Shown one piece after another: positions 1 to 64,000 of a DNA stretch of 64,000 bases. Position 1 is the first letter of the stretch; each line of letters starts with the position of its first letter. A model generated the notes under the pieces. It had not been told where the DNA came from, searched no databases, and saw only the letters and a list, made by a program, of their open reading frames with translations. The DNA is taken from the NCBI GenBank assembly GCA_024401495.1, contig JAKSKW010000004.1, positions 1 to 64,000 on the forward strand. The letters are read 5' to 3'. The position numbers and the translations under genes are program-made. This stretch comes from Paludibacteraceae bacterium (GTDB lineage Bacteria > Bacteroidota > Bacteroidia > Bacteroidales > Paludibacteraceae).

Positions 1-313
1 TACCGATAAGGATTCTCTTCATCTCCTTTGGATCCATCCAGTTGTTTGTAGGACCAGCATCCTCCTGCTTCTTTGAGCAGATGAATGTACGACCCTCTAC
101 ACGAGCAACGTCTGAAGGATCAGACTGGAAGTAGTAGCTGTTTGGACGCTTCTTGTCATCCAACTTCTTTGCCAAACCCTCGGCAACGCACTCATCCATT
201 AGGCGAGTGAACTCTGCATCAGAACCATCACATAGAACGATGTTCTCTGGCTGCATGATGTCAGCCCACATCTTTACCCATGTGTTAAGTTTTGCACAAT
301 TTGTTTTAATCAT
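1..313 (-). CDS. pckG: Phosphoenolpyruvate carboxykinase (GTP), N-terminal part, cut by the window edge
   Basis: The gene starts with ATG at 313 and runs off the left edge, leaving about 104 residues. The visible N-terminus contains the segment ARVEGRTFICSKKQEDAGP followed by TNNWMDP, which is typical of GTP-dependent PEP carboxykinases (substrate-binding N-terminal lobe). The family interconverts oxaloacetate and phosphoenolpyruvate using GTP/GDP in the cytoplasm; in anaerobic Bacteroidales it usually fixes CO2 on the way to succinate. A TATTTTTG -7 box lies 38 bases upstream of the start. The kinase loop and metal ligands are outside the window, so activity cannot be judged. Family assignment is firm. 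Confidence 0.9.
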   Translation of the reverse strand, partial: MIKTNCAKLNTWVKMWADIMQPENIVLCDGSDAEFTRLMDECVAEGLAKKLDDKKRPNSYYFQSDPSDVARVEGRTFICSKKQEDAGPTNNWMDPKEMKRILIG

Positions 314-350
314 GACTTATTTTAATTGAATTAAATTTTCGATTTGGGCA

Positions 351-358
351 CAAAAATA
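351..358 (-). promoter_or_regulatory. Bacteroidota -7 box for pckG
   Basis: TATTTTTG on the minus strand matches the TAnnTTTG -7 consensus and lies 38 bases before the pckG start. No -33 TTTG is seen at the expected distance. Confidence 0.5.
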
Positions 359-417
359 GCAATTTTCAGCCGATTTTATGTTATACAATCAATTTTTTTT
401 GTGTCTGTCGTGAAAAT

Positions 418-443
418 ACGTTGACGATAACGTTAACGTTGAC
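418..443. repeat. Short ACGTTR hexamer repeat
   Basis: Four to five imperfect tandem copies of a 6-base unit (ACGTTG, ACGATA, ACGTTA, ACGTTG) sit between the pssA terminator and pckG. The same unit recurs at 7976-8001, 19201-19224 and 40872-40913. Confidence 0.6.
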
Positions 444-449
444 AAAAAA

Positions 450-467
450 GGGAAGGTTACCCTTCCC
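450..467 (-). terminator. Intrinsic terminator of psd-pssA
   Basis: A perfect 7-base-pair stem (GGGAAGG / CCTTCCC, loop of 4) is followed on the minus strand by six T. It lies just downstream of the pssA stop codon. Confidence 0.8.
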
Positions 468-479
468 GTATCTGAAATC

Positions 480-1208
480 TTATTTCTTCATGAAGTAATC
501 TACACAGCACATTGCGATGTAGAATAGAATTGTTGAGAATGCGGCGGCATATATTAGTCCGAATAGACAAGACGTTACCAATGCCACAAGAATAAACGCT
601 ATCAAAATAAATTTCAACTCGTTTCCTTTCCATCCAAAATGCTTAATTTTCAAAGAAAACATTGGGAATTCGGAGACCAAAAGCAAAGATGTTGCGACGA
701 CAGTCACTGCCATCACAATTGGATTACAACAAATATCAGTAAACCAATTAGAAACGCCTTCTTTCAAAAGTGTGTCTGCTGTAGCCGCAAAAGACGATAG
801 GAATATTGCATTGGCAGGAGTGGCCAAACCTATGAAACTTGTTGTTTGTCTCTCGTCAATATTGAATTTTGCCAATCTTAAAGCCGAAAATGCAGTTGTA
901 ACGAATGCAATATAAGGCAAATATTCGCAACAAGAAGCGTTTCCTTTCATCCAGAAGAACATTGCAAATCCTGGAGCGACGCCGAAACTTACCTGATCTG
1001 CCAACGAATCCAATTCTTTTCCGATCGCTGACGACGCATGCAATGCTCTTGCGGCAAATCCGTCGCTAAAATCAAAGATTGATCCAATCAAAATGCACCA
1101 AAAAGCATATTGGAAATTACCGTTCATTGAACACAACACCGACAAACAGCCAAAGAAAAGGCTGATACATGTCAATGTATTAGGTATACATTTGATTATT
1201 TTATTCAT
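480..1208 (-). CDS. pssA: CDP-diacylglycerol--serine O-phosphatidyltransferase
   Basis: This 242-residue multi-pass membrane protein makes phosphatidylserine from CDP-diacylglycerol and serine. It carries the full CDP-alcohol phosphotransferase signature, D46-x2-D49-G50-x2-A53-R54-x8-G63-x3-D67-x3-D71, followed by several hydrophobic helices up to a lysine-ending C-terminus. It lies 8 bases downstream of psd, so the two successive steps of phosphatidylethanolamine synthesis form one minus-strand operon (psd first) that ends at the hairpin at 450-467. The CDP-diacylglycerol supplier cdsA lies 5 kb away. Length and motif are normal for the family. Confidence 0.93.
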   Translation of the reverse strand: MNKIIKCIPNTLTCISLFFGCLSVLCSMNGNFQYAFWCILIGSIFDFSDGFAARALHASSAIGKELDSLADQVSFGVAPGFAMFFWMKGNASCCEYLPYIAFVTTAFSALRLAKFNIDERQTTSFIGLATPANAIFLSSFAATADTLLKEGVSNWFTDICCNPIVMAVTVVATSLLLVSEFPMFSLKIKHFGWKGNELKFILIAFILVALVTSCLFGLIYAAAFSTILFYIAMCCVDYFMKK

Positions 1209-1216
1209 CGTCTTAA

Positions 1217-1876
1217 TTATTTTACTCTTGCAATGACAGTCTGATTACCAGTTGTCTTATCTCCAACCTTAACCAATATTTCGCTGTCCATAGGCAAGTA
1301 AAGATCAACACGTGAACCGAACTTGATGAATCCAAGCTGCTGATTCTCGTCACAAACGTCGCCTTCTCTTGAATAAGTGACAATGCGGCGAGCAAGAGCA
1401 CCTGCAACCTGACGCAACAGAATCTGTGTTTTGCTCTCAAGTTCAATAACTATTGTTGATCGTTCGTTTTCTGTGCTTGATTTAGGAAGATTGGCAGCCA
1501 TGAATCTACCATCATTGTGTGTGTAGTAGACAACCTTTCCTCTTGTAGGATACCAATTCGCATGCACATTTAGTACCGACATGAAAATTGACACCTGTAT
1601 TCTCTTATCCTTGAAATAGAATTGCTCCTCTGCTGGCTCAGCGATAACAACAGTTCCATCAGCTGGGGCTATAATCATTCCGTCTTCAAAGCCAATAAAC
1701 TCACGCTTTGGATTACGGAAGAAATTTAAGAAAAATAAGAATATAGCTACACAAAGTCCAGAAATGGCAATTGATGCAGCATTCGTCCCAAAATAAACGA
1801 ATGATGCAGTTATCACTAACGCCAGCATAACAAACAGCGTTAATAGCATTCCTTTTCCTTCTTTATGTATAGTCAT
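1217..1876 (-). CDS. psd: Phosphatidylserine decarboxylase proenzyme
   Basis: The 219-residue protein decarboxylates phosphatidylserine to phosphatidylethanolamine at the inner membrane. Two hydrophobic segments lie near the N-terminus, then the catalytic domain with PADGTV and the FMSVLNVHANWYP region. The family cleaves itself at a Gly-Ser pair to form a pyruvoyl group; here this is FGS (G187-S188), the short PSD-A type form instead of LGST. A longer reading frame reaches 1915, but the -7 box at 1913-1920 puts the transcript start inside that extension, so ATG at 1876 is preferred. It is co-transcribed with pssA. Confidence 0.92.
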   Translation of the reverse strand: MTIHKEGKGMLLTLFVMLALVITASFVYFGTNAASIAISGLCVAIFLFFLNFFRNPKREFIGFEDGMIIAPADGTVVIAEPAEEQFYFKDKRIQVSIFMSVLNVHANWYPTRGKVVYYTHNDGRFMAANLPKSSTENERSTIVIELESKTQILLRQVAGALARRIVTYSREGDVCDENQQLGFIKFGSRVDLYLPMDSEILVKVGDKTTGNQTVIARVK

Positions 1877-1912
1877 CGTGTTTTTCTTTTCGCCTCTAAT
1901 TTGATTGGCTCG

Positions 1913-1920
1913 CAAAAATA
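1913..1920 (-). promoter_or_regulatory. -7 box for psd-pssA
   Basis: TATTTTTG on the minus strand fits TAnnTTTG, 36 bases before the chosen psd start. It argues against the longer psd start at 1915. Confidence 0.55.
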
Positions 1921-1958
1921 GTCAAAAAAAACTAAATTGCCTACTTTTTGTCTAAATT

Positions 1959-2672
1959 TTACAAACCGGGTATCTCTAGAACCTGTTTAATTATTTTTTT
2001 ATTAAGCTTTTGTTCCTCCATATCCAGCCATCGTTTTACTCTATGAGTATCTGTACCAACAGCATTGTAGAAACCAGCTTCAAGTAATTTTTCTGCTTTT
2101 TCTTTCACCGACAAACCGTATAATCCGACAAGGGATGTAAGATTAAGTTGGAACTTGATCTTCATCGACTTCAGCTCCTCATAGTTCTTCATGTCAAGAA
2201 AACAATATCTCTCAGGATGAGCAAGCAATACATAGTGGCCTTTGCTCATGATCTCCTTCAAAGTCCCCTTGAAATTGTATGGCGCAGATACCGCTGAGCA
2301 CTCCACCAAAACATGATTATTTTCGTGAATCAACAAATCGTCGTTTTCCAATCTCTCCTGAAACAAGCTGTCAATCATATACTCAGCAGCAAGATGAAGT
2401 TCAATATTGCCTTTGTACATCGACTTAAGCTTTTCAAAATGAGCTTTCAAAAAATCAGTTTTGTTGGGAATATCTTCCATGATATGTGGAGTACACCACA
2501 CAGTTTTAACTCCAGACTTCTCCATAATACCAAGAAGTTTTAGCGAGTCTTCTATACTTTGTATTCCATCATCTACGCCAGGTAGAACATGAATATGGTT
2601 ATCACAAAAACCGTTCAGAATCTCTGAACGGTTAATGGCCTTTTTATTGCTGAATATGTCTAACAAACCCAT
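1959..2672 (-). CDS. PHP-family tyrosine-protein phosphatase (CpsB/YwqE type)
   Basis: A 237-residue PHP-fold metal-dependent phosphatase. Motifs seen are the N-terminal DNHIHVLPGVDDG, the internal TPHIM, the AHPERY segment and GTDTH near the C-terminus, which together form the usual manganese-binding set. In Gram-positive and Bacteroidota systems such enzymes remove phosphate from the C-terminal tyrosines of the polysaccharide co-polymerase kinase. The kinase gene directly precedes it with one base between stop and start. ATG 2672 (MGLLDIF) is chosen because the frame further upstream lies in the kinase tail-coding region. Confidence 0.85.
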   Translation of the reverse strand: MGLLDIFSNKKAINRSEILNGFCDNHIHVLPGVDDGIQSIEDSLKLLGIMEKSGVKTVWCTPHIMEDIPNKTDFLKAHFEKLKSMYKGNIELHLAAEYMIDSLFQERLENDDLLIHENNHVLVECSAVSAPYNFKGTLKEIMSKGHYVLLAHPERYCFLDMKNYEELKSMKIKFQLNLTSLVGLYGLSVKEKAEKLLEAGFYNAVGTDTHRVKRWLDMEEQKLNKKIIKQVLEIPGL

Positions 2673-2673
2673 T

Positions 2674-5025
2674 TTATTCGATAGTTTTAATATATCCGTA
2701 GCCATAGCCATAACCATAGCCGTAACCATATTTATAGCTGCTTGAATCAGTACCATTAAGCACGATACTCATCATTGGATATTTCTTTTCATCGTAGAAT
2801 TCCTCAACGACATGAAGATATGTCTTCTCCATCAAACCTGCTCTTAACACGAACAAAGTCACATCAGCATATTTAGATACGATTCCCGCATCAGCAACAA
2901 CATCCACCGGTGGACAGTCGACGAAGATATAGTCGTACTGGTTTCTCAAGTCCGCAATCAGATCAGTCAGGTATGTTTTGTGTAGCAAAAGTTCAGTCGG
3001 ATTTGGTGGTATTGTACCTACAGGCAAAACATCAAGATTATCATTGTCTTCTGATTTTACCAATATATCCTTCCAACTTTTTATCTTCCCATTAAAATAA
3101 TCGGACAAGCCATGTTTTGGAGAATCGCATATTTTTGACAGAGTTGCTCGACGCAAGTCTAAATCCAGCACAATCACTTTTTTGTCACGCAATGCAGAAC
3201 ATGAGGCCAAGTTAGCTGAGATAAAACTCTTTCCACTACCCTGATTCATGGATGTAATCATTATAACCTTCTTGTTCTCATTTCCAAGAATGAAATCCAC
3301 ATTGGTACGAAGCACACGGAATGATTCGTTTATAAGATTTCTATTGTCTTTCTGGACTGCAATATGTTTGTTAGAAGCATCCGGATCTTCAGGTATCTCT
3401 CCCGCAAAAGGAACTGTCAACACTTCCAAATCCTTTCTGCTTCGCACTTTTGTATTCATACTCTCCATGACATACAAAACTGTGGCAGGGATAGCCAAAC
3501 CAATAACGAAGGCTGCCAAAAGGATGATCGCCTTTTTTGGTGAGATTGGATTGTCTGCGCCAAGAGGTTCTGTTATTGTTTTCGACTTATATGCGTTATA
3601 AGCCTTCGACAACTCGTTCTCTTCACGTTTCTGCAACAAGAACAGATAGAGTCCTTCCATGACTTTTTGCTGTCTCTCCTCAGACAATAGATATTTAGCC
3701 TGGTTCGGATTTCTTGCCAACTTACTGATAGTGTGCGACTCCTGAGTCTTAATCTGATCAATCTGCATATTAAGAGCAGTTATCTCACTCTTTACACTCT
3801 GAAGAATAACTTTCTGCATCTCCTTCAAAGTTTCTGTCATGTCAGTAACCAATGGATTATTGCCGCTACTATTGGCAATCAATCGATTTCTCTCAAGAAG
3901 TTTCTCATTATACTTGTTGACCTGCAACTGTATGCTTCCGTTGGACAATGCCGAAGATGAAGGAAGTGGTTCCTCATAAGTTTTACTCTGTAGCATTTCA
4001 CTGATGTAGTTAAGAGTCATCAGCTGTCCGTTAAGTGAAAGCAACTGCTTTACATTGTCGGAATTCTGCTCCAAATAAATCTGAGACACTGCCTTAATAT
4101 CTGGCAACAAATTCTCTCCCTTAAAATTAGCAATGTTTTTATCAATACCCGTCAAATCCTGAAGGATCATTTCCAATCGTTCAGTGATAAACTCCGATGT
4201 CTTTGTTGCCAATTTGTTACGGTCTTGAATCCAATTCTCATTGTAATTATGAATCAATGAATTCAATATGTCTTCTGCTCTAGCTGGAGAAGGATCGTTA
4301 ATAGACAAATTCAACACCGACGAATTCTTATCTGCCAAACTGATAGTAAGATTTTTGCAATATCCGTCAGTAACAGATTTCAATTTATTATGGCTATAAC
4401 TGATCTCGACATTTTCACAGAAATAATCAGTTGACAAAACCACGACTCTACCTACTGGAGTTGATATTGTATCTCCAAAAGAAGCCGTTCTGGAACTTTC
4501 GTCTTCATCTGCATTTAATTTGAACTCTCTAAGGTTTACAGTCTTTTTATCGAAATCAGCATAAATTTTGAATGAGATATTATCGACAACATTATCCAAA
4601 TCGACCAAATCAACCTTAACTGGGGAGTTTTTATAAAGCAGGGTCTTTCCTAATCCTTTCTTTACAACGTACTTGTTTGTCAAATCCAAATCATTAACTA
4701 CCTGAGCCATCAAAGAAGGAGACTTCAATGTTAGCAATTCATTGTTGATATTGGTTGTGTTGGAAAACAAGCCCAGATCCTGGAACTCATTTGTCATGCT
4801 TATAGCAGACTTACCTTTATTGTCGTCTTCTATAAGCAATGTCGCCGTACGAGTATAAATCGGAGAAGTCGACATCAAATACAAAACGGCGACTATCATA
4901 CATAAAACAACCGATAGGACAAACCATTTCCATTTTGATAGACACAACTGAAGGAGGTCGGAAATGTTAATTCCCTCCTCCTCCTGATTGTTCGGTATAT
5001 TTCTTTTTTGTGGTTGCTGTGGCAT
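2674..5025 (-). CDS. wzc: Polysaccharide co-polymerase with BY-type tyrosine kinase domain (Wzc-like), apparently active
   Basis: A 783-residue fusion of a Wzz-type chain-length domain and a bacterial tyrosine kinase. A first membrane helix lies near residues 35-55, a coiled-coil periplasmic part with the conserved PNQAKYLLSEERQQKV stretch follows, and a second helix lies near 500-520. The kinase has an intact Walker A (QGSGKS, G596 to S600), Walker A' (VLDLDLRR) and Walker B (FVDCPP, D703). The C-terminus carries eight tyrosines (764-778) in a YKY(GY)6 array, the expected autophosphorylation cluster. Neighbours are wza upstream and the cognate phosphatase one base downstream. The glycan made with it is unknown because no glycosyltransferases adjoin. 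Confidence 0.92.
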   Translation of the reverse strand: MPQQPQKRNIPNNQEEEGINISDLLQLCLSKWKWFVLSVVLCMIVAVLYLMSTSPIYTRTATLLIEDDNKGKSAISMTNEFQDLGLFSNTTNINNELLTLKSPSLMAQVVNDLDLTNKYVVKKGLGKTLLYKNSPVKVDLVDLDNVVDNISFKIYADFDKKTVNLREFKLNADEDESSRTASFGDTISTPVGRVVVLSTDYFCENVEISYSHNKLKSVTDGYCKNLTISLADKNSSVLNLSINDPSPARAEDILNSLIHNYNENWIQDRNKLATKTSEFITERLEMILQDLTGIDKNIANFKGENLLPDIKAVSQIYLEQNSDNVKQLLSLNGQLMTLNYISEMLQSKTYEEPLPSSSALSNGSIQLQVNKYNEKLLERNRLIANSSGNNPLVTDMTETLKEMQKVILQSVKSEITALNMQIDQIKTQESHTISKLARNPNQAKYLLSEERQQKVMEGLYLFLLQKREENELSKAYNAYKSKTITEPLGADNPISPKKAIILLAAFVIGLAIPATVLYVMESMNTKVRSRKDLEVLTVPFAGEIPEDPDASNKHIAVQKDNRNLINESFRVLRTNVDFILGNENKKVIMITSMNQGSGKSFISANLASCSALRDKKVIVLDLDLRRATLSKICDSPKHGLSDYFNGKIKSWKDILVKSEDNDNLDVLPVGTIPPNPTELLLHKTYLTDLIADLRNQYDYIFVDCPPVDVVADAGIVSKYADVTLFVLRAGLMEKTYLHVVEEFYDEKKYPMMSIVLNGTDSSSYKYGYGYGYGYGYGYIKTIE
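2697..2738 (-). repeat. Imperfect 6-base tandem repeat encoding the GY tail
   Basis: Six Gly-Tyr codon pairs in a row (GGN TAY) encode residues 766-778 of the upstream kinase. Codons alternate (GGT/GGC/GGA, TAT/TAC), so the repeat is imperfect at DNA level. Confidence 0.7.
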
Positions 5026-5142
5026 TCCTAATAATCTTATTATCTTTTACCAAACTCATTGTTCAATCAATGAACTATACGCGGCAGATAGAAAAGGGAT
5101 CATCCTCTTAATCTCACATACCGCAAAGGAGCTTCAATAGTA

Positions 5143-5937
5143 CTAGTCTCTTATGAAAGACATCGCAAGGTTGAAGACTGTGAAGAACACGTTAACGCAG
5201 CTGAATACGATATTTGTCGCATTACCAATACGCGAATTCTTTGTCTTTGTCTTATTTGGCTCTACATAGATAACATCATTCTGCTTCAAAAAATAAGCAG
5301 GAGAAGCAAATAGGTTCTTTGATCGAATGTCTGTCTTATATGTGATACGCTGTCCGTTTTCCTCTCTTATCACATAAATACCATCTCTGATACCATAAAT
5401 AGTCAAGTCTCCAGCCATACTCAATGCCTCAAGCAATGTAATCTGGTCTTTTGTAATCATATACTTGCCTGGAGCATTACACTCTCCCAACACTGTAACA
5501 TAAAGGTTCATAAACTCAACAGTCACAACTGGGTCGTTGATAAGGTTAGCCTCCATCAAAGATGTCTTAACATGCTCGGCCACCTCACTCTTTGTCATAC
5601 CTGAAATCTTAATCTTTCCAAACACAGGGAAATCAATTTCTCCCTTGTCATCCAACGTATAACCAGAAATCTTAGACTGGCCACCGCCTCCACCTGCTGA
5701 TCCTACCTGATTACTTGATGTGGCAAGATTGAATAGAGCCGCAAGTTGTGGATCCTTACTATTGACGATGATAGAGATCTGATCTTTAGGTTGCAAACGA
5801 ATATCACGTGAGCCTACAACTGGTTCATTCTTATTCAATTGTACATCCTGGAAGTACAAGATTTTTTCCTGTGTCTTACAAGAAGAAAGCAATACAGCAC
5901 AAATGGCTATCACCAAAAGTTTTAATGTTTTTTTCAC
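5143..5937 (-). CDS. wza: Polysaccharide export outer membrane lipoprotein (Wza-like)
   Basis: A 264-residue protein with a lipoprotein signal ending in LLSSC, so it is probably anchored to the outer membrane. It has a polysaccharide export (PES) domain (RLQPKDQISIIVNSKDPQLAALF) and a SLBB-like domain (VTVLGECNAPGKYMI). A C-terminal hydrophobic stretch (VFFTVFNLAMSFI) fits the membrane-spanning helix of Wza-type channels. The start codon is GTG at 5937; no in-frame ATG gives a signal peptide. It is first in the wza-wzc-cpsB operon, 117 bases ahead of wzc. A near-consensus -7 box (TATTTTCG, 5983-5990) lies 45 bases upstream. Confidence 0.88.
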   Translation of the reverse strand: MKKTLKLLVIAICAVLLSSCKTQEKILYFQDVQLNKNEPVVGSRDIRLQPKDQISIIVNSKDPQLAALFNLATSSNQVGSAGGGGGQSKISGYTLDDKGEIDFPVFGKIKISGMTKSEVAEHVKTSLMEANLINDPVVTVEFMNLYVTVLGECNAPGKYMITKDQITLLEALSMAGDLTIYGIRDGIYVIREENGQRITYKTDIRSKNLFASPAYFLKQNDVIYVEPNKTKTKNSRIGNATNIVFSCVNVFFTVFNLAMSFIRD

Positions 5938-6045
5938 GTCAAAAAGTTTTTATAATAAGTTAAGCAGTTGCAGTTAACACAACGAAAATAGTTTTTACAA
6001 AAGAATAATCATGCAAAAATATACAAATTCACCGAATTTCAACTA

Positions 6046-6918
6046 TTATTTAGTGAAAAAAAGAAGTAAAATTGCATATGCAAACGGTGCAGAGATAATC
6101 GCACTGTCGAATCTATCGAGAAATCCACCATGCCCTGGCAGCATATTGCTCGAATCTTTCACTTTGAAATATCTCTTGAAAAGGCTCTCCACCAAATCAC
6201 CCAATGTTCCTAACACAGATATCAGTGCGAAGAAAACCATCCACTGCCAATCGTACAACTGATGACCGTTGATCTCCGGAAGATTTGGAAAATATCTTCC
6301 GAATAGGAACCCGATTGTTGCAGCCAACACAAATCCTCCCCAAAAACCTTCCCATGATTTCTTTGGCGAAACTCTCTCATATAATTTGTGTCGGCCAATT
6401 GCTCGGCCTACCAAATATGCGCCTGTGTCCGAAATCCATATAGCAATGAAAAACGCTAAAACAAGATATCCTCCTTGCCAATTAGCACCGTCGATGCTAT
6501 AATCTCCTGACGCTCCAAAGCTTTCAATCATACATAAACATGAGAAAGGTAACGCCACATATATATGTCCGAGCAACGACATTGCCACATTCAAGATCGG
6601 ATTTCCATTGTGTCGGAATAGTTCCACAACAAAAGTTCCCGTAAAAAACGGAACATACAACACTGGCACAATCCATGGGCATTGCAACAATTCCGCAAAA
6701 AACACAGATAGGAACAACATTCCACCTCCTACCATCGCCCATCGTGAAATCGGTTTGGCCTGATCCACTTTGTAACACAAACCGTAAAATTCATATAAAC
6801 AAAGAATTGTCAATGCAAAGAATACAATTCCGAATATGTATGGCGGCATCAAAATTGCAGAGATCATCACAAGAAGTAACACAGCTCCTGTCAATGCCCT
6901 TATCACTAAGTTTTTCAA
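6046..6918 (-). CDS. cdsA: Phosphatidate cytidylyltransferase
   Basis: A 290-residue polytopic membrane enzyme that makes CDP-diacylglycerol from phosphatidate and CTP. The C-terminal signature is complete: SLFKRYFKVKD, then PGHGGFLDRFDS. The start codon appears to be TTG at 6918, since MKNLVIRALTG fits the usual N-terminus of the family and no upstream ATG is in frame. The gene has its own -7 box at 6950-6957. It provides the substrate for PssA encoded 5 kb away; the polysaccharide export trio lies between them. Confidence 0.92.
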   Translation of the reverse strand: MKNLVIRALTGAVLLLVMISAILMPPYIFGIVFFALTILCLYEFYGLCYKVDQAKPISRWAMVGGGMLFLSVFFAELLQCPWIVPVLYVPFFTGTFVVELFRHNGNPILNVAMSLLGHIYVALPFSCLCMIESFGASGDYSIDGANWQGGYLVLAFFIAIWISDTGAYLVGRAIGRHKLYERVSPKKSWEGFWGGFVLAATIGFLFGRYFPNLPEINGHQLYDWQWMVFFALISVLGTLGDLVESLFKRYFKVKDSSNMLPGHGGFLDRFDSAIISAPFAYAILLLFFTK

Positions 6919-6949
6919 AATATTAGACTTTTAAATTCACAAATTAGAG

Positions 6950-6957
6950 CAAATATA
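6950..6957 (-). promoter_or_regulatory. -7 box for cdsA
   Basis: TATATTTG on the minus strand matches TAnnTTTG and lies 32 bases before the TTG start of cdsA. Confidence 0.5.
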
Positions 6958-7028
6958 GTATGTGTACGCCGTTTTAACAAATATTAACGGCTTTTTTCGC
7001 TGTTTTTAGCAAAATGTGGGATTTTTAG

Positions 7029-7036
7029 TAATTTTG
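7029..7036 (+). promoter_or_regulatory. -7 box for the EamA transporter
   Basis: TAATTTTG fits TAnnTTTG, 26 bases before ATG 7063. It makes an earlier start at 7045 (9 bases after the box) unlikely. Confidence 0.5.
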
Positions 7037-7062
7037 CGAAATATTTGAAAATTTGTTTTTTG

Positions 7063-7977
7063 ATGGAAGACGTTAATAAAAAGAGACTGATCGCTGGCCA
7101 CCTCGCAGCATGCGGTGCCTATCTCATTTTTGGTTTCAATATTGTGTTGACGAAGGATTTGACCAACTCCCATGTCTTTACGCCTCTTTCTCTTTTCACA
7201 TTGCGTTCTGTAGGAGCTGGTCTTCTTTTCTGGATTCTATCAATTTTTTCAGCAAAGGAGACGGTGGAAAAGAAAGACTTAGTTAAGATTTTCTTCGCCA
7301 GTCTTCTTGGCTATTACGGTACGCAGCTCACTTTTCTCGTCGGCATCAACTACTCTACTCCTCTCGACTGTTCTATCATCGCCACTTTCACACCAGTTTT
7401 CACGATGCTTGTGGCTGCTGTGGCATTGAAAGAGCCTATCACTCCAAAGAAGGCTATCGGAGTGGCTATAAGTTTGGCAGGCGTAATCCTATTAATATAC
7501 AATAGCAGCATCGCTACTGCTGGGACAACCAGGACAACCACTCCATTCGGAATCATCCTGATTTTCCTAAATGGTCTTTTGTTCGCCTCTTACCTCGGCA
7601 TCTTTCGTCCTGTAATTCAGAAATACTCCGTCGTCACTTTCATGAAATGGATATTTTTGTTTTCATTCGCAATGTCAGCGCCATTCTCCGCTCCTGATTT
7701 GATGGCTGTCGATTACGCAAATGTGCCGACTGCGGTTTTCCTAGAACTAGGATATTTGGTGTTTTTTGCCACTTTCATCGCATATTTTCTAATTCCAATC
7801 GGACAAAAGGAACTTCGTCCGACATTGGTAAGTCTCTACTCATATATGCAGCCTATCGTTGCGACGTCGCTCGGCATCTACCTTGGAATGGACACTTTGA
7901 GCCCAATGAAAATCATATCTTGCGTTGCGGTAGTTGCAGGAGTTGTGCTAGTAAACAAGTCGAAATCGAAGAAATAA
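7063..7977 (+). CDS. EamA-family drug/metabolite transporter
   Basis: A 304-residue inner membrane protein with about ten hydrophobic helices arranged as two EamA repeats. The first repeat ends with ALKEPITPKKAIGVAISLAGV and the second with MDTLSPMKIISCVAVVAGVVLV, the usual position of the conserved motif of the DMT superfamily. Members export amino acids, metabolites or drugs; the substrate cannot be read from sequence. It is transcribed alone and its stop codon is followed directly by a hexamer repeat. ATG 7063 is chosen over 7045 because of promoter spacing. Confidence 0.85.
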   Translation: MEDVNKKRLIAGHLAACGAYLIFGFNIVLTKDLTNSHVFTPLSLFTLRSVGAGLLFWILSIFSAKETVEKKDLVKIFFASLLGYYGTQLTFLVGINYSTPLDCSIIATFTPVFTMLVAAVALKEPITPKKAIGVAISLAGVILLIYNSSIATAGTTRTTTPFGIILIFLNGLLFASYLGIFRPVIQKYSVVTFMKWIFLFSFAMSAPFSAPDLMAVDYANVPTAVFLELGYLVFFATFIAYFLIPIGQKELRPTLVSLYSYMQPIVATSLGIYLGMDTLSPMKIISCVAVVAGVVLVNKSKSKK

Positions 7978-8001
7978 ACGCTAACGTTGACGATAACGAT
8001 A
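7976..8001. repeat. Short ACGTTR hexamer repeat
   Basis: A degenerate ACGCTA-ACGTTG-ACGATA-ACGATA run abuts the stop codon of the EamA gene. Same family as 418-443, 19201-19224 and 40872-40913. Confidence 0.55.
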
Positions 8002-8056
8002 AATTTTGTCAAACCTATCAATAACTTACTCGACAGCACGTCTATACTAAATTTTG

Positions 8057-8088
8057 TTTGCCCAAACGTATATTTTTCTTTACATTTG
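8057..8088 (+). promoter_or_regulatory. Full promoter for the AGCS symporter
   Basis: TTTG (8057-8060), a 20-base spacer and TACATTTG (8081-8088) match the Bacteroidota -33/-7 consensus in sequence and spacing. The start codon follows 19 bases later. Confidence 0.75.
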
Positions 8089-8107
8089 CAAGTAAAATCA
8101 CATAAGC

Positions 8108-9457
8108 ATGGATAATATTGCCACTTTAATATCAGATTTAAGTTCATTTCTCTGGAATGGACCGATGATAATCTGCCTACTTTTTACCCACATTTTTTTG
8201 ACTATACGTCTGAAATTTCCTCAGCGTCATATTTTTAAGGCAATTCGTTTGAGTCTTCAGAAAGAAGAAGGTAGTCATGGCGACGTTTCTGCATTCGGAG
8301 CTCTTGCGACAAGTTTGGCAGCGACAATCGGCACCGGTAATATAGTTGGTGTTGGTACGGCTGTCGCATTAGGAGGACCGGGAGCAGTATTCTGGTGTTG
8401 GATCACAGGAGTTTTAGGTATAGCCACAAAGTATGCGGAGGGAATGTTGGCCGTCAAATATCGAGTGAAGACGTCGCAGCAGAAGATGATTGGCGGACCG
8501 ATGTTTGCGTTGAGCCGTGGGCTTGGCATGAAAAAACTGGCGGTTCTATTCTGTATATTCACTGCTTTAGCCGCATTTGGAATCGGAAACACAGTCCAGG
8601 CTAACGCCATCAGCACACTATTGTATGAGAATTATGCTGTCGACACATGGATTAGCGGACTTGTGCTTGCCACACTTGTAGCGGCAGTTTTGATATTCGG
8701 AGTGAAAGGAATTTCCAATGTCTGCTCGTTGCTTGTGCCGGTAATGGCACTTCTATACGTTTGCGGATGTATTTACATTCTAATCTGCAATCATGAATAT
8801 CTAGGACAAACCATTTCATTGATACTTGCGTCCGCTTTTGACGGAAAGGCTGCAATGGGAGGAGCGGCAGGAAGCGGAATAATGATCGCAGCACGTTACG
8901 GTATCGCACGTGGATTGTTCAGCAACGAGAGTGGTATGGGATCAGCCCCTATTGTAGCAGCGGCAGCAAAGAGTAGTTCTCCTGTAAGACAAGGTTTGAT
9001 TTCAAGTAGTGGAACATTCTGGGACACTGTCATCATTTGTGCGATGACTGGATTAGTCCTAGTCAGCACACAAATTGCTAATCCAGAAATCACAGCTGGA
9101 CAGGGAGCAATCCTGACTAAACGAGCTTTTGAATGCATCCCCGTCGCAGGACCACTTATCCTAAGCTTCGGATTGGTGACATTTACATTCTCTACGATTC
9201 TCGGATGGAGCTATTATGCAGAAAGAGCTATAGAATATCTATTCAGCGGAAAATGGCAAAAGAGAAGCAGACTAAAATATTTCATCAGTGCATACCGTGT
9301 GATTTGGGTGATTGCCATATTCATTGGATCGGTTGTCAGCCTACAGGTGGTATGGGATTTTGCCGACTGCATGAATGCGTTGATGGCATTGCCAAACCTT
9401 GTCTCGTTGATATTGCTTTCCAAGATTATCGCTAAAGAAAGCAACTACGATTGCTGA
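8108..9457 (+). CDS. Sodium:alanine symporter family (AGCS) transporter
   Basis: A 449-residue polytopic inner membrane protein. The conserved AGCS stretches are present: TSLAATIGTGNIVGVGTAVA near the N-terminus, GGPMF, and ARGLFSNESGMGSAP in the centre. The family imports alanine, glycine or glutamine with Na+. Helix number and length are normal. It is a single-gene unit behind a good promoter (8057-8088). The end of the gene overlaps the -33 element of the next unit. Confidence 0.9.
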   Translation: MDNIATLISDLSSFLWNGPMIICLLFTHIFLTIRLKFPQRHIFKAIRLSLQKEEGSHGDVSAFGALATSLAATIGTGNIVGVGTAVALGGPGAVFWCWITGVLGIATKYAEGMLAVKYRVKTSQQKMIGGPMFALSRGLGMKKLAVLFCIFTALAAFGIGNTVQANAISTLLYENYAVDTWISGLVLATLVAAVLIFGVKGISNVCSLLVPVMALLYVCGCIYILICNHEYLGQTISLILASAFDGKAAMGGAAGSGIMIAARYGIARGLFSNESGMGSAPIVAAAAKSSSPVRQGLISSSGTFWDTVIICAMTGLVLVSTQIANPEITAGQGAILTKRAFECIPVAGPLILSFGLVTFTFSTILGWSYYAERAIEYLFSGKWQKRSRLKYFISAYRVIWVIAIFIGSVVSLQVVWDFADCMNALMALPNLVSLILLSKIIAKESNYDC

Positions 9458-9481
9458 TTTTGATGGAATTTACTATTTTTG
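9450..9481 (+). promoter_or_regulatory. Promoter for the MntA/HepT pair
   Basis: ATTG (9450-9453, one mismatch to TTTG), a 20-base spacer and TATTTTTG (9474-9481) precede the mntA start by 26 bases. The -33 part lies in the last codons of the symporter gene. Confidence 0.55.
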
Positions 9482-9507
9482 CGAGGGTTAGTTAATCAAT
9501 TTCTAAT

Positions 9508-9804
9508 ATGGACACAAGAGAAGCAATATTAAATACATTAACACTTTATTTCAGGACAAATAAAGAGAAATATGGTCTAATAAAAATGGGACTATTTGGC
9601 AGTTACGTCAGAAACGAAAACAATGATGATAGTGATATTGACGTCGGAATAGAATTGAAAAAATCCAATTTCTTTGTCAGAATGCAAATAAAAGAAGAGT
9701 TAGAAAAATTATATAATCGTTCAGTTGATGTGATTTCTCTAAAATCTTTAATGAGCCCATATTTTTCGAAGGAAATCAACAAGGATATTGTTTATGTTGA
9801 ATAA
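9508..9804 (+). CDS. mntA: MntA-type nucleotidyltransferase antitoxin
   Basis: A 98-residue minimal nucleotidyltransferase. The motif G31-S32-x10-D43-I-D45 is exactly the GSx10DxD signature of MntA antitoxins, which transfer AMP to a tyrosine of the partner HEPN toxin and so silence it. The partner gene overlaps its 3' end by 11 bases, a typical two-gene module. The pair is more AT-rich than its neighbours and lies between two housekeeping-type genes with its own promoter, which suggests it arrived by transfer. A defensive or plasmid-type stabilising role is inferred from the family. Confidence 0.85.
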   Translation: MDTREAILNTLTLYFRTNKEKYGLIKMGLFGSYVRNENNDDSDIDVGIELKKSNFFVRMQIKEELEKLYNRSVDVISLKSLMSPYFSKEINKDIVYVE

Positions 9805-10183
9805 AGAAAGAATTGTAAGCATGTTATCTTTCGCAATAGACAAAATTGAATTCGCGATGGATACAAATAGAGAAACCAATAGCGTAAATGACTATTTGGA
9901 ATCTCAATTAGGAATGATATTGTTTAATTCAACTTGTATGTGTCTCCAAGTAATTGGAGAAACATTGAAAAAAACAGATAACATAAAACCAAATTGGTTA
10001 AAAACCAAATATTCTGAAGTGCCGTGGACGAATATATTTGCATTAAGGAATATAATATCTCACGAATACGCTGCAATAGATCCAGAAGAAATACTTAACA
10101 TAGTAAAGAATGACCTGCCCGATCTAAAGGATAAATTATGTCACATTGTTTCTGACGTAAAAACTTCTCCAAACTTGGAATAA
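9794..10183 (+). CDS. hepT: HepT-type HEPN RNase toxin
   Basis: A 129-residue all-helical HEPN protein. It carries R85-x4-H90-x-Y92 (RNIISHEY), the catalytic Rx4HxY motif of HepT RNases; the tyrosine is the residue that MntA modifies in characterised pairs. ATG 9794 is chosen; a TTG six bases earlier is possible. It overlaps mntA by 11 bases, which implies translational coupling. By family knowledge the toxin cuts RNA (tRNA or mRNA) when not AMPylated; the target here is unknown. All motif residues are intact, so the system looks functional. Confidence 0.85.
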   Translation: MLNKERIVSMLSFAIDKIEFAMDTNRETNSVNDYLESQLGMILFNSTCMCLQVIGETLKKTDNIKPNWLKTKYSEVPWTNIFALRNIISHEYAAIDPEEILNIVKNDLPDLKDKLCHIVSDVKTSPNLE

Positions 10184-10266
10184 AGGCAAGACAGTTTTTT
10201 AACATATGAGAAATTTTAAGGCAAAAGATTTAGTTGTATCTTATTCTTAAATCCTATTTTTTTGTT

Positions 10267-10274
10267 TATCTTTG
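10267..10274 (+). promoter_or_regulatory. -7 box upstream of the DUF1846 gene
   Basis: TATCTTTG matches TAnnTTTG. It lies 114 bases before the DUF1846 start, implying a leader of about 105 bases in which no structure was recognised. Confidence 0.45.
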
Positions 10275-10388
10275 TGCGATTGTTGGTTTCAATTTGTCGC
10301 ATATAAATCAATTATAGCTTTCAAATTGTAGAGATTTCAACCAATCAATCACATTTTTGAAAAAGATTAATTAGAACAAAATACGAAC

Positions 10389-11882
10389 ATGAGTAACTGC
10401 AACGGATTTGATGGTGAAAAATACATCAAGATGCAGAGTGAACGCATCAAAGAGAGAATAAGCCAATTTGGAGATAAACTATATCTCGAGTTTGGAGGAA
10501 AATTGTTCGACGATTTTCACGCGTCGCGCGTACTTCCTGGTTTCCAGCCTGATTCAAAGATTCGTATGCTTTGTTCTATGAAAGACGAAGCAGAAATCAT
10601 CATTGTGATCAATGCTCAGGATATCGAGCGCAATAAAGTGCGTGGAGACTTGGGTATCACATACGATCAGGATTTGCTTCGCTTGGTAGACGCATTCCGT
10701 GCATACGGTCTTTATGTATCAAGTGTGGTTTTGACTCGTTTCAGCGGCCATCCAAACCAGATCGCATATCAGGAGAAGTTGGAGAAACTTGGATTGAAGG
10801 TTTACCGCCACTATCCTATTGAAGGCTATCCTTCAGATGTCCAGCATATCGCAAGCGAGGAAGGCTTTGGAAAATGCGAATATGTGAAGACGGAGCGTCG
10901 TTTGGTTGTCGTTACAGCTCCAGGACCAGGTTCAGGTAAGATGGCGACATGTCTTTCTCAGCTTTACCATGAGAATAAGCGCGGTGTGAAGGCAGGATAC
11001 GCTAAGTTTGAGACATTTCCAATCTGGAATATTCCATTGTCTCACCCAGTAAACGTCGCATACGAGGCTGCAACAGCTGATTTGGCAGACGTCAACATGA
11101 TCGACCCATGGCATCTTGAGGCATACGGTGAGACAACAGTCAACTACAACCGTGACATCGAGATTTTCCCTGTATTAAAGAACATGCTTGCTGCTGTATT
11201 AGGTTCTTCTCCTTACAACAGCCCAACAGACATGGGTGTGAATATGGCAGGTTTCTGTATCGTCGACGACGAGGCCACAAAGAAGGCCGCTAAGGAAGAG
11301 ATTGTCCGCAGATATTACACAGCATTGACTACACAGAGAAAAAGCGGTGGAGAGGAGCAAGCAATCGAAAAATTGAAGATGATTATGGAGAAGGCGGGCG
11401 TCACTCCAGAGGATAGATTGGTTGTCAAGGCAGCACGTCAGCGTGCAGAGGAGACAAACGGTCCTGCTGCAGCAATCCAGCTTAACGATGCCAACCACAC
11501 AATCATCACAGGAAAGACTTCCGAGCTTCTTGGAGCAAGTTCAGCTCTTTTGCTTAACGCGTTGAAGCATCTTGCAGGTATAGCCGACGACGTAAGAATG
11601 ATCTCACCAAACGTGTTGGAGCCAGTTTGCAAGTTGAAGACAGGAGCACTTGGTCATCGCAACCCACGTCTACACACAGACGAGGTGCTTGTAGCCCTAT
11701 CAATCTGTGCAATCACCGATGAAAACGCCCAAAAAGCGTTGGATAAGTTGCCTGAGTTGAAGAATTGTGAGGTTCATACAAGCGTCATTCTTTCTCAGAC
11801 AGATGAAAGAGTATTCCGTCGCCTTGGAGTTAATCTTACACAGGAGGCTAAATACCAGACATCAAAATTGTATCATCAGTAA
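10389..11882 (+). CDS. DUF1846 domain-containing protein
   Basis: A 497-residue cytoplasmic protein that matches the DUF1846 family over its whole length, from the N-terminal FDGEKYIKMQSERIKERI and LYLEFGGKLFDDFHASRVLPG segments onward. A glycine-rich stretch TAPGPGSGKMATCLSQLY near residue 180 looks like a phosphate-binding loop and is conserved in the family. The biochemical role of DUF1846 proteins is not known; a nucleotide-dependent function is only an inference from that loop. The gene is monocistronic and ends at a strong hairpin (11931-11959). Confidence 0.85.
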   Translation: MSNCNGFDGEKYIKMQSERIKERISQFGDKLYLEFGGKLFDDFHASRVLPGFQPDSKIRMLCSMKDEAEIIIVINAQDIERNKVRGDLGITYDQDLLRLVDAFRAYGLYVSSVVLTRFSGHPNQIAYQEKLEKLGLKVYRHYPIEGYPSDVQHIASEEGFGKCEYVKTERRLVVVTAPGPGSGKMATCLSQLYHENKRGVKAGYAKFETFPIWNIPLSHPVNVAYEAATADLADVNMIDPWHLEAYGETTVNYNRDIEIFPVLKNMLAAVLGSSPYNSPTDMGVNMAGFCIVDDEATKKAAKEEIVRRYYTALTTQRKSGGEEQAIEKLKMIMEKAGVTPEDRLVVKAARQRAEETNGPAAAIQLNDANHTIITGKTSELLGASSALLLNALKHLAGIADDVRMISPNVLEPVCKLKTGALGHRNPRLHTDEVLVALSICAITDENAQKALDKLPELKNCEVHTSVILSQTDERVFRRLGVNLTQEAKYQTSKLYHQ

Positions 11883-11922
11883 TCGATTGACGGTTGATGG
11901 TTGACGATTGATGGTTGACAAT
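11882..11922. repeat. Short 7-base tandem repeat
   Basis: About five imperfect copies of a 7-base unit (GGTTGAC/GGTTGAT) directly follow the stop codon of the DUF1846 gene. The unit differs in length from the hexamer repeats but lies in the same kind of place. Confidence 0.55.
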
Positions 11923-11930
11923 TACAATAA

Positions 11931-11959
11931 AAAAATCCTCGATTTTATCGAGGATTTTT
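11931..11959 (+). terminator. Intrinsic terminator of the DUF1846 gene
   Basis: A 12-base-pair stem (AAAAATCCTCGA / TCGAGGATTTTT, loop of 5) runs into a T tract. It is nearly identical to the hairpin at 12898-12920. Confidence 0.85.
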
Positions 11960-12031
11960 TTGTTTCTATCAGCACACGCCTAAAATTAATCTTTCTAAAC
12001 AAAATAAGAGAAATAAAAAAATCATCAAAAT

Positions 12032-12062
12032 TTTGTTTGATAGTCTTTTTTGACTATGTTTG
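12032..12062 (+). promoter_or_regulatory. Full promoter for the small lipoprotein
   Basis: TTTG (12032-12035), a 19-base spacer and TATGTTTG (12055-12062) fit the Bacteroidota consensus. The lipoprotein start follows at 12128. Confidence 0.7.
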
Positions 12063-12127
12063 CATTTACAAAGGTTATTGGCTTTCACCTTAAAGAGAAG
12101 CATAGGACTAAACAAATTTTTATAAGT

Positions 12128-12883
12128 ATGAAATTAAATAAACTTATTTCATCTACCTTCTGTTTGGCATTGTTGTCAAGTTGTGCCACATACAACACTA
12201 CACCTTACAGCACAAATGATCAAGTTGTCACAAATGTTACGCTTTCAAAAGCAAACTTTAAAGTGATTAAGCAGGTTATTGGCACATCAGAACAAAATTA
12301 TGTCTTTGGTATTGGAGGATTTGGGAAAAAGAACTCTGAATCAAATTCGAGATTTGAGATGTTTAAAGATGCAGATTTAAAAGACAATCAATGCGTTATA
12401 AACATCGCGACAAACACCAGTACAACTCAAATATTGTTTGTAACAACAAAAAAATCAGTCACAACTGGTACCGTGATAGAGTTCATTCCAACTGCAGAAG
12501 AGAGACAAAATGCATCTTACAGTTCTTCTAATACAAGCAATACAATCGGAGCAAAACCAGTAAACTTTGAAAACAACGAATCAAAGGCATCTTCTGCTCC
12601 TGAGCCACCTGTAAAAGTTGGGCCTTCTCTTGTAGGATTTCCTGTTCCAATAAAGGATCTCACATTGGGATCAAAGGCAATAATTTCGGATTCAGAATAT
12701 ATAGTGGAACGAATTGTCACATCTGGAGGCTTAACCACTATAAAACTTGTTACCGAAAAGGGATCTAAGACAGAAAACAGAATAGTTCTGAAATGTACTC
12801 AAAAAAGAAAAGAAGGATTATTGCAAATAAAGATTGCACCAAAAGATTTGGATGTGTCAAATATTCAATGGTACTTCAAATAA
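12128..12883 (+). CDS. Hypothetical lipoprotein
   Basis: A 251-residue protein with a lipoprotein signal (MKLNKLISSTFCLALLSSC), so probably attached to a membrane. The mature part begins with beta-strand-rich sequence containing VTLSKANFKVIKQVIGTS and FGIGGFGKK, which recalls small Bacteroidota lipoproteins of the DUF6567 kind; this match is from memory and not certain. A serine/asparagine-rich stretch near 140-160 separates it from a C-terminal domain of about 90 residues. ATG 12128 is chosen because it opens the signal peptide and lies downstream of a good promoter. The gene is bracketed by two almost identical terminators. Confidence 0.7.
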   Translation: MKLNKLISSTFCLALLSSCATYNTTPYSTNDQVVTNVTLSKANFKVIKQVIGTSEQNYVFGIGGFGKKNSESNSRFEMFKDADLKDNQCVINIATNTSTTQILFVTTKKSVTTGTVIEFIPTAEERQNASYSSSNTSNTIGAKPVNFENNESKASSAPEPPVKVGPSLVGFPVPIKDLTLGSKAIISDSEYIVERIVTSGGLTTIKLVTEKGSKTENRIVLKCTQKRKEGLLQIKIAPKDLDVSNIQWYFK

Positions 12884-12897
12884 AAACACATAAAAAA

Positions 12898-12920
12898 AAT
12901 CCTCGATAAAATCGGGGATT
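12898..12920 (+). terminator. Intrinsic terminator, probably bidirectional
   Basis: A 10-base-pair stem (AATCCTCGAT / ATCGGGGATT, one wobble, loop AAA) is flanked by A on the left and T on the right. It can serve the lipoprotein gene and the opposing small gene. Confidence 0.8.
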
Positions 12921-12942
12921 TTTTTGTTATATAATATAGATT

Positions 12943-13167
12943 TCAAAAATAGTCATCATCGTCTTCCGACTCTTCGTCTACCTCAACAACGCTTGATTCT
13001 CCATTGGAGACACCCAAGATATCACACAACGTGTCCCTCCCACTCGTCTTCGTTAATATGTTATTACATTCTTCCACGAAAGGACATGTTTTATCGCATT
13101 CCTCTTTACTATATTCTTGAGCGAAGAAAGACAAAATAATCTCTTTAGTCAATTTTGATTCATTCAT
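12943..13167 (-). CDS. Small hypothetical protein with cysteine cluster and acidic tail
   Basis: A 74-residue protein starting with ATG at 13167. It has cysteines at 24, 28, 34 and 48 (C-x3-C-x5-C), which could bind metal, and a strongly acidic end (EESEDDDDYF). It has no signal peptide and no recognised family. Support for a real gene is the isolated position, a clean start, the terminator just downstream (12898-12920) and absence of a longer gene on either strand. No promoter box was recognised; an inverted-repeat element lies 26 bases upstream of the start. Confidence 0.5.
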   Translation of the reverse strand: MNESKLTKEIILSFFAQEYSKEECDKTCPFVEECNNILTKTSGRDTLCDILGVSNGESSVVEVDEESEDDDDYF

Positions 13168-13192
13168 TTCTATGACTGTTTATATTAAATTA

Positions 13193-13322
13193 GGAAATTA
13201 TATAGTAGTTGTCCAAAATGAGGATTGTTAAGGGCGGAACGCCCTAACCTCCTCTCCAACGCGAGTCCGTAGGGCGAGCGTATAAAGAAAAAGCGTTGTT
13301 AGACAACTCGTATATAATTGCC
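13193..13322. repeat. Inverted-repeat element, copy A (130 bases)
   Basis: The ends form an imperfect terminal inverted repeat (about 20 of 25 positions; core AGTTGTCC / AGACAACT next to ATTATATA / TATATAAT). The inside has TGAGGATTGTTA, a GGGCG-GAA-CGCCC hairpin and a CGCGAG..CCGTAGGGCGAGCG block that copy C shares. No transposase is present, so this is a MITE-like or structured non-coding element. It fills most of the 377-base gap between the small gene and panB. Confidence 0.7.
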
Positions 13323-13503
13323 TTAAATTAATCACAAAGTTAGGGAATATATTAAAACATTTGCATTTAACAGTGTTGAAACAGGTATATCTTGATAAAA
13401 ATGTGCATCTAAAAAATAGATATACTTTTGCAAAAAACATGTAAAGAGAAAAGTTGGATGACAAACATCCCGTTATATGGAATGATTTAGAAAAACAAAA
13501 AAA

Positions 13504-13519
13504 GCAGGTTGACACCTGC
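13504..13519 (-). terminator. Intrinsic terminator of panB
   Basis: Stem GCAGGT / ACCTGC (loop of 4) with a long A tract on its left, which is a T tract on the minus strand. It lies 26 bases downstream of the panB stop. The rest of the gap 13323-13503 holds nothing recognisable. Confidence 0.75.
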
Positions 13520-13544
13520 CTTTATAAATAAAGTTGAATTATTC

Positions 13545-14366
13545 TTAATAACTCTCGTTTTCATCAGGGAATTTGTCATTCTTGACATCCGAGCAATAGT
13601 TGCTAACAGCGTTAGTGATAATCTCGTCAAGATTAGCATATTTCCTTACGAATTTTGGAAGCTTCATCTGAGTCATTCCAAGCATATCCTGAAGCACCAA
13701 TACCTGTCCGTCTGCACCAACTCCAGCACCGATTCCGATGATTGGCATAGAAATCTCTTTTCTTACTCTTTCTGTAAGCGACGCCGGAATCTTCTCAAGC
13801 ACGATGGCATAACAACCTGCCTCGTCAAGCAGTTTTGCATCCGAGATCAATTTCGCAGCTTCTGCCTCTTCTTTCGCACGAACCCCGTATCCACCGAATT
13901 TATTAACTGATTGAGGAGTCAAACCAAGGTGAGCCATGACTGGAATACCAGCATTAATGATAGCCTTGATGGTGTCAAGATATTCAAGTCCACCCTCAAT
14001 TTTTAAAGAGTCAGCTCCCGTCTCCTTCATCATTCTGCACGCATTACGCACACCTTCCTCTTTGCTTACTTGATAGCTACCGAAAGGCATATCAATCACG
14101 ACGTGAGCACGTTTGACTGCATTGACAACACTCTTACCGAAGACAATCATCTCGTCGACGGTGATAGGAAGCGTAGTCTTATTGCCTATCATAGTGTTAG
14201 ACGCAGAATCGCCCACAAGAATCACATCAACACCTGCCTTGTCAACCAATTGAGCCATAGTGAAGTCGTATGAAGTAAGCATAGAGATCTTCTCTCCCGA
14301 CGACTTCATTGATTTGATAACTGTTGCGGTTACTTTTTTCACCGCAGTACCTGTAACTTCTGCCAT
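13545..14366 (-). CDS. panB: 3-methyl-2-oxobutanoate hydroxymethyltransferase
   Basis: A 273-residue cytoplasmic enzyme of pantothenate synthesis. It transfers a hydroxymethyl group from methylene-tetrahydrofolate to 2-oxoisovalerate, giving ketopantoate. The TIM-barrel motifs are present: LTSYDFTMAQLVDKAGVD, GDSASNT, DMPFGSYQ, KIEGG, AHLGLTPQS and the C-terminal IGIGAGVGADGQVLVLQDMLG. Length is normal. It is transcribed alone, divergently from mtgA, with a -7 box at 14395-14402. panC and panD are not in the window. Confidence 0.95.
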   Translation of the reverse strand: MAEVTGTAVKKVTATVIKSMKSSGEKISMLTSYDFTMAQLVDKAGVDVILVGDSASNTMIGNKTTLPITVDEMIVFGKSVVNAVKRAHVVIDMPFGSYQVSKEEGVRNACRMMKETGADSLKIEGGLEYLDTIKAIINAGIPVMAHLGLTPQSVNKFGGYGVRAKEEAEAAKLISDAKLLDEAGCYAIVLEKIPASLTERVRKEISMPIIGIGAGVGADGQVLVLQDMLGMTQMKLPKFVRKYANLDEIITNAVSNYCSDVKNDKFPDENESY

Positions 14367-14394
14367 TTCTATAAGTATTTGCGTTTAACCACTG

Positions 14395-14422
14395 CAAAGT
14401 TATCTAAAAAATGATACTTTTG
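14395..14422. promoter_or_regulatory. Divergent -7 boxes of panB and mtgA
   Basis: TAACTTTG on the minus strand (14395-14402) faces panB; TACTTTTG on the plus strand (14415-14422) faces mtgA and is 24 bases before its start. Both match TAnnTTTG. Confidence 0.55.
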
Positions 14423-14446
14423 TCAATACGATAAAGCCGATTTGTT

Positions 14447-15220
14447 ATGGGATTTAATCATAAATTAACATTTTGGAGACACAAGTTGTGGATTTTCATC
14501 CGTAACCTCGTGATATTCTTTTTCACATCATCAATTATTATGGTGATTGTCTATCGTTACGTGCCTGTTTACATTACACCTTTAATGCTAATAAGATGTG
14601 TGGAATATGCATGGAACGGAGAAGACGTGCGTGTGCTTAAAAAATGGACTCCCATTGAGGAAATGCCTGAATATCTTGTAAAAGCAGCAATATCAGCTGA
14701 GGACAGCAAGTTCGTGGAAAACTCAGGTTTTTATTGGGAAGCCATCCAGAAAGCTTACGAGCATAACTTGAAGCATAAAAACATCATAGGAGGAAGCACA
14801 ATATCTCAGCAAACTGCCAAGAATGTTTTTCTTTACCCACGTCGTTCATATTTCAGAAAGGCACTTGAGGCATATTTTACCGTATTGATCGAGTTTTTCT
14901 GGGATAAAAAACGAATCATGGAAGTTTACCTTAATGTCGCAGAGACCGGTCATGGCATCTATGGCATGCCTATGGCTTCAGAAATATATTTCGAAAAGAA
15001 TCTAAACAAATTAAACAGGACACAGATAGCCACAATCGTAGCACTTCTTCCATCTCCACTAACTTTTAACCCATCCAAACAGTCTTCAAGGTTTATAAGG
15101 AAAAGAAATCGAGTAATGATCGAAGCCGACCGAATTATAGAATTGGATCTTGAAAAAAAAATTTGTAAAAGGAAACCATATAAGAAGAAGAAAATTGAGG
15201 AGAGAGAGCTCTCAAAATGA
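14447..15220 (+). CDS. mtgA: Monofunctional peptidoglycan glycosyltransferase
   Basis: A 257-residue GT51 enzyme that polymerises lipid II glycan chains. One N-terminal membrane helix (about 20-38) is followed by the GT51 domain. The catalytic glutamate lies in ISAEDSKF (E85), then GGSTISQQTAKN and the second family glutamate in EVYLNVAETGHGIYGM. In the common motif EDxxFxxHxG the histidine is replaced by asparagine (ENSG). There is no transpeptidase domain, as expected for MtgA. A basic lysine-rich tail ends the protein. Confidence 0.92.
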   Translation: MGFNHKLTFWRHKLWIFIRNLVIFFFTSSIIMVIVYRYVPVYITPLMLIRCVEYAWNGEDVRVLKKWTPIEEMPEYLVKAAISAEDSKFVENSGFYWEAIQKAYEHNLKHKNIIGGSTISQQTAKNVFLYPRRSYFRKALEAYFTVLIEFFWDKKRIMEVYLNVAETGHGIYGMPMASEIYFEKNLNKLNRTQIATIVALLPSPLTFNPSKQSSRFIRKRNRVMIEADRIIELDLEKKICKRKPYKKKKIEERELSK

Positions 15221-15321
15221 TTATTCTCAAACATTTTCGCCTTTTGTTGAAAACCTAAAGCTTATTTTTATTTAACAAATGTTAAAAAATGCTAAATTCG
15301 CAGCGTTTTTTTACATTCAAA

Positions 15322-16575
15322 ATGAACAGCAAGTTGGTAAACGTCTCAAAATTGCTCTCTGCAAACGTTATTGCACAGGCAGTTGGCATGTTGATATATC
15401 CGTTGTTGACGCGATTGTATCAACCTGCTGATTTCACGTTGCTAAATCTATTCCTCACCATTGCCAATGCAATTTTGATTGTATCTACTGCTGACCTGCA
15501 ATTTGCGATTCCTCTACCTAAAAAAGACGAAGGTGCTTATGCCCTTACCGGAGCAATGGTCGTCTCGTTGTCAATAACAATATCATTGTCTTTGATTTCA
15601 TGCTTATTCTGTAACAAAATCGCCGCATTTTTCGGAATTGCAGAATTAGAATGGGCATTATGGTATTTGCCAATATACATTCCTATCGCGGGAGCTTGGC
15701 AAGTGCTTACATATTTATATAACAGAGACAAAAAATATGGAAAAATTGCGACATATCAGATAATACAAAGCTCGACCAATTCCATTCTTAAATTAATATT
15801 CGGAGTATTAGGAATTGGTGGCATAGCTCTTATAGATGCTTCCGTAATTGGACCACTTATCGCATGCGCATGTGTAGCTCCTTTGAAAATCATGGAAGTA
15901 GTTTCTCATTTGCGACGTCTCCCTACCAATTTAGCAAAGGAATACGTCCTCGCTTACAAAGATTTTCCGCTATACTCGATGCCTAAGAATCTAATCTGTC
16001 ACCTTAGCAATGGACTGCCAGTGTTAATGTTGACTTCGGTATATGGCGCGACGGAAGTTGGATACTTTGCGTTGGCAATCACTATAGGATATCTTCCACT
16101 GACTATGATAGCTGGCTCTATCTATCAGGTAATGCTCAAAAACACGTCTGACAAATTGAATGAAGGATTACCAATATTTCCCGGAATTAGCAAGTTTTGC
16201 GAATATGCATCAGTGATTATTTTCATCACATTCGGCATACTATACATTTTCCTTCCTTCAATCACGGAATTCTTATTTGGTCCAGGATGGAGCAAAACGG
16301 GTGAGATATTAAGAATCCTTTTGCTATGGTTCTCAGCTGGATTCCTTTCTACAACATTGGTATTTGTACCTGAAACCTTGTTGAAGCTAAAAGGAAATTT
16401 GATTATTGAGCTTGTATTTATCGTATTAAGAATAGCTGCTTTGTCATACGGAATTGTCAATTTTGGGTTCTTTGCAACAATAAAGCTTTTCGCCATAGTT
16501 TCATTCGGTATTAAGGCATTCCAAGTAGGATGGTTCTTGTGGATTGCAAAACAACACGACAATTCTCTTGATTAG
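15322..16575 (+). CDS. Polysaccharide flippase-like membrane protein
   Basis: A 417-residue protein with about 12 hydrophobic helices and the N-terminal pattern LLSANVIAQAVGMLIYPLLTRLYQPADFTLL (seen in overlapping parts), which is typical of the Wzx/PST branch of the MOP superfamily. Such proteins move lipid-linked glycans across the inner membrane. It stands alone, without glycosyltransferases, between mtgA and the glycine-lipid genes. A near-consensus -7 box (TAAATTCG, 15293-15300) overlaps the longer possible N-terminus from 15289, so ATG 15322 is preferred. Its 3' end is 11 bases from the convergent glsB gene. Confidence 0.8.
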   Translation: MNSKLVNVSKLLSANVIAQAVGMLIYPLLTRLYQPADFTLLNLFLTIANAILIVSTADLQFAIPLPKKDEGAYALTGAMVVSLSITISLSLISCLFCNKIAAFFGIAELEWALWYLPIYIPIAGAWQVLTYLYNRDKKYGKIATYQIIQSSTNSILKLIFGVLGIGGIALIDASVIGPLIACACVAPLKIMEVVSHLRRLPTNLAKEYVLAYKDFPLYSMPKNLICHLSNGLPVLMLTSVYGATEVGYFALAITIGYLPLTMIAGSIYQVMLKNTSDKLNEGLPIFPGISKFCEYASVIIFITFGILYIFLPSITEFLFGPGWSKTGEILRILLLWFSAGFLSTTLVFVPETLLKLKGNLIIELVFIVLRIAALSYGIVNFGFFATIKLFAIVSFGIKAFQVGWFLWIAKQHDNSLD

Positions 16576-16586
16576 ATCTGATCTTC

Positions 16587-17504
16587 TTAGAATTCCATGT
16601 GTCGTTTCACCTTTTCTGGATACATATCTGCCGTTTTGACAAGCAGTCCCGTTTCGTACACGTTTCCGAAATCCACATTCATAGTTGAATCAAAGACTAT
16701 CATAGTCGGTGAAACATTCATGTAGGCATTAATAAGAGGAGGTATCTGACGATCCAAATTCTTCAACTCTCGTTTTAGGACAACGTAGTCTTCCTTATAA
16801 TTATTTCCAGAAAACAAATCCCTAACCGACGCAGGAATTTCCATTTCAATCGGAGATTTTGCACACACAAGCGGTTTTGACCCTTTAAAATACAAATCTA
16901 AGAAATGACGCATTAGCAAAAAGCCTTCTTGTCCGAAAGATGGATAAATAGACGCTTTTCCAAAGAGGTATTTAGCATTATAATTTACTATCAAAGCCCC
17001 CAAACCGTCCCATAGATTATCGAGAGCGAACAAACTTTTTGTAGAGGACACATGTGCCCCACCCTGATATTTTGGGCAAATGAAGCTTCTTCCTAATTCA
17101 ATAGTAAAAGGTAGAAAATCAGCGATGAATTCGTCTGAATAATCAAACAGATGTTCACTTGTGAGCCATGGTTTTCCTTCTACCATCTTTACATCAGATC
17201 CATAAATAAACCTATACCCCCCGACTATCTCCTTTTCCTCTGGATTCCACAAAACAAGTTGTTTGCAACCACTGCTGCCATCGATGTCAAATTTGTCGAG
17301 ATCACACGCCTTACCTGTGCCACCACCTGCATCACGGAATGTCAGCTCACGCAACCTTCCAATTTCGGCAAGAGTGTTAGGAGACGAAAAATAGTCGACA
17401 ACATATAATTCATTGCCAGCTTTGTTCGTCTTACGGAGCAACCCTGCATCCTTAAGCTCAATCTCTATCAGATCCGAATCAATCGGTTTTATTAATGGTT
17501 TCAT
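16587..17504 (-). CDS. glsB: Glycine-lipid N-acyltransferase (GlsB-like, GNAT fold)
   Basis: A 305-residue acyltransferase of the OlsB/GlsB group. The N-terminal core has IGRLRELTFRDAGGGTGKACDLDKFD, then VGGYRF and the FTIELGRSFICPKYQ segment, all characteristic. In Bacteroides, GlsB N-acylates glycine with a 3-hydroxy fatty acid and GlsA adds the second acyl chain, giving glycine (and serine-glycine) lipids of the membrane. The gene starts one base after glsA ends, so translation is likely coupled. ATG 17504 is used because the upstream frame lies inside glsA. Confidence 0.85.
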   Translation of the reverse strand: MKPLIKPIDSDLIEIELKDAGLLRKTNKAGNELYVVDYFSSPNTLAEIGRLRELTFRDAGGGTGKACDLDKFDIDGSSGCKQLVLWNPEEKEIVGGYRFIYGSDVKMVEGKPWLTSEHLFDYSDEFIADFLPFTIELGRSFICPKYQGGAHVSSTKSLFALDNLWDGLGALIVNYNAKYLFGKASIYPSFGQEGFLLMRHFLDLYFKGSKPLVCAKSPIEMEIPASVRDLFSGNNYKEDYVVLKRELKNLDRQIPPLINAYMNVSPTMIVFDSTMNVDFGNVYETGLLVKTADMYPEKVKRHMEF

Positions 17505-17505
17505 A

Positions 17506-18327
17506 CTAACATTTCTTTGCCAAGCTGTAGCATTTTTCACGAATCCATCGCACCTTTTCATCTATCGGAGCATCACTAAGAATATCATAACTAATAGTGT
17601 CTCCAACGACTATGTTGAAATGAGATGATTTGTTTTTATACATTTCGTCGGCAAGATAGAGCATCTCAATATTTTGTTTGATTCCGATTTTCGTGCGCCA
17701 ATACGCAAGATTATAAAAAAAATCGGAATTTCTACCGTCGAAATACAAAGGGACAATATCTCTTTTATACTCTATGCTTTTCGTCAAAAAATTCTTTTTC
17801 CACTCCAAATCAGCAATCTTTCCACGTCCGTCTCTACGCGAAACTTTTCCTGCAGGGAAATATAGAATCGGGACATCGCTTGCCATACAATCGTCGATAA
17901 GTTCAACACTTTCTTTATTCTGTTTTTTGCCTACTACATTTACAGGGACAAATAGCGATTTCATCGGAGAAATATACATCAACAGATCATTCACCACCAC
18001 CTTAGCCTCGCTATACTTGTCACAAAGCATCTTCAACAGCACAATACCATCAAGGCCACCTAAAGCATGGTTGCAGACAAACGTTTTCTTAGCATTATTT
18101 GGCAGCTTCTCTGAATTGATAACACTAAAAGAAATCCCCAATTCTTCGAGAAAATTGCCGACGAAAGAAGCGCCGTCGTCTTCCCAATGGCAAGAGAGAA
18201 AAGCATTCAACTCGTCTTCATGGGCGATATGTTTGAGATAGGAAACCACGAAACTCGGCATCTTTTTTTTCAAAGACGGAGCTTTTGCCTCAAGCACAGC
18301 ATCTATGTCTATATATTTACCTTTCAT
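17506..18327 (-). CDS. glsA: Glycine-lipid O-acyltransferase (GlsA-like, PlsC family)
   Basis: A 273-residue PlsC-type acyltransferase. The active-site motif reads NHALGGLDG, so the catalytic His87 and Asp93 are five residues apart (HX5D), the form used by this Bacteroidota branch in place of HX4D. A later FPAGKVSRRDGRGKIADLEWKKNF segment (shown in part) is the substrate-binding block. It is first in the glsA-glsB operon, with a -7 box at 18356-18363. The pathway role is inferred from gene pairing with glsB and family similarity. Confidence 0.83.
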   Translation of the reverse strand: MKGKYIDIDAVLEAKAPSLKKKMPSFVVSYLKHIAHEDELNAFLSCHWEDDGASFVGNFLEELGISFSVINSEKLPNNAKKTFVCNHALGGLDGIVLLKMLCDKYSEAKVVVNDLLMYISPMKSLFVPVNVVGKKQNKESVELIDDCMASDVPILYFPAGKVSRRDGRGKIADLEWKKNFLTKSIEYKRDIVPLYFDGRNSDFFYNLAYWRTKIGIKQNIEMLYLADEMYKNKSSHFNIVVGDTISYDILSDAPIDEKVRWIREKCYSLAKKC

Positions 18328-18355
18328 TTTGCCATTTCCACTCTCCTAGTATATG

Positions 18356-18363
18356 CAAATATA
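18356..18363 (-). promoter_or_regulatory. -7 box for glsA-glsB
   Basis: TATATTTG on the minus strand matches TAnnTTTG, 28 bases before the glsA start. Confidence 0.5.
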
Positions 18364-18427
18364 CATTTTTTATCGCTAAAAGATATATAAGTGTAGAATA
18401 TTGCCGTCAAGTTTAATTACTTTTTTC

Positions 18428-18435
18428 TATTTTTG
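18428..18435 (+). promoter_or_regulatory. -7 box for menG
   Basis: TATTTTTG fits TAnnTTTG and lies 23 bases before ATG 18459. Confidence 0.5.
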
Positions 18436-18458
18436 CTTAAAATTTAAACTAAGTGAAC

Positions 18459-19202
18459 ATGTCTGAATTTAAATGTGAAGATGTAATGCCTTTTGAGTCA
18501 TCTGCGAGTGGCAAGACACAGCAGGTGGAGCAGATGTTTGACGATATCGCTCCTCACTATGACATCATGAATAGATTGATGTCGTTAGGACAGGACAAAA
18601 GCTGGAGACAGAAGGCTATCAAACGTTTGAAACAGACCAATCCTAATACCATTCTCGACGTCGCCACAGGCACTGCAGATTTCGCTCTATCCGCCTACGA
18701 CGCAATTGAGCCAGCAAGAATTGTAGGCGTTGATATCTCAGAAGAGATGATCCGCGTCGGAGAAAAGAAAGTGAAAGCAGCCCAAAAGAGCGATTTCATC
18801 GATCTTATGCGTGCTGATTCCATGAGCCTTCCATTTGAAGATAAAAGTTTCGACGCTGCGACGGTAGCGTTTGGAGTCCGCAATTTCGAGAGTCTTGAAA
18901 AAGGCTTGTCTGAAATTTGCAGAGTCATTAGAGATGGGGGGTCACTCGCCATTCTGGAATTAAGCGTACCAACCAATCCATTATACAGATTAGGTTACCG
19001 CATATTCACAAAGATCTTCATTCCGATCATGGCCAAGATTTTTAAGACAAGCAGCACTGCATACGCATATTTACCCGAATCCATCGATGCTTTTCCTCAG
19101 GGAGAAGTGATGAAGAAACTACTTTTGGAAGTCGGATTCAAGGACGTGGAGATTAAAAAATTCACGATGCAGACATGCACGTTCTATTTTGCAACTAAAT
19201 AA
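18459..19202 (+). CDS. menG: Demethylmenaquinone methyltransferase
   Basis: A 247-residue SAM-dependent methyltransferase of the UbiE/MenG family, performing the last C-methylation of menaquinone. Motifs are VEQMFDDIAPHYDIMNRLMS at the N-terminus, the SAM-binding LDVATGTADFAL, GVDISEEMI, and FGVRNFESLEKGLSEICRV. Since Bacteroidales use menaquinone, the MenG role is preferred over UbiE. A GTG six bases upstream is in frame, but ATG 18459 is the simpler start. The stop codon is followed at once by a perfect 10-base-pair repeat hairpin and then DUF1015, which may be read through from here. Confidence 0.92.
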   Translation: MSEFKCEDVMPFESSASGKTQQVEQMFDDIAPHYDIMNRLMSLGQDKSWRQKAIKRLKQTNPNTILDVATGTADFALSAYDAIEPARIVGVDISEEMIRVGEKKVKAAQKSDFIDLMRADSMSLPFEDKSFDAATVAFGVRNFESLEKGLSEICRVIRDGGSLAILELSVPTNPLYRLGYRIFTKIFIPIMAKIFKTSSTAYAYLPESIDAFPQGEVMKKLLLEVGFKDVEIKKFTMQTCTFYFATK

Positions 19203-19224
19203 CGTTAACGCTGACGTTAACGTT
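19201..19224. repeat. ACGTTR repeat forming a perfect hairpin
   Basis: AACGTTAACG and CGTTAACGTT flank a 4-base loop, giving a perfect 10-base-pair stem directly at the menG stop codon. No T tract follows, so termination is not obvious. It belongs to the same hexamer family as 418-443, 7976-8001 and 40872-40913. Confidence 0.65.
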
Positions 19225-19259
19225 GAAAAAAGACAACAATAACTAAAACGAAATAAGAA

Positions 19260-20507
19260 ATGGCAATAGTAAAACCATTTAAGGGTATCCGCCCACCTAA
19301 AGATTTGGTGGAGCAGGTAGAGAGCCGTCCATACGACGTGCTTAACAGTGAAGAGGCACGTGAGGAGGCTAAGGGTAACGAGAAGTCTCTTTACCACATC
19401 ATCAAGCCAGAAATCGACTTCCCAGAGGGAACAAGCGAATACGATCCACGCGTTTACGAGAAGGCTGCTCAGAATTTCCAGATGTTCCAGGACAAGGGAT
19501 GGTTGGTACAGGATGAGAAGGAGCAGTACTACATCTACGCTCAGACAATGAACGGCAAAACTCAGTATGGTCTTGTAGTTTGTGCATACGTTGACGACTA
19601 TATGACAGGCGTTATCAAGAAGCATGAGCTAACACGTCGTGATAAGGAGGAAGACAGAATGAAGCATGTCCGCGTCAACAACGCTAACATCGAGCCTGTA
19701 TTCTTCGCATATCCAGACAACGCTATTCTTGACAAGCTTGTAGCTAAATATGCATCTTCTACTCCAGTTTACGATTTCATCGCTCCAATCGATGGATTCG
19801 GACACAAGTTCTGGGTGATCAGCGACGACGCTGACATCAAGACTGTGACTGAGGAGTTCGGCAAGATGAAGAACCTTTACATCGCAGACGGTCACCACCG
19901 TTCAGCTGCAGCAGCTCTTGTAGGCGATGAGAAGAGAAAGCAGAACCCTAATCACAAGGGTGACGAGGAGTACAACTACTTCATGGCAGTTTGCTTCCCT
20001 GCAAGCCAGCTTACAATCCTTGACTACAACCGTGTGATCCGTGACCTTAACGGTTTGTCAGACGAGCAGTTCCTTGAGGCATTGAAGAAGAATTTTGATG
20101 TAGAGTGCAAGGGTGAGGATATGTACAAGCCAAACGCACTTCACAACTTCTCACTTTACCTATCAGGAAAGTGGTATAGCTTGACAGCTAAGAAGGGAAC
20201 ATACGACGACAACGATCCAATCGGAGTGCTTGACGTAAGTATCTCATCTAAGCTTATCGTCGACGAGATCTTGGACATCAAGGATCTTCGTTCTTCAGAC
20301 AGAATCGACTTCGTAGGTGGTCTACGTGGTTTGAAGGAGTTGAAGAAGAGAGTAGACTCAGGCGAGATGAAGACAGCTCTTGCTCTTTACCCAGTGTCAA
20401 TGCAGCAGATTATGGACATCGCAGACAGCGGCAACATCATGCCTCCAAAGGCTACTTGGTTTGAGCCAAAGCTTCGTTCAGGTCTTTGCATCCACAAGTT
20501 GGTGTAA
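19260..20507 (+). CDS. DUF1015 domain-containing protein
   Basis: A 415-residue cytoplasmic protein matching DUF1015 throughout: KPFKGIRPPKDLVEQVESRP at the start, PYDVLNSEEARE, the central YIADGHHRSAAA motif and a C-terminal ALYPVSMQQIMDIADSG. The conserved DGHHR histidines suggest an enzymatic site, but no activity is established for the family. In many Bacteroidales it lies near serine biosynthesis genes; those are not present here. Codons are strongly biased to the set also seen in fbaA, suggesting high expression. It ends at a strong terminator. Confidence 0.85.
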   Translation: MAIVKPFKGIRPPKDLVEQVESRPYDVLNSEEAREEAKGNEKSLYHIIKPEIDFPEGTSEYDPRVYEKAAQNFQMFQDKGWLVQDEKEQYYIYAQTMNGKTQYGLVVCAYVDDYMTGVIKKHELTRRDKEEDRMKHVRVNNANIEPVFFAYPDNAILDKLVAKYASSTPVYDFIAPIDGFGHKFWVISDDADIKTVTEEFGKMKNLYIADGHHRSAAAALVGDEKRKQNPNHKGDEEYNYFMAVCFPASQLTILDYNRVIRDLNGLSDEQFLEALKKNFDVECKGEDMYKPNALHNFSLYLSGKWYSLTAKKGTYDDNDPIGVLDVSISSKLIVDEILDIKDLRSSDRIDFVGGLRGLKELKKRVDSGEMKTALALYPVSMQQIMDIADSGNIMPPKATWFEPKLRSGLCIHKLV

Positions 20508-20546
20508 TCCACATTTGAAAAAACAAAATTTTTCTCAAAATAGCGT

Positions 20547-20570
20547 AAGGCGGATCGTTTGATCCGCCTT
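20547..20570 (+). terminator. Intrinsic terminator of the DUF1015 gene
   Basis: A perfect 10-base-pair stem (AAGGCGGATC / GATCCGCCTT, loop GTTT) is followed by ATTTTTT. Confidence 0.9.
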
Positions 20571-20658
20571 ATTTTTTAAATCCGTAAAAATTCCTTGAAA
20601 ATCCATAAAACAGAATCACCTCCACGACATAAAGGTTCCATATTTTTTCAAAAAAATA

Positions 20659-20666
20659 TAATTTTG
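20659..20666 (+). promoter_or_regulatory. -7 box for the secreted protease
   Basis: TAATTTTG fits TAnnTTTG. It lies 105 bases before the protease start and predicts an untranslated leader of about 95 bases. Confidence 0.45.
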
Positions 20667-20771
20667 CATAAGTACGACAAAGGTATCGAAGCCCCTGACC
20701 CCTGTCATTTAGAATAAGGGACTTAAAACATCAATGGAGCATAGCTTAATTAATTGCGAAAAGTAGAAAAA

Positions 20772-23700
20772 ATGAGGAAAAGTCTATTCTTTTATGGATT
20801 GTTGGGACTTGTGTTCAACATTCAATTATCTTACGGACAGAGTATAAACACCCGTTCATCTGCGATTGGGAACAAACCTCTAATGCATCATAAATCCGTC
20901 AAAAACACTCCGTACAAAAAGACAAGTAAAGATACATACGTAAGCGGAGAAATACTTGTCAAGTTTAAGCAAGACGTTCAGGTGCCTGATGCGTCTGACA
21001 ACGAACCTCTTCGATCTGCGTCAGTCACACCTCTCGACATAGCATTTCAGGAGTTAGGAGTCAAAAATATAAAACCGCTCTCGACAGCCACACCAAAAGC
21101 AGAGTCGAGAAGCAATTCCACTGTAAAATCCAACACATACAAAATAACCGTCGACACAACACTAATGTCGACAGAGAATGCTATCAAATACATGAAAAAG
21201 TTGGATGAAGTGCTTATTGCAGAACCAAATTATATAAGAAAAGCCTATGCTCCCGTCACAGGAGTCTCAAACCCATTATTCACGCAGCAATGGGCAATAC
21301 AAGCAACCAGGATTGAAGAATTGTGGAAAATTCCTACAATTACAGATAAACGACCAGTGATAGCAATACTCGACACTGGTCTTGACACTGATCACGAAGA
21401 ATTCTCAGGAAATTTATGGATTAATGAAGCAGAAGCCAACGGGCAACCAGGCATTGATGATGATGGCAATGGTTATATAGACGACATTAATGGATTTGAC
21501 ATGGTCTGGCATAATGGAATCATGAGTGACTCTATAGGTCATGGAACACACTGTGCCGGTATCGCATCCGCAAAAGACAACAACAAAGGTATAGTTGGAA
21601 TGAATCCAGACGCAATAATCATGCCAGTGAGAGTATTAGATAGCTATGGGCATGGCGAAAGTGAAACAATCATCGAAGGTTTAAATTATGCCGTTGCTAA
21701 TGGGGCAGACATCATCAGTTTAAGTCTTGGAGGATATGAGTTCTCCGAAATTGAATTCGAAGCGTTTAGAGAAGCCAGCAAACATGCAATTGTCGTAGCT
21801 GCAGCAGGCAATGAGAGTATAGACATAAATGATGGATATGCCAGTTTTCCAGGCTCCTACCCTTCTGTTTTAGGAGTCATGTCAACAGACTCAGTCAACA
21901 ACATATCGTATTTTTCCAACAGAGACGAAGATGGTCCATTCTCTTCAAATACATCAAATGGATTTGAGGGTTTCAGTTATGAGTTGTGTGCTCCAGGTTC
22001 GGGAATTGTAAGCACAACACCATCAGGTTATAATGTTTTCAGTGGGACATCCATGGCGACGCCTTGTGTAGCAGGTATCATATCACGTTTGTTACAATGC
22101 AAGAAGTATGACGACCGTCAAACGTTGAAACTTGACCTAATCAACGCCTGCAAGTCGGGATGTATAGACGCGATGAAAGCTTACGAAGGTCACAAAAAAG
22201 GCGATTTCTCCGCATTTTTGTCAACAATACAATACACAAACGAAGATGGTGAAGAGATGAAAGATGGGATCATACCAGGAAGCACAGTATATGCCTATCC
22301 AGTCATTATAAATTTGGGAGATCCTATAGACAACATCAAAATTAAATTTTCTGATCCAGATTCTCTTTCAATCATTAACGGAGAATTGACAATAGACCAT
22401 ATCGGAACTAACGACACAATCAAAGTCGGCCCTGTGAAATTAGAAATATACGATGAAATCGTGTATACATCAGATAATGATGATAGTTTTGAGGATTTTC
22501 TATTTTTTGAACCATATGTATCTTTCAATGTAACTACTACTATAGGAGAAGAGACAAAAGAGATACGCAGAAAATTATTTCTCAACGAAAATTATGATCC
22601 AGAATGGGATGTTCTTGATGGAATCACACAAAAAAATCAAACGACCATTTTGTCAGGATTGGTTTGGGTAGAAGGATCACTCTTCATACCAGAAGGAGAC
22701 ACTTTAATTATCAAGCCAGGTTCTACAGTGAATTTAGGACAGGACGTGGATCTAATCTGCGAAGGAAAACTTATATGTGAATATGACACATCGTACGGCA
22801 ATCATTTTTACAATCGAAGGACAACCATATATGGAATGAATGTTGGAAACATCTCTTTCAGAGACACAATGAAACACATCATATTCAAAGATCTAGTTTT
22901 TAAGAATGACGGATTTTTGAACGGAAACTTCAAATCATGTGAATTTTCCCAAGATTATGATTGGGTAGATAATAGTGCATATAATGGCATTTTCGCTCAA
23001 AATTGCTCATTCGATTACTGTAAAGTATCTTGTACAGCAAAGCATCTATTTAAGAACTGCAAATTCACCAACTCCACACTTACAAATCTTACACAGACCG
23101 ACATGGATGACGACGCAATCCAATTTCTACCAAGTTTGAGTTGCATGGAAGCATGCAACTGCTATAACAACAAATTGGGAGACGTCGATTTTAGCGTCGG
23201 CTTCTATAGCGACACTTTTGCTGTTGAGAAGACTAACAATCCTTCCTATTTGGGAAGTGCTAACGACGATATAGTCAAGGGCAGCATTATCGATTCCGAA
23301 CATCCGGAAATCACTGTTGGCAAAGGTATCGTAGACATTTCCAACAAGTTGGACAAATATAGTATGTCAGCACCTCCAATCCTATCGCATCTCTACTTAA
23401 ATGGAAATGAGATAGACATAGATGCCGAATATATCAAAGACAGACAGCCCAAGAGGTCTAATATCAGATTAGTATTCTCTTCTGCCATCAACAAGAAAAG
23501 TCTGAATATCATGAACGCATATAACTTTGTGTGGGAATCAGACACCGTAGTGAATGCAGAAATTTACCTTCCATATTTTAAAACAATATATATTGATTAT
23601 TTAGACAAAACCAATACATTCACAACAGAGCTATGGATTGGTCTAACAAACATGACAGATGACGACGACGATATTCTAAAGATTGAATGTCTAGAAGGCA

Positions 23701-24650
23701 GCAAAATAAAGTTGAGTTGGGATCCAATCGAGGACACTCAAAATTATAATATGATCAATGTGTATGGCAAATATAGGTTTTCTTTTGAAAGCAACGATGT
23801 ATTATTGAAACAGATTCCTATTGACGAAACAGAGATAACATTAAAAACGAAGCATGAATATGACGCTTATTACATCAAACTTGCAAATGATGAAGAAGAG
23901 TTAGAAGACATCTATGAAATTGTTTTTGAAGAGTGTCCATGGATGGCCGACGGGGAACCTGAATTTGAATTTGAGTGTGAGACACCGCCTACCGATCTTA
24001 AAACTGCACTTCAGATTATCAATCATATAAACGAAGTCGGACCACTAGAATTCGAATATGAGGAACCATGTTACGATTTCACGTCTGATGGAGAGATAAA
24101 CATTCTGGATTTCATAAATGTATACAATAAATACAGAGACGATTTAGATTCAGAGAGTTATTTAGGAAATGCTGAATATACTATAGAAGATAGCGTTCTA
24201 TATGTAACCACAGACTTTCCAATCTCCGCCATCGAAATCTACTTTGAGGCAACATGCAAAAGTATATTCGAGCCACAATCAGGTTTGGATAACATGGAAC
24301 ATTTTATCCATATAAAAAATAATGGAGACTACCAGTTGCTTGCCTACTCATTCAATGGGGGCAAAGTCCCCGTTGGCAAACAGCCATTATTGAAGTTTAA
24401 TGGTGACGCCATTTTGAAGAACGGTTTGCTGTGCGACAGGAACGGCAATGCGATCACAATAGCAGAGAGTAAAATCATCCACACAGATGAGACAATCGAC
24501 AAAAGCACCACCAACCTACATTATTATAATTTTGTAGGCAAAGAGATAAGTCCAGATATGATCGGCAGATATCCCGAAATATACATTCAAGCCGTAGAAC
24601 GTGACGGCAGACTCGAGGAATCAACAAAATTCAAAATCATAAAGCGCTAG
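20772..24650 (+). CDS. Large secreted S8 (subtilisin-like) protease with dockerin-like and T9SS-like C-terminus
   Basis: A 1292-residue exported protein. A signal peptide (to about residue 23) and a fervidolysin-type prodomain (SGEILVKFKQDV) precede the S8 domain, with the catalytic triad D201 (ILDTGLD), H257 (GHGTHCAG) and S427 (GTSMATP) and the oxyanion N347 (AAAGNES), all intact. The next 600 residues are beta-rich and unassigned. Near 1100-1120 one dockerin-like calcium loop is seen (DFTSDGEINILDFINVYNKY). The end (YNFVGKEIS, then EIYIQAVERDG) resembles a T9SS type A sorting tail. ATG 20772 is chosen over an upstream TTG. The substrate is unknown; no inhibitor or partner gene adjoins. Confidence 0.85.
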   Translation: MRKSLFFYGLLGLVFNIQLSYGQSINTRSSAIGNKPLMHHKSVKNTPYKKTSKDTYVSGEILVKFKQDVQVPDASDNEPLRSASVTPLDIAFQELGVKNIKPLSTATPKAESRSNSTVKSNTYKITVDTTLMSTENAIKYMKKLDEVLIAEPNYIRKAYAPVTGVSNPLFTQQWAIQATRIEELWKIPTITDKRPVIAILDTGLDTDHEEFSGNLWINEAEANGQPGIDDDGNGYIDDINGFDMVWHNGIMSDSIGHGTHCAGIASAKDNNKGIVGMNPDAIIMPVRVLDSYGHGESETIIEGLNYAVANGADIISLSLGGYEFSEIEFEAFREASKHAIVVAAAGNESIDINDGYASFPGSYPSVLGVMSTDSVNNISYFSNRDEDGPFSSNTSNGFEGFSYELCAPGSGIVSTTPSGYNVFSGTSMATPCVAGIISRLLQCKKYDDRQTLKLDLINACKSGCIDAMKAYEGHKKGDFSAFLSTIQYTNEDGEEMKDGIIPGSTVYAYPVIINLGDPIDNIKIKFSDPDSLSIINGELTIDHIGTNDTIKVGPVKLEIYDEIVYTSDNDDSFEDFLFFEPYVSFNVTTTIGEETKEIRRKLFLNENYDPEWDVLDGITQKNQTTILSGLVWVEGSLFIPEGDTLIIKPGSTVNLGQDVDLICEGKLICEYDTSYGNHFYNRRTTIYGMNVGNISFRDTMKHIIFKDLVFKNDGFLNGNFKSCEFSQDYDWVDNSAYNGIFAQNCSFDYCKVSCTAKHLFKNCKFTNSTLTNLTQTDMDDDAIQFLPSLSCMEACNCYNNKLGDVDFSVGFYSDTFAVEKTNNPSYLGSANDDIVKGSIIDSEHPEITVGKGIVDISNKLDKYSMSAPPILSHLYLNGNEIDIDAEYIKDRQPKRSNIRLVFSSAINKKSLNIMNAYNFVWESDTVVNAEIYLPYFKTIYIDYLDKTNTFTTELWIGLTNMTDDDDDILKIECLEGSKIKLSWDPIEDTQNYNMINVYGKYRFSFESNDVLLKQIPIDETEITLKTKHEYDAYYIKLANDEEELEDIYEIVFEECPWMADGEPEFEFECETPPTDLKTALQIINHINEVGPLEFEYEEPCYDFTSDGEINILDFINVYNKYRDDLDSESYLGNAEYTIEDSVLYVTTDFPISAIEIYFEATCKSIFEPQSGLDNMEHFIHIKNNGDYQLLAYSFNGGKVPVGKQPLLKFNGDAILKNGLLCDRNGNAITIAESKIIHTDETIDKSTTNLHYYNFVGKEISPDMIGRYPEIYIQAVERDGRLEESTKFKIIKR

Positions 24651-24677
24651 TATAAGGTGTAGGGGCTATCCCTTGTG

Positions 24678-24708
24678 GTTGCCCAGATAAATCCGTCGCA
24701 TGGGTGGC
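24678..24708 (+). terminator. Possible weak terminator of the protease gene
   Basis: GTTGCCCA and TGGGTGGC can pair over eight positions (three wobbles, loop of 15) and TCTTTTTTT follows. The G+C-rich stretch looks like a decayed copy of a longer palindrome. Confidence 0.4.
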
Positions 24709-24764
24709 GTCTCTTTTTTGATAAAAAGTTGAGCCACAAACACGTATACAAAAAGAAAAATTAT

Positions 24765-24772
24765 TATTTTTG
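24765..24772 (+). promoter_or_regulatory. -7 box for fbaA
   Basis: TATTTTTG matches TAnnTTTG, 40 bases before the fbaA start. Confidence 0.5.
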
Positions 24773-24812
24773 CTGATGGTAAATAACGAAAAATATTTAA
24801 TTTTTTCATAAA

Positions 24813-25820
24813 ATGGTAAATTACAAAGAGTTAGGCCTAGTTAACACTAAGGAGATGTTTGCTAAGGCACTTAAGGGCGGTTACGCTGTCCCTGCTTTCA
24901 ACTTCAACAACCTTGAGCAGCTTCAGGCTATCGTAACTGCAGCAGCTACAGAGAAGTCTCCAGTTATCCTTCAGGTTTCTAAGGGTGCTCGTAACTACGC
25001 TAACGGAACAATCCTTCGTTACCTAGGTATGGCAGCTGTAGAGTACGCTAAGGAGCTAGGTTGGGAGAAGCCACAGATCGTTCTTCACTTGGATCACGGT
25101 GATTCTTTCGAGCTTTGCAAGGACTGTATCGATAACGGTTTCTCTTCAGTTATGATCGACGGTTCACACCTTCCATACGAGGAGAACGTTGCTTTGACAA
25201 AGAAGGTAGTTGACTACGCACACCAGTACGGTGTAACTGTAGAGGGTGAGCTTGGTGTATTGGCAGGTGTTGAGGATGAGGTTTCTGCAGACCACCACAC
25301 TTACACTAACCCTGAGGAGGTTATCGACTTCGCTACTCGCACAGGTTGTGACTCTCTAGCTATCTCTATCGGTACTTCACACGGTGCTTACAAGTTCACT
25401 CCTGAGCAGTGTACTCGTAACGCTGAGGGCAAGCTTGTTCCTCCACCATTGGCATTCGACGTTCTTGAGGGCGTAATGCAGAAGTTCGAGAAGCAGGGTG
25501 GTTTCCCTATCGTTCTTCACGGTTCTTCTTCAGTTCCTGAGGAGTACGTTGAGATGTGCAACACTTACGGTGGTAAGTTGCCTAACGCAATCGGTATTCC
25601 TGAGTCAGAGCTTACTAAGGCTTCTAAGTCAGCTGTATGTAAGATCAACATCGATTCAGACTCACGTCTTGCTTTCACAGGTGCTGTTCGTAAGCACTTC
25701 GCTGAGCACCCAGATCACTTCGACCCACGTCAGTACTGTGGTGACGCTCGTAAGGAGATGGTTAAGATGTACACTCACAAGATCGTTAATGTTCTTGGTT
25801 CTAAGGGTAAGGCTGAATAA
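24813..25820 (+). CDS. fbaA: Class II fructose-bisphosphate aldolase
   Basis: A 335-residue zinc-dependent aldolase of glycolysis and gluconeogenesis. It shows KGGYAVPAFNFNNLEQLQA at the N-terminus, the zinc ligand segment LHLDHGDSFE, VEGELGVLAGVEDE, and the phosphate-binding VLHGSSSVPEEYV and KINIDSDSR loops. Codon use is extremely biased (CTT, CGT, GCT, TAC, AAG), as in highly expressed genes of this genome. Monocistronic, with promoter box and terminator. Confidence 0.96.
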   Translation: MVNYKELGLVNTKEMFAKALKGGYAVPAFNFNNLEQLQAIVTAAATEKSPVILQVSKGARNYANGTILRYLGMAAVEYAKELGWEKPQIVLHLDHGDSFELCKDCIDNGFSSVMIDGSHLPYEENVALTKKVVDYAHQYGVTVEGELGVLAGVEDEVSADHHTYTNPEEVIDFATRTGCDSLAISIGTSHGAYKFTPEQCTRNAEGKLVPPPLAFDVLEGVMQKFEKQGGFPIVLHGSSSVPEEYVEMCNTYGGKLPNAIGIPESELTKASKSAVCKINIDSDSRLAFTGAVRKHFAEHPDHFDPRQYCGDARKEMVKMYTHKIVNVLGSKGKAE

Positions 25821-25844
25821 TCTGACCAAACGATTAAAAAATTT

Positions 25845-25868
25845 AGGGATGCTGAAATCAGCATCCCT
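25845..25868 (+). terminator. Intrinsic terminator of fbaA
   Basis: A perfect 10-base-pair stem (AGGGATGCTG / CAGCATCCCT, loop AAAT) is followed by TTTTGTTTT. Confidence 0.92.
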
Positions 25869-25891
25869 TTTTGTTTTAACATCCATAAAAA

Positions 25892-25914
25892 AGGGCAGCC
25901 ATAAAAGCCGCCCT
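25892..25914 (-). terminator. Intrinsic terminator of the esterase gene
   Basis: AGGGCAGC and GCCGCCCT pair over eight positions (one wobble on the minus-strand RNA). Six or more T follow on the minus strand. It sits tail-to-tail with the fbaA terminator. Confidence 0.75.
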
Positions 25915-25950
25915 ATGATTTAGCATTTACAATTTCTCATTCAACATTTA

Positions 25951-27009
25951 TCATCTGCCTCCTGACATCAAATCAGATGCATTCTTGAAGATATTTTTGA
26001 TAAAATTGTAGTACATAGGCACAATACAAGATGCATCGTGTCCTCCACCTTGAATTTCCTGCCAAATGTGATCGACATTGTTCGACTGTAAAGTCTCATG
26101 ATACTCCTTAGGGAATGTGCCAACAGTACCATCGTTTGTGCCTCCAGTTATCAAGAAAACGTATGGAGTTGGCTCTCCATCCTTGAATTTCAATTCACTT
26201 TTCTGCATATTTCCAGGATGAGACATGAAATTATCTCTTGCAGGAGTGACGCCTGGAGCTGGACAAGCACAACCTATATAGCCGAAAACTTCCGGTTTAG
26301 TGATTCCAATGTAAAGAGCCTCACGCCCTCCCATTGAAAAACCAGATATTGCAGTATGCTCGCGATCAGTATAAGTGGAATAGTTCTGATTGATATATGG
26401 CATCAAACATTCTGTCAAATCTTCACGGAAATCATCATATTTCTTGCATTCCTCAGCAGTGAATCCACCACAGTTTTCACTATTAGCGCTAGTGTACATG
26501 AACGTATAGACAATGATCATCTCTTTGGCTTCTCCACTTGCAGCAAGATTGTTGGCCATAGTTCTGATCTTATTGCCTTCATCCTGCATACTCTTTTCTG
26601 TACCGAAAATTCCATGATTTACATACATCACAGGATACTTCTTGTTCTTGTCGTAATTCTTAGGAAGAAGCACATCTGCTGGCTTTTGCTTGTTGGCTAT
26701 CTTAGAAAAATAACGGATAGACTCCATAGTGCCGTCGCCATTAACGCCAGTTGCATTTCCTGGAACATTTGTCGTTATAGAGGCTTTAATGTTCTGCATA
26801 TACTGAGATGGAGTCAAGAACATTTCCGTCGATCCTCCTTCAGAGCCACCACCTGGAATTTCCTCTTGCACAGGAGCCGAGAATGTCACACTGTCAGGAA
26901 GAACATCTGAACTGAAAATAATTTTGCCATCCTTGTATAGATAGATGGGAGTTTGAGCTACTGCTGTCAATGACAAAAGAACAGTAGAAAATAGTAAAGT
27001 TTTCCTCAT
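25951..27009 (-). CDS. Secreted esterase (alpha/beta hydrolase, esterase D / feruloyl esterase type)
   Basis: A 352-residue exported hydrolase. A signal peptide (MRKTLLFSTVLLSLTAVAQ) is followed by a short Bacteroidota-type N-terminal segment (PIYLYKDGKIIFSSDVLPDS) and a Gly/Ser linker, then the PF00756-like esterase domain. Seen are YPVMYVNHG, the nucleophile elbow GFSMGG and a C-terminal GGGHD that supplies the likely catalytic histidine. Relatives remove ferulate or acetate from xylan or act as iron-siderophore esterases; a plant polysaccharide substrate is inferred. Single gene with its own terminator. Confidence 0.85.
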   Translation of the reverse strand: MRKTLLFSTVLLSLTAVAQTPIYLYKDGKIIFSSDVLPDSVTFSAPVQEEIPGGGSEGGSTEMFLTPSQYMQNIKASITTNVPGNATGVNGDGTMESIRYFSKIANKQKPADVLLPKNYDKNKKYPVMYVNHGIFGTEKSMQDEGNKIRTMANNLAASGEAKEMIIVYTFMYTSANSENCGGFTAEECKKYDDFREDLTECLMPYINQNYSTYTDREHTAISGFSMGGREALYIGITKPEVFGYIGCACPAPGVTPARDNFMSHPGNMQKSELKFKDGEPTPYVFLITGGTNDGTVGTFPKEYHETLQSNNVDHIWQEIQGGGHDASCIVPMYYNFIKNIFKNASDLMSGGR

Positions 27010-27131
27010 GTATTTATGCGTTGAGATTGTTTTTAATGCAATACTAACAATCTAAGCCAAAATACACAACATAATTAGACAAAGGCAAAAAATGTGCAGA
27101 CAAAAGATGTATTTATTGAGACAATATAATC

Positions 27132-27632
27132 CTAACTTTTAATAGCATCCAATCCAAACGAAATTAATCGCCATCCACAGTACATACCCAAAACAAACTT
27201 CACCGTCGTCGCAACGATAAATCCAATAAGATTTCCGATACCTGATTTCATGGCAACTTCATTCTCCTGACCTGCAATAATCTCTCCTATTATTGCTCCC
27301 AAAAACATACATACGATAGAAGCAGCCGGAATTGGTATAGGCAAGAACAAACCGGCCAACAAGCCAATAATACTACCATACACCCCAGCCTTCGTTCCTC
27401 CAAACTTCTTCGTAGTCCACATAGGCAAAAAGAAATCAACCGCAAACGTTGCCGCCACCATTATAAAGATGACAAACAGCTCTAAATTAGACATCTGCAC
27501 ATCAGCGCAAAAGCGTGCGATCAACATCGCCACAAGATACAATGGTGTGCCTGGCATCCCGGGTATTACGCTTCCAAATAAACCAAGAACAACCAGAATA
27601 AGACACACTACCAAAATAGCACCAATTTCCAT
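27132..27632 (-). CDS. DUF456 membrane protein
   Basis: A 166-residue inner membrane protein with four to five hydrophobic helices. The pattern GSVIPGMPGTPLYLVAMLIA followed by GGTKAGVYGSIIGLLAGLF is that of DUF456, where the glycine-zipper stretches are conserved. Function is unknown. ATG 27632 (MEIGAILVV) is used because the longer frame adds a non-conserved 16-residue extension that overlaps the divergent suf promoter area. It is monocistronic. Confidence 0.8.
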   Translation of the reverse strand: MEIGAILVVCLILVVLGLFGSVIPGMPGTPLYLVAMLIARFCADVQMSNLELFVIFIMVAATFAVDFFLPMWTTKKFGGTKAGVYGSIIGLLAGLFLPIPIPAASIVCMFLGAIIGEIIAGQENEVAMKSGIGNLIGFIVATTVKFVLGMYCGWRLISFGLDAIKS

Positions 27633-27713
27633 AAGCACCTGTTTTTTATTTGTTATATTGCAAAGTTGGCAAAAAATCATCGTCTATCTCTAAAACTAAC
27701 CCACTAATTTTAT

Positions 27714-27721
27714 TACTTTTG
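27714..27721 (+). promoter_or_regulatory. -7 box for the suf operon
   Basis: TACTTTTG matches TAnnTTTG, 22 bases before the sufB start. Confidence 0.55.
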
Positions 27722-27743
27722 CAAAAATATGTGAAACGACTCT

Positions 27744-29180
27744 ATGGATAATATTGTAGATAAAGTTACCAACGAAGATTATAAATACGGTTTTACCACC
27801 GATATTGAGACCGAAGTCATACCTAAAGGTCTCAACGAAGATATAGTCCGTCTTATCTCAAAAAAGAAAAATGAGCCCGATTGGATGCTTGAATTCAGAC
27901 TTCAGGCTTTCCGTCATTGGCAAACTTTGGCTGTTCCTACTTGGCCTCATCTTTCTATTCCTGAAATTGATTTTCAAGACATTTATTATTATGCCGCTCC
28001 TAAAAAAGAGGCTGAAGGCGGTGAGAACAAGGAGATAGATCCAGAGCTTCTTAAGACTTTCGACAAACTCGGCATTCCGCTTAACGAGCAGAAAGCTCTT
28101 TCTGGAATGGCTGTCGACGCGGTGATGGACTCCGTCTCTGTCAAGACAACTCAGCAGGAGGCTCTTGCTGAACTTGGCATCATCTTCTGTTCAATCGGTG
28201 AGGCTGTACAGAATTATCCAGAACTTGTACGCAAATATCTCGGCACCGTCGTCAGTCATACAGACAACTTCTACGCAGCTCTTAATTCAGCTGTGTTCAG
28301 CGACGGTACTTTCATCTATATTCCAAAGGGTGTTCGTTGCCCAATGGAGCTTTCTACATATTTCCGTATCAATGCCAAAGGTTCAGGTCAGTTTGAGCGC
28401 ACATTGATCGTTGTCGACGACGATAGCTACGTCTCTTACCTTGAAGGATGCTCAGCTCCAATGCGTGATGAGAACCAGCTTCACGCAGCAATCGTAGAGC
28501 TTATCGCTATGGAGCACTCTGAAATCAAGTATTCGACAGTACAAAACTGGTATCCTGGAGACAAAGAGGGCAAGGGAGGTATCTACAACTTTGTGACTAA
28601 GCGCGCTTTGTGTAAAGGCAACGGTTCAAAGGTATCTTGGACTCAGGTGGAGACAGGCAGTGCGATCACTTGGAAATATCCAAGCTGTGTATTGCTTGGC
28701 GACAACTCAGTCGGCGAATTCTACTCTGTAGCCGTAACAAACAACTACCAGCAGGCTGATACAGGCACGAAGATGATCCACATCGGCAAGAATACACGTT
28801 CACATATCGTATCAAAGGGAATCTCAGCCGGGCACAGCCAGAACAGCTACCGTGGTTTGGTGAAGGTGGTGGAGAATGCCACAAACGCAAGAAACTTCTC
28901 ACAGTGTGACAGTCTTTTGCTTGGCGACAAGTGTGGAGCTCACACATTCCCATATATGGAGGTCAGAAACGAAAGTGCAGTGGTGGAGCACGAAGCCACA
29001 ACTTCAAAGATCAGTGAAGATCAGGTGTTCTACTGCAACCAAAGAGGAATCAAGACAGAAGACGCTATCGGCCTAATCGTAGGAGGATACGCAAAAGAGG
29101 TGATCAGCAAACTGCCTATGGAGTTTGCGGTTGAAGCAAAAAATCTTTTGAGCATATCATTGGAAGGAAGCGTCGGTTAA
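27744..29180 (+). CDS. sufB: Fe-S cluster assembly scaffold subunit SufB
   Basis: A 478-residue protein of the SufBCD iron-sulfur assembly complex. Conserved blocks are [36 protein letters not shown], the core [10 protein letters not shown], and the C-terminal [16 protein letters not shown] with the cluster-relevant cysteine. Length is normal. It opens the operon sufB-sufC-sufD, with 18 bases to sufC. The complex builds clusters on SufB using sulfur from a cysteine desulfurase, which is not encoded next to it. Confidence 0.95.
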
Positions 29181-29198
29181 TCAATAAAACAAAGAATT

Positions 29199-29960
29199 AT
29201 GTTACTAGAAATAAAAAATTTACACGCTATAATCAAGAGCAACGGCAAAGAGATTCTAAAAGGTATCAATTTGACCATCAATCCAGGTGAAGTTCACGCC
29301 ATCATGGGGCCTAACGGTTCTGGCAAGAGTACTCTGTCTTCAGTGTTGGCTGGAAATCCAAGCTACGAGGTGACTGAGGGAGAGGTGATCTTCAACGGCA
29401 AAAACCTTCTTGAGCTTTCTCCAGAAGACAGAAGCCACGAAGGACTGTTCTTGAGTTTCCAGTACCCTGTTGAGATTCCAGGAGTGAGCATGTCAAACTT
29501 CATGCGCGCCGCAATCAACGAGCACCGCAAATACAAAGGTCTTGAGGCACTTTCAGCATCTGATTTTTTGAAGTTGATGCGAGAGAAGCAGGAGTACGTT
29601 GAGCTAAACAACAAACTTGCAGGTCGTTCGGTAAACGAAGGATTCTCAGGTGGAGAGAAGAAGCGTAACGAGATTTTCCAGATGGCAATGTTGGAGCCTA
29701 AATTGTCTATCCTAGACGAGACAGACTCTGGTCTTGATATCGACGCCCTACGTATTGTGGCAGGTGGAGTCAACAAGTTGAAGAATGCAGAAAACGCTAG
29801 TATCGTCATCACACACTATCAGCGTCTGCTTGATTATATCGTGCCAGACTTCGTCCACGTGCTTTACAAAGGTAAGATTGTGAAGAGTGCAGGCAAGGAG
29901 TTGGCTCTTGAGCTTGAGGAGAAAGGTTACGACTGGATTAAAAAAGAGTTAGGAGAATAA
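29199..29960 (+). CDS. sufC: Fe-S cluster assembly ATPase SufC
   Basis: A 253-residue ABC-type ATPase. It has Walker A GPNGSGKST, the Q-loop LSFQYP, the family signature FSGGEKKRNEI and Walker B LSILDETDSGLD, the last being the SufC version of the ABC Walker B. It powers conformational change of SufB-SufD in the cytoplasm. It follows sufB by 18 bases and precedes sufD by 3 bases. Confidence 0.96.
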   Translation: MLLEIKNLHAIIKSNGKEILKGINLTINPGEVHAIMGPNGSGKSTLSSVLAGNPSYEVTEGEVIFNGKNLLELSPEDRSHEGLFLSFQYPVEIPGVSMSNFMRAAINEHRKYKGLEALSASDFLKLMREKQEYVELNNKLAGRSVNEGFSGGEKKRNEIFQMAMLEPKLSILDETDSGLDIDALRIVAGGVNKLKNAENASIVITHYQRLLDYIVPDFVHVLYKGKIVKSAGKELALELEEKGYDWIKKELGE

Positions 29961-29963
29961 TCT

Positions 29964-31313
29964 ATGGTAGAAGAATCATACATAAGCATCTACAACAAGC
30001 ATAGAGATTTGCTGCAGGAGACATCCGCTGCCCCACTCGATGCTATCCGTGACGACGCGTTTGATGTGTTCTGCCGTATGGGATTCCCTACAGACGAGCA
30101 GGAGCGCTACAAACGTAGCAATATTTCCGACGTTTTCGCCACTGAATACGGAATGAATATCCGTCGCGTAGAAATCGCTAGCACCACAGCACCTTACAGA
30201 TGCGATGTGCCTGGATTGAAAACTCATAATTTCTACGTGGTAAATGATATTTTCGCTGAGGCTATCGCAAAAGATGAGATAGCAGAGTTGGCAAAACAAG
30301 GTGTGATCGCAGGCTCACTAAGCACCGTCGCAAAAGAGCATCCTGAAATCATCAGCAAATATTACGGTAAGATCGCTCCACACAAGACAGACGTGATGGT
30401 GGCATTCAACACTGCCTTTGCTCAGGATGGATTCGTGCTTTATGTACCTAAGAATGTGCAGGTTGAGCGACCAATCCAGTTGATCAACATGATGCACGCC
30501 GACTTTGATTTGTTGGCCACAAGCCGCAACCTCATCATTCTTGAGGAGAACGCAGCAGTCAAAGTTCTTGTCTGCAACCACAGCGAGTCTGGACACAAAT
30601 TCTTGGCAAACAGAGTGACAGAGGTTAGTTTGGGAGAGAATTCCAACTACTGCCACTACGAGATCTGCGACTCAGAGCGTCAGACAACCAACGTCGGTTC
30701 TTTATACGTTGAGCAGGCAAAATCGTCGGTAGCAAACATCAACAACATCACTTTGCGCACAGGCTACACTCGCAACAATATCCGCGTCAACCTAAGCGGA
30801 GAGTATGCCGAGACAACATTGTGCGGAATCGGAATCGGTGATGAGCACGACCATATCGACAACGACACATATATCAATCATAAGGTGTCTCACTGCAAGA
30901 GCACAGAGCTATTCAAATACGTCATGGACGACTGCTCATACGGTTCATTTGCAGGACGAATCCTTGTGGAGAAAGACGCACAGAAGACAGAAGCTTACCA
31001 GAGCAACAAGAATATCTGCGCGAAGTCGACAGCCAAGATGTACACAAAGCCTCAGCTTGAGATCTATGCCGACGATGTGAAATGTTCGCATGGTGCGACG
31101 GTAGGCCAAATCGACGAAGAAGCTTTATTCTACTTGCGTACACGAGGAATCTCAGAGAAGGAAGGAAAGATGTTGCTTCTTCTTGCCTTCATGAACGATA
31201 TCGTGGAAAAAATCGACATCGAGGCATTAAGAAATAGAATGAAGGTGTTGATTGAGAAGCGATTCCGCAGAGAGACACACAAGTGTGCGACTTGCAATTC
31301 ATGCCACAACTAA
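29964..31313 (+). CDS. sufD: Fe-S cluster assembly protein SufD
   Basis: A 449-residue partner of SufB with the same beta-helix fold. Conserved parts are FVLYVPKNVQVERPIQ, DHIDNDTYINHKVSHCKS, GSFAGRILVEKDAQKTEAYQ and DVKCSHGATVGQIDEEALFYL. The C-terminus ends with THKCATCNSCHN, a small cysteine-rich tail. It lies 3 bases after sufC. The operon then continues into a SpmAB-like gene and not into sufS. Confidence 0.94.
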   Translation: MVEESYISIYNKHRDLLQETSAAPLDAIRDDAFDVFCRMGFPTDEQERYKRSNISDVFATEYGMNIRRVEIASTTAPYRCDVPGLKTHNFYVVNDIFAEAIAKDEIAELAKQGVIAGSLSTVAKEHPEIISKYYGKIAPHKTDVMVAFNTAFAQDGFVLYVPKNVQVERPIQLINMMHADFDLLATSRNLIILEENAAVKVLVCNHSESGHKFLANRVTEVSLGENSNYCHYEICDSERQTTNVGSLYVEQAKSSVANINNITLRTGYTRNNIRVNLSGEYAETTLCGIGIGDEHDHIDNDTYINHKVSHCKSTELFKYVMDDCSYGSFAGRILVEKDAQKTEAYQSNKNICAKSTAKMYTKPQLEIYADDVKCSHGATVGQIDEEALFYLRTRGISEKEGKMLLLLAFMNDIVEKIDIEALRNRMKVLIEKRFRRETHKCATCNSCHN

Positions 31314-31332
31314 GCGATAAAAGCGAAAAGAC

Positions 31333-32568
31333 ATGGTGCTCAACTACATTTGGATAGGCTGTTTCTTAATTGCGTTCATCGTAGCGATCCTGCAGTGCGT
31401 TATACACCAGGACTATATGGTGTTTGAGCGTATTGTACGCAGCACCTTCCACATGTCGGAGTTTGCCGTGATGAAAATCGCTCTTCCGCTTGGAGGAGTG
31501 ATGATTCTATGGCTCGGACTGATGAATATCGGTGAGAAAGCAGGAGCGATAAACTTCCTTTCTAAAATCATCGGGCCATTCTTCAACAAGCTATTTCCAG
31601 AGGTGCCTAAAGACCATCCCGTCAACGGGCAACTTCTTATGAATTTCTCAGCCAATATGTTAGGGCTCGACAATGCCGCCACTCCATTAGGATTGAAGGC
31701 AATGAAAGGTTTGCAGGACCTTAATCCAAACAAAAAAGAGGCGAGCAACGCCCAGATTATGTTCCTTGCCCTCAACACATCCGGACTGACACTTATTCCT
31801 ATCACCATTCTTGCACAAAGAAGCGTGTTGGGAGCAACAGATCCAACAGACATTTTTATCCCATTATTGCTATCCACCTTCATTTCGACGGTGGCTGCCA
31901 TCATCTACGTCGGCATCAAGCAGCATTTGAATCTATTAAACAGAATCGTCATAGGATGGCTTGTCGGACTTTGTACATTCATCGGACTAATGATGTACGG
32001 ATTTTCTCAGCTTGACCAAGAGCAGATGATCCAAACCTCAAAAATCGTCAGCAATGCTCTACTCTTCACAATCATCGTCACATTTATTGGAGGAGCCGCA
32101 TACAAGAGAATCAATGTTTACGAGTGTTTCATAGAAGGAGCCAAACAAGGATTTGAGACCAGCATCAAGGTCATGCCATACTTGGTGGGTATGTTGGTGG
32201 CGATCGGAGTGTTCAGAGCCTCAGGAGCTATGGATTATCTTATGTATGGTTTGAAATGGATATGGAACTGGACAAGCCTCAACTCAGACTTTGTAGACGC
32301 CCTACCAGTGGCTATAATGAAGCCATTATCAGGAAGTGGAGCCAAAGCGATGATGGTGGAGACGATGCAGACATTCGGCGTCGACAGTTTCCAAGGCAAA
32401 CTATCATGTTTGTTCCAAGGTGCCGCAGACACCACATTCTATATAGTGGCATTATACTTCGGATCTGTAGGAATCAAAAAGACAAGATATGCAGTGACAG
32501 CCGGACTTGTGGCTGACACAATAGGAGCAATAGCCGCCATATTCATTGGTTATTACTTTTTCAGATAA
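31333..32568 (+). CDS. SpmA-SpmB-like fusion (nucleoside recognition domain membrane protein)
   Basis: A 411-residue polytopic inner membrane protein. The N-terminal half has the SpmA-type block NFSANMLGLDNAATPLGLKA, and the C-terminal half the SpmB-type block with KPLSGSGAKAMMVE and FQGAADTTFYI. In spore formers SpmA and SpmB are separate proteins involved in spore core dehydration; in non-sporulating Bacteroidota the fused form has no settled role. It begins 19 bases after sufD and probably shares the suf transcript. No terminator separates them. Confidence 0.82.
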   Translation: MVLNYIWIGCFLIAFIVAILQCVIHQDYMVFERIVRSTFHMSEFAVMKIALPLGGVMILWLGLMNIGEKAGAINFLSKIIGPFFNKLFPEVPKDHPVNGQLLMNFSANMLGLDNAATPLGLKAMKGLQDLNPNKKEASNAQIMFLALNTSGLTLIPITILAQRSVLGATDPTDIFIPLLLSTFISTVAAIIYVGIKQHLNLLNRIVIGWLVGLCTFIGLMMYGFSQLDQEQMIQTSKIVSNALLFTIIVTFIGGAAYKRINVYECFIEGAKQGFETSIKVMPYLVGMLVAIGVFRASGAMDYLMYGLKWIWNWTSLNSDFVDALPVAIMKPLSGSGAKAMMVETMQTFGVDSFQGKLSCLFQGAADTTFYIVALYFGSVGIKKTRYAVTAGLVADTIGAIAAIFIGYYFFR

Positions 32569-32626
32569 TTAAATCCTTTTTAAATTTATTTAAGATTAAT
32601 TCAAGCTCATCATATTGAATATATTT

Positions 32627-32634
32627 TAACTTTG
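32627..32634 (+). promoter_or_regulatory. -7 box for the OmpP1-like gene
   Basis: TAACTTTG matches TAnnTTTG, 36 bases before the start codon at 32671. Confidence 0.5.
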
Positions 32635-32670
32635 CAGAAACAATTCGATAACAATTAAAAAGAAATAGTT

Positions 32671-34032
32671 ATGAAGATAGGATACTTTGGCAAAGCACTA
32701 TGCGCAACAGCATTGTCAGTGACAATGGCAAACGCGCAGGATATCAATGTCTACAAGGCACTTAACCTAAGTTTGGAAGATCCTACTTTGGGATCAGCCC
32801 GTTATGCAGGTATGGGTGGAGCCATGGGAGCTATCGGAGGCGTATCTAGCGCATTGAAGGACAATGCAGCCAGCATCGGAGCAGGCACAGCCTCAGATAT
32901 CGGTATGACATTCAACTTGTATTCTAACAATGACGGTCAGTGTTCATTCGTAGTGAGCGACGCTTCATTGATGTTCAACATCGATCATGGCAATTCAAGT
33001 GGCTATATGTCGTCTGCGCTAGCAATCACTTACAACCGCAACCGCACATACAACAGAGATTTGTTCCTAATGGACAAGACTTACTCGTCTACAACAAACG
33101 ACCATGAGGAAGGTGGTACAGATGTTGTCAACTTCGCATACGCAGGTAACATCAGCAACATGTTGTATTTCGGTGTAGCCGTAGGAATCACAGACTTGCG
33201 TTTTGAGAAAACAAACCTATACAAAGAGACAAACAGTTACTTCTACGAGAATTATGAGTCTGTATCAAATGGTACAGGTTGCAATTTCAATGTAGGTTTG
33301 TTATACCAGCCGACAGACGCAGTTCGTTTTGGTATCGGTGTCCAAACTCCTACTCTTTACAGTATCGAAGAGGACTGGGTTACAGAGACTGGTGGAACAA
33401 CATCTGATGACGGATACGACTATAAGCTTCACACTCCTATGAAATTCTCTGCTCAGTTGGGCTTCATGATTGGCGACAGAGCTAACATCGGCATCGACTA
33501 CTCTATGAGAAACTACACAAGAATGTGGACTGAGATGTACAACATCAAGATGAGAATGATCGAGCAGGACATCAAGGAAGTATGTAAGACACAGCACACT
33601 TTGAAGGCAGGTGCTGAGGTTAACATTTTCGACGGATTTGATATCCGCGCAGGTTATGCAATCTGCACAGCTCCTATCGTTGAGACATTCGAGGCTTGCA
33701 ATAAGTTGAATGACCTTGGTGGAGCTTACTCAGGTGACTATTGGGATTCATATGTAAACGACGAGGGAGCAAATGTAGATGAGTTCTACGGTCCAATGTA
33801 CTCATTCACTTCTCCAAAGATGCGTCAGTACATTAGTGCTGGTTTCGGATACAGCGGTAAGGTTGCATACATCGACTTCGCTTACATCCGTAAGATTGCT
33901 AATGCAGAGTATATGCTAAACGCTCCTTTCAACGAATACCAGTGCAAGCTTGTGTCTGAGTACGCATCAAAGCAGGGTGAGATCAAGGAGGGCAGCAACC
34001 ACTTCATGCTTTCATTCGGATTCCACTTCTAA
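32671..34032 (+). CDS. OmpP1/FadL-family outer membrane protein
   Basis: A 453-residue outer membrane protein with a signal peptide ending at ANAQ. The mature N-terminus contains GSARYAGMGGAMGAIGG, the marker of the Bacteroidota OmpP1/FadL/TodX-like proteins often annotated as hemin receptors. The rest is rich in alternating aromatic/polar beta strands and ends in FMLSFGFHF, a normal barrel closing strand with terminal phenylalanine. Substrate (fatty acid or other hydrophobic compound) is unknown. Single gene with terminator at 34060-34085. Confidence 0.85.
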   Translation: MKIGYFGKALCATALSVTMANAQDINVYKALNLSLEDPTLGSARYAGMGGAMGAIGGVSSALKDNAASIGAGTASDIGMTFNLYSNNDGQCSFVVSDASLMFNIDHGNSSGYMSSALAITYNRNRTYNRDLFLMDKTYSSTTNDHEEGGTDVVNFAYAGNISNMLYFGVAVGITDLRFEKTNLYKETNSYFYENYESVSNGTGCNFNVGLLYQPTDAVRFGIGVQTPTLYSIEEDWVTETGGTTSDDGYDYKLHTPMKFSAQLGFMIGDRANIGIDYSMRNYTRMWTEMYNIKMRMIEQDIKEVCKTQHTLKAGAEVNIFDGFDIRAGYAICTAPIVETFEACNKLNDLGGAYSGDYWDSYVNDEGANVDEFYGPMYSFTSPKMRQYISAGFGYSGKVAYIDFAYIRKIANAEYMLNAPFNEYQCKLVSEYASKQGEIKEGSNHFMLSFGFHF

Positions 34033-34059
34033 TCGAAGTTTAGACAAACTCAAATACAT

Positions 34060-34085
34060 AGAGACGCGGTATTAATCGCGTCTCT
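34060..34085 (+). terminator. Intrinsic terminator of the OmpP1-like gene
   Basis: A perfect 9-base-pair stem (AGAGACGCG / CGCGTCTCT, loop of 8) is followed by seven T. Confidence 0.9.
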
Positions 34086-34119
34086 TTTTTTAGAAAAGTC
34101 AAAGACAAATAATAATTAA

Positions 34120-34210
34120 GGATATAATATAGCAGTTGTCCAATATGAGGATTGTTAAGTGCCCATGTTTGAAATATTGGCGTGTTTGGAACAACTTGTA
34201 TATAATTACC
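34120..34210. repeat. Inverted-repeat element, copy B (91 bases)
   Basis: It has the same ends as copy A (ATATAGCAGTTGTCCAA on the left, TTTGGAACAACTTGTATAT on the right) and the same TGAGGATTGTTAAG, but a shorter centre without the GGGCG hairpin. It ends 54 bases before the RCC1-repeat gene. Confidence 0.7.
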
Positions 34211-34264
34211 ATAATTAATCTACCATTAAATAATTAATTGCGTAACTTAAATGTATTTTTCAAT

Positions 34265-36709
34265 ATGGATTTCAAAAAAATTTTACTCACAAGCACCGTA
34301 TTAGCGGCAGGAATCTCACAAGCCACAACATTTCCAATTAGCGGTGGATTTGCTAATGGAATTACCATTTTAAAGGACAACAACGTGTACGCATGGGGAC
34401 TAAATTCGTACACTAGCAAAGAAGACACATTAAGAAACATTCTTTGCTTAGATAGTTCAGCTGTAGAATTTGGCAAACCGAATTGCTCTACTCCCAGTTT
34501 GGTTGATACAAAAGGCATAAAGTTTACTAAGGCAGAAGCAGGATCATGTTATATTCTCTCTGGCATTTCCGATAAAGGTGTGCTATATTATTGGGGAATG
34601 ACAGACTTAACCACTGTACTACAACCGACTCCAGTCAAAAGTGGAGATATCCCAGGATTCAACGAAGATGGCACTCCTGGCGGAGAGTATTTGGGCAACG
34701 TAAAGAAAGTCGCTATTACAAATACAGGTTTCATTGCTCTTCTCAACGACGGTTCAGCAGTCCTTTCTGAAAATTTTGATTCATTATTGGTAGCGAAAGA
34801 CGAAAATGGAGAAATCCTAAAAAACATAGTCGACGTTCGTGGAGGAGACCAATCTTATTTTGCGTTGACTTCTGATGGTTTGCTATATAGCACAGGAGCA
34901 TACAACGGTCACGATAATGTTTCCAGCAGACCATTAATTTTCTCTGACATCTTAAAGCCAGTATCGACAAATACACTTGAGCCATTAGAGAATGTAGTAT
35001 CATACGGTGCAGGTGATTGTTGTGCTTTCGCAGCGACAAAAGATGGCCATGCATACGGTTGGGGCAATGGTGGCTGGGGCGGATGTGCCGGAACCGGAGA
35101 ATTAAGTCCTACATATCAGGCAACACCAATAGTAGCAGGAGACTACTCAAAGATCAGTGGCAAGGATTATCTTGACAATGTCAAGCAGATTGACGGCGGA
35201 AGAGGATATGGTATGGCCGTAACTTTCGACGGTCATCTTCTGTTCTGGGGCAATAATGACGACAATGGAGGTGTTGCTCCATCTAATGTCAAAGGCAGAT
35301 TTTTCATAAGACCAATATTCGCCACTTATGAAGATGGTCGTATTGTTGACGACGCAGTAGCTATTGAATGTGGAGACAACTTTGGATTCGTTGTCAATAA
35401 GAAGAATCAATATTTTGCATTCGGACTAAATGATTTAGGACAATGTGGTGTTGGAGAAGACACAACAACAGCAATCCACTACCTTCATCCAATGAATTTT
35501 AGCAGTGAATTGCGAACTTTATGTCCAAGTGTACGCCTGCTTAGCGACACAACGATAGCATGTACAAACGGAAGCTCCGCTATCGAAGCATTCACATCAT
35601 CAGTATCTGATGACAAAGATTATAGACTAGACTGGTATTTCAACGGCAAAAAATTGTCTGAGAAATCTAACATCTGTGTTGTCGACGAAGAAGGAGAATA
35701 CAAGGTTGTGATGACTCCAACAGACAGTCTATGCGAATCGTCGTCGGACTACACTTACGCAAAGGCAAACAAAGTTGTCATAGAAAGTCTTGGCAACCAA
35801 ATTTCAGTGGAGGACACCGCTATAATAAAGAAGCAGAATGTGACGTTTAAGCTAACATCAGCGGAGGCGACTACAATCGTTCTATATAGTGATGAAGAAT
35901 GTACAAACGCTATAGACACTTTAGCCGTAGAGGAGGGTGAGAATATCATCGCAATACCTGGTTCATCTTTGTCATTGAAAGGCGACACTGCTAATGTCTG
36001 GGTTATGGAAAACAAACAAACTACACTATTCCCTGAAGCTAACGGAAGCTATTTGTCTTTTCAAAAGTATGGAATGCTATTAAAAACAAAAAACAACGCC
36101 ACACTACATTCTTTCAAATTTAAGGCCAAGAGTTTCGTTGGTTCTGCAGAGGTTACAGCGACGCCAATGTTATATCGTGCTTACTTAGACAATAAAGGTT
36201 TTTACACCGAATTCGACACTGTAAGTACAGGACAAGAGCAGAAATTCGTTGTAAATGATGAAGGTACAGAATGTACCTTGGTATGCGACTTTAAGATTCC
36301 TAACAATGGTATTTACGTTATCGGCATGGATTTTAATGGCACGGTATCTATGTTTTTGATATCTTCTCCTGAAATGGACATTAATAGTACATTACTTAAA
36401 GAACCAGTTGCCGACGAAAACAACTATGGAATCGAATGGGTTGGTTGTTCATCTAATTCATACGCTACAGCAAACGGTAGTGAAAAAACATGTTACTATG
36501 ACTTGAAATTCTCTGACATTGAATTTGTCTCTTGTGGTGCAATGAAACTTACGACAAAGATTGATACTGTAAAAACAGACTGTATCAACATAACAAATGC
36601 AGAGAAAGCAAATGGCGAGAATTACGACATCTTCGGACGCAAGGTTAAGAACGCACAGTCTAATAGTATCTATATACAGAACGGAAAGAAGTATATCTTC
36701 AAAAAATAA
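34265..36709 (+). CDS. Exported RCC1-repeat protein with T9SS-like tail
   Basis: An 814-residue protein with a signal peptide (MDFKKILLTSTVLAAGISQA). Residues up to about 410 contain RCC1-type beta-propeller repeats, recognisable as DNNVYAWGLNSY, DGHAYGWGNGG, DGHLLFWGNNDDNGG and FGLNDLGQCGVGED. An Ig-like or PKD-like stretch and a beta-sandwich segment follow. The end (YDIFGRKV, then IYIQNGKKYIF) resembles a C-terminal secretion signal. RCC1 folds are used for protein contacts; no enzymatic residues are evident. The start at 34265 is chosen because a longer TTG frame adds no signal features. Function unknown. Confidence 0.75.
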   Translation: MDFKKILLTSTVLAAGISQATTFPISGGFANGITILKDNNVYAWGLNSYTSKEDTLRNILCLDSSAVEFGKPNCSTPSLVDTKGIKFTKAEAGSCYILSGISDKGVLYYWGMTDLTTVLQPTPVKSGDIPGFNEDGTPGGEYLGNVKKVAITNTGFIALLNDGSAVLSENFDSLLVAKDENGEILKNIVDVRGGDQSYFALTSDGLLYSTGAYNGHDNVSSRPLIFSDILKPVSTNTLEPLENVVSYGAGDCCAFAATKDGHAYGWGNGGWGGCAGTGELSPTYQATPIVAGDYSKISGKDYLDNVKQIDGGRGYGMAVTFDGHLLFWGNNDDNGGVAPSNVKGRFFIRPIFATYEDGRIVDDAVAIECGDNFGFVVNKKNQYFAFGLNDLGQCGVGEDTTTAIHYLHPMNFSSELRTLCPSVRLLSDTTIACTNGSSAIEAFTSSVSDDKDYRLDWYFNGKKLSEKSNICVVDEEGEYKVVMTPTDSLCESSSDYTYAKANKVVIESLGNQISVEDTAIIKKQNVTFKLTSAEATTIVLYSDEECTNAIDTLAVEEGENIIAIPGSSLSLKGDTANVWVMENKQTTLFPEANGSYLSFQKYGMLLKTKNNATLHSFKFKAKSFVGSAEVTATPMLYRAYLDNKGFYTEFDTVSTGQEQKFVVNDEGTECTLVCDFKIPNNGIYVIGMDFNGTVSMFLISSPEMDINSTLLKEPVADENNYGIEWVGCSSNSYATANGSEKTCYYDLKFSDIEFVSCGAMKLTTKIDTVKTDCINITNAEKANGENYDIFGRKVKNAQSNSIYIQNGKKYIFKK

Positions 36710-36759
36710 GAAGATATTGTTTGAGGGACAAGCTTCGTATTTCCTCAAACTAACTTAAC

Positions 36760-36803
36760 AAAAAGGTCGTTTGTAACATCCATTGGTTGCGAACGACCTT
36801 TTT
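36760..36803 (+). terminator. Strong intrinsic terminator of the RCC1-repeat gene
   Basis: AAAAAGGTCGTT pairs perfectly with AACGACCTTTTT and the stem continues inward to about 17 pairs (GTAAC/GTTGC with a wobble). T-rich sequence follows. Confidence 0.9.
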
Positions 36804-36931
36804 ATTTTGAGTTTTATACTAATTTAGTCATTCAAAAGATTCGTATTCTATATCACAAAATATTCTTTGATATAAAGACAAATACGTATCTAAACAGAGA
36901 TTATAAGTCGTCCATTAAACTAATCTGATAT

Positions 36932-37906
36932 TTATTTTGTAGTAGCGGATATTGGCTTAAACATAAACTGCATTTTGGGGTTCTTGAACAATTGTACTAA
37001 AAGATATTCAACAATTGCTAACGTTGCAAACAAGCCTAACACAACCACTTTTCCATTCATTTCGAATGGTTCTACTGCTACATAATAAAGACGGATCACA
37101 ATATAATGAGTAATATACAACGTCATCGCATGCTTGCCTGCCCATGAAAATATCTTAAACTTATATGGGATTTTTTCAAAAACTGAATTAAATGTGATGC
37201 ATCCAGCTATAGAAAAAACAAACCACAATAAATAAACTCCCTGTTTCAATTCATTCGGGAACATGTCCACAAAAGGAATACCCAGAACAACAAATAGCAA
37301 ATATACACCAATCGCTGTTACACTAACATACTTATTATACTGTATTTCACGCAAGATGTAACCTAATGTGTAGAACACAAATCCTGAACATACATTACCA
37401 AAATATCTTGGCAATGGATTGCCATACAGATATAAAACATAAACCACAATTATTGCAGGAATTATAAAAACCACATAATACTTTGTGTTACTCTCAATCA
37501 ATGAAAAAAGCACCTTGACAACAAAAAATGAGAACAAAAACCACAAAGGTTTATCTCCATATACTGATCCATCCAGCAAAAGTTCCTTTAATGGTATGAT
37601 AAAATAATCAGACCAATCATGATTTCCCTCTTGTAAAAAAATTAAGAAATAGACTAAACACCCTACAATTGTGAATGTCAGAAAAGGATATAAGAGTTTC
37701 TTTGCAGATTTTCGTATACACTCCTTTACGCTTTGACGCCTATAAAACATTCCAGATTTAAAGAAAAACCACGGCATAAAGAAGCTCAAAAAAATCTGAA
37801 ATGGTAATCCATAACAATGATAAGAAATCATATCAATAATCATAATGCCAGCAACAACATCAATACTTGTTACCCTTAGATTACCATTGCTTTCGTTTTT
37901 AGTCAT
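36932..37906 (-). CDS. Membrane acyltransferase, family 3 (OafA/WecH type)
   Basis: A 324-residue inner membrane protein with about ten helices. The N-terminus TSIDVVAGIMIIDMISYHCY with PWFFFKSGMFYR next to it fits the acyltransferase-3 family, which acetylates or succinylates sugars on the periplasmic side. The usual first-helix histidine of the family appears here in SYHCYG. It is monocistronic and points away from the esterase gene at 38285. A surface glycan or peptidoglycan substrate is possible but not shown. Confidence 0.75.
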   Translation of the reverse strand: MTKNESNGNLRVTSIDVVAGIMIIDMISYHCYGLPFQIFLSFFMPWFFFKSGMFYRRQSVKECIRKSAKKLLYPFLTFTIVGCLVYFLIFLQEGNHDWSDYFIIPLKELLLDGSVYGDKPLWFLFSFFVVKVLFSLIESNTKYYVVFIIPAIIVVYVLYLYGNPLPRYFGNVCSGFVFYTLGYILREIQYNKYVSVTAIGVYLLFVVLGIPFVDMFPNELKQGVYLLWFVFSIAGCITFNSVFEKIPYKFKIFSWAGKHAMTLYITHYIVIRLYYVAVEPFEMNGKVVVLGLFATLAIVEYLLVQLFKNPKMQFMFKPISATTK

Positions 37907-37953
37907 AATAAATATTCCAACTATTTCTTATCCAAGAAAAATATAATCAAATA

Positions 37954-37970
37954 CAAAAATAATACATTTG
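37954..37970. promoter_or_regulatory. Two opposed -7 boxes one base apart
   Basis: TATTTTTG on the minus strand (37954-37961) faces the acyltransferase; TACATTTG on the plus strand (37963-37970) faces right, followed by a hairpin GATGAAA / TTTCATC (37973-37994). They cannot both work at once. The gap 37971-38215 holds that hairpin and a small AGGCA/TGCCT hairpin at 38098-38112; nothing else was recognised. Confidence 0.4.
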
Positions 37971-38215
37971 CTGATGAAAGGCACGTTTTTCATCAATTAA
38001 GGTTACTATTTTCCCATTTTAGTTTAACATTAGTGGACTTTAGCTATATATAATACCATACAATTTCTAATTAAACTTAACATCATAATACTAAAGCAGG
38101 CATTTCGTGCCTCAAAAATTATTATTTGGTATAAGAAAAAAGTCTATACGTCTAAAAATGAAAAATCCGTTACTCATTGCCTTTTTTTTCACATCGACAA
38201 ACTATTATAATTCTA

Positions 38216-38223
38216 TAAATTTG
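38216..38223 (+). promoter_or_regulatory. -7 box for the two-headed esterase
   Basis: TAAATTTG matches TAnnTTTG, 61 bases before the start at 38285. Confidence 0.5.
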
Positions 38224-38284
38224 CCAAAGTAGAAAACGAGAAATCTTAATTCTACTAAAAAAAATAAAACTAACACATTTTATC

Positions 38285-40873
38285 ATGAAAAAACACATTA
38301 CTACGTTATTGGCAGTCCTTGCCAGCTGCACCATGACCTTCGCTCAATGGGGAGGCTTCGGTGGTGGAGGATTTGATTTCGGTGGTGGCGGTGGAGCCTC
38401 ATCAGGATCACTTTCCAACTACACTAACAAACAGAACATCGACTATGTCGGAGACAACCACGTCGGCCACAAACTTGATATCTACTACCCTAACGACGGC
38501 AAAGCAACTCACAATGTAATTATCCATATTTATGGTAGTGCTTGGGGAAGCAACGACCAAAAGGGAGCGGCAGACCACGGTACTGTAGGTAAAGCAGCGT
38601 TGGAGGCTGGATATATCTTCGTCACTCCAAACCATAGAACATATAACGACGCTTTGTGGCCAGCACAGATCAACGATATCAAGGCTGTGGTGCGTTATCT
38701 TCGTGGAAATAAGGCAGACCTTAAGATCGACGATTCGTTCATCGGCATCTCAGGTTTCTCATCAGGTGGTCACTTGGCTTCCATGATGGGTGTTACTAAC
38801 GGTGAGACAACAGTGAAAGTAGGAAGCATTTCCGTCGACATTGAAGGAAAACTTGGTAAATTCACAAGCGAGTGTAGTGCAGTCGACGCGGTTTGCGACT
38901 GGTCTGGTCCTGTTGACTGTCGTGATAAAACATGTGGCAATCCTATCAATATGTCGCCAGAGAACGATATGGTAGGCGGTTGTACACCACAGTCGTGCCC
39001 AGACAAGCATGCGTCGCTTGGAACTAACACTTATATCGATGCCAACGACGTGCCTCACATGATCTGCCACGGTACTACAGATAATATCGTGCCATGTTGT
39101 GAGGGTGAGAAATACGCTAATAATCTAAAGAAAGCAGGCATCTACGTTGAATGGTATAATCCAAGCCACGGACATCAAGTTAATGGTGAGTACACAGACG
39201 AGATGATCAAGTTCTTCAATAAGATTCGTGAAGAGAAGGCATCTAAAGGAATTGACAGATGCGGTGGTTCACAGGGTGGACAGCAAGGCGGAGACCAGGG
39301 CGGACAAGCTGGTGAACAAGGAGATCAGCAGGGTGGCAATCAGGGTGGCAGCGACGTCGATCCAAAGGAGTCTCTACAGGTGTATATCGCCATCGGTCAG
39401 TCGAACATGTGGGGCAATGCCACAGTGCAGAGTTCAGACAAAGCTACTCACGACCGTATCAAGATGATGAGCACAGCAAACAGCCGTGGCAACGTGGGAT
39501 CATGGATTCCTGCCGTTCCTCCAATGTGTGCTCCAGGTGCAGGCTACTCACTTGCTGATAATTTCATCCGCACAATGGCAGACGGAGTGCCAGAGTGCGT
39601 CACTATCGGAGTCATACCAGTGGCAATCGCAGGAGCAAGTTTCAAGGCATTCGATCCAAACCAGTGTGGAAGCTACTTCAGCAGTTCTGAGAGCTGGCTA
39701 CAGAATATGGCTAAAGAGTACGACAACAACCCATATAAGAGAATCGTGGAGTGTGCGAAGAAAGCACAGGAGACAGGAGTGATCAAGGGAATCATCGTAC
39801 ACCAGGGAGAATCAGATTCAGGTCAGCAGGCATGGTTGACAATGGTCCAGACATTCTACAACAATCTCTGCAAAGATCTTGGTCTTGAGCCATCAAAGAC
39901 GCCAATCCTAGTAGGCCAGATGCTTGAGGGAGGTGCATGTGCCGGACATAATACCGTCATCGCACAACTACCAAGCAAGATCAGCAACTGCGCAGTGATC
40001 AGTTCAGCCGGACTTGCAGGAGAGAGCGATCGTCTACACTTCAAGCACGACAGCTATACTGAATTCGGAAAGCGTTATGCAGAGAAGATGCTCACAATGA
40101 TCGATTTCGACGGAAAGTGTCCAGATGGAAGTGCAGTAGTCGAGCCAAAAGAATCTACTCCATACAAAGGTGTGGCAGCAAAACTTCCTGGAAAGATCGA
40201 AGCAGAAAACTACGATGAAGGAGGCAGCAACGTCGCATATTATGATCTTTCATCTGGCAATAAATGCGACGACTATACAAACGTATATCGTTCGGACGAC
40301 GTCGATATCAAGAAAGAAGGAAGCGACTACATCGTAGGAAACTGTCAGAGCGGCGAGTGGATGAAATATACAGTCGACGTCGAGGAAGATGGAGAGTATG
40401 AGTTGACAGTTCGCGTAGGAGAAGGAGGCAACAGCGGTAAATTCTCGCTTTTGATGGACGACAAGAGCATCGACTATACTGTCAACGTGGAGAAGACAGG
40501 AGCGTGGGGAACATACGCAGAGCAGATCCAGAGCAAGAAATTCAACCTAAAGAAAGGTACACACGTATTGAAGCTAACAATCGAATCAGATTGGGTAGAC
40601 ATCGACTGGCTGAATTTCACAACAGAGAAGACTGACGTCGAGACAATCGTAAAGAGAGAATTCGCAATCGTGCCAAATCCAGCGTCGACAGCCATCTATA
40701 TCTATAGCGAGGGCGAGATTGAAAGCGTATCAATCATGAACGCTATTGGCGACGTGGTAGCGATAAGCGACGAATCAAGAGTCGACGTCTCTACCCTACC
40801 AAACGGAGTCTACTTCGTGAAAGCCACTATTGACGGCGAGACAGTAGTGAAGAAATTGGTGGTGAATAAATGA
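38285..40873 (+). CDS. Secreted bimodular carbohydrate esterase with CBM6-like domain and T9SS tail
   Basis: An 862-residue exported protein. A signal peptide ends near TFAQ and a glycine-rich stretch follows. Domain 1 (about 40-315) is an alpha/beta hydrolase with elbow G157-F-S159-S-G161 and a C-terminal SHGHQ histidine. A Gln/Gly-rich linker (about 325-355) leads to domain 2 (about 362-610), an SGNH/CE6-type acetylesterase with GQSN (S373) and D582-R-L-H585. A CBM6-like module (about 640-785; KIEAENYDEGG, DWVDIDWLNF) and a T9SS type A tail (about 790-862; VPNPAS, NGVYFVKATIDG, KKLVVNK) complete it. It probably deacetylates xylan or similar hemicellulose at two kinds of ester. It stands alone. 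Confidence 0.88.
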   Translation: MKKHITTLLAVLASCTMTFAQWGGFGGGGFDFGGGGGASSGSLSNYTNKQNIDYVGDNHVGHKLDIYYPNDGKATHNVIIHIYGSAWGSNDQKGAADHGTVGKAALEAGYIFVTPNHRTYNDALWPAQINDIKAVVRYLRGNKADLKIDDSFIGISGFSSGGHLASMMGVTNGETTVKVGSISVDIEGKLGKFTSECSAVDAVCDWSGPVDCRDKTCGNPINMSPENDMVGGCTPQSCPDKHASLGTNTYIDANDVPHMICHGTTDNIVPCCEGEKYANNLKKAGIYVEWYNPSHGHQVNGEYTDEMIKFFNKIREEKASKGIDRCGGSQGGQQGGDQGGQAGEQGDQQGGNQGGSDVDPKESLQVYIAIGQSNMWGNATVQSSDKATHDRIKMMSTANSRGNVGSWIPAVPPMCAPGAGYSLADNFIRTMADGVPECVTIGVIPVAIAGASFKAFDPNQCGSYFSSSESWLQNMAKEYDNNPYKRIVECAKKAQETGVIKGIIVHQGESDSGQQAWLTMVQTFYNNLCKDLGLEPSKTPILVGQMLEGGACAGHNTVIAQLPSKISNCAVISSAGLAGESDRLHFKHDSYTEFGKRYAEKMLTMIDFDGKCPDGSAVVEPKESTPYKGVAAKLPGKIEAENYDEGGSNVAYYDLSSGNKCDDYTNVYRSDDVDIKKEGSDYIVGNCQSGEWMKYTVDVEEDGEYELTVRVGEGGNSGKFSLLMDDKSIDYTVNVEKTGAWGTYAEQIQSKKFNLKKGTHVLKLTIESDWVDIDWLNFTTEKTDVETIVKREFAIVPNPASTAIYIYSEGEIESVSIMNAIGDVVAISDESRVDVSTLPNGVYFVKATIDGETVVKKLVVNK

Positions 40874-40913
40874 CGTTAACGTTGACGAAAACGAAAACGA
40901 AGACGAAAAACGG
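40872..40913. repeat. ACGTTR/ACGAAA hexamer repeat
   Basis: About seven imperfect 6-base units (ACGTTA, ACGTTG, ACGAAA, ACGAAA, ACGAAG, ACGAAA) directly follow the esterase stop codon. Same family as 418-443, 7976-8001 and 19201-19224. Confidence 0.6.
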
Positions 40914-40947
40914 CAAGTAAAAATTTTATCCTATTCAATCAGAAAGG

Positions 40948-40972
40948 AGTCGGGAGCGATGCTTCCGGCTCT
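40948..40972 (+). terminator. Intrinsic terminator of the bimodular esterase gene
   Basis: An 11-base-pair stem (GAGTCGGGAGC / GCTTCCGGCTC, two wobbles, loop GAT) is followed by seven T. Confidence 0.85.
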
Positions 40973-41064
40973 TTTTTTATATCCCCTATCCTTGCATATT
41001 TACCACTTTTCTTTACAAAAAGGAATTTGTAGTGCATAACCTTTTTTAATTCTTCCTTTATCCG

Positions 41065-41072
41065 TAAATTTG
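41065..41072 (+). promoter_or_regulatory. -7 box for the ammonia-lyase
   Basis: TAAATTTG matches TAnnTTTG, 22 bases before the start at 41095. Confidence 0.5.
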
Positions 41073-41094
41073 CGAGAGTTTACAAAAAATCAAG

Positions 41095-42618
41095 ATGAAA
41101 AACATCGACTATATTACTTTAAGCGACATTGAAAACATCCTTTACAAAGGCGAGCAAATTTCGTTTGCCCCAAGCGTATGGGAGAGAGTAAATAGAAGCT
41201 ACGACTTCTTAAAATCATTCTCTGGTGACCGTATTATCTACGGAATCAATACCGGTTTCGGACCTATGGCTCAATGGCGTATCTCCGACGAAGACCGTGA
41301 GGCTTTGCAATACAACATCATCCGCAGCCACTCCACAGGTGCTGGCAATCCGTTGCCCGACGTCTATGTGAAAGCAGCCATGATCGCACGTATCGGCACA
41401 TTCACTCAAGGCAAAAGCGGAATCCATAAGAGTATCGTCGACTTGCTAATGAATTTCATCAACAAAGATATCACTCCTTTCATTCCAGAGCACGGTAGCG
41501 TGGGTGCGAGCGGCGACCTTGTGCAGCTTGCCCATCTTGCACTTACTTTGATTGGCGAGGGCGAGGTCCTCTACAAAGGCGAGAAGCGTCCTGCTGGAGA
41601 GGTGATGAAAGAGTGCGGACTTGAGCCAATCAAGATGTTTATCCGTGAAGGTTTGTCGCTTACAAACGGCACATCCTTCATGACAGGTATCGGACTTGTC
41701 AACCTAATCAATGCAAAAAAACTCCTTCGCTTCGCCACAATCGCGAGCGTGATGATGAATGAGATTGCCAGCTCATACGACGATTTCATGTCGGAGCCAA
41801 TCAATGCGGTGCGACGTCAGCGTGGACAGGGCATCATCGCAGAGCAGATGCGTGAGATTGCCAAAGGAAGCAAATGTATGCTCGACAGAAAGAGCGAGAT
41901 GTACGATAAAAAACACACTGAAGATGTGTTCACTCATAAAGTACAGCCTTACTACTCGCTAAGATGTATTCCTCAGATTCTTGGTCCAGTATTGGAGACG
42001 ATGGAGAATGTAGAGCGAGTATTGATCAACGAAGTAAACTCAGCTTGCGATAATCCGATTGTAGATCCAGACACAGAGGAAGTTTACCACGGAGGCAATT
42101 TCCACGGTGACTACGTCTCATTTGAGATGGACAAATTGAAGATTGCCGTTACAAAAATGACGATGCTATGTGAGCGACAGATGAACTACCTATTCCACGA
42201 CAGAATCAACGGCATCCTACCTCCGTTTGTCAACCTTGGAAAACTTGGTTTGAACTACGGACTACAGGCATCACAGTTCACAGCCTGCTCCACTACAGCA
42301 GAGTGTCAGACACTATCGAATCCAATGTATGTGCATTCTATCCCTAACAACAATGATAATCAAGACATTGTATCTATGGGAACGAACTCCGCCTTGCTTG
42401 CGAAACGAGTTATCGACAACTCATTCCAGGTGATTGCCATTCACTTCATGGCAATCGTGCAGGCAGTCGACGCACTTAAATGCGGAGATCGATTGTCGCC
42501 AGTGACAAACCGCGTCTACAAGGATATCAGAGCCTTTTTCCCACGTTTTGAGGATGATACACCTAAGTATAAAGATATAGAAAAGATGATTATTTTCTTG
42601 AAAGAGCAAAGTTATTAA
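41095..42618 (+). CDS. hutH: Aromatic amino acid ammonia-lyase (histidine ammonia-lyase type)
   Basis: A 507-residue member of the HAL/PAL/TAL family. The MIO-forming triad A138-S139-G140 lies in HGSVGASGDL, and YGINTGFGP and SIPNNNDNQD are also present. The substrate-selectivity pair is S78-H79 (RSHSTGAG), the combination usual in histidine lyases; tyrosine lyases have other pairs. The symbol is therefore tentative. No hutU, hutI or folate-dependent partner lies nearby, nor any pigment (aryl polyene) genes, so its pathway cannot be told from context. It is followed by an outer membrane protein gene with its own promoter box. Confidence 0.82.
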   Translation: MKNIDYITLSDIENILYKGEQISFAPSVWERVNRSYDFLKSFSGDRIIYGINTGFGPMAQWRISDEDREALQYNIIRSHSTGAGNPLPDVYVKAAMIARIGTFTQGKSGIHKSIVDLLMNFINKDITPFIPEHGSVGASGDLVQLAHLALTLIGEGEVLYKGEKRPAGEVMKECGLEPIKMFIREGLSLTNGTSFMTGIGLVNLINAKKLLRFATIASVMMNEIASSYDDFMSEPINAVRRQRGQGIIAEQMREIAKGSKCMLDRKSEMYDKKHTEDVFTHKVQPYYSLRCIPQILGPVLETMENVERVLINEVNSACDNPIVDPDTEEVYHGGNFHGDYVSFEMDKLKIAVTKMTMLCERQMNYLFHDRINGILPPFVNLGKLGLNYGLQASQFTACSTTAECQTLSNPMYVHSIPNNNDNQDIVSMGTNSALLAKRVIDNSFQVIAIHFMAIVQAVDALKCGDRLSPVTNRVYKDIRAFFPRFEDDTPKYKDIEKMIIFLKEQSY

Positions 42619-42629
42619 CAATTATTGCA

Positions 42630-42637
42630 TATATTTG
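42630..42637 (+). promoter_or_regulatory. -7 box for the beta-barrel protein
   Basis: TATATTTG matches TAnnTTTG, 32 bases before ATG 42670, and excludes a longer start at 42625. Confidence 0.5.
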
Positions 42638-42669
42638 CAGAAATATTGTTTATCGGTAACGAGCAAGAT

Positions 42670-43509
42670 ATGAAAAACACGTTTTTAATAGGTTTGGCCC
42701 TTTCGCTTTTTGTATGCTTCAACGCAAACGCAAAATCTAAGAAGTCGAACGAGGCAAAAGCTGACACAACACAGAAAGCACCTCTTATAGACCCAGAGCA
42801 AGCTTTCGATGAAGCGACAGCAAAGGAGAGAAATCCAGAATTGAAGAAAGAGGATCAATTGTATGAGCCTCGTGAAGTTATGTTAGAAGTCCATGCAGGT
42901 TTGAACATGTCTGATTACTCATCAGACTATCACCAGACTGATTATAAGTTTGGACCAATCATCGGTATCGGAGCAGACTTCCCTATCAAGAACATTTTTT
43001 CTATCGCGCCAGAGCTTAACATAAGCGTTATCGGAGCCAATGTCAAGTATGACATAGACAATAAAGTGTCTGCAAAAGAGCGTCTTACATACATGGAAAT
43101 TCCTATTTATGCAAGATGGCAGTTTTCTCACAACCAGTCGAAGCCGTTCATCGCAGTGGCACCAACAGTTGGAATCGGATTGGGTGGAAAGAGATGTTAC
43201 GACAACGATTTGCGTGTGATGACAGAGGAAGAGGCAGAGAAAGTACCTTTGTTTGCACCTAACCAGGACACAGAGGAGCAGAGTGCAATCTATAAGAAAG
43301 CCGACTTCGGATTAAAGTTCAAGGCAGGTGTGTATGTGAAGACAAAGTGGGCAGTGTCAGTCGGCTATCAGCTTGGCATCGTCAACATATGCAACAGTGA
43401 TTACTTTGGAAAAGATATTATTCCAGGTTACTTCAACGACAGAATCATAAAAGTAGCACCAAACGTAAAGAATTCTAACATCTTTGCGACTTATTCTTAC
43501 TACTGGTAA
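42670..43509 (+). CDS. Outer membrane beta-barrel protein (PorT / OMP_b-brl type)
   Basis: A 279-residue protein with a signal peptide ending in NANA. A charged linker (SKKSNEAKADTTQ) is followed by a small barrel of about eight strands: LEVHAGLNMSDYSSD, FGPIIGIGADFPI, YMEIPIYARWQF, VGYQLGIVNI and the last strand ending YSYYW. This layout is that of the Bacteroidota PorT-like barrels. No specific role can be assigned. The next gene begins 8 bases downstream and is likely co-transcribed. Confidence 0.75.
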   Translation: MKNTFLIGLALSLFVCFNANAKSKKSNEAKADTTQKAPLIDPEQAFDEATAKERNPELKKEDQLYEPREVMLEVHAGLNMSDYSSDYHQTDYKFGPIIGIGADFPIKNIFSIAPELNISVIGANVKYDIDNKVSAKERLTYMEIPIYARWQFSHNQSKPFIAVAPTVGIGLGGKRCYDNDLRVMTEEEAEKVPLFAPNQDTEEQSAIYKKADFGLKFKAGVYVKTKWAVSVGYQLGIVNICNSDYFGKDIIPGYFNDRIIKVAPNVKNSNIFATYSYYW

Positions 43510-43517
43510 TAAAAAAA

Positions 43518-44225
43518 ATGGCATTTAGGGCAGTCACATTGCTTATATTCAGTCTTTTAACTTTGGAAAACTGTTTCTCGGAACAGTTTTCCAAATTCTT
43601 TGTTGACTTTTTCACAGACACAAAGACACAGGCAGACAAGGTGATTTACCCATATTTGAGCAACTCCTCTAAGACGACAGCCAAGAGTGGTTGGCAACCG
43701 ATAAACCTAAAAAACAAGAACCGTATTGTAATTATTTGTGCCGACTCACTTGAATCAGTGTCAAAAGAGGATAATATCGACGTCACTATCACCAACGGAG
43801 CGAATTTGAACGGCACAAGACATGCCTTCAGCAAGCAAGGCAAGAATTGGAAAATAAGCAACAGCCGAGCAGTCTCCACTAACGAATATGTCGACAAGAG
43901 CTTCATGGTATTCATTGAGCGATTCTCTACCGACGTCGAATTCCAAAAGAAAAACATTATCTTCCCTTTGCCTGAGAAGATGATACAGATAGCCGCTGAC
44001 GAAAAAGAGATACAGGTCAACAACAAACTACACATGCCACGCACATGGGCCCCAGTCGGCTTCATTGGTCAGACCACACAAATATGCAGTTTTATACAGA
44101 CAGGAGAAGATGCCAACAACCGTCGCATCATCACATTTGAGAACGGAGTCAAAACCACAAGCTACAACTTCATAAGCATCCGAGGAAACTGGTTTTTGAT
44201 TGAGATTGAAAGATATACGAAATAA
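43518..44225 (+). CDS. Hypothetical exported protein (possibly DUF4348-like)
   Basis: A 235-residue protein with an N-terminal hydrophobic segment (AFRAVTLLIFSLLTLENCFS) that may be a signal peptide. The segment KFFVDFFTDTKTQADKVIYPYL recalls DUF4348 lipoproteins of Bacteroidales, but the match is weak. The mature part is mixed alpha/beta and contains no catalytic motif I recognise. It sits 8 bases behind the beta-barrel gene, which suggests joint function in the envelope. Confidence 0.55.
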   Translation: MAFRAVTLLIFSLLTLENCFSEQFSKFFVDFFTDTKTQADKVIYPYLSNSSKTTAKSGWQPINLKNKNRIVIICADSLESVSKEDNIDVTITNGANLNGTRHAFSKQGKNWKISNSRAVSTNEYVDKSFMVFIERFSTDVEFQKKNIIFPLPEKMIQIAADEKEIQVNNKLHMPRTWAPVGFIGQTTQICSFIQTGEDANNRRIITFENGVKTTSYNFISIRGNWFLIEIERYTK

Positions 44226-44318
44226 CGGATGTTCCTTTTGGTTAGTCAAATTCACAATTTGTAATTCTAAATCGTAGTTCTTTCATATTCTGCAGTACAT
44301 ATAATGCCCATAAGACAT

Positions 44319-44375
44319 ATCACACGTTATAGTTTGACAATTTTCAAAAGAAAACATATAGCAAATCACACGTTA
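44319..44375 (+). promoter_or_regulatory. Direct repeat upstream of the polysaccharide locus
   Basis: The 11-base sequence ATCACACGTTA occurs at 44319-44329 and again at 44365-44375 in the same direction, 46 bases apart. The second copy ends 38 bases before the -7 box of the flippase gene. It could be an activator site; no regulator gene is nearby. The rest of the 287-base gap holds nothing recognised. Confidence 0.35.
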
Positions 44376-44413
44376 AAAAACATTAAATCCTGATTTAAGA
44401 CACTAATTTTTCT

Positions 44414-44421
44414 TAATTTTG
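44414..44421 (+). promoter_or_regulatory. -7 box for the polysaccharide locus
   Basis: TAATTTTG matches TAnnTTTG, 91 bases before the flippase start, implying a leader of about 85 bases. Confidence 0.5.
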
Positions 44422-44512
44422 CAGAAATTGTGGTGATGTTTTGTTTGATGAAGCTCTATTAACAGAGCATTAAATACACGAGTTTTACCACATAATATTA
44501 GAAAGGACAAAT

Positions 44513-46042
44513 ATGGGCGACCACGCGGCTGAGAACAAAAGAATTGCAAAAAACACATTGGCATTATATGCACGCACCATCATTGTGATGCTTGTATCTC
44601 TTTATGTATCTCGCGTATTGCTTGACAAATTAGGAGTTGACGACTATGGTGTCTACAATGTTGTAGGCAGTATTGTTGTGTTGTTTTCATTTTTGAACAA
44701 CGCGCTAACATCAGCATCACAACGTTTTCTGACAGTTGCACTTGGAGAAGGAGACAAAGGCAAAATGATCAGAGTGTTCAACACATCAATCTCCATTCAG
44801 TTAATATTAGTAGCAATAGCAATATTACTTCTTGAGATAGTCGGAACATGGTTTTTGAACAACCGACTCAACATCCCAGACGGAAGATTAGAGGCAGCAA
44901 ACTATGCCTTCCAATTCTCAATTCTAACTTTCTGTTTTCATTTTATCCGTGTACCATATGCGGCAAGTGTCGTGGCATACGAAAAATTGGATTTTTTTGC
45001 ATACTCCAGTATTGCAGATGCGGTCCTTAAGCTGATTATAGCTTATATGGTTGGTGTATCTGGATACGACAAACTTATAACTTATGCATTCCTTCTTGCA
45101 TTTGAAAGTTTTGCCCTATTGGTAATATACAAAATATTCTGCACAAAAACATTCGACACTTGTGCGTACAAAAAAATTTTAGACAGATCCATTTTCCAAG
45201 AAATGTTCATGTTTTCTGGATGGACATTGTTTGGTGGGTTCAGCAATGTTGCCACACAGAATGGATTCCTTTTCATGCTAAACATGTTCTGCGGGGTAGC
45301 GGCGAATGCAGCAATGGGCATAGCCAATCAAGTATTGACAGCATTAGCCACATTCGTAGGAAGTTTCCAAACATCCTTTCAACCCCAAATTGTAAAATCT
45401 TTTGCACAAGGAGAATTTGAACGCCTACACAGTTTGATCAATACAACATCAAAATTCTCATTTGCTTTGATGTTTTTACCAGCCAGTTTATTGATAGTGA
45501 ACATAGAATTTATCCTAAGCATTTGGCTCGGCACAGTCCCTGAAAACACTGCGCAATTTTGTCAGGTCCTCATAATTTGTTCAATAATAGATGCCGTTAC
45601 TGGTCCCTTTTACTGTGCAGTCACAGCAACAGGCAAGATTGCTAAATATCAGATATTTATAAGTATCAGTTTCTTGCTTGATCTATTCATTGCATTTACA
45701 TTGTTCAAAATGGGAGTCGAACCATTTTTGATCTTGACATCCAGAATCATGACAAGAGGCATTTTGAACGGCATCATAGGATTGCATTTCATAAAAAATC
45801 TAATAGGTCACGACATTGGTGTATACTTACGAAATACAGCAATGCCTATATCAATAGTTTTGTTGATTATGGCACCTATTATGTATAACCTATATATCAA
45901 TTTCGACGGGCTCTCTCTATTAGCAATCTCTATTCCTGTTGTATGCTTGGCATTCATAATTTCAAGCTATTATTTCCTTTTCTCACAATCAGAAAAGGAA
46001 TATGTATTATCAATCATTAATAAGTTCAAAAAACGTGGATAG
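44513..46042 (+). CDS. Wzx-like polysaccharide flippase
   Basis: A 509-residue inner membrane protein with 12-14 helices. The N-terminus IAKNTLALYARTIIVMLVSL followed by SRVLLDKLGVDDYGVYNVVGS is typical of capsule and O-antigen flippases of Bacteroidales, which flip undecaprenyl-linked repeat units to the periplasm. A GAAAGGA sequence 6 bases upstream could help ribosome binding, which is unusual here. It opens the 44.5-59.3 kb plus-strand locus. Its last 41 bases overlap the next gene. Confidence 0.85.
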   Translation: MGDHAAENKRIAKNTLALYARTIIVMLVSLYVSRVLLDKLGVDDYGVYNVVGSIVVLFSFLNNALTSASQRFLTVALGEGDKGKMIRVFNTSISIQLILVAIAILLLEIVGTWFLNNRLNIPDGRLEAANYAFQFSILTFCFHFIRVPYAASVVAYEKLDFFAYSSIADAVLKLIIAYMVGVSGYDKLITYAFLLAFESFALLVIYKIFCTKTFDTCAYKKILDRSIFQEMFMFSGWTLFGGFSNVATQNGFLFMLNMFCGVAANAAMGIANQVLTALATFVGSFQTSFQPQIVKSFAQGEFERLHSLINTTSKFSFALMFLPASLLIVNIEFILSIWLGTVPENTAQFCQVLIICSIIDAVTGPFYCAVTATGKIAKYQIFISISFLLDLFIAFTLFKMGVEPFLILTSRIMTRGILNGIIGLHFIKNLIGHDIGVYLRNTAMPISIVLLIMAPIMYNLYINFDGLSLLAISIPVVCLAFIISSYYFLFSQSEKEYVLSIINKFKKRG

Positions 46043-47027
46043 ATATAATTTTGTCTTCTTTTTGGAAGATTATTTCGATTTCAATAAAATAATATATGCC
46101 GAAGTCAGCAAGAGAGATAATGTAAAGTCTGTTATAGGATTTTCTCCTAAAAACAAATTCAAGAAGTTTCTCTTCCAACTTCAGCATTCCAAGACTACCA
46201 ATAAGCATTTTCACATACCGTTCAAATCAATTTGGTTCAGCACATATTTCAAGAATGATTTTGCAAACCCAAACAAGCCTATTGTGTTTATATTTAACGC
46301 GAGATGGCTTGAATACGACTATATGCGCAGATATGCAGTATGGTTGAAAAAGAAATACCCAAATTGTAAATTGGTAGCCAATTATTGGGACATTGTTGCG
46401 ACTTGGAAAGACGAAGCAAAGCCAGACGCCATCAGAGGGATAGTTGATATGTTAGTAACATATGACAAAAGAGACGCAGAGAAATATAACATGCGCTTTT
46501 ATCCAACAGTCTACGCAGAAGCAAACATTTCAAGACCTAACGACAAACCAGAAACAGATGTGTTTTTCGTGGGTGCGGCAAAAAAACGTATGCAGAAGAT
46601 TCTTGACGCATACGACCGTTTAGAGGCGGCAGGATTAAACTGTTTCTTCTATGTAATGAACGCGTCCGGACCATATAGACAAGAGCGTAAAGGCATTCTT
46701 TATGTCGACAACGACAAAATGCTACCTTATGAAGAATGCATTCAATATATACAGCATACTAAGTGTATTTTGGAAATCATGCAAGACGGAGCGATTGGAG
46801 AAACATTACGTGTTTGGGAGGCAATAACATACGGTAAAATGTTGCTTACAAATAATGTTTCATTCATGACAGAGTCGAAATTCTACGATCCAAATTACGT
46901 TTGCATGATTTCAAAAGATGGTGATTTTGACACACAAAGGATTAAGGATTACGTGTGCAAACCAAATTCTCTAAAAGAAAAAATTTTGCCAGAGAATTTC
47001 CTTAGATATATAGCAGATAATTTATGA
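46002..47027 (+). CDS. Putative glycosyltransferase of the polysaccharide locus
   Basis: A 341-residue cytoplasmic protein. The C-terminal half (FFVGAAKKRMQKILDAYDRL, then GAIGETLRVWEAITYGKMLLT) looks like the nucleotide-sugar half of a GT-B glycosyltransferase, and the N-terminal half has VFIFNARWLEYDYMRRYAVW. No family number can be given with confidence. ATG 46002 lies within the flippase gene (41-base overlap) and has an AAAAGGAA sequence just ahead; a shorter GTG start is possible. Its end overlaps the Wzy-like gene by 4 bases (ATGA). Confidence 0.6.
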   Translation: MYYQSLISSKNVDRYNFVFFLEDYFDFNKIIYAEVSKRDNVKSVIGFSPKNKFKKFLFQLQHSKTTNKHFHIPFKSIWFSTYFKNDFANPNKPIVFIFNARWLEYDYMRRYAVWLKKKYPNCKLVANYWDIVATWKDEAKPDAIRGIVDMLVTYDKRDAEKYNMRFYPTVYAEANISRPNDKPETDVFFVGAAKKRMQKILDAYDRLEAAGLNCFFYVMNASGPYRQERKGILYVDNDKMLPYEECIQYIQHTKCILEIMQDGAIGETLRVWEAITYGKMLLTNNVSFMTESKFYDPNYVCMISKDGDFDTQRIKDYVCKPNSLKEKILPENFLRYIADNL

Positions 47028-48313
47028 ATTATATACCGGCAATATATTTCACAACACTGACTGTAATTCTCTTTATAAAAAGAGGATTAGATGCCAGTTC
47101 GTATTTGTCGCTAATATATGCGGCAACTTCCATTTTTGCCATTGGCATCGACATAATGGGGTTAAATCCTAGTCTTGTCGAATGCGCTTCATTGCTACCG
47201 ACAATCCTATATTGTCTGCTTCTTACACTGTTCATACTCCCTGCAATTCTAATTGACATCAATTCATTTGATGGAATATTGATGAGCAGCCTTAAATTTG
47301 TACGATTATTTAATTTTATTTTCTTCTTTTCATTTGTATGCTTCATTATTGCATACTATAAAGACGTACAATTCGTTTTATCATATGGAGATTTCCATGA
47401 ACTGAAAAAGCTGGTATATGAAGGAGACGCCTATGAACTTACAAAATATCCTGGACCAGTTGAGCTGATACTTTATCCAGTACGAATCATAGTCAGTTCA
47501 AGCCCAACCATGCTTTTTATATTCTTTTTTAACATCACATTTTTAAAAGAAAAATGGTGGGTAAATCTTATGGCCATTCTTGGATCAACCACATCCATCA
47601 TTAATGGAATTTCACAGGTAGACCGTTCTTCCACATTCTTCTGGGTTCTAATCTTGGGACTTGCGGTATCTACTTTTTGGAATCAAATGTCTGCTAAAAT
47701 TAAAAGTGTTGCCATAAGCTTCAGTACCATACTATTTATCGCTGTAGCTTCTTATGCGCTATCAGTAACCAAAGACCGTTTCGAAGACAGAGACGGTGGT
47801 TCACAAGGAGGAGTTGTCTTGTACTTAGGACAACCTTATTACCATTTTTGTGAAATATGGGATTACTATCCTGCACCTGATGGAATAACGACAAAGTCAC
47901 TATTTCCCGCACTACATAAATTTGTCTTAAAAGACTTCAATGGAACTGTTTCTTATCAACAGGAGATGGGATTAAAAAGTAATATGGACTTAGGTGTGTT
48001 CTATACTCATTTAGGGTCGTTCATACTTTCCGCTGGAAATTTTGGACCTTTTATGATAACCACCTTATACTTACTAATCTTTTACTTTTTTTTCAAAGAG
48101 GACGATAAATACAAGACCAGCAACAATGCGAACTATTTGGATTTCAAAAAGGCAATGATGATGTTCATCTTACTCTCTATTCCAGCAGTCGGTTGCATCT
48201 GTTACTATTACGAGAATTATTACTTGGAAGCATACACATATATACAAATAGCCGCACTATATACGCTCACTGATGAAGAACCTCAAATCCTTCATATACG
48301 AAAACATAATTAG
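47024..48313 (+). CDS. Wzy-like polysaccharide polymerase
   Basis: A 429-residue inner membrane protein with about 11-12 helices and a larger hydrophilic loop near 255-330, the usual form of O-antigen/capsule polymerases. Sequence conservation in this group is low, so the call rests on topology and position between a flippase and glycosyltransferases. The start codon overlaps the preceding stop (ATGA), which implies coupled translation. It would join flipped repeat units in the periplasm. Confidence 0.7.
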   Translation: MNYIPAIYFTTLTVILFIKRGLDASSYLSLIYAATSIFAIGIDIMGLNPSLVECASLLPTILYCLLLTLFILPAILIDINSFDGILMSSLKFVRLFNFIFFFSFVCFIIAYYKDVQFVLSYGDFHELKKLVYEGDAYELTKYPGPVELILYPVRIIVSSSPTMLFIFFFNITFLKEKWWVNLMAILGSTTSIINGISQVDRSSTFFWVLILGLAVSTFWNQMSAKIKSVAISFSTILFIAVASYALSVTKDRFEDRDGGSQGGVVLYLGQPYYHFCEIWDYYPAPDGITTKSLFPALHKFVLKDFNGTVSYQQEMGLKSNMDLGVFYTHLGSFILSAGNFGPFMITTLYLLIFYFFFKEDDKYKTSNNANYLDFKKAMMMFILLSIPAVGCICYYYENYYLEAYTYIQIAALYTLTDEEPQILHIRKHN

Positions 48314-48351
48314 TAGCATTAAACTTATCAGCAACTAGAAAATAAAAGATC

Positions 48352-49431
48352 ATGAAGAAGATACTACTAATCATAGAACATTTAGGTGCAGGAGGTGCAG
48401 AGCGTCAAATCTGTGGCCTTGCAGCAATGCTAACGAATGCTGGCTATCCTTGCAGATTGGTCACTTATATAAAGGATCAGTTCTACGAACCTTTCCTACA
48501 CCAGAACAATGTCGATTACGAGTTTTTACCAGAATTAGCCAATAAAAAAACTCGTGTTTGGCGTGCTGCCAAATATGTTCGCAATTACAATCCTGACATT
48601 GTAATTTCATACTTGCCTTCGGTCAACAAGGCTATGTGCCTTGCAAAACTGTTATTCAAGGCAAAATTGGTGGTATCAGAACGCAACAACAATACCTGCG
48701 TCACTAATGGAGACAAAATCCAGTTTAATCTCTACCGATTAGCGGATGCTATCGTGCCTAACAGCAACAGCCAAGGTAAATTTATCGACACAAATTTTCC
48801 ATTCCTAAGCAAGAAAGTATTCCCTATCATCAATTTTGTAGATGTTAATCGCTTTACTCCAGCTGCTGAACATGTGGGAAACGACACTTTACGTATAATT
48901 ACTGTAGCGCGCTACACAGAGCAAAAAAATATGTTGGTATATTTGGATGCTGTGCGTAAGATCAAAGACTTGGGGTTGAATGTCAGATTCGACTGGTATG
49001 GCGACAAGAACGACAATCCAAGTTACTTGGCCGAAGTGGAAAGAAAATATCAAGAGTTGGAGCTATCAGACATTCTAACACTTCATGAAGCAAACAGAAA
49101 AATTGAGGAAGAATACCGTAAATCCGACGTATTCTGCCTTCCTAGCCTTTATGAAGGATATCCCAATGTCGTTGCAGAAGCAATGTCATGCGAATTGCCT
49201 GTCATATGCAGCAACAACTATGAAAATCCATATATCGTGGAAGAAGGAGTCAATGGCTACCTGTTTGATCCTGAGAATGTGGACGACATAGTAAACGCTG
49301 TCAAAAAGATAGCTTCTCTTTCAAAAAAAGAACGCCACGAAATGGGAATCAGGAACCGCCAGATATGTTTGAAAAGAAATACAGAGGAAGAGTTCTTGAG
49401 CTCGTATATCAAACTGATCGAATCATTATAA
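48352..49431 (+). CDS. Glycosyltransferase family 4
   Basis: A 359-residue GT-B retaining glycosyltransferase. It shows EHLGAGGAERQI at the N-terminus and PSLYEGYPNVVAEAMSCELP in the C-terminal half, giving the E-x7-E catalytic/binding motif. The sugar added is unknown. It follows the polymerase gene by 38 bases. A 129-base inverted-repeat element separates it from the epimerase gene. Confidence 0.88.
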   Translation: MKKILLIIEHLGAGGAERQICGLAAMLTNAGYPCRLVTYIKDQFYEPFLHQNNVDYEFLPELANKKTRVWRAAKYVRNYNPDIVISYLPSVNKAMCLAKLLFKAKLVVSERNNNTCVTNGDKIQFNLYRLADAIVPNSNSQGKFIDTNFPFLSKKVFPIINFVDVNRFTPAAEHVGNDTLRIITVARYTEQKNMLVYLDAVRKIKDLGLNVRFDWYGDKNDNPSYLAEVERKYQELELSDILTLHEANRKIEEEYRKSDVFCLPSLYEGYPNVVAEAMSCELPVICSNNYENPYIVEEGVNGYLFDPENVDDIVNAVKKIASLSKKERHEMGIRNRQICLKRNTEEEFLSSYIKLIESL

Positions 49432-49436
49432 AAATA

Positions 49437-49565
49437 GGAGATTATATAACCGTTATCCAAAATGAGGATTGTTAAGGGCGGAACGCCCTAACGCCATCTC
49501 CCACCGCGAGCCCGTAGGGCGAGCGTATAAAAATAAGCGTGTTTGGACAACTTGTATATAATCAC
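49437..49565. repeat. Inverted-repeat element, copy C (129 bases)
   Basis: It closely resembles copy A: the same TGAGGATTGTTAAGGGCGGAA start, the GGGCG/CGCCC hairpin and CGCGAGCCCGTAGGGCGAGC. The ends are GATTATATA and TATATAATC with CCAAAA and TTTGGACAAC inside. It lies 31 bases before the epimerase start, inside the polysaccharide locus. Confidence 0.7.
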
Positions 49566-49596
49566 TAAAAAATAAATGTGTAAACTAAATAAAAAT

Positions 49597-50661
49597 ATGG
49601 TTGAGTATAATATTTCATTAGAAGGTAAGACGGTGCTTGTAACAGGTGCCGCTGGTTTCATCGGATCAAATCTTGTGAAAAGACTTTTTAAGGACGTAAA
49701 AAATATAAGAGTCGTAGGTCTTGATTCAATCACAGACTACTACGATGTGAACATAAAACATGAGAGATTGAAAGAGATCGAATCTCTAGGTTGTAATTGG
49801 AAATTTGTAAAGGCCAATTTAGCAGACAAAGCGGCTATCGACCAACTATTCTCAGAGGAGAAGTTCGCTGTGGTAGTCAATCTTGCTGCGCAAGCTGGTG
49901 TGCGCTACTCAATCACAAACCCAGGATCTTACATCGAATCCAACCTTATCGGATTCTATAATATTCTTGAGGCATGTCGCCACAACGAAGTTGAGCACTT
50001 GGTATACGCGTCATCATCTTCTGTATACGGATCAAATAAGAAGGTACCGTATTCTACAGACGACAAGGTGGACAATCCAGTATCTCTATATGCAGCCACA
50101 AAGAAGAGCAACGAGCTAATGGCACACTCTTACTCAAAGCTTTATAATATTCCGTCGACAGGATTGAGATTCTTCACAGTATACGGACCTGCAGGACGTC
50201 CAGACATGGCTTACTTTGGTTTTACAAACAAACTTCGTGAAGGTAAGACTATCCAAATCTTCAACTACGGCAACTGCAAGCGTGACTTCACATACGTTGA
50301 TGATATCGTAGAAGGAGTGGTTCGCGTCATGCAGCATGCTCCAGAGAAGCAGAATGGTGAGGATGGACTACCAATTCCTCCATACAAGGTGTACAATATC
50401 GGAAACAACTCACCAGAGAATCTTTTGGATTTCGTGACGATTCTTCAAGAAGAGTTGATTGCGGCAAAGGTACTTCCTGCAGACTATGATTTCGAATCGC
50501 ACAAAGAGCTTGTGCCAATGCAGGCAGGTGACGTGCCTGTGACATACGCCGACACCACCCCACTTGAGCAAGATTTCGGGTTCAAGCCAAGCACAAGTTT
50601 GAGAGATGGATTAAGAGCGTTTGCCCAGTGGTATGCAAAATATTATGGAACAGCCCAATAA
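49597..50661 (+). CDS. NAD-dependent sugar epimerase, UDP-glucuronate 4-epimerase type
   Basis: A 354-residue extended SDR enzyme. The Rossmann motif is TGAAGFIGSNLV and the active site has SSSSVYG with Y-A-A-T-K (LYAATKKSNELMAHSY). The segment GLDSITDYYDVNIKHERL is typical of enzymes that turn UDP-glucuronate into UDP-galacturonate. It would feed the neighbouring glycosyltransferases. ATG 49597 opens the conserved sequence; an ATG at 49576 would add seven residues and is only 10 bases from the inverted-repeat element. Confidence 0.85.
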   Translation: MVEYNISLEGKTVLVTGAAGFIGSNLVKRLFKDVKNIRVVGLDSITDYYDVNIKHERLKEIESLGCNWKFVKANLADKAAIDQLFSEEKFAVVVNLAAQAGVRYSITNPGSYIESNLIGFYNILEACRHNEVEHLVYASSSSVYGSNKKVPYSTDDKVDNPVSLYAATKKSNELMAHSYSKLYNIPSTGLRFFTVYGPAGRPDMAYFGFTNKLREGKTIQIFNYGNCKRDFTYVDDIVEGVVRVMQHAPEKQNGEDGLPIPPYKVYNIGNNSPENLLDFVTILQEELIAAKVLPADYDFESHKELVPMQAGDVPVTYADTTPLEQDFGFKPSTSLRDGLRAFAQWYAKYYGTAQ

Positions 50662-50747
50662 ATAGGAACGAGAGATTTCAAAGATATCAAAGTTGCATTA
50701 GTTTGGACGACATAGAATTGTGATATCTTTAAAAGAGACAAACTTTT

Positions 50748-51638
50748 ATGATAAGAAAAATCTTAGCAAAGATTCTGTATCTCTTTTATCATAATGAGAT
50801 AAAAAAGCGTTCAAAAAGGCAAGACGCAATATTGTCAATATACGGACATGACCAACAGAAAGAGCCATTTGAAAAACTAGTGGCTTGGCTTGTTGATCTA
50901 GGCTATACTTTTATCACTCCTGAAAAGGTGTATTCCATTGTCACTGGTGCCGAACCTTTGGATAAGAAATACGTTTGGATGAGTTTCGACGACGGTTGGA
51001 AGAGTGGGTACGACAATGTTTTGCCAGTTCTAAAAAAATACCAGATTCCTGCAACATTCTTTATCGCATCAAAAGGCATAGAGGATGGCTACTATTGGTA
51101 TTCAAGAGCCTTCCAAAATAGAGATTCGAATCTATACTGCAAGATCGACGAACTTTGGCAGATGCCTAATGCAGAGAGAACTAAAATAATAGATCAACTT
51201 CCTGCGTACCGAGGGCCAAGAATCACTATGAATGAGTCCGAACTTCAGGCGATGAAAGAGAGTGGATTCGCAAATTTCGGAAATCACACTCACGACCACG
51301 TTATGAGCGACAAATGCGCGAAGGGCGAGTTGTCGGAAGAAATTAACAAGTGTTCGCAGAGAATGAAAGAGATAAACGGAGAAGATTGTTCATTCATCTA
51401 CTCGTATCCTAATGGCAACTTGGATGAGACTTCTGTTGGAATCATCAAAGAGAAAGGATTCAAGCTTGCAGCCACAGTGAAGATCGGATGGATCAAGCCA
51501 GGAGAGAACCCTTACGACTTGCATCGTAACGAGTTCAACAACGGTTGTCTTGAAGAAAATCTCCTCCAAATTTACGGATTATGGACTCCATTCTTTGATC
51601 GTATAAAAAAGATTTTAAACATAAAAAGACATAAATAA
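50748..51638 (+). CDS. Polysaccharide deacetylase family protein (NodB type)
   Basis: A 296-residue CE4-type protein. The metal/catalytic motif 1 reads SFDDGWKSGYDNVLP and motif 2 reads NHTHDH; a later YPNGN is the usual RxxxY-type block in modified form. It has no clear signal peptide, only a short hydrophobic N-terminus (ILAKILYLFY) with a basic RKILAK start, so it may be membrane-associated. It probably removes acetyl groups from N-acetylated sugars of the glycan made here. An inverted-repeat element follows the gene. Confidence 0.82.
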   Translation: MIRKILAKILYLFYHNEIKKRSKRQDAILSIYGHDQQKEPFEKLVAWLVDLGYTFITPEKVYSIVTGAEPLDKKYVWMSFDDGWKSGYDNVLPVLKKYQIPATFFIASKGIEDGYYWYSRAFQNRDSNLYCKIDELWQMPNAERTKIIDQLPAYRGPRITMNESELQAMKESGFANFGNHTHDHVMSDKCAKGELSEEINKCSQRMKEINGEDCSFIYSYPNGNLDETSVGIIKEKGFKLAATVKIGWIKPGENPYDLHRNEFNNGCLEENLLQIYGLWTPFFDRIKKILNIKRHK

Positions 51639-51650
51639 CTATAGAATTCT

Positions 51651-51757
51651 GGAGATTGTATAGCAGTTGTCTAAAATGAGGGTTGCAACGGAGGATGCCC
51701 TCACAACACCAATTCGAGTATATAAAAAAGCGTGTTTGGACAACTTATATAAATGCC
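51651..51757. repeat. Inverted-repeat element, copy D (107 bases)
   Basis: The ends match the other copies (GTATAGCAGTTGTCTAAAATGAG on the left seen in part; CGTGTTTGGACAACTTATATAA on the right seen in part). The centre is different: a GAGGGT.. / GCCCTC inverted pair replaces the GGGCG hairpin. It ends 24 bases before the next glycosyltransferase gene. Confidence 0.65.
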
Positions 51758-51781
51758 AAAATTTGACCAACATCTACTTAT

Positions 51782-52822
51782 ATGAAATATAAAGTTTCAA
51801 TAATAGGATATCTAGCAAAGAAGGAACCTCTTTTTGACGGCCAGACAGTCAAGACCAGACAGCTGGCAAGTGTACTTCACAACCACTTATCCGATGAAGA
51901 AATTGGAGAACTGGACATGCAAGAGATGCGAAAATCCCCCGTCTCTTTCTTTTGGAATTTCTTCAAACTATGCAGAAATAGCGACAACGTGATAATACTT
52001 CCCGCACAGGGAGCGCTACTGATTTTCCCATTATTGTGTGTGTTGTACCGTGGGAAAAACACCAAACTCATCTACAATGTAATTGGAGGTTGGGTTGCAA
52101 ATCACATTGAAAAATATGCATATTTGAAGCCAATATTGAAAATGTTTGATCAAATTTGGGTTGAGACTACAGTAATGAAGAAGTCCCTAGAAGAAAAAGG
52201 GTTCAACAAAATTACAATCGTGCCTAACTTCAAGGATATAACAATTTTGAATGAGGAAGATTTGAGCAAGACCGTTTCCAAACCAATACGTCTTTGTATT
52301 TTTTCTCGAATTATGGAGATGAAAGGAATTGACGACGCCGTTAATTCTATAATGGAAGTAGATCCTGAGGCAAACGACTTCTCTTTGGATATATATGGTC
52401 AAATAGACTCTACATATGTAGAGCATTTTACTGAGCTTCAAAAAAACTTTCCAAATAACATTCGTTACTGTGGATGCGTAGATGCGACGAAGAGTACAGA
52501 AACGCTATGCGGATATGACGCCCTTCTATTTCCTACAAAATTCCCAACAGAAGGTTTGCCAGGAACTTTAATTGACGCATATTCCGCAGGATTGCCAGTA
52601 ATTTCAGCGAAGTGGAACAGTTTCGATGATTTTATAGAGGAAGGCAAAACCGGTATAGGATATACTCAGTGCAATTACAAAGAATTAGTTGATACATTAC
52701 GTAAAATCAAAGAAGATCCTTCTATCATAACAGACATGAAGGTGAATTGTCTAAAAAAAGCAAAAGAATATTCCGCAGAAACTGTAAGTAAACAAATATA
52801 TTCTTTGCTTAATTTACAATAG
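51782..52822 (+). CDS. Glycosyltransferase family 4
   Basis: A 346-residue GT-B enzyme. The C-terminal motif is PTEGLPGTLIDAYSAGLPV, so the second acidic residue of the E-x7-E motif is aspartate (E-x7-D), a tolerated variation. A conserved GGWVANHIEKY segment lies in the acceptor half. It is separated from the deacetylase gene by inverted-repeat copy D and from the CotH gene by 159 bases with a promoter box. The sugar is unknown. Confidence 0.82.
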   Translation: MKYKVSIIGYLAKKEPLFDGQTVKTRQLASVLHNHLSDEEIGELDMQEMRKSPVSFFWNFFKLCRNSDNVIILPAQGALLIFPLLCVLYRGKNTKLIYNVIGGWVANHIEKYAYLKPILKMFDQIWVETTVMKKSLEEKGFNKITIVPNFKDITILNEEDLSKTVSKPIRLCIFSRIMEMKGIDDAVNSIMEVDPEANDFSLDIYGQIDSTYVEHFTELQKNFPNNIRYCGCVDATKSTETLCGYDALLFPTKFPTEGLPGTLIDAYSAGLPVISAKWNSFDDFIEEGKTGIGYTQCNYKELVDTLRKIKEDPSIITDMKVNCLKKAKEYSAETVSKQIYSLLNLQ

Positions 52823-52938
52823 CCACTTATTGCAATTTGATAAAAATATTTGTTACAGCATATAAGCAAAGTCTTAATAACGACATTCGAAATAGGAAAT
52901 TGTATCATAACGTAAGTGATATAACTGAAAAAAAATTA

Positions 52939-52946
52939 TAAATTTG
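52939..52946 (+). promoter_or_regulatory. -7 box for the CotH-like gene
   Basis: TAAATTTG matches TAnnTTTG, 35 bases before the start at 52982. It suggests a second transcript start inside the locus. Confidence 0.5.
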
Positions 52947-52981
52947 CATGAATTAAGCCGCTATAACGTATCACAATTATA

Positions 52982-55900
52982 ATGAGAAGTAGCATATTAT
53001 TAAATGTCATTTTAGCAATCTCATGTTTTTCGAGTGCAAACGCTGAAGTTCGCATCACGGAAATCATGACGAACAATGTGTCTACTATCATAAGTGAAAA
53101 ATACAATTATGATGGCTATGTTGAGTTTTACAATGATGGAGGCAATCTTGATTTGAAAGGCTGGACCGTCACTAACACTAAGGAAGGCAAGACGAACTGG
53201 AGCGTAAAGTTGGATTCAACACACGTCTTACCAAACGGCTATTCTATCTTATTTTTTGGCAAAAGTGAAACAAGCAGCAAAACCGCATCAAGATTCCAAT
53301 ATAACTACATTGGAAGAGTCGGGCAAAAATTGACTACAGATGAAGGTTCGATCTCCTTTGAAAAAGATGGCCAAAAAATTAAGTTAGACTACCCTGCACA
53401 GTACCCTCACATATCGTATTGCAAAGATGGCTACATGATTCCATCCCCAGCAAAAGAAAACAACCGATTAGTCACAGACATAGCTAATCGTGTTGGTCCG
53501 GTGTCCTTTAAATCAGGCAAACCAGGAATTTATCAGAATGGATTGAATGTAGAGCTCAAGTGTGAGACAGAGGGAGCCAAAATATATTATACCAAAAATG
53601 GAGACATTCCTACTCCAGACAAAGGCACTCAATATAATGGTCCAATTTGGATCGACAAGTCGACATCCCTAAGAGCCAGAGCGTATAAAGACGGAATGCT
53701 TTTCAGTGAGGTTTTGACAGGAAGTTATTTTCTGCCAGACAAATATCACAATCAATGCAAGAATTATGATAGCAAACCTCTTCCAATAGTGTCTATCACA
53801 GCCAACAATGATGATATTTTTGGTGACATGAAAGGCATTTATGTAGTTGGTAATAACGGTATTCAAGGATGCGAGCAGGTTGCCAACTACAATCAAGATT
53901 GGGTTCGCTCTGCCAATTTTGAATATTACGTCAACGGAGAACTTTTAGACAACCAAGAAGTAGAAATCGCTGTATATGGTGGTTGTACAAGATATTACGT
54001 TGGAAAAAGTTTGAAAATCAAAGCAAACAAACGTTCAGGAAAGAACAAAATGCAATACAACGCATTCTTCGCTGACCGTTCATACAAGAAATACAAGAGC
54101 CTTGCTTTGCGTAATGGAGGAAACGGTTATGCATATGTACAGCCTCGTTGGAGAGACATGTTCATACAGAGTCTTGCCGACGGGATGAACCTCGACAAAC
54201 AAGCCGGTCAACCCGTATCTTTCTACCTTAATGGAGAATATTATGGCATGATGATTCTTACAGAAAGGACGGATGAAGATTACGTCTACCACAACTATGG
54301 TCTTGACGAAGACGAAATCGATTTGATTAAAGGAACCGGAGACTACGTTTGCGAAATCGGCACTATCGACGCATACAAACAAATGATCAACTACGTCAGC
54401 AATAAATACGCAGATGAGGATTTTTACGACGTACTCAACACACATATGGACATTGATGAGTTTATAAACTATCAAATCCTTGAGCAATATGTAGGCAACA
54501 AAGACTGGATAACAAACAACATAAAGTTGTGGAGAAAACACGATGGCGGCAGATTCCGTTGGATTGCTTATGATTTAGATTTTGGATTGTCTCCTAAATC
54601 TACGTCGTTGGATATCAACATGCTTGACTTCGCTACAAAGCCAGTCAAAACAAGTTTTACGCCTGCATTAATATTGATGCAATCGTGTATGAAAAATGAA
54701 GATTTCCGTTGGAGATTTTTAGACCAATACATTGATATACTTGAAAATCAATTCACTGACGAAAGAATAAATTCAAATATCGACTCTCTTTTGGATTTAA
54801 CAGACCACGAAATGTGCTCAACTATCAAGCATAGTGATCTTTTGGATTGTCCAGGAAGCGTCGACGCATATCACAATGACATTGAGACAATGCGATCTTT
54901 TGCAAAAGAAAGAAAATCTTACGTCATCAATCAGTTGAAGCAAGAATATGGATTAGGCAATGATTATGTCAGCGTCAAAATCAGAGCGGTATTCCCAAAC
55001 AATGAAAATCCTGACTTTAAGTTTCTTCTGAACAAAAGAGAATTTAATGGATCTAAATATAATACCTCTCGTTATTCTAATGAAAGAATAAAGATTGAGC
55101 CTGAAGTTCCTTATGGTTACAAATTGGTTAGATGGGAGCTAAACAACGAATTAGTCAGAAACGACAACGGCAATAAATACCTTGAAGAACAATTTACCAC
55201 AACTGCGGAATCGGGAGAGGTTAAAATATCAATGTATTTTGATTACGATCCAGATTGCGTACTTCCAAAAGATCTTCACCTAAATGAGATCTGTGCGTCA
55301 AACCAATCGACTTTGGATGAGAACGGAGAGACTTCCGACTGGATTGAGGTGTATAATGGTGGCGACACCGACGTCGACCTTGCCGGAATGACAATAGAGA
55401 ACAAAAGCAAGAATGTGAAATACACATTCCCTAAGGGACATACTTCGACAATCGTGCCTGCCCATGGATATAAGCTATTGTGGGCGGATAAAAATACAGA
55501 TCTCGGACCGCTTCATTTAGATTTTAAGTTGACAGCAACATTGTCTGATACGATTATCCTTAGTAGAAACTATCGTAGTAACGACGTCGAATTAAGCAGA
55601 ATCACTTATAATCCACATAATCCAGATGAATCTTTCGGAAGAAATTCAGATGGAGCGTCTACAATAGTATTATTTGCAAAATGTACAGACGACAATGGGA
55701 ATGATTTAATCACATCCACTCCGCTGTCAAAGAATGGAAGCGTCAAATGTCCTAACACTGATATAGACGAAACATTTGCCAATAATCACAAAACTCTTGT
55801 GTTTGCTGAAGGCAAGAACATCTACGTTCAAAATGCCAAAGATGCTAACATCCGAGTCTATACGATATTAGGCAACGTAATTGCCGACAAAAAAGCAGAT

Positions 55901-55987
55901 TCAAATATGTTTAACATAACAATGCCAGTTTCTGGAATATACATAGTTAAACTAAATTCTGAATGCTGGAAAGTAGTAGTAGAATAA
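52982..55987 (+). CDS. Secreted CotH-kinase family protein with lamin-tail domains
   Basis: A 1001-residue exported protein. The signal peptide ends near NAEV. Domains in order: lamin-tail domain (about 22-150; DGYVEFYNDGG, DLKGWTV), a chitobiase C-terminal-like module (about 175-245; AKIYYTKNGDIPT), the CotH kinase-like domain (about 270-660; YLNGEYYGMMILTER, RWIAYDLDFGL near 529), a second lamin-tail domain (about 763-890; NEICASN, DWIEVYNGGD) and a T9SS-like tail (about 925-1001; RVYTILGNVI, SGIYIVKL). CotH proteins of spore coats are atypical protein kinases. Substrate unknown. It lies 32 bases before the wzc-like gene, so both are probably on one transcript. Confidence 0.85.
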   Translation: MRSSILLNVILAISCFSSANAEVRITEIMTNNVSTIISEKYNYDGYVEFYNDGGNLDLKGWTVTNTKEGKTNWSVKLDSTHVLPNGYSILFFGKSETSSKTASRFQYNYIGRVGQKLTTDEGSISFEKDGQKIKLDYPAQYPHISYCKDGYMIPSPAKENNRLVTDIANRVGPVSFKSGKPGIYQNGLNVELKCETEGAKIYYTKNGDIPTPDKGTQYNGPIWIDKSTSLRARAYKDGMLFSEVLTGSYFLPDKYHNQCKNYDSKPLPIVSITANNDDIFGDMKGIYVVGNNGIQGCEQVANYNQDWVRSANFEYYVNGELLDNQEVEIAVYGGCTRYYVGKSLKIKANKRSGKNKMQYNAFFADRSYKKYKSLALRNGGNGYAYVQPRWRDMFIQSLADGMNLDKQAGQPVSFYLNGEYYGMMILTERTDEDYVYHNYGLDEDEIDLIKGTGDYVCEIGTIDAYKQMINYVSNKYADEDFYDVLNTHMDIDEFINYQILEQYVGNKDWITNNIKLWRKHDGGRFRWIAYDLDFGLSPKSTSLDINMLDFATKPVKTSFTPALILMQSCMKNEDFRWRFLDQYIDILENQFTDERINSNIDSLLDLTDHEMCSTIKHSDLLDCPGSVDAYHNDIETMRSFAKERKSYVINQLKQEYGLGNDYVSVKIRAVFPNNENPDFKFLLNKREFNGSKYNTSRYSNERIKIEPEVPYGYKLVRWELNNELVRNDNGNKYLEEQFTTTAESGEVKISMYFDYDPDCVLPKDLHLNEICASNQSTLDENGETSDWIEVYNGGDTDVDLAGMTIENKSKNVKYTFPKGHTSTIVPAHGYKLLWADKNTDLGPLHLDFKLTATLSDTIILSRNYRSNDVELSRITYNPHNPDESFGRNSDGASTIVLFAKCTDDNGNDLITSTPLSKNGSVKCPNTDIDETFANNHKTLVFAEGKNIYVQNAKDANIRVYTILGNVIADKKADSNMFNITMPVSGIYIVKLNSECWKVVVE

Positions 55988-56019
55988 CATTATAAACAAA
56001 ACCAAATAACATATCAACG

Positions 56020-58371
56020 ATGGCATCCTCATCTAAGAACAAGACCGACATCCTGAAAAAATTTGCTTTGCAATGCATAAAGAAGTGGCCAATATTTGCA
56101 ATTTCGCTCTTTTTAAGCATTTGTTTTGCTGTATATTATATCTATACAACACAGCCACAGTACACTCGAGAGACTCAGCTTTTAATCAAAGAAGAGTCGA
56201 AAAACAACAAAGTGTCAGTATCCGACTTGACTGAGGACTTTGGTACATTTTCGGGCAACACAAACGTCAACAATGAGCTTTCAAGAATCCAAAGCCCAAC
56301 ACTGATAGGAAATGTAGTTAAAAAGCTACATCTTGACATTAATTACCAGAAGGCTTCAACACTTCGCAAAAGAGTCATATACGGTGTTGAGAATCCGATA
56401 AATATCGAGATTTTAGGAATAGACGAAAATGATTTCTGTGATTTTGACATCACTCTCGACTCAACATCAATGATTGCCTACGCAAAAAAGAGCATAAAGG
56501 AAGAGGAAGCAAACGACACTACAAAGACAGACAAGCCAAACGACATCAATAAGCCAAAATTCAAAATTACAAATCTTAAATTTGGAGATACTGAGGTTGA
56601 AGGCATATGGGAAGGAAAGTTAGAGACTTCAATTATCTTGTATAAAAAACTAAGAGTGCTTGTAACATATAACAGCGAATATAAGAGCTATAGTAAAGAC
56701 CGTTCTGAGCATCCATTCCCAGAGAATATTCACATAACAAAATATGGCTTAGTTAAGAGTGTAGAATTCTTCAAGCAGAAGCTACAGGTTAGCCTTATCG
56801 ACAAGAAGTCAAGTATTCTTAACTTGAGTTTCAGTGATGCTGATGCCAAGAGAGCAGAGAATGTATTGATTGCCCTAATCGAAGCTTACAACGACAACTT
56901 GCTTGAAGGAAAGAACAAGATCGCACTTAGTACGAGCCAATTTATCAACGACCGTTTGTCGTTGATTGAACGTGAACTTGGAAATGTAGATGAAAACATC
57001 TCAACTTATAAGAGTCGAAATCTGACACCAGATGTAGACGAAGTGGCAAAGCTACACTTGGATAAGGCGAGTCAAGCACAGGATAAAGTGTCCGAGCTAG
57101 ATGCACAGTTGGCAATGTTAGAGTACATCAGAGATTTCATCGCTAACAATCACGACAAGCAGTTCTTGCCTGCCGTAACAAACATCACAAACAATGTGAT
57201 TGAGAAGAGTATCGAAGAGTATAACGCACTACTTTTGAAGCGTAACGATCTATTGTCTAATAGTAGTATCAAGAACCCTATGGTTGTCAGCTATGACAAG
57301 AATTTGGGAGACATGGAAAAATCAATCCTTGTCAACATTGACAGCCAGATCGATGCCATTGACAACCAGATTCTACACTTAAGAAAAACAGAGGCAAAGA
57401 GTAAGGCTAAAATTGCAAGTAGCCCTACGCAAACCAAATATTTGCTTGGTGTTGAGCGTCAACAAAAGGTAAAGGAGACATTGTATCTATTCTTGCTTCA
57501 GAAGCGTGAGGAAAATGAGTTGAGCCAAGCATATAGTGCCTACAACAACCAAATCATTACTCAACCCAACGGTAAACTTGAGGCTACAAGTCCTATCAAG
57601 AAAAATATTCTGATAGTGGCAATATTGCTTGGTCTACTAATTCCTGCAGCATTTGTTTGGGTATGGGAGTCTGTCAAAGGTAGAATAAACAACATGGATG
57701 ATTTAGCAGAACTTCCTGTCAACCTTCTTGGAGAATTGCCATACAGCAGCAACAAAATTGTAGTTGGAGCAGAAAAAAAGGATAAAGAAAACTCAGCTTT
57801 CAGAAATTTGAGAACAAATCTGGAAACTATAAAGTCAGACGAGGAGATCAAGTCGATAATGTTAACTGATTTAAATTCAAACAGTGGCAAAGAATATGTC
57901 GCTGCCAATTTAGCTAAAGTTATTGCTTTGAAACAAAAGAGAGTAGCTATAATAAACTTTGATAAAAGCGACGTTACTATTGATACTCTTACAGAAGGCA
58001 AGACTGGTGTTTACGATTTTCTTTCTGATAAAAATCCGTCATGGCAAAACTATGTTCATCAAAGCAAATCAGATGAATATCTATTCGTTATGCCTACAGG
58101 TACAGTACCTTCAAACCCTTCTGACTATCTAGAAGAAAACAAATTACAGACACTTGTTTCTTTCCTAAAAGCAGGTTTTGATATGGTTGTAATCAATTGT
58201 CCTTCAGCAGCAGACGAATCATCGACAATGTTGATCGGAAAATTTGTGGAACAGAATATCTTTGTGTTGAATACAGAAACATCAACCACAAAAACACTTT
58301 CTATTCTAAACAATTTGGCTATTAATGAAAAATTCAAAAACATCTCCGTTATTTTAAATAACAAAGGATAA
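56020..58371 (+). CDS. Wzc-like polysaccharide co-polymerase with a degenerate (probably inactive) tyrosine kinase domain
   Basis: A 783-residue paralogue of the protein at 2674-5025, equal in length. The Wzz part is intact: a membrane helix near 25-45, PTQTKYLLGVERQQKVKETL, LFLLQKREENELSQAY and a second helix near 525-550. The kinase part is degenerate: Walker A reads NSNSGKE (N619 to E625, no S/T after GK), Walker A' has N646 in place of the first aspartate (IINFD), and Walker B has N726 (VVINCPS). The C-terminus stops at NNKG without any tyrosine cluster. It probably controls chain length without kinase activity. It follows the CotH-like gene by 32 bases. Confidence 0.88.
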   Translation: MASSSKNKTDILKKFALQCIKKWPIFAISLFLSICFAVYYIYTTQPQYTRETQLLIKEESKNNKVSVSDLTEDFGTFSGNTNVNNELSRIQSPTLIGNVVKKLHLDINYQKASTLRKRVIYGVENPINIEILGIDENDFCDFDITLDSTSMIAYAKKSIKEEEANDTTKTDKPNDINKPKFKITNLKFGDTEVEGIWEGKLETSIILYKKLRVLVTYNSEYKSYSKDRSEHPFPENIHITKYGLVKSVEFFKQKLQVSLIDKKSSILNLSFSDADAKRAENVLIALIEAYNDNLLEGKNKIALSTSQFINDRLSLIERELGNVDENISTYKSRNLTPDVDEVAKLHLDKASQAQDKVSELDAQLAMLEYIRDFIANNHDKQFLPAVTNITNNVIEKSIEEYNALLLKRNDLLSNSSIKNPMVVSYDKNLGDMEKSILVNIDSQIDAIDNQILHLRKTEAKSKAKIASSPTQTKYLLGVERQQKVKETLYLFLLQKREENELSQAYSAYNNQIITQPNGKLEATSPIKKNILIVAILLGLLIPAAFVWVWESVKGRINNMDDLAELPVNLLGELPYSSNKIVVGAEKKDKENSAFRNLRTNLETIKSDEEIKSIMLTDLNSNSGKEYVAANLAKVIALKQKRVAIINFDKSDVTIDTLTEGKTGVYDFLSDKNPSWQNYVHQSKSDEYLFVMPTGTVPSNPSDYLEENKLQTLVSFLKAGFDMVVINCPSAADESSTMLIGKFVEQNIFVLNTETSTTKTLSILNNLAINEKFKNISVILNNKG

Positions 58372-58391
58372 TTATTGAGCATTTATAAAGG

Positions 58392-58418
58392 GTTGTCCAA
58401 AATGAGTTTTTGGACAAC
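58392..58418 (+). terminator. Hairpin, minimal copy E of the inverted-repeat element
   Basis: GTTGTCCAAAA and TTTTGGACAAC form a perfect 11-base-pair stem with loop TGAGT. This is what remains if the ends of copies A-D are joined without the centre. It lies 20 bases after the wzc-like stop codon and could end or pause transcription, but no T tract follows the stem. Confidence 0.55.
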
Positions 58419-58483
58419 TCGTTTCATAGTAACCAATCATTTATCACTACATAATTACAACTTCATAACAAAAGGATCAAGGC

Positions 58484-59320
58484 ATGAATAATAAAATTAG
58501 TGGATGGATATATTATAACCACGCAGTAATGCCAACAACAGCCCCACACGAGGAGCCAAATATAAATCCTATCAAAGATGGCAGTATTTGGACCTTATCT
58601 AAAAATGGAAAGAAACCTTTATTTGCCCGCTTTACATCAAATTTTGATTGCGGAGTTGATACAGGATATTGGTATGTAGTTAAGAATCCTCCATTTGTAT
58701 TTGAGGATTTAGATAAAAAATATCAGAAAAACGTATTAAGAGCATTAGCTCGTTGTGACGTCAGACGTATAGATGCAGTGGCAGAATTCGAAAGCATATA
58801 TGAAGTGTATGAGGCGGCAGTCAACAACTATCAGAATATAGATAACAAAACAAGCAAGGAAAGATTCCATAGAGGAGTCCAAATAGACGGGTTGGAATAT
58901 TGGGGAGCATACGACAAACAAACTGGCAAATTAGCAGGATGGATGTCTTGCCAAAACAATGGAGACTGGACAGAAACTATATCAGCTAAATATCATCCTG
59001 AACTACAATCATTAAGGCCTAGTGATGCTATTCATTATGCAATTCTGAATCACTATCTAAACGATCTTGGACAGAGATACATATCTTCTGGCACCAGAAA
59101 TTTGAACCACAAAACTAACGTACAGGACTACAAGATTAAGAACTGGCACTTCAGAAAAGCATTTTGCAAACTGCATCTAGTTTATAGAAAAGATATTAAT
59201 ATTATTATTAAGCTACTATATCCATTTAGAAATCTGTTAATGAAGTTTGACAACATCACAGCTATCCACCAATTAAATAGTGTTTTATTAATGGAGAAGA
59301 TTAACAGGGACAGCAAATAA
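58484..59320 (+). CDS. GNAT-like protein of the polysaccharide locus
   Basis: A 278-residue soluble protein. The central KKYQKNVLRALARCDVRRI and the C-terminal TNVQDYKIKNWHFRKAFCKLHLVYR blocks resemble GNAT/FemAB-type acyltransferases found in Bacteroidota polysaccharide loci, though the match is from memory. The acetyl-CoA loop is not clearly seen. It may acylate a sugar or aminosugar precursor. It is last in the plus-strand run and converges with the GT2 gene. A hairpin (59344-59364) lies in the 81-base gap between them. Confidence 0.55.
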   Translation: MNNKISGWIYYNHAVMPTTAPHEEPNINPIKDGSIWTLSKNGKKPLFARFTSNFDCGVDTGYWYVVKNPPFVFEDLDKKYQKNVLRALARCDVRRIDAVAEFESIYEVYEAAVNNYQNIDNKTSKERFHRGVQIDGLEYWGAYDKQTGKLAGWMSCQNNGDWTETISAKYHPELQSLRPSDAIHYAILNHYLNDLGQRYISSGTRNLNHKTNVQDYKIKNWHFRKAFCKLHLVYRKDINIIIKLLYPFRNLLMKFDNITAIHQLNSVLLMEKINRDSK

Positions 59321-59401
59321 CGAAATACTGAACAATCATAGAAGATTTCTTGCGAACAAGAATCAGTATACACTATCCTAAAATGTTGTCATACACCAGA
59401 A

Positions 59402-60220
59402 TCAGTTCATTTTGATTCTAAATTGTTCAATTCCAAAATGGAAAGCAGCTAAGATACGAGTGATATAAAAAAAGACATTGTAGGACAAAGGATGCGTTAA
59501 ATATGTCTTTGTATAGCTTCCAATCATATGCATCATATGTGAAATGACCTGAAAACCACTCTTTTTACTAAATTGTGCACTTTCTCTTCTCACTCGTCTG
59601 TAATAGACTGCTTCCTTCGACGTAAATTTCACTCTTTTTAATCTATCCGAGATCAAAAACATAAAAACAGCGTCCTCTCCATTTGTAAGACTCTCGTCAA
59701 ATCGACGTCGACCTATAATATCCTTATTTATCAACTTATACACCGGGCCGGAAAAATATTTCTTTGCTGTCATGAAAGGGTAATCCATATCTTTCTCTTC
59801 CCGGAAATTTGATGTCACATAATACGGTTTATAATTCTCAGTGCCATCCTCAAATGAAAGTGGATAACATAGCGAAACTGTGTTTGGATCAGCATTCTCA
59901 TACAATTCCTCAATATAGCTAGGAGAGATGAAATCATCGTCGTCGAGAAATGTAATATAATCGCCTTTTGCAACGTCTAAAGCTAAGTTACGAGCATAAC
60001 TGACACCTCCTTTATCTGTTTGAATAAAATTAACATTTAATTCATCCATCTTGTCAGATATATAAGATTCAATCTGTGTCTTCCACGGATCGCAACAGCC
60101 ATTGAGCACTATTATAACCTCAAAATCATCTTTAGGGAAAGTCTGCTCAGCAACCGATTCAAGACATTTCCAGAAATAATCTTTAGGTTTGTATGTAGGA
60201 ATTATAATAGATACCTTCAT
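59402..60220 (-). CDS. Glycosyltransferase family 2
   Basis: A 272-residue GT-A enzyme. It has VSIIIPTYKP at the N-terminus, GGVSYARNLALDVAKGDY and the metal-binding FLDDDDF. It lacks transmembrane helices. The gene overlaps the upstream GT4 gene by 4 bases, so the two minus-strand genes form an operon facing the main locus. It likely adds one sugar of the same or a related glycan. Acceptor and donor are unknown. Confidence 0.87.
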   Translation of the reverse strand: MKVSIIIPTYKPKDYFWKCLESVAEQTFPKDDFEVIIVLNGCCDPWKTQIESYISDKMDELNVNFIQTDKGGVSYARNLALDVAKGDYITFLDDDDFISPSYIEELYENADPNTVSLCYPLSFEDGTENYKPYYVTSNFREEKDMDYPFMTAKKYFSGPVYKLINKDIIGRRRFDESLTNGEDAVFMFLISDRLKRVKFTSKEAVYYRRVRRESAQFSKKSGFQVISHMMHMIGSYTKTYLTHPLSYNVFFYITRILAAFHFGIEQFRIKMN

Positions 60221-61314
60221 TTACATACTGTTTTATAGTAATCAACGTAACTTTTTGCTGTATTACTGATATCGAATGGGGCAAAGGAATCGACACACTT
60301 ACTCTTCAGTGTAGACACCTCCTCATTTGTCATCATAAGGAATCTTTTAATCGCTTTGGAATACGACTCCACATCATACGAATCGGAAAGTATTCCATTC
60401 TCACCATCCTTAACAACATTGACAATTCCGCCTACAGGTGAACAAATTGGAACACAACCAACCGAGAACGCCTCCAATAATGTAACAGGCATTCCTTCAA
60501 AGATGGAAGGCAAACAGAAGGCATCTGCTTTTGCCATAAGTTCAGGGATATCACTTCTCAAGCCAAGGTATTTAATTCGATCAGAGAAATAAGGAGTCAA
60601 TCTACTATAAATCTCCTGGTCATCATTGCTACCTGCTATAAGGAGGACCACGTCATTTCCTTCTTCAATAACCCTTTTAAAGACTTCACACAACACTTCC
60701 TGGTTTTTTTGTGCTGAGATTCGTCCAGGATTAATAAATACTTTTGTTGAAGGAGTTATTCTTGATTCATCAACAGGATTGTCATGTCCGAGTATTATTG
60801 GACGTGGTACACCATTGTATATAATATGACCAGGCATTCCATAAAGTTTCTTAAATGAATCTTCTGACGTTTGCGAAATTGTCACAATATTTACAAGTCG
60901 GTGTTTGAACGCCCACTTCTTCAGGAAGAACAGACGCTGATCCCACAATGAGTTTTCCATCTGAGCATCATTGTGTACTGTATAGAAAAACTGCACTTTT
61001 TTGTTAAGTAGAAACACGGACATAATGTAGTAATAGAAGAACCCGTGTATATGGACAACATCATAGTTGCCTTTCGAGATAAATTTGAATATCTGGAAAA
61101 CATTCTTAAGATCAAATCCTTTTTTTGTTTTGCCAAGGTGAGTTTTTTTCACAGATGGATTCAGTTTGTCCCAAAAAACAAACTCCTCAGTAGGCTTAAA
61201 AATGGAACAAACAGTCACTTCATGCCCTTGCTCTGCCATTTCATTAGCGAGCGCACATATCATCGCCTCTATTCCACCTCCATTCATTGATGGGTGAATG
61301 TGAAGTACTTTCAT
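60217..61314 (-). CDS. Glycosyltransferase family 4
   Basis: A 365-residue GT-B enzyme. The N-terminus is HIHPSMNGGGIEAMI, the donor half has NPGRISAQKNQEVL, and PSIFEGMPVTLLEAFSVG gives a normal E-x7-E motif. It is first of the two-gene minus-strand operon and has a full promoter (61419-61450). The sugar is unknown. Confidence 0.88.
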   Translation of the reverse strand: MKVLHIHPSMNGGGIEAMICALANEMAEQGHEVTVCSIFKPTEEFVFWDKLNPSVKKTHLGKTKKGFDLKNVFQIFKFISKGNYDVVHIHGFFYYYIMSVFLLNKKVQFFYTVHNDAQMENSLWDQRLFFLKKWAFKHRLVNIVTISQTSEDSFKKLYGMPGHIIYNGVPRPIILGHDNPVDESRITPSTKVFINPGRISAQKNQEVLCEVFKRVIEEGNDVVLLIAGSNDDQEIYSRLTPYFSDRIKYLGLRSDIPELMAKADAFCLPSIFEGMPVTLLEAFSVGCVPICSPVGGIVNVVKDGENGILSDSYDVESYSKAIKRFLMMTNEEVSTLKSKCVDSFAPFDISNTAKSYVDYYKTVCK

Positions 61315-61418
61315 TTTTTTAATACTAAGACATACATTAATGATAACCCGATAAATATCAATGTAAAACCATTTATCTAAACAGAATCATCAAAAGATAC
61401 CAAATTCATAAATTTATA

Positions 61419-61450
61419 CAAATGTAATCCAATAATCAAAATTATACAAA
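61419..61450 (-). promoter_or_regulatory. Full promoter for the GT4-GT2 pair
   Basis: On the minus strand TTTG (61447-61450), a 20-base spacer and TACATTTG (61419-61426) fit the -33/-7 consensus. The GT4 start lies 104 bases downstream; the leader between holds nothing recognised. Confidence 0.65.
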
Positions 61451-61610
61451 TTTTTAAGGGGTATTGATTTTTTACCACGACTAATTTCGGAACAAATCCG
61501 AAACGTTGACATATTTTCGACTTTCATTAACAGGTTTATTAATCATTATGCAAAATTCTCTCACTTTCTACAATTTGCGACAAAAATTTTCTTTTACGCA
61601 TGAAAAAGAC

Positions 61611-61618
61611 TAATTTTG
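61611..61618 (+). promoter_or_regulatory. -7 box for the DUF2723 gene
   Basis: TAATTTTG matches TAnnTTTG, 51 bases before the start at 61670. The remainder of the 355-base gap 61315-61669 holds this box, the opposing promoter at 61419-61450 and no gene. Confidence 0.5.
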
Positions 61619-61669
61619 TCAACTAATTGCGATTCTATACGAAAAATATAAAAAAGTTCAATAATAAAA

Positions 61670-64000
61670 ATGAAGCAATTTAAGCTACTTAACAATGTTG
61701 TTGGTGGAGTTGTGTTTCTGATCTCTTTGGTCGTTTACCTACTCACTATTGAGCCAACAGCCAGTTTCTGGGATTGCGGCGAGTTTATCAGTACCGCATA
61801 CAAGTTAGAAATCGGACATCCACCGGGAGCGCCATTCTTTATGTTGATGGCAAGATTCTTTACACTATTTGCCTCGGATGTCCACCAAGTAGCTAAAATG
61901 GTCAATGTGTTCTCGGCATTCATGTCGGCTTTGACTATTCTATTCCTATTCTGGACAATCACTCATTTGGCAAGACGTTTGGTCATTAAAAATGAGGAGG
62001 ACTTTTCTCTTGGCAACACTATCGCCATTCTTGGTGCTGGTGCTGTAGGTGCGTTGGCTTACACATTCTCCGACACATTCTGGTTCTCAGCTGTGGAGGC
62101 AGAGGTTTATGCGTCATCTTCAATGTTCACAGCCGTTGTCTTCTGGGCAATGCTTAAATGGGAAGACGTTGCAGACAAACCATTTGCTAACAGATGGTTG
62201 GTACTTATTGCATACTTGATGGGACTTTCAGTAGGTGTCCACCTATTGAACTTGCTTTGTATTCCTGCCCTTGTGCTTGTCTACTATTTCAGAAAGTATA
62301 AGTTTAGTTGGAAGGGCGTAGGAATCTCATTGTTGATATCAGTCATTCTTTTGGCAATTATCCTATACGGTATCGTGCCAGGATTCGTGACTGTTGCTGG
62401 ATGGTTTGAGTTGTTGTTCGTCAACACTTTCGGATGCTCATTCAACACTGGAGTGATCATCTACAGCATCGCGCTAATCTCTTGCTTAGTAGGCGGAATC
62501 TACACTTCTTACTCTGAGAAGTATGTAGGTTCAAAAATTCCGACAATTCTATTTATTGTTTCGGTAACTCTTCTTGGCATCCCATTCTTCGGCAGCCATA
62601 TCTTCTTAGGTTTGATAATCATTGCCGCTATGATTGCTTACTTCTTTTTCATCAAGAAAGAAGACAACGCGACAATGCCATTGCTTAACACTGTGCTTAC
62701 TTGCTTGACAGTGATCCTACTTGGATACTCGTCGTACGCAACTTTGGTTATCCGAAGCAGTGCTAACCCAACAATGGATCAGAACTCACCAGACGATGTG
62801 TTCTCATTGAAGAGCTATTTGAACCGTGACCAGTATGGTGACACTCCTCTTCTATACGGAGAGAGCTTCGCTTCTGAGTTCAAGTACGACAAGAGTGGTT
62901 CAGTCGCAAAGGATTATGGTGAGGATCTTTGGGCTAAGAAGATCAAAGACAACGAAAAAGAGCCTGACCAGTACTACGCATACGACAAGAAGACAAAGTA
63001 TATCTACCAAGACCAGTTCTTGATGGTTTTCCCTCGTATGTACTCACGTCAAGCCAGCCACATCTCAGCTTACAAAAGTTGGTCTAACTTCACAGGAAAG
63101 AAGGTCAAGGCCGACGACGGCAAGAAAGTGGAAGTGCCTACATTCGGCGACAACATGGCATATTTCTTCCGTTACCAGATTGGTTTCATGTACTGGAGAT
63201 ATTTCATGTGGAACTTTGTAGGTCGACAGAATGATATTCAGGGACACGGTGAGATCACTCACGGAAACTGGATATCAGGTATCGACATACTAGATAGTTG
63301 GAGACTTGGAGACCAGTCGTCTCTACCAGATGATTTAAAGAACAACAAGGGAAGAAACTGCTATTACTTCCTACCTTTGATTCTTGGTTTACTTGGTATT
63401 CTATACCAGTTCAACAAAAACCAAAAAGGAACAGAGAGTTTCTTGCTTGTCAGCGTTTTATTCTTCATGACAGGTCTGGCTATCGTGGTTTACTTGAACC
63501 AATATCCATACCAGCCACGTGAACGTGACTATGCATATGCGGGTAGTTTCTATGCGTTCTGTATCTGGATTGGTTTAGGAGTGCTATTTATCTTCGATTT
63601 TATCAAAGCTTTTGTAGACAAACGAATCGCCGCAATTATCGCATTCCTATTGTCTTCGAGCGTGCCTACAATCATGGCCGTAGAGAACTGGGATGACCAC
63701 GACCGTAGCGACAGATACACTTGCCGCGACTACGGTGCTAACTACTTGAAGACAATCCCAGAGAACGGAGTCATCTTCACTAACGGAGATAACGATACAT
63801 TCCCATTGTGGTACAACCAGGAGGTTGAGGGTGTAGGTTCAGATTGCCGCGTCGCCAACCTTTCATACTTGCAGATGGGATGGTATATCGACCAGATGCA
63901 GCGTGACGCATACAAGTCGAAAGCCCTTCCAATGGGAATGAAGAGCAAAGATTACTCTAACGGCAAGTTGGACGTAGCTTATATCGACAAACGTATCGAC
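61670..64000 (+). CDS. DUF2723 membrane protein, cut by the window edge
   Basis: The reading frame is open from ATG 61670 to the end of the window (777 codons), so only the C-terminus is missing. The N-terminus contains the DUF2723 block EPTASFWDCGEFISTAYKLE followed by GHPPGAPFF, then about ten membrane helices, a soluble part (about 370-560) and further helices with YLNQYPYQPRERDYAYAG. The fold is that of GT-C glycosyltransferases; the human homologue TMEM260 is an O-mannosyltransferase. A role in protein or glycan glycosylation using lipid-linked sugars is thus possible but is inference. Confidence 0.85.
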   Translation, partial: MKQFKLLNNVVGGVVFLISLVVYLLTIEPTASFWDCGEFISTAYKLEIGHPPGAPFFMLMARFFTLFASDVHQVAKMVNVFSAFMSALTILFLFWTITHLARRLVIKNEEDFSLGNTIAILGAGAVGALAYTFSDTFWFSAVEAEVYASSSMFTAVVFWAMLKWEDVADKPFANRWLVLIAYLMGLSVGVHLLNLLCIPALVLVYYFRKYKFSWKGVGISLLISVILLAIILYGIVPGFVTVAGWFELLFVNTFGCSFNTGVIIYSIALISCLVGGIYTSYSEKYVGSKIPTILFIVSVTLLGIPFFGSHIFLGLIIIAAMIAYFFFIKKEDNATMPLLNTVLTCLTVILLGYSSYATLVIRSSANPTMDQNSPDDVFSLKSYLNRDQYGDTPLLYGESFASEFKYDKSGSVAKDYGEDLWAKKIKDNEKEPDQYYAYDKKTKYIYQDQFLMVFPRMYSRQASHISAYKSWSNFTGKKVKADDGKKVEVPTFGDNMAYFFRYQIGFMYWRYFMWNFVGRQNDIQGHGEITHGNWISGIDILDSWRLGDQSSLPDDLKNNKGRNCYYFLPLILGLLGILYQFNKNQKGTESFLLVSVLFFMTGLAIVVYLNQYPYQPRERDYAYAGSFYAFCIWIGLGVLFIFDFIKAFVDKRIAAIIAFLLSSSVPTIMAVENWDDHDRSDRYTCRDYGANYLKTIPENGVIFTNGDNDTFPLWYNQEVEGVGSDCRVANLSYLQMGWYIDQMQRDAYKSKALPMGMKSKDYSNGKLDVAYIDKRID

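Follow-up and report, generated by a model that had tools for sequence, protein, structure and literature searches.

A Wzc-like chain-length protein with a pseudokinase domain in a polysaccharide locus of a Paludibacteraceae bacterium, and its clade in Bacteroidales

Background

Escherichia coli Wzc is a PCP-2a BY-kinase that works with the partners Wza and Wzb. Its octamer is held by the tail of each subunit in the active site of the neighbour (PMC8285477), and the EX2RX2R motif makes up the other half of the BY-kinase ring interface (PMC3795738). The paper on EcpK of Myxococcus xanthus credits Cuthbertson et al. with finding PCP-2 variants that carry a BY pseudokinase in the same chain, and names four, including S. 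meliloti SMc01795 and V. vulnificus VV1_2305 (PMC12004946). The same paper describes EcpK and HfsB of Caulobacter as PCP-2-linked, stand-alone proteins whose BY-kinase fold lacks both the catalytic residues and a Tyr tail; EcpK is reported there to be without any Walker motif, and the idea that BY pseudokinases serve as scaffolds is that of its authors (PMC12004946). S. aureus CapB1 is a stand-alone, inactive paralogue of an active BY-kinase, with active-site residues kept and ADP-Mg bound (PMC3795738). WzzP of Porphyromonas gingivalis (560 aa) is a Bacteroidales chain-length protein without a Tyr-rich region, encoded apart from the wza-wzc-wzb genes, and its long cytoplasmic part reportedly resembles WzzP-like proteins only (PMC3684754).

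In the present study, we analysed a Wzc-like protein, hereafter pWzc, encoded in a stretch of 64,000 nucleotides (the window) from a Paludibacteraceae bacterium whose gut habitat may be presumed from its kinship with Candidatus Scybalocola fimicaballi (Paludibacteraceae; L001). pWzc shares domain layout and kinase fold with E. coli Wzc, which, unlike pWzc, has active residues, a Tyr tail and a kinase ring. As in SMc01795 and VV1_2305, PCP part and BY-kinase fold lie in one chain; those proteins were named from Proteobacteria, unlike the clade of pWzc, which is from Bacteroidales and has, on a comparison by description only, features of its own (a P-loop Lys in 45 of 46 proteins and a sister group altered at Walker B only). 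It resembles EcpK and HfsB in having the fold without catalytic residues and Tyr tail, and differs in being fused and, from EcpK, in keeping SGK and the second A' Asp. With CapB1 it presumably shares the status of inactive paralogue, and it is likened by description to WzzP. Fused BY-pseudokinase PCPs are therefore already published, and the clade reported here belongs to that kind, in Bacteroidales; a search by title and start of abstract, with subscription journals mostly outside its reach, found no publication describing such a clade in this order.

Architecture of pWzc and its intact paralogue

The window encodes pWzc and, some 50 kb away on the other strand, an intact paralogue with its own neighbours:

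56020..58371, + strand: pWzc, full-length PCP-2a with a pseudokinase domain, 783 aa (ORF, BLASTP, profile matches, fold matches to Wzc and CapAB)
56020..57714, + strand: Wzz/GNVR part, residues 1-565, with two predicted membrane helices (Pfam Wzz 28.5 bits, GNVR 31 bits)
57715..58368, + strand: BY-kinase-like domain, residues 566-783, tail-less, the chain ending with the last core strand (model residue 783 aligns with Wzc residue 699)
2674..5025, - strand: intact paralogue (P0002) with GSGKS, DLD, Walker B Asp and Tyr tail (sequence, profile matches)
5143..5937, - strand: polysaccharide export (OPX/Wza-like) protein adjoining the intact paralogue (PF02563, 63.5 bits)
1959..2756, - strand: CpsB/CapC-family protein (tyrosine phosphatase family) adjoining the intact paralogue (PF19567, 119.1 bits)

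The reading frame of pWzc contains no internal stop over its 783 codons and Pfam matched Wzz and GNVR, as expected from an earlier note on this DNA, which had described both frame and Wzz part as intact. Wzz domain, GNVR part, two membrane helices and a fused BY-kinase fold are those of a Wzc-type PCP-2a. No AAA/ParA domain was detected in pWzc by Pfam at E 0.001, and its kinase part scored 64.4 bits against NCBIfam TIGR01007 (polysaccharide biosynthesis tyrosine autokinase), below the cut-off of 108.05, vs 148.7 bits for the intact paralogue, which matched AAA_31, CbiA and ParA in Pfam. In the AlphaFold2 model (mean pLDDT 77.2; pTM 0.45, with the placing of the domains relative to each other unreliable and nothing to be read on oligomers), residues 553-783 superposed on the kinase domains of Wzc, CapAB, Etk and BceF at 2.2-2.3 A over 220-229 residues. 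The BY-kinase fold is thus predicted to be retained, and the modelled chain stops just short of the Tyr-tail position, since its last residue matches Wzc 699.

The two proteins of the window are collinear and identical at 264 of 774 positions (34%, BLASTP). The earlier note had given them the same length and layout; the layout stands, and the equal length of 783 aa is a coincidence, because the alignment contains 56 gap positions. The motifs of the paralogue, which the note had called intact, were confirmed, with its strand corrected to minus. The order OPX - intact Wzc - CpsB/CapC was kept in all seven related genomes, in which this Wzc was 83-90% identical with intact motifs. Each of them contained exactly one CpsB_CapC match, adjoining the intact Wzc, and two Poly_export matches, one adjoining the intact Wzc and the other elsewhere (823-840 aa; 247 aa at a contig end in G126). 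Six of the seven (L046, L048, L050, L052, L054, L056) carried a third Wzc of 802-803 aa, motifs intact, 51-52% identical to the intact paralogue and adjoining an epimerase-like protein of 637-642 aa. No OPX neighbour of this third Wzc was found in the available stretch of the six genomes, so the absence of an OPX gene is not specific to the pseudokinase.

Motif state of pWzc and of its clade

Five positions or motifs of the kinase-like domain were followed in an alignment of 46 clade proteins spanning the kinase motifs, window protein included (23 after dereplication at 90% identity, many being near-copies):

57793..57795, + strand: EX2RX2R glutamate position, Ser592, with R595 and R598 retained (Glu in 0/46 clade proteins, 108/108 other aligned homologues)
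57880..57894, + strand: Walker A, NSGKE (621-625), Lys624 retained (sequence and clade alignment)
57955..57957, + strand: first Walker A' Asp replaced by Asn646 (Asn in 44/46)
57961..57963, + strand: second Walker A' Asp648, retained (Asp in 46/46)
58195..58197, + strand: Walker B Asp replaced by Asn726 (Asn in 46/46)

The motifs of pWzc thus read N621-S-G-K-E625, N646-F-D648 and N726-C-P, and its last 40 residues contain no Tyr, i.e. the C-terminal Tyr cluster is missing. The four changes listed in the earlier note (NSGKE for GSGKS, N646, N726 and the missing tyrosine tail) were all found at the residues it gave. Wzc chains from the PDB aligned the motifs in place, ruling out functional motifs at shifted positions. 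Compared with an active BY-kinase, pWzc has the Walker A Lys with Glu instead of Ser/Thr, NFD instead of DxD, Asn instead of the Walker B Asp, and a ring motif with both Arg intact and the Glu replaced. The claim of loss at all four sites holds for the first A' Asp, Walker B and the tail; it was overstated for Walker A, where Ser622, Gly623 and Lys624 (and, in A', Asp648) are kept and only G621 and S625 differ, and it omitted a fifth loss, that of the EX2RX2R Glu (S592). By sequence and predicted structure, pWzc matches a BY pseudokinase fused to PCP-2: a single chain combines a PCP part with a BY-kinase fold that lacks both the catalytic residues and the Tyr tail.

The same substitutions, which the note had proposed to look for in relatives, were found there. 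As the Walker B position is Asn throughout the clade, those of pWzc are not a chance set. The first A' position is Asp in the two remaining proteins, and the Tyr tail is lost in 46/46 (at most two Tyr among the last 40 residues). Eight of the 108 other homologues, all with the EX2RX2R Glu, have a Walker B Asn. Ser622 and Gly623 are each present in 46/46, and position 624 is Lys in 45 and Arg in one. Position 625 is variable (S 21, G 17, D 6, E 1, A 1; n = 46), with E625 confined to the window protein; the Walker A Ser/Thr, a metal ligand, is missing in 25/46.

Dereplicated sets of 23 clade proteins and 51 canonical proteins, the latter chosen by their Walker B Asp so that this position is invariant by construction, were compared at the 49 kinase-part positions at least 95% invariant in the canonical set; 16 of these stood at 0% in the clade and three more below 10%. 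The P-loop, D648, R595/R598 and many structural Pro, Gly and Asn were unchanged, and the clade also had invariant kinase-part positions of its own. Pocket positions, picked from known motifs and including the two Asn, had a mean pairwise identity of 0.964 vs 0.606 for the whole kinase domain, a value reached in 0 of 20000 random draws. The Wzz part was more conserved within the clade than the kinase part (0.765 vs 0.606).

Extent of the clade and order of the losses

Among the best 120 of 4317 matches in 5.8 billion proteins, the clade comprised 51 proteins (P0001, P0003-P0052) before identity fell to 41%. Full-length relatives were 59-80% identical to pWzc, and two proteins are labelled Paludibacteraceae bacterium at NCBI. 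At least seven of 300 family genomes carried a member, and an order-wide search (393 genomes, E 1e-150) yielded no carrier beyond one genome already in the set. Reading frames were open in all genomic copies, six of full length and one a fragment at a contig end; five of the 51 database proteins were short, four of them with frameshift-like ends as judged by eye.

In a sister group (P0053, P0054, P0056, P0058, P0061; L012-L014), Walker A, A' and EX2RX2R are all intact; Walker B carries Asn, and the tail is a stub containing 2-4 Tyr. In L012, L013 and L014 (the same places as L042, L043 and L044), the short tail is of QYVYG type and an OPX gene lies directly upstream of each Wzc homologue. For the phylogeny, 160 sequences longer than 740 aa were reduced to 89 at 93% identity, to 71 by omitting database proteins numbered above P0075, and to 42 chosen by hand. 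The Wzz-part tree, with kinase columns excluded, joined clade and sister group with support 100/100 (careful tree), the program flagging long branches. When either group was left out, the other was placed next to P0062 (support 86/87 for the clade, 34/7 for the sister group). One alternative separating the two groups was rejected by an AU test (p 2.07e-5) that used the same model and groups defined only after inspection of the tree. The Walker B Asn requires one change and the A' position two. Because the sister group is altered only at Walker B and in a tail cut down to a stub, the losses look stepwise. The Walker B Asp probably went first, followed by tail, ring Glu and Ser/Thr; the A' change would have come last or run in parallel.

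Selection on the kinase-like part

Substitution rates were compared in six pairs among the four closest genomes (G111, G086, G069, G049). In the clade, dN was 0.127-0.166 for the kinase part vs 0.067-0.095 for the Wzz part; for the intact copies of these genomes the corresponding values were 0.014-0.036 and 0.030-0.059, and in five of six pairs their kinase part was the slower one. The kinase/Wzz ratio was about 2 in the clade vs about 0.4 to 1.4 in the intact copy. Between the window and the four genomes, clade dN was 0.228-0.260 (kinase) and 0.088-0.111 (Wzz), and that of the intact copy 0.104-0.118 and 0.086-0.093, i.e. the intact kinase was slightly faster too. Omega of the kinase part in the six least distant pairs was 0.072-0.101 in five for the clade (one undefined) and 0.010-0.036 for the intact copies; these values are rough, as dS was saturated (at least 0.87 in the six closest pairs and at least 0.61 in every pair) and often undefined. 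The dN contrast between clade and intact copy is independent of dS.

The kinase part of the clade is relaxed yet still constrained. The earlier note had set relaxed selection with frequent frameshifts against retention: relaxation relative to the intact copy is clear, and the genomic copies are open; five of 51 database proteins are short, four with frameshift-like ends, so that decay is not absent. A pseudogene reading was rejected because the genomic copies are open, with the reservation that four proteins in the database seem, to the eye, to be frameshifted. Selected retention as a pseudokinase, as the note had suggested, is supported by losses that are clade-wide down to 59% identity, by open genomic copies and by a constrained kinase part.

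The polysaccharide locus around pWzc

pWzc ends a run of genes spanning 44513-58371 and is followed by one further gene:

44513..46042, + strand: MatE-family protein, presumably a Wzx-like flippase (PF01554, 43.5 bits)
46002..47027, + strand: WaaS/CpsH-family glycosyltransferase (NF053598, 132.6 bits, cut-off 60)
47024..48313, + strand: putative Wzy-like repeat-unit polymerase, weak match (TIGR04370, 28.2 bits, below the curated cut-off of 40)
48352..49431, + strand: GT4-type glycosyltransferase (profile match)
49576..50661, + strand: NAD-dependent sugar epimerase/dehydratase (profile match)
50748..51638, + strand: polysaccharide deacetylase (profile match)
51782..52822, + strand: GT4-type glycosyltransferase (profile match; orthologue upstream of CotH in five related loci, L036-L040)
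52982..55987, + strand: CotH kinase-fold / LTD / T9SS type A sorting domain protein, 32 bp upstream of pWzc (T9SS domain 25.8 bits, cut-off 23)
58484..59320, + strand: 278-aa protein with no family match above cut-off (orthologue after pWzc in 4/7 related genomes)

No OPX or CpsB homologue was found near the pWzc orthologues in the available stretches of 6/6 genomes, nor among the 18 window proteins scanned from 36932 to 64000. A low-molecular-weight phosphatase motif was not found in the loci with one strict pattern, a weak test.

The CotH gene lies directly upstream of pWzc in six other genomes where this is visible, at a spacing of 8-44 bp, window included; the protein had no match among PDB sequences. 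A survey for near-full-length matches at 57% identity or more, with at most two candidates scored per genome, gave at least 31 genomes with CotH: six pseudokinase genomes and 25 without a clade member found. In 18 of those 25 that were examined, no Wzc or Wza homologue was found near CotH, several stretches being short or cut by contig ends. An obligate CotH-pseudokinase pair was thus rejected as a general rule; the pairing is strict from the pseudokinase side only. Because CotH stands in these 18 genomes with no Wzc/Wza homologue nearby, the pairing may be owed to the site at which the locus grew, not to the two proteins acting together.

The locus looks mosaic in sequence, as though genes had been swapped singly. 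A TMEM260-like protein (window 61670-64000) is 94.5% identical to that of L001:7996-11385, where the nearby pseudokinase is only 63% identical, and the epimerase at 49576 is 95% identical to that of G086. Just before the locus, an aromatic amino-acid lyase gene (41095-42618) is 99% identical, over the available part, to one about 4 kb from a CotH gene in G118.

Discussion

We consider it probable that pWzc is a phosphorylation-independent PCP-2a co-polymerase, the first of two roles proposed in the earlier note. Across the clade, both Asp needed for transfer (that of Walker B and the first of A', the latter kept by two members), the Tyr-tail acceptor and the ring contacts (EX2RX2R Glu and tail) are lost. 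With tail, ring Glu and two catalytic Asp gone, phosphorylation cycling presumably cannot run in the known way, and the octamer-monomer cycling that it drives in Wzc would be dispensed with. The Wzz and transmembrane part would self-assemble, ring formation resting on it as in PCP-1 proteins, and would set the chain length of the polymer from the 44513-58371 locus. The cytoplasmic domain may be a folded foot, acting as scaffold or occupancy sensor; nucleotide binding remains conceivable because SGK and D648 are retained, and the foot may hold nucleotide without turnover. The intact Wzc (2674-5025) would work in a different, conserved system, together with the export protein and phosphatase encoded beside it. 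A phosphorylation-free chain-length protein fits best, given the changes in both halves of the ring interface and a neighbourhood in which neither a tyrosine phosphatase nor an export gene was found.

Several observations weigh against this explanation. The lack of an OPX neighbour in the available stretch is shared by the third, intact Wzc of six of the seven genomes. The raised kinase-part dN, about twice that of the Wzz part (about 0.4 to 1.4 times in the intact copy), could reflect slow decay, the domain being a remnant under weak constraint on its way to loss while only the Wzz part matters; the five shortened database proteins, four with frameshift-like ends, point the same way. We nevertheless hold decay to be unlikely, as omega is about 0.07-0.10 in the least distant pairs (dS saturated), genomic copies are open, pocket residues lie far above the domain mean (0.964 vs 0.606), and the clade has new invariants of its own on a soundly predicted fold. 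Conservation of S622-G623 and D648 in every clade protein and of K624 in all except one could likewise indicate residual nucleotide chemistry. An enzyme still active with its unusual Asn, phosphorylating another target or hydrolysing ATP, would agree with the first A' Asp kept in two members and with the Walker A, A' and tail stub of the sister group, but the Walker B Asp is missing from the whole clade and the Walker A Ser/Thr from 25 of 46, which makes such an enzyme very improbable.

The second role proposed in the note, a regulatory partner in mixed rings that damps or tunes phosphorylation by intact Wzc, e.g. by offering a pocket to the tail of the active kinase, found little support. An intact Wzc is present in all seven clade-carrying genomes, pWzc retains ring and pocket features (R595, R598 and the P-loop), and an inactive paralogue beside an active one has been discussed for CapB1 and PtkB (PMC3795738). 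Yet co-occurrence says little when 291 of 300 family genomes match the query somehow, motif state aside; the two proteins are only 34% identical, tail and EX2RX2R Glu, one from each half of the ring interface, are both lost, and for EcpK the authors themselves argued against partner kinases (PMC12004946). Mixed assembly thus seems distinctly unlikely. A phosphorylation-independent co-polymerase leaves room for a more speculative version, which we put forward tentatively and rate as unlikely: a kinase turned nucleotide sensor, binding ATP/ADP via SGK and D648 without turnover, both catalytic Asp being Asn, with polymer length following the occupancy of the pocket in place of phosphorylation, and the Walker-B-only sister group as a preserved halfway stage.

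Conclusions

EcpK and HfsB pose, for split systems, the question of how a chain-length protein works without a phosphorylation cycle. The clade described here raises it for fused Bacteroidales proteins whose host cell also encodes an intact paralogue. Together with the Walker-B-only sister group, it forms a series in which one may ask how the dismantling of the switch proceeded step by step and whether binding of nucleotide is still in use.
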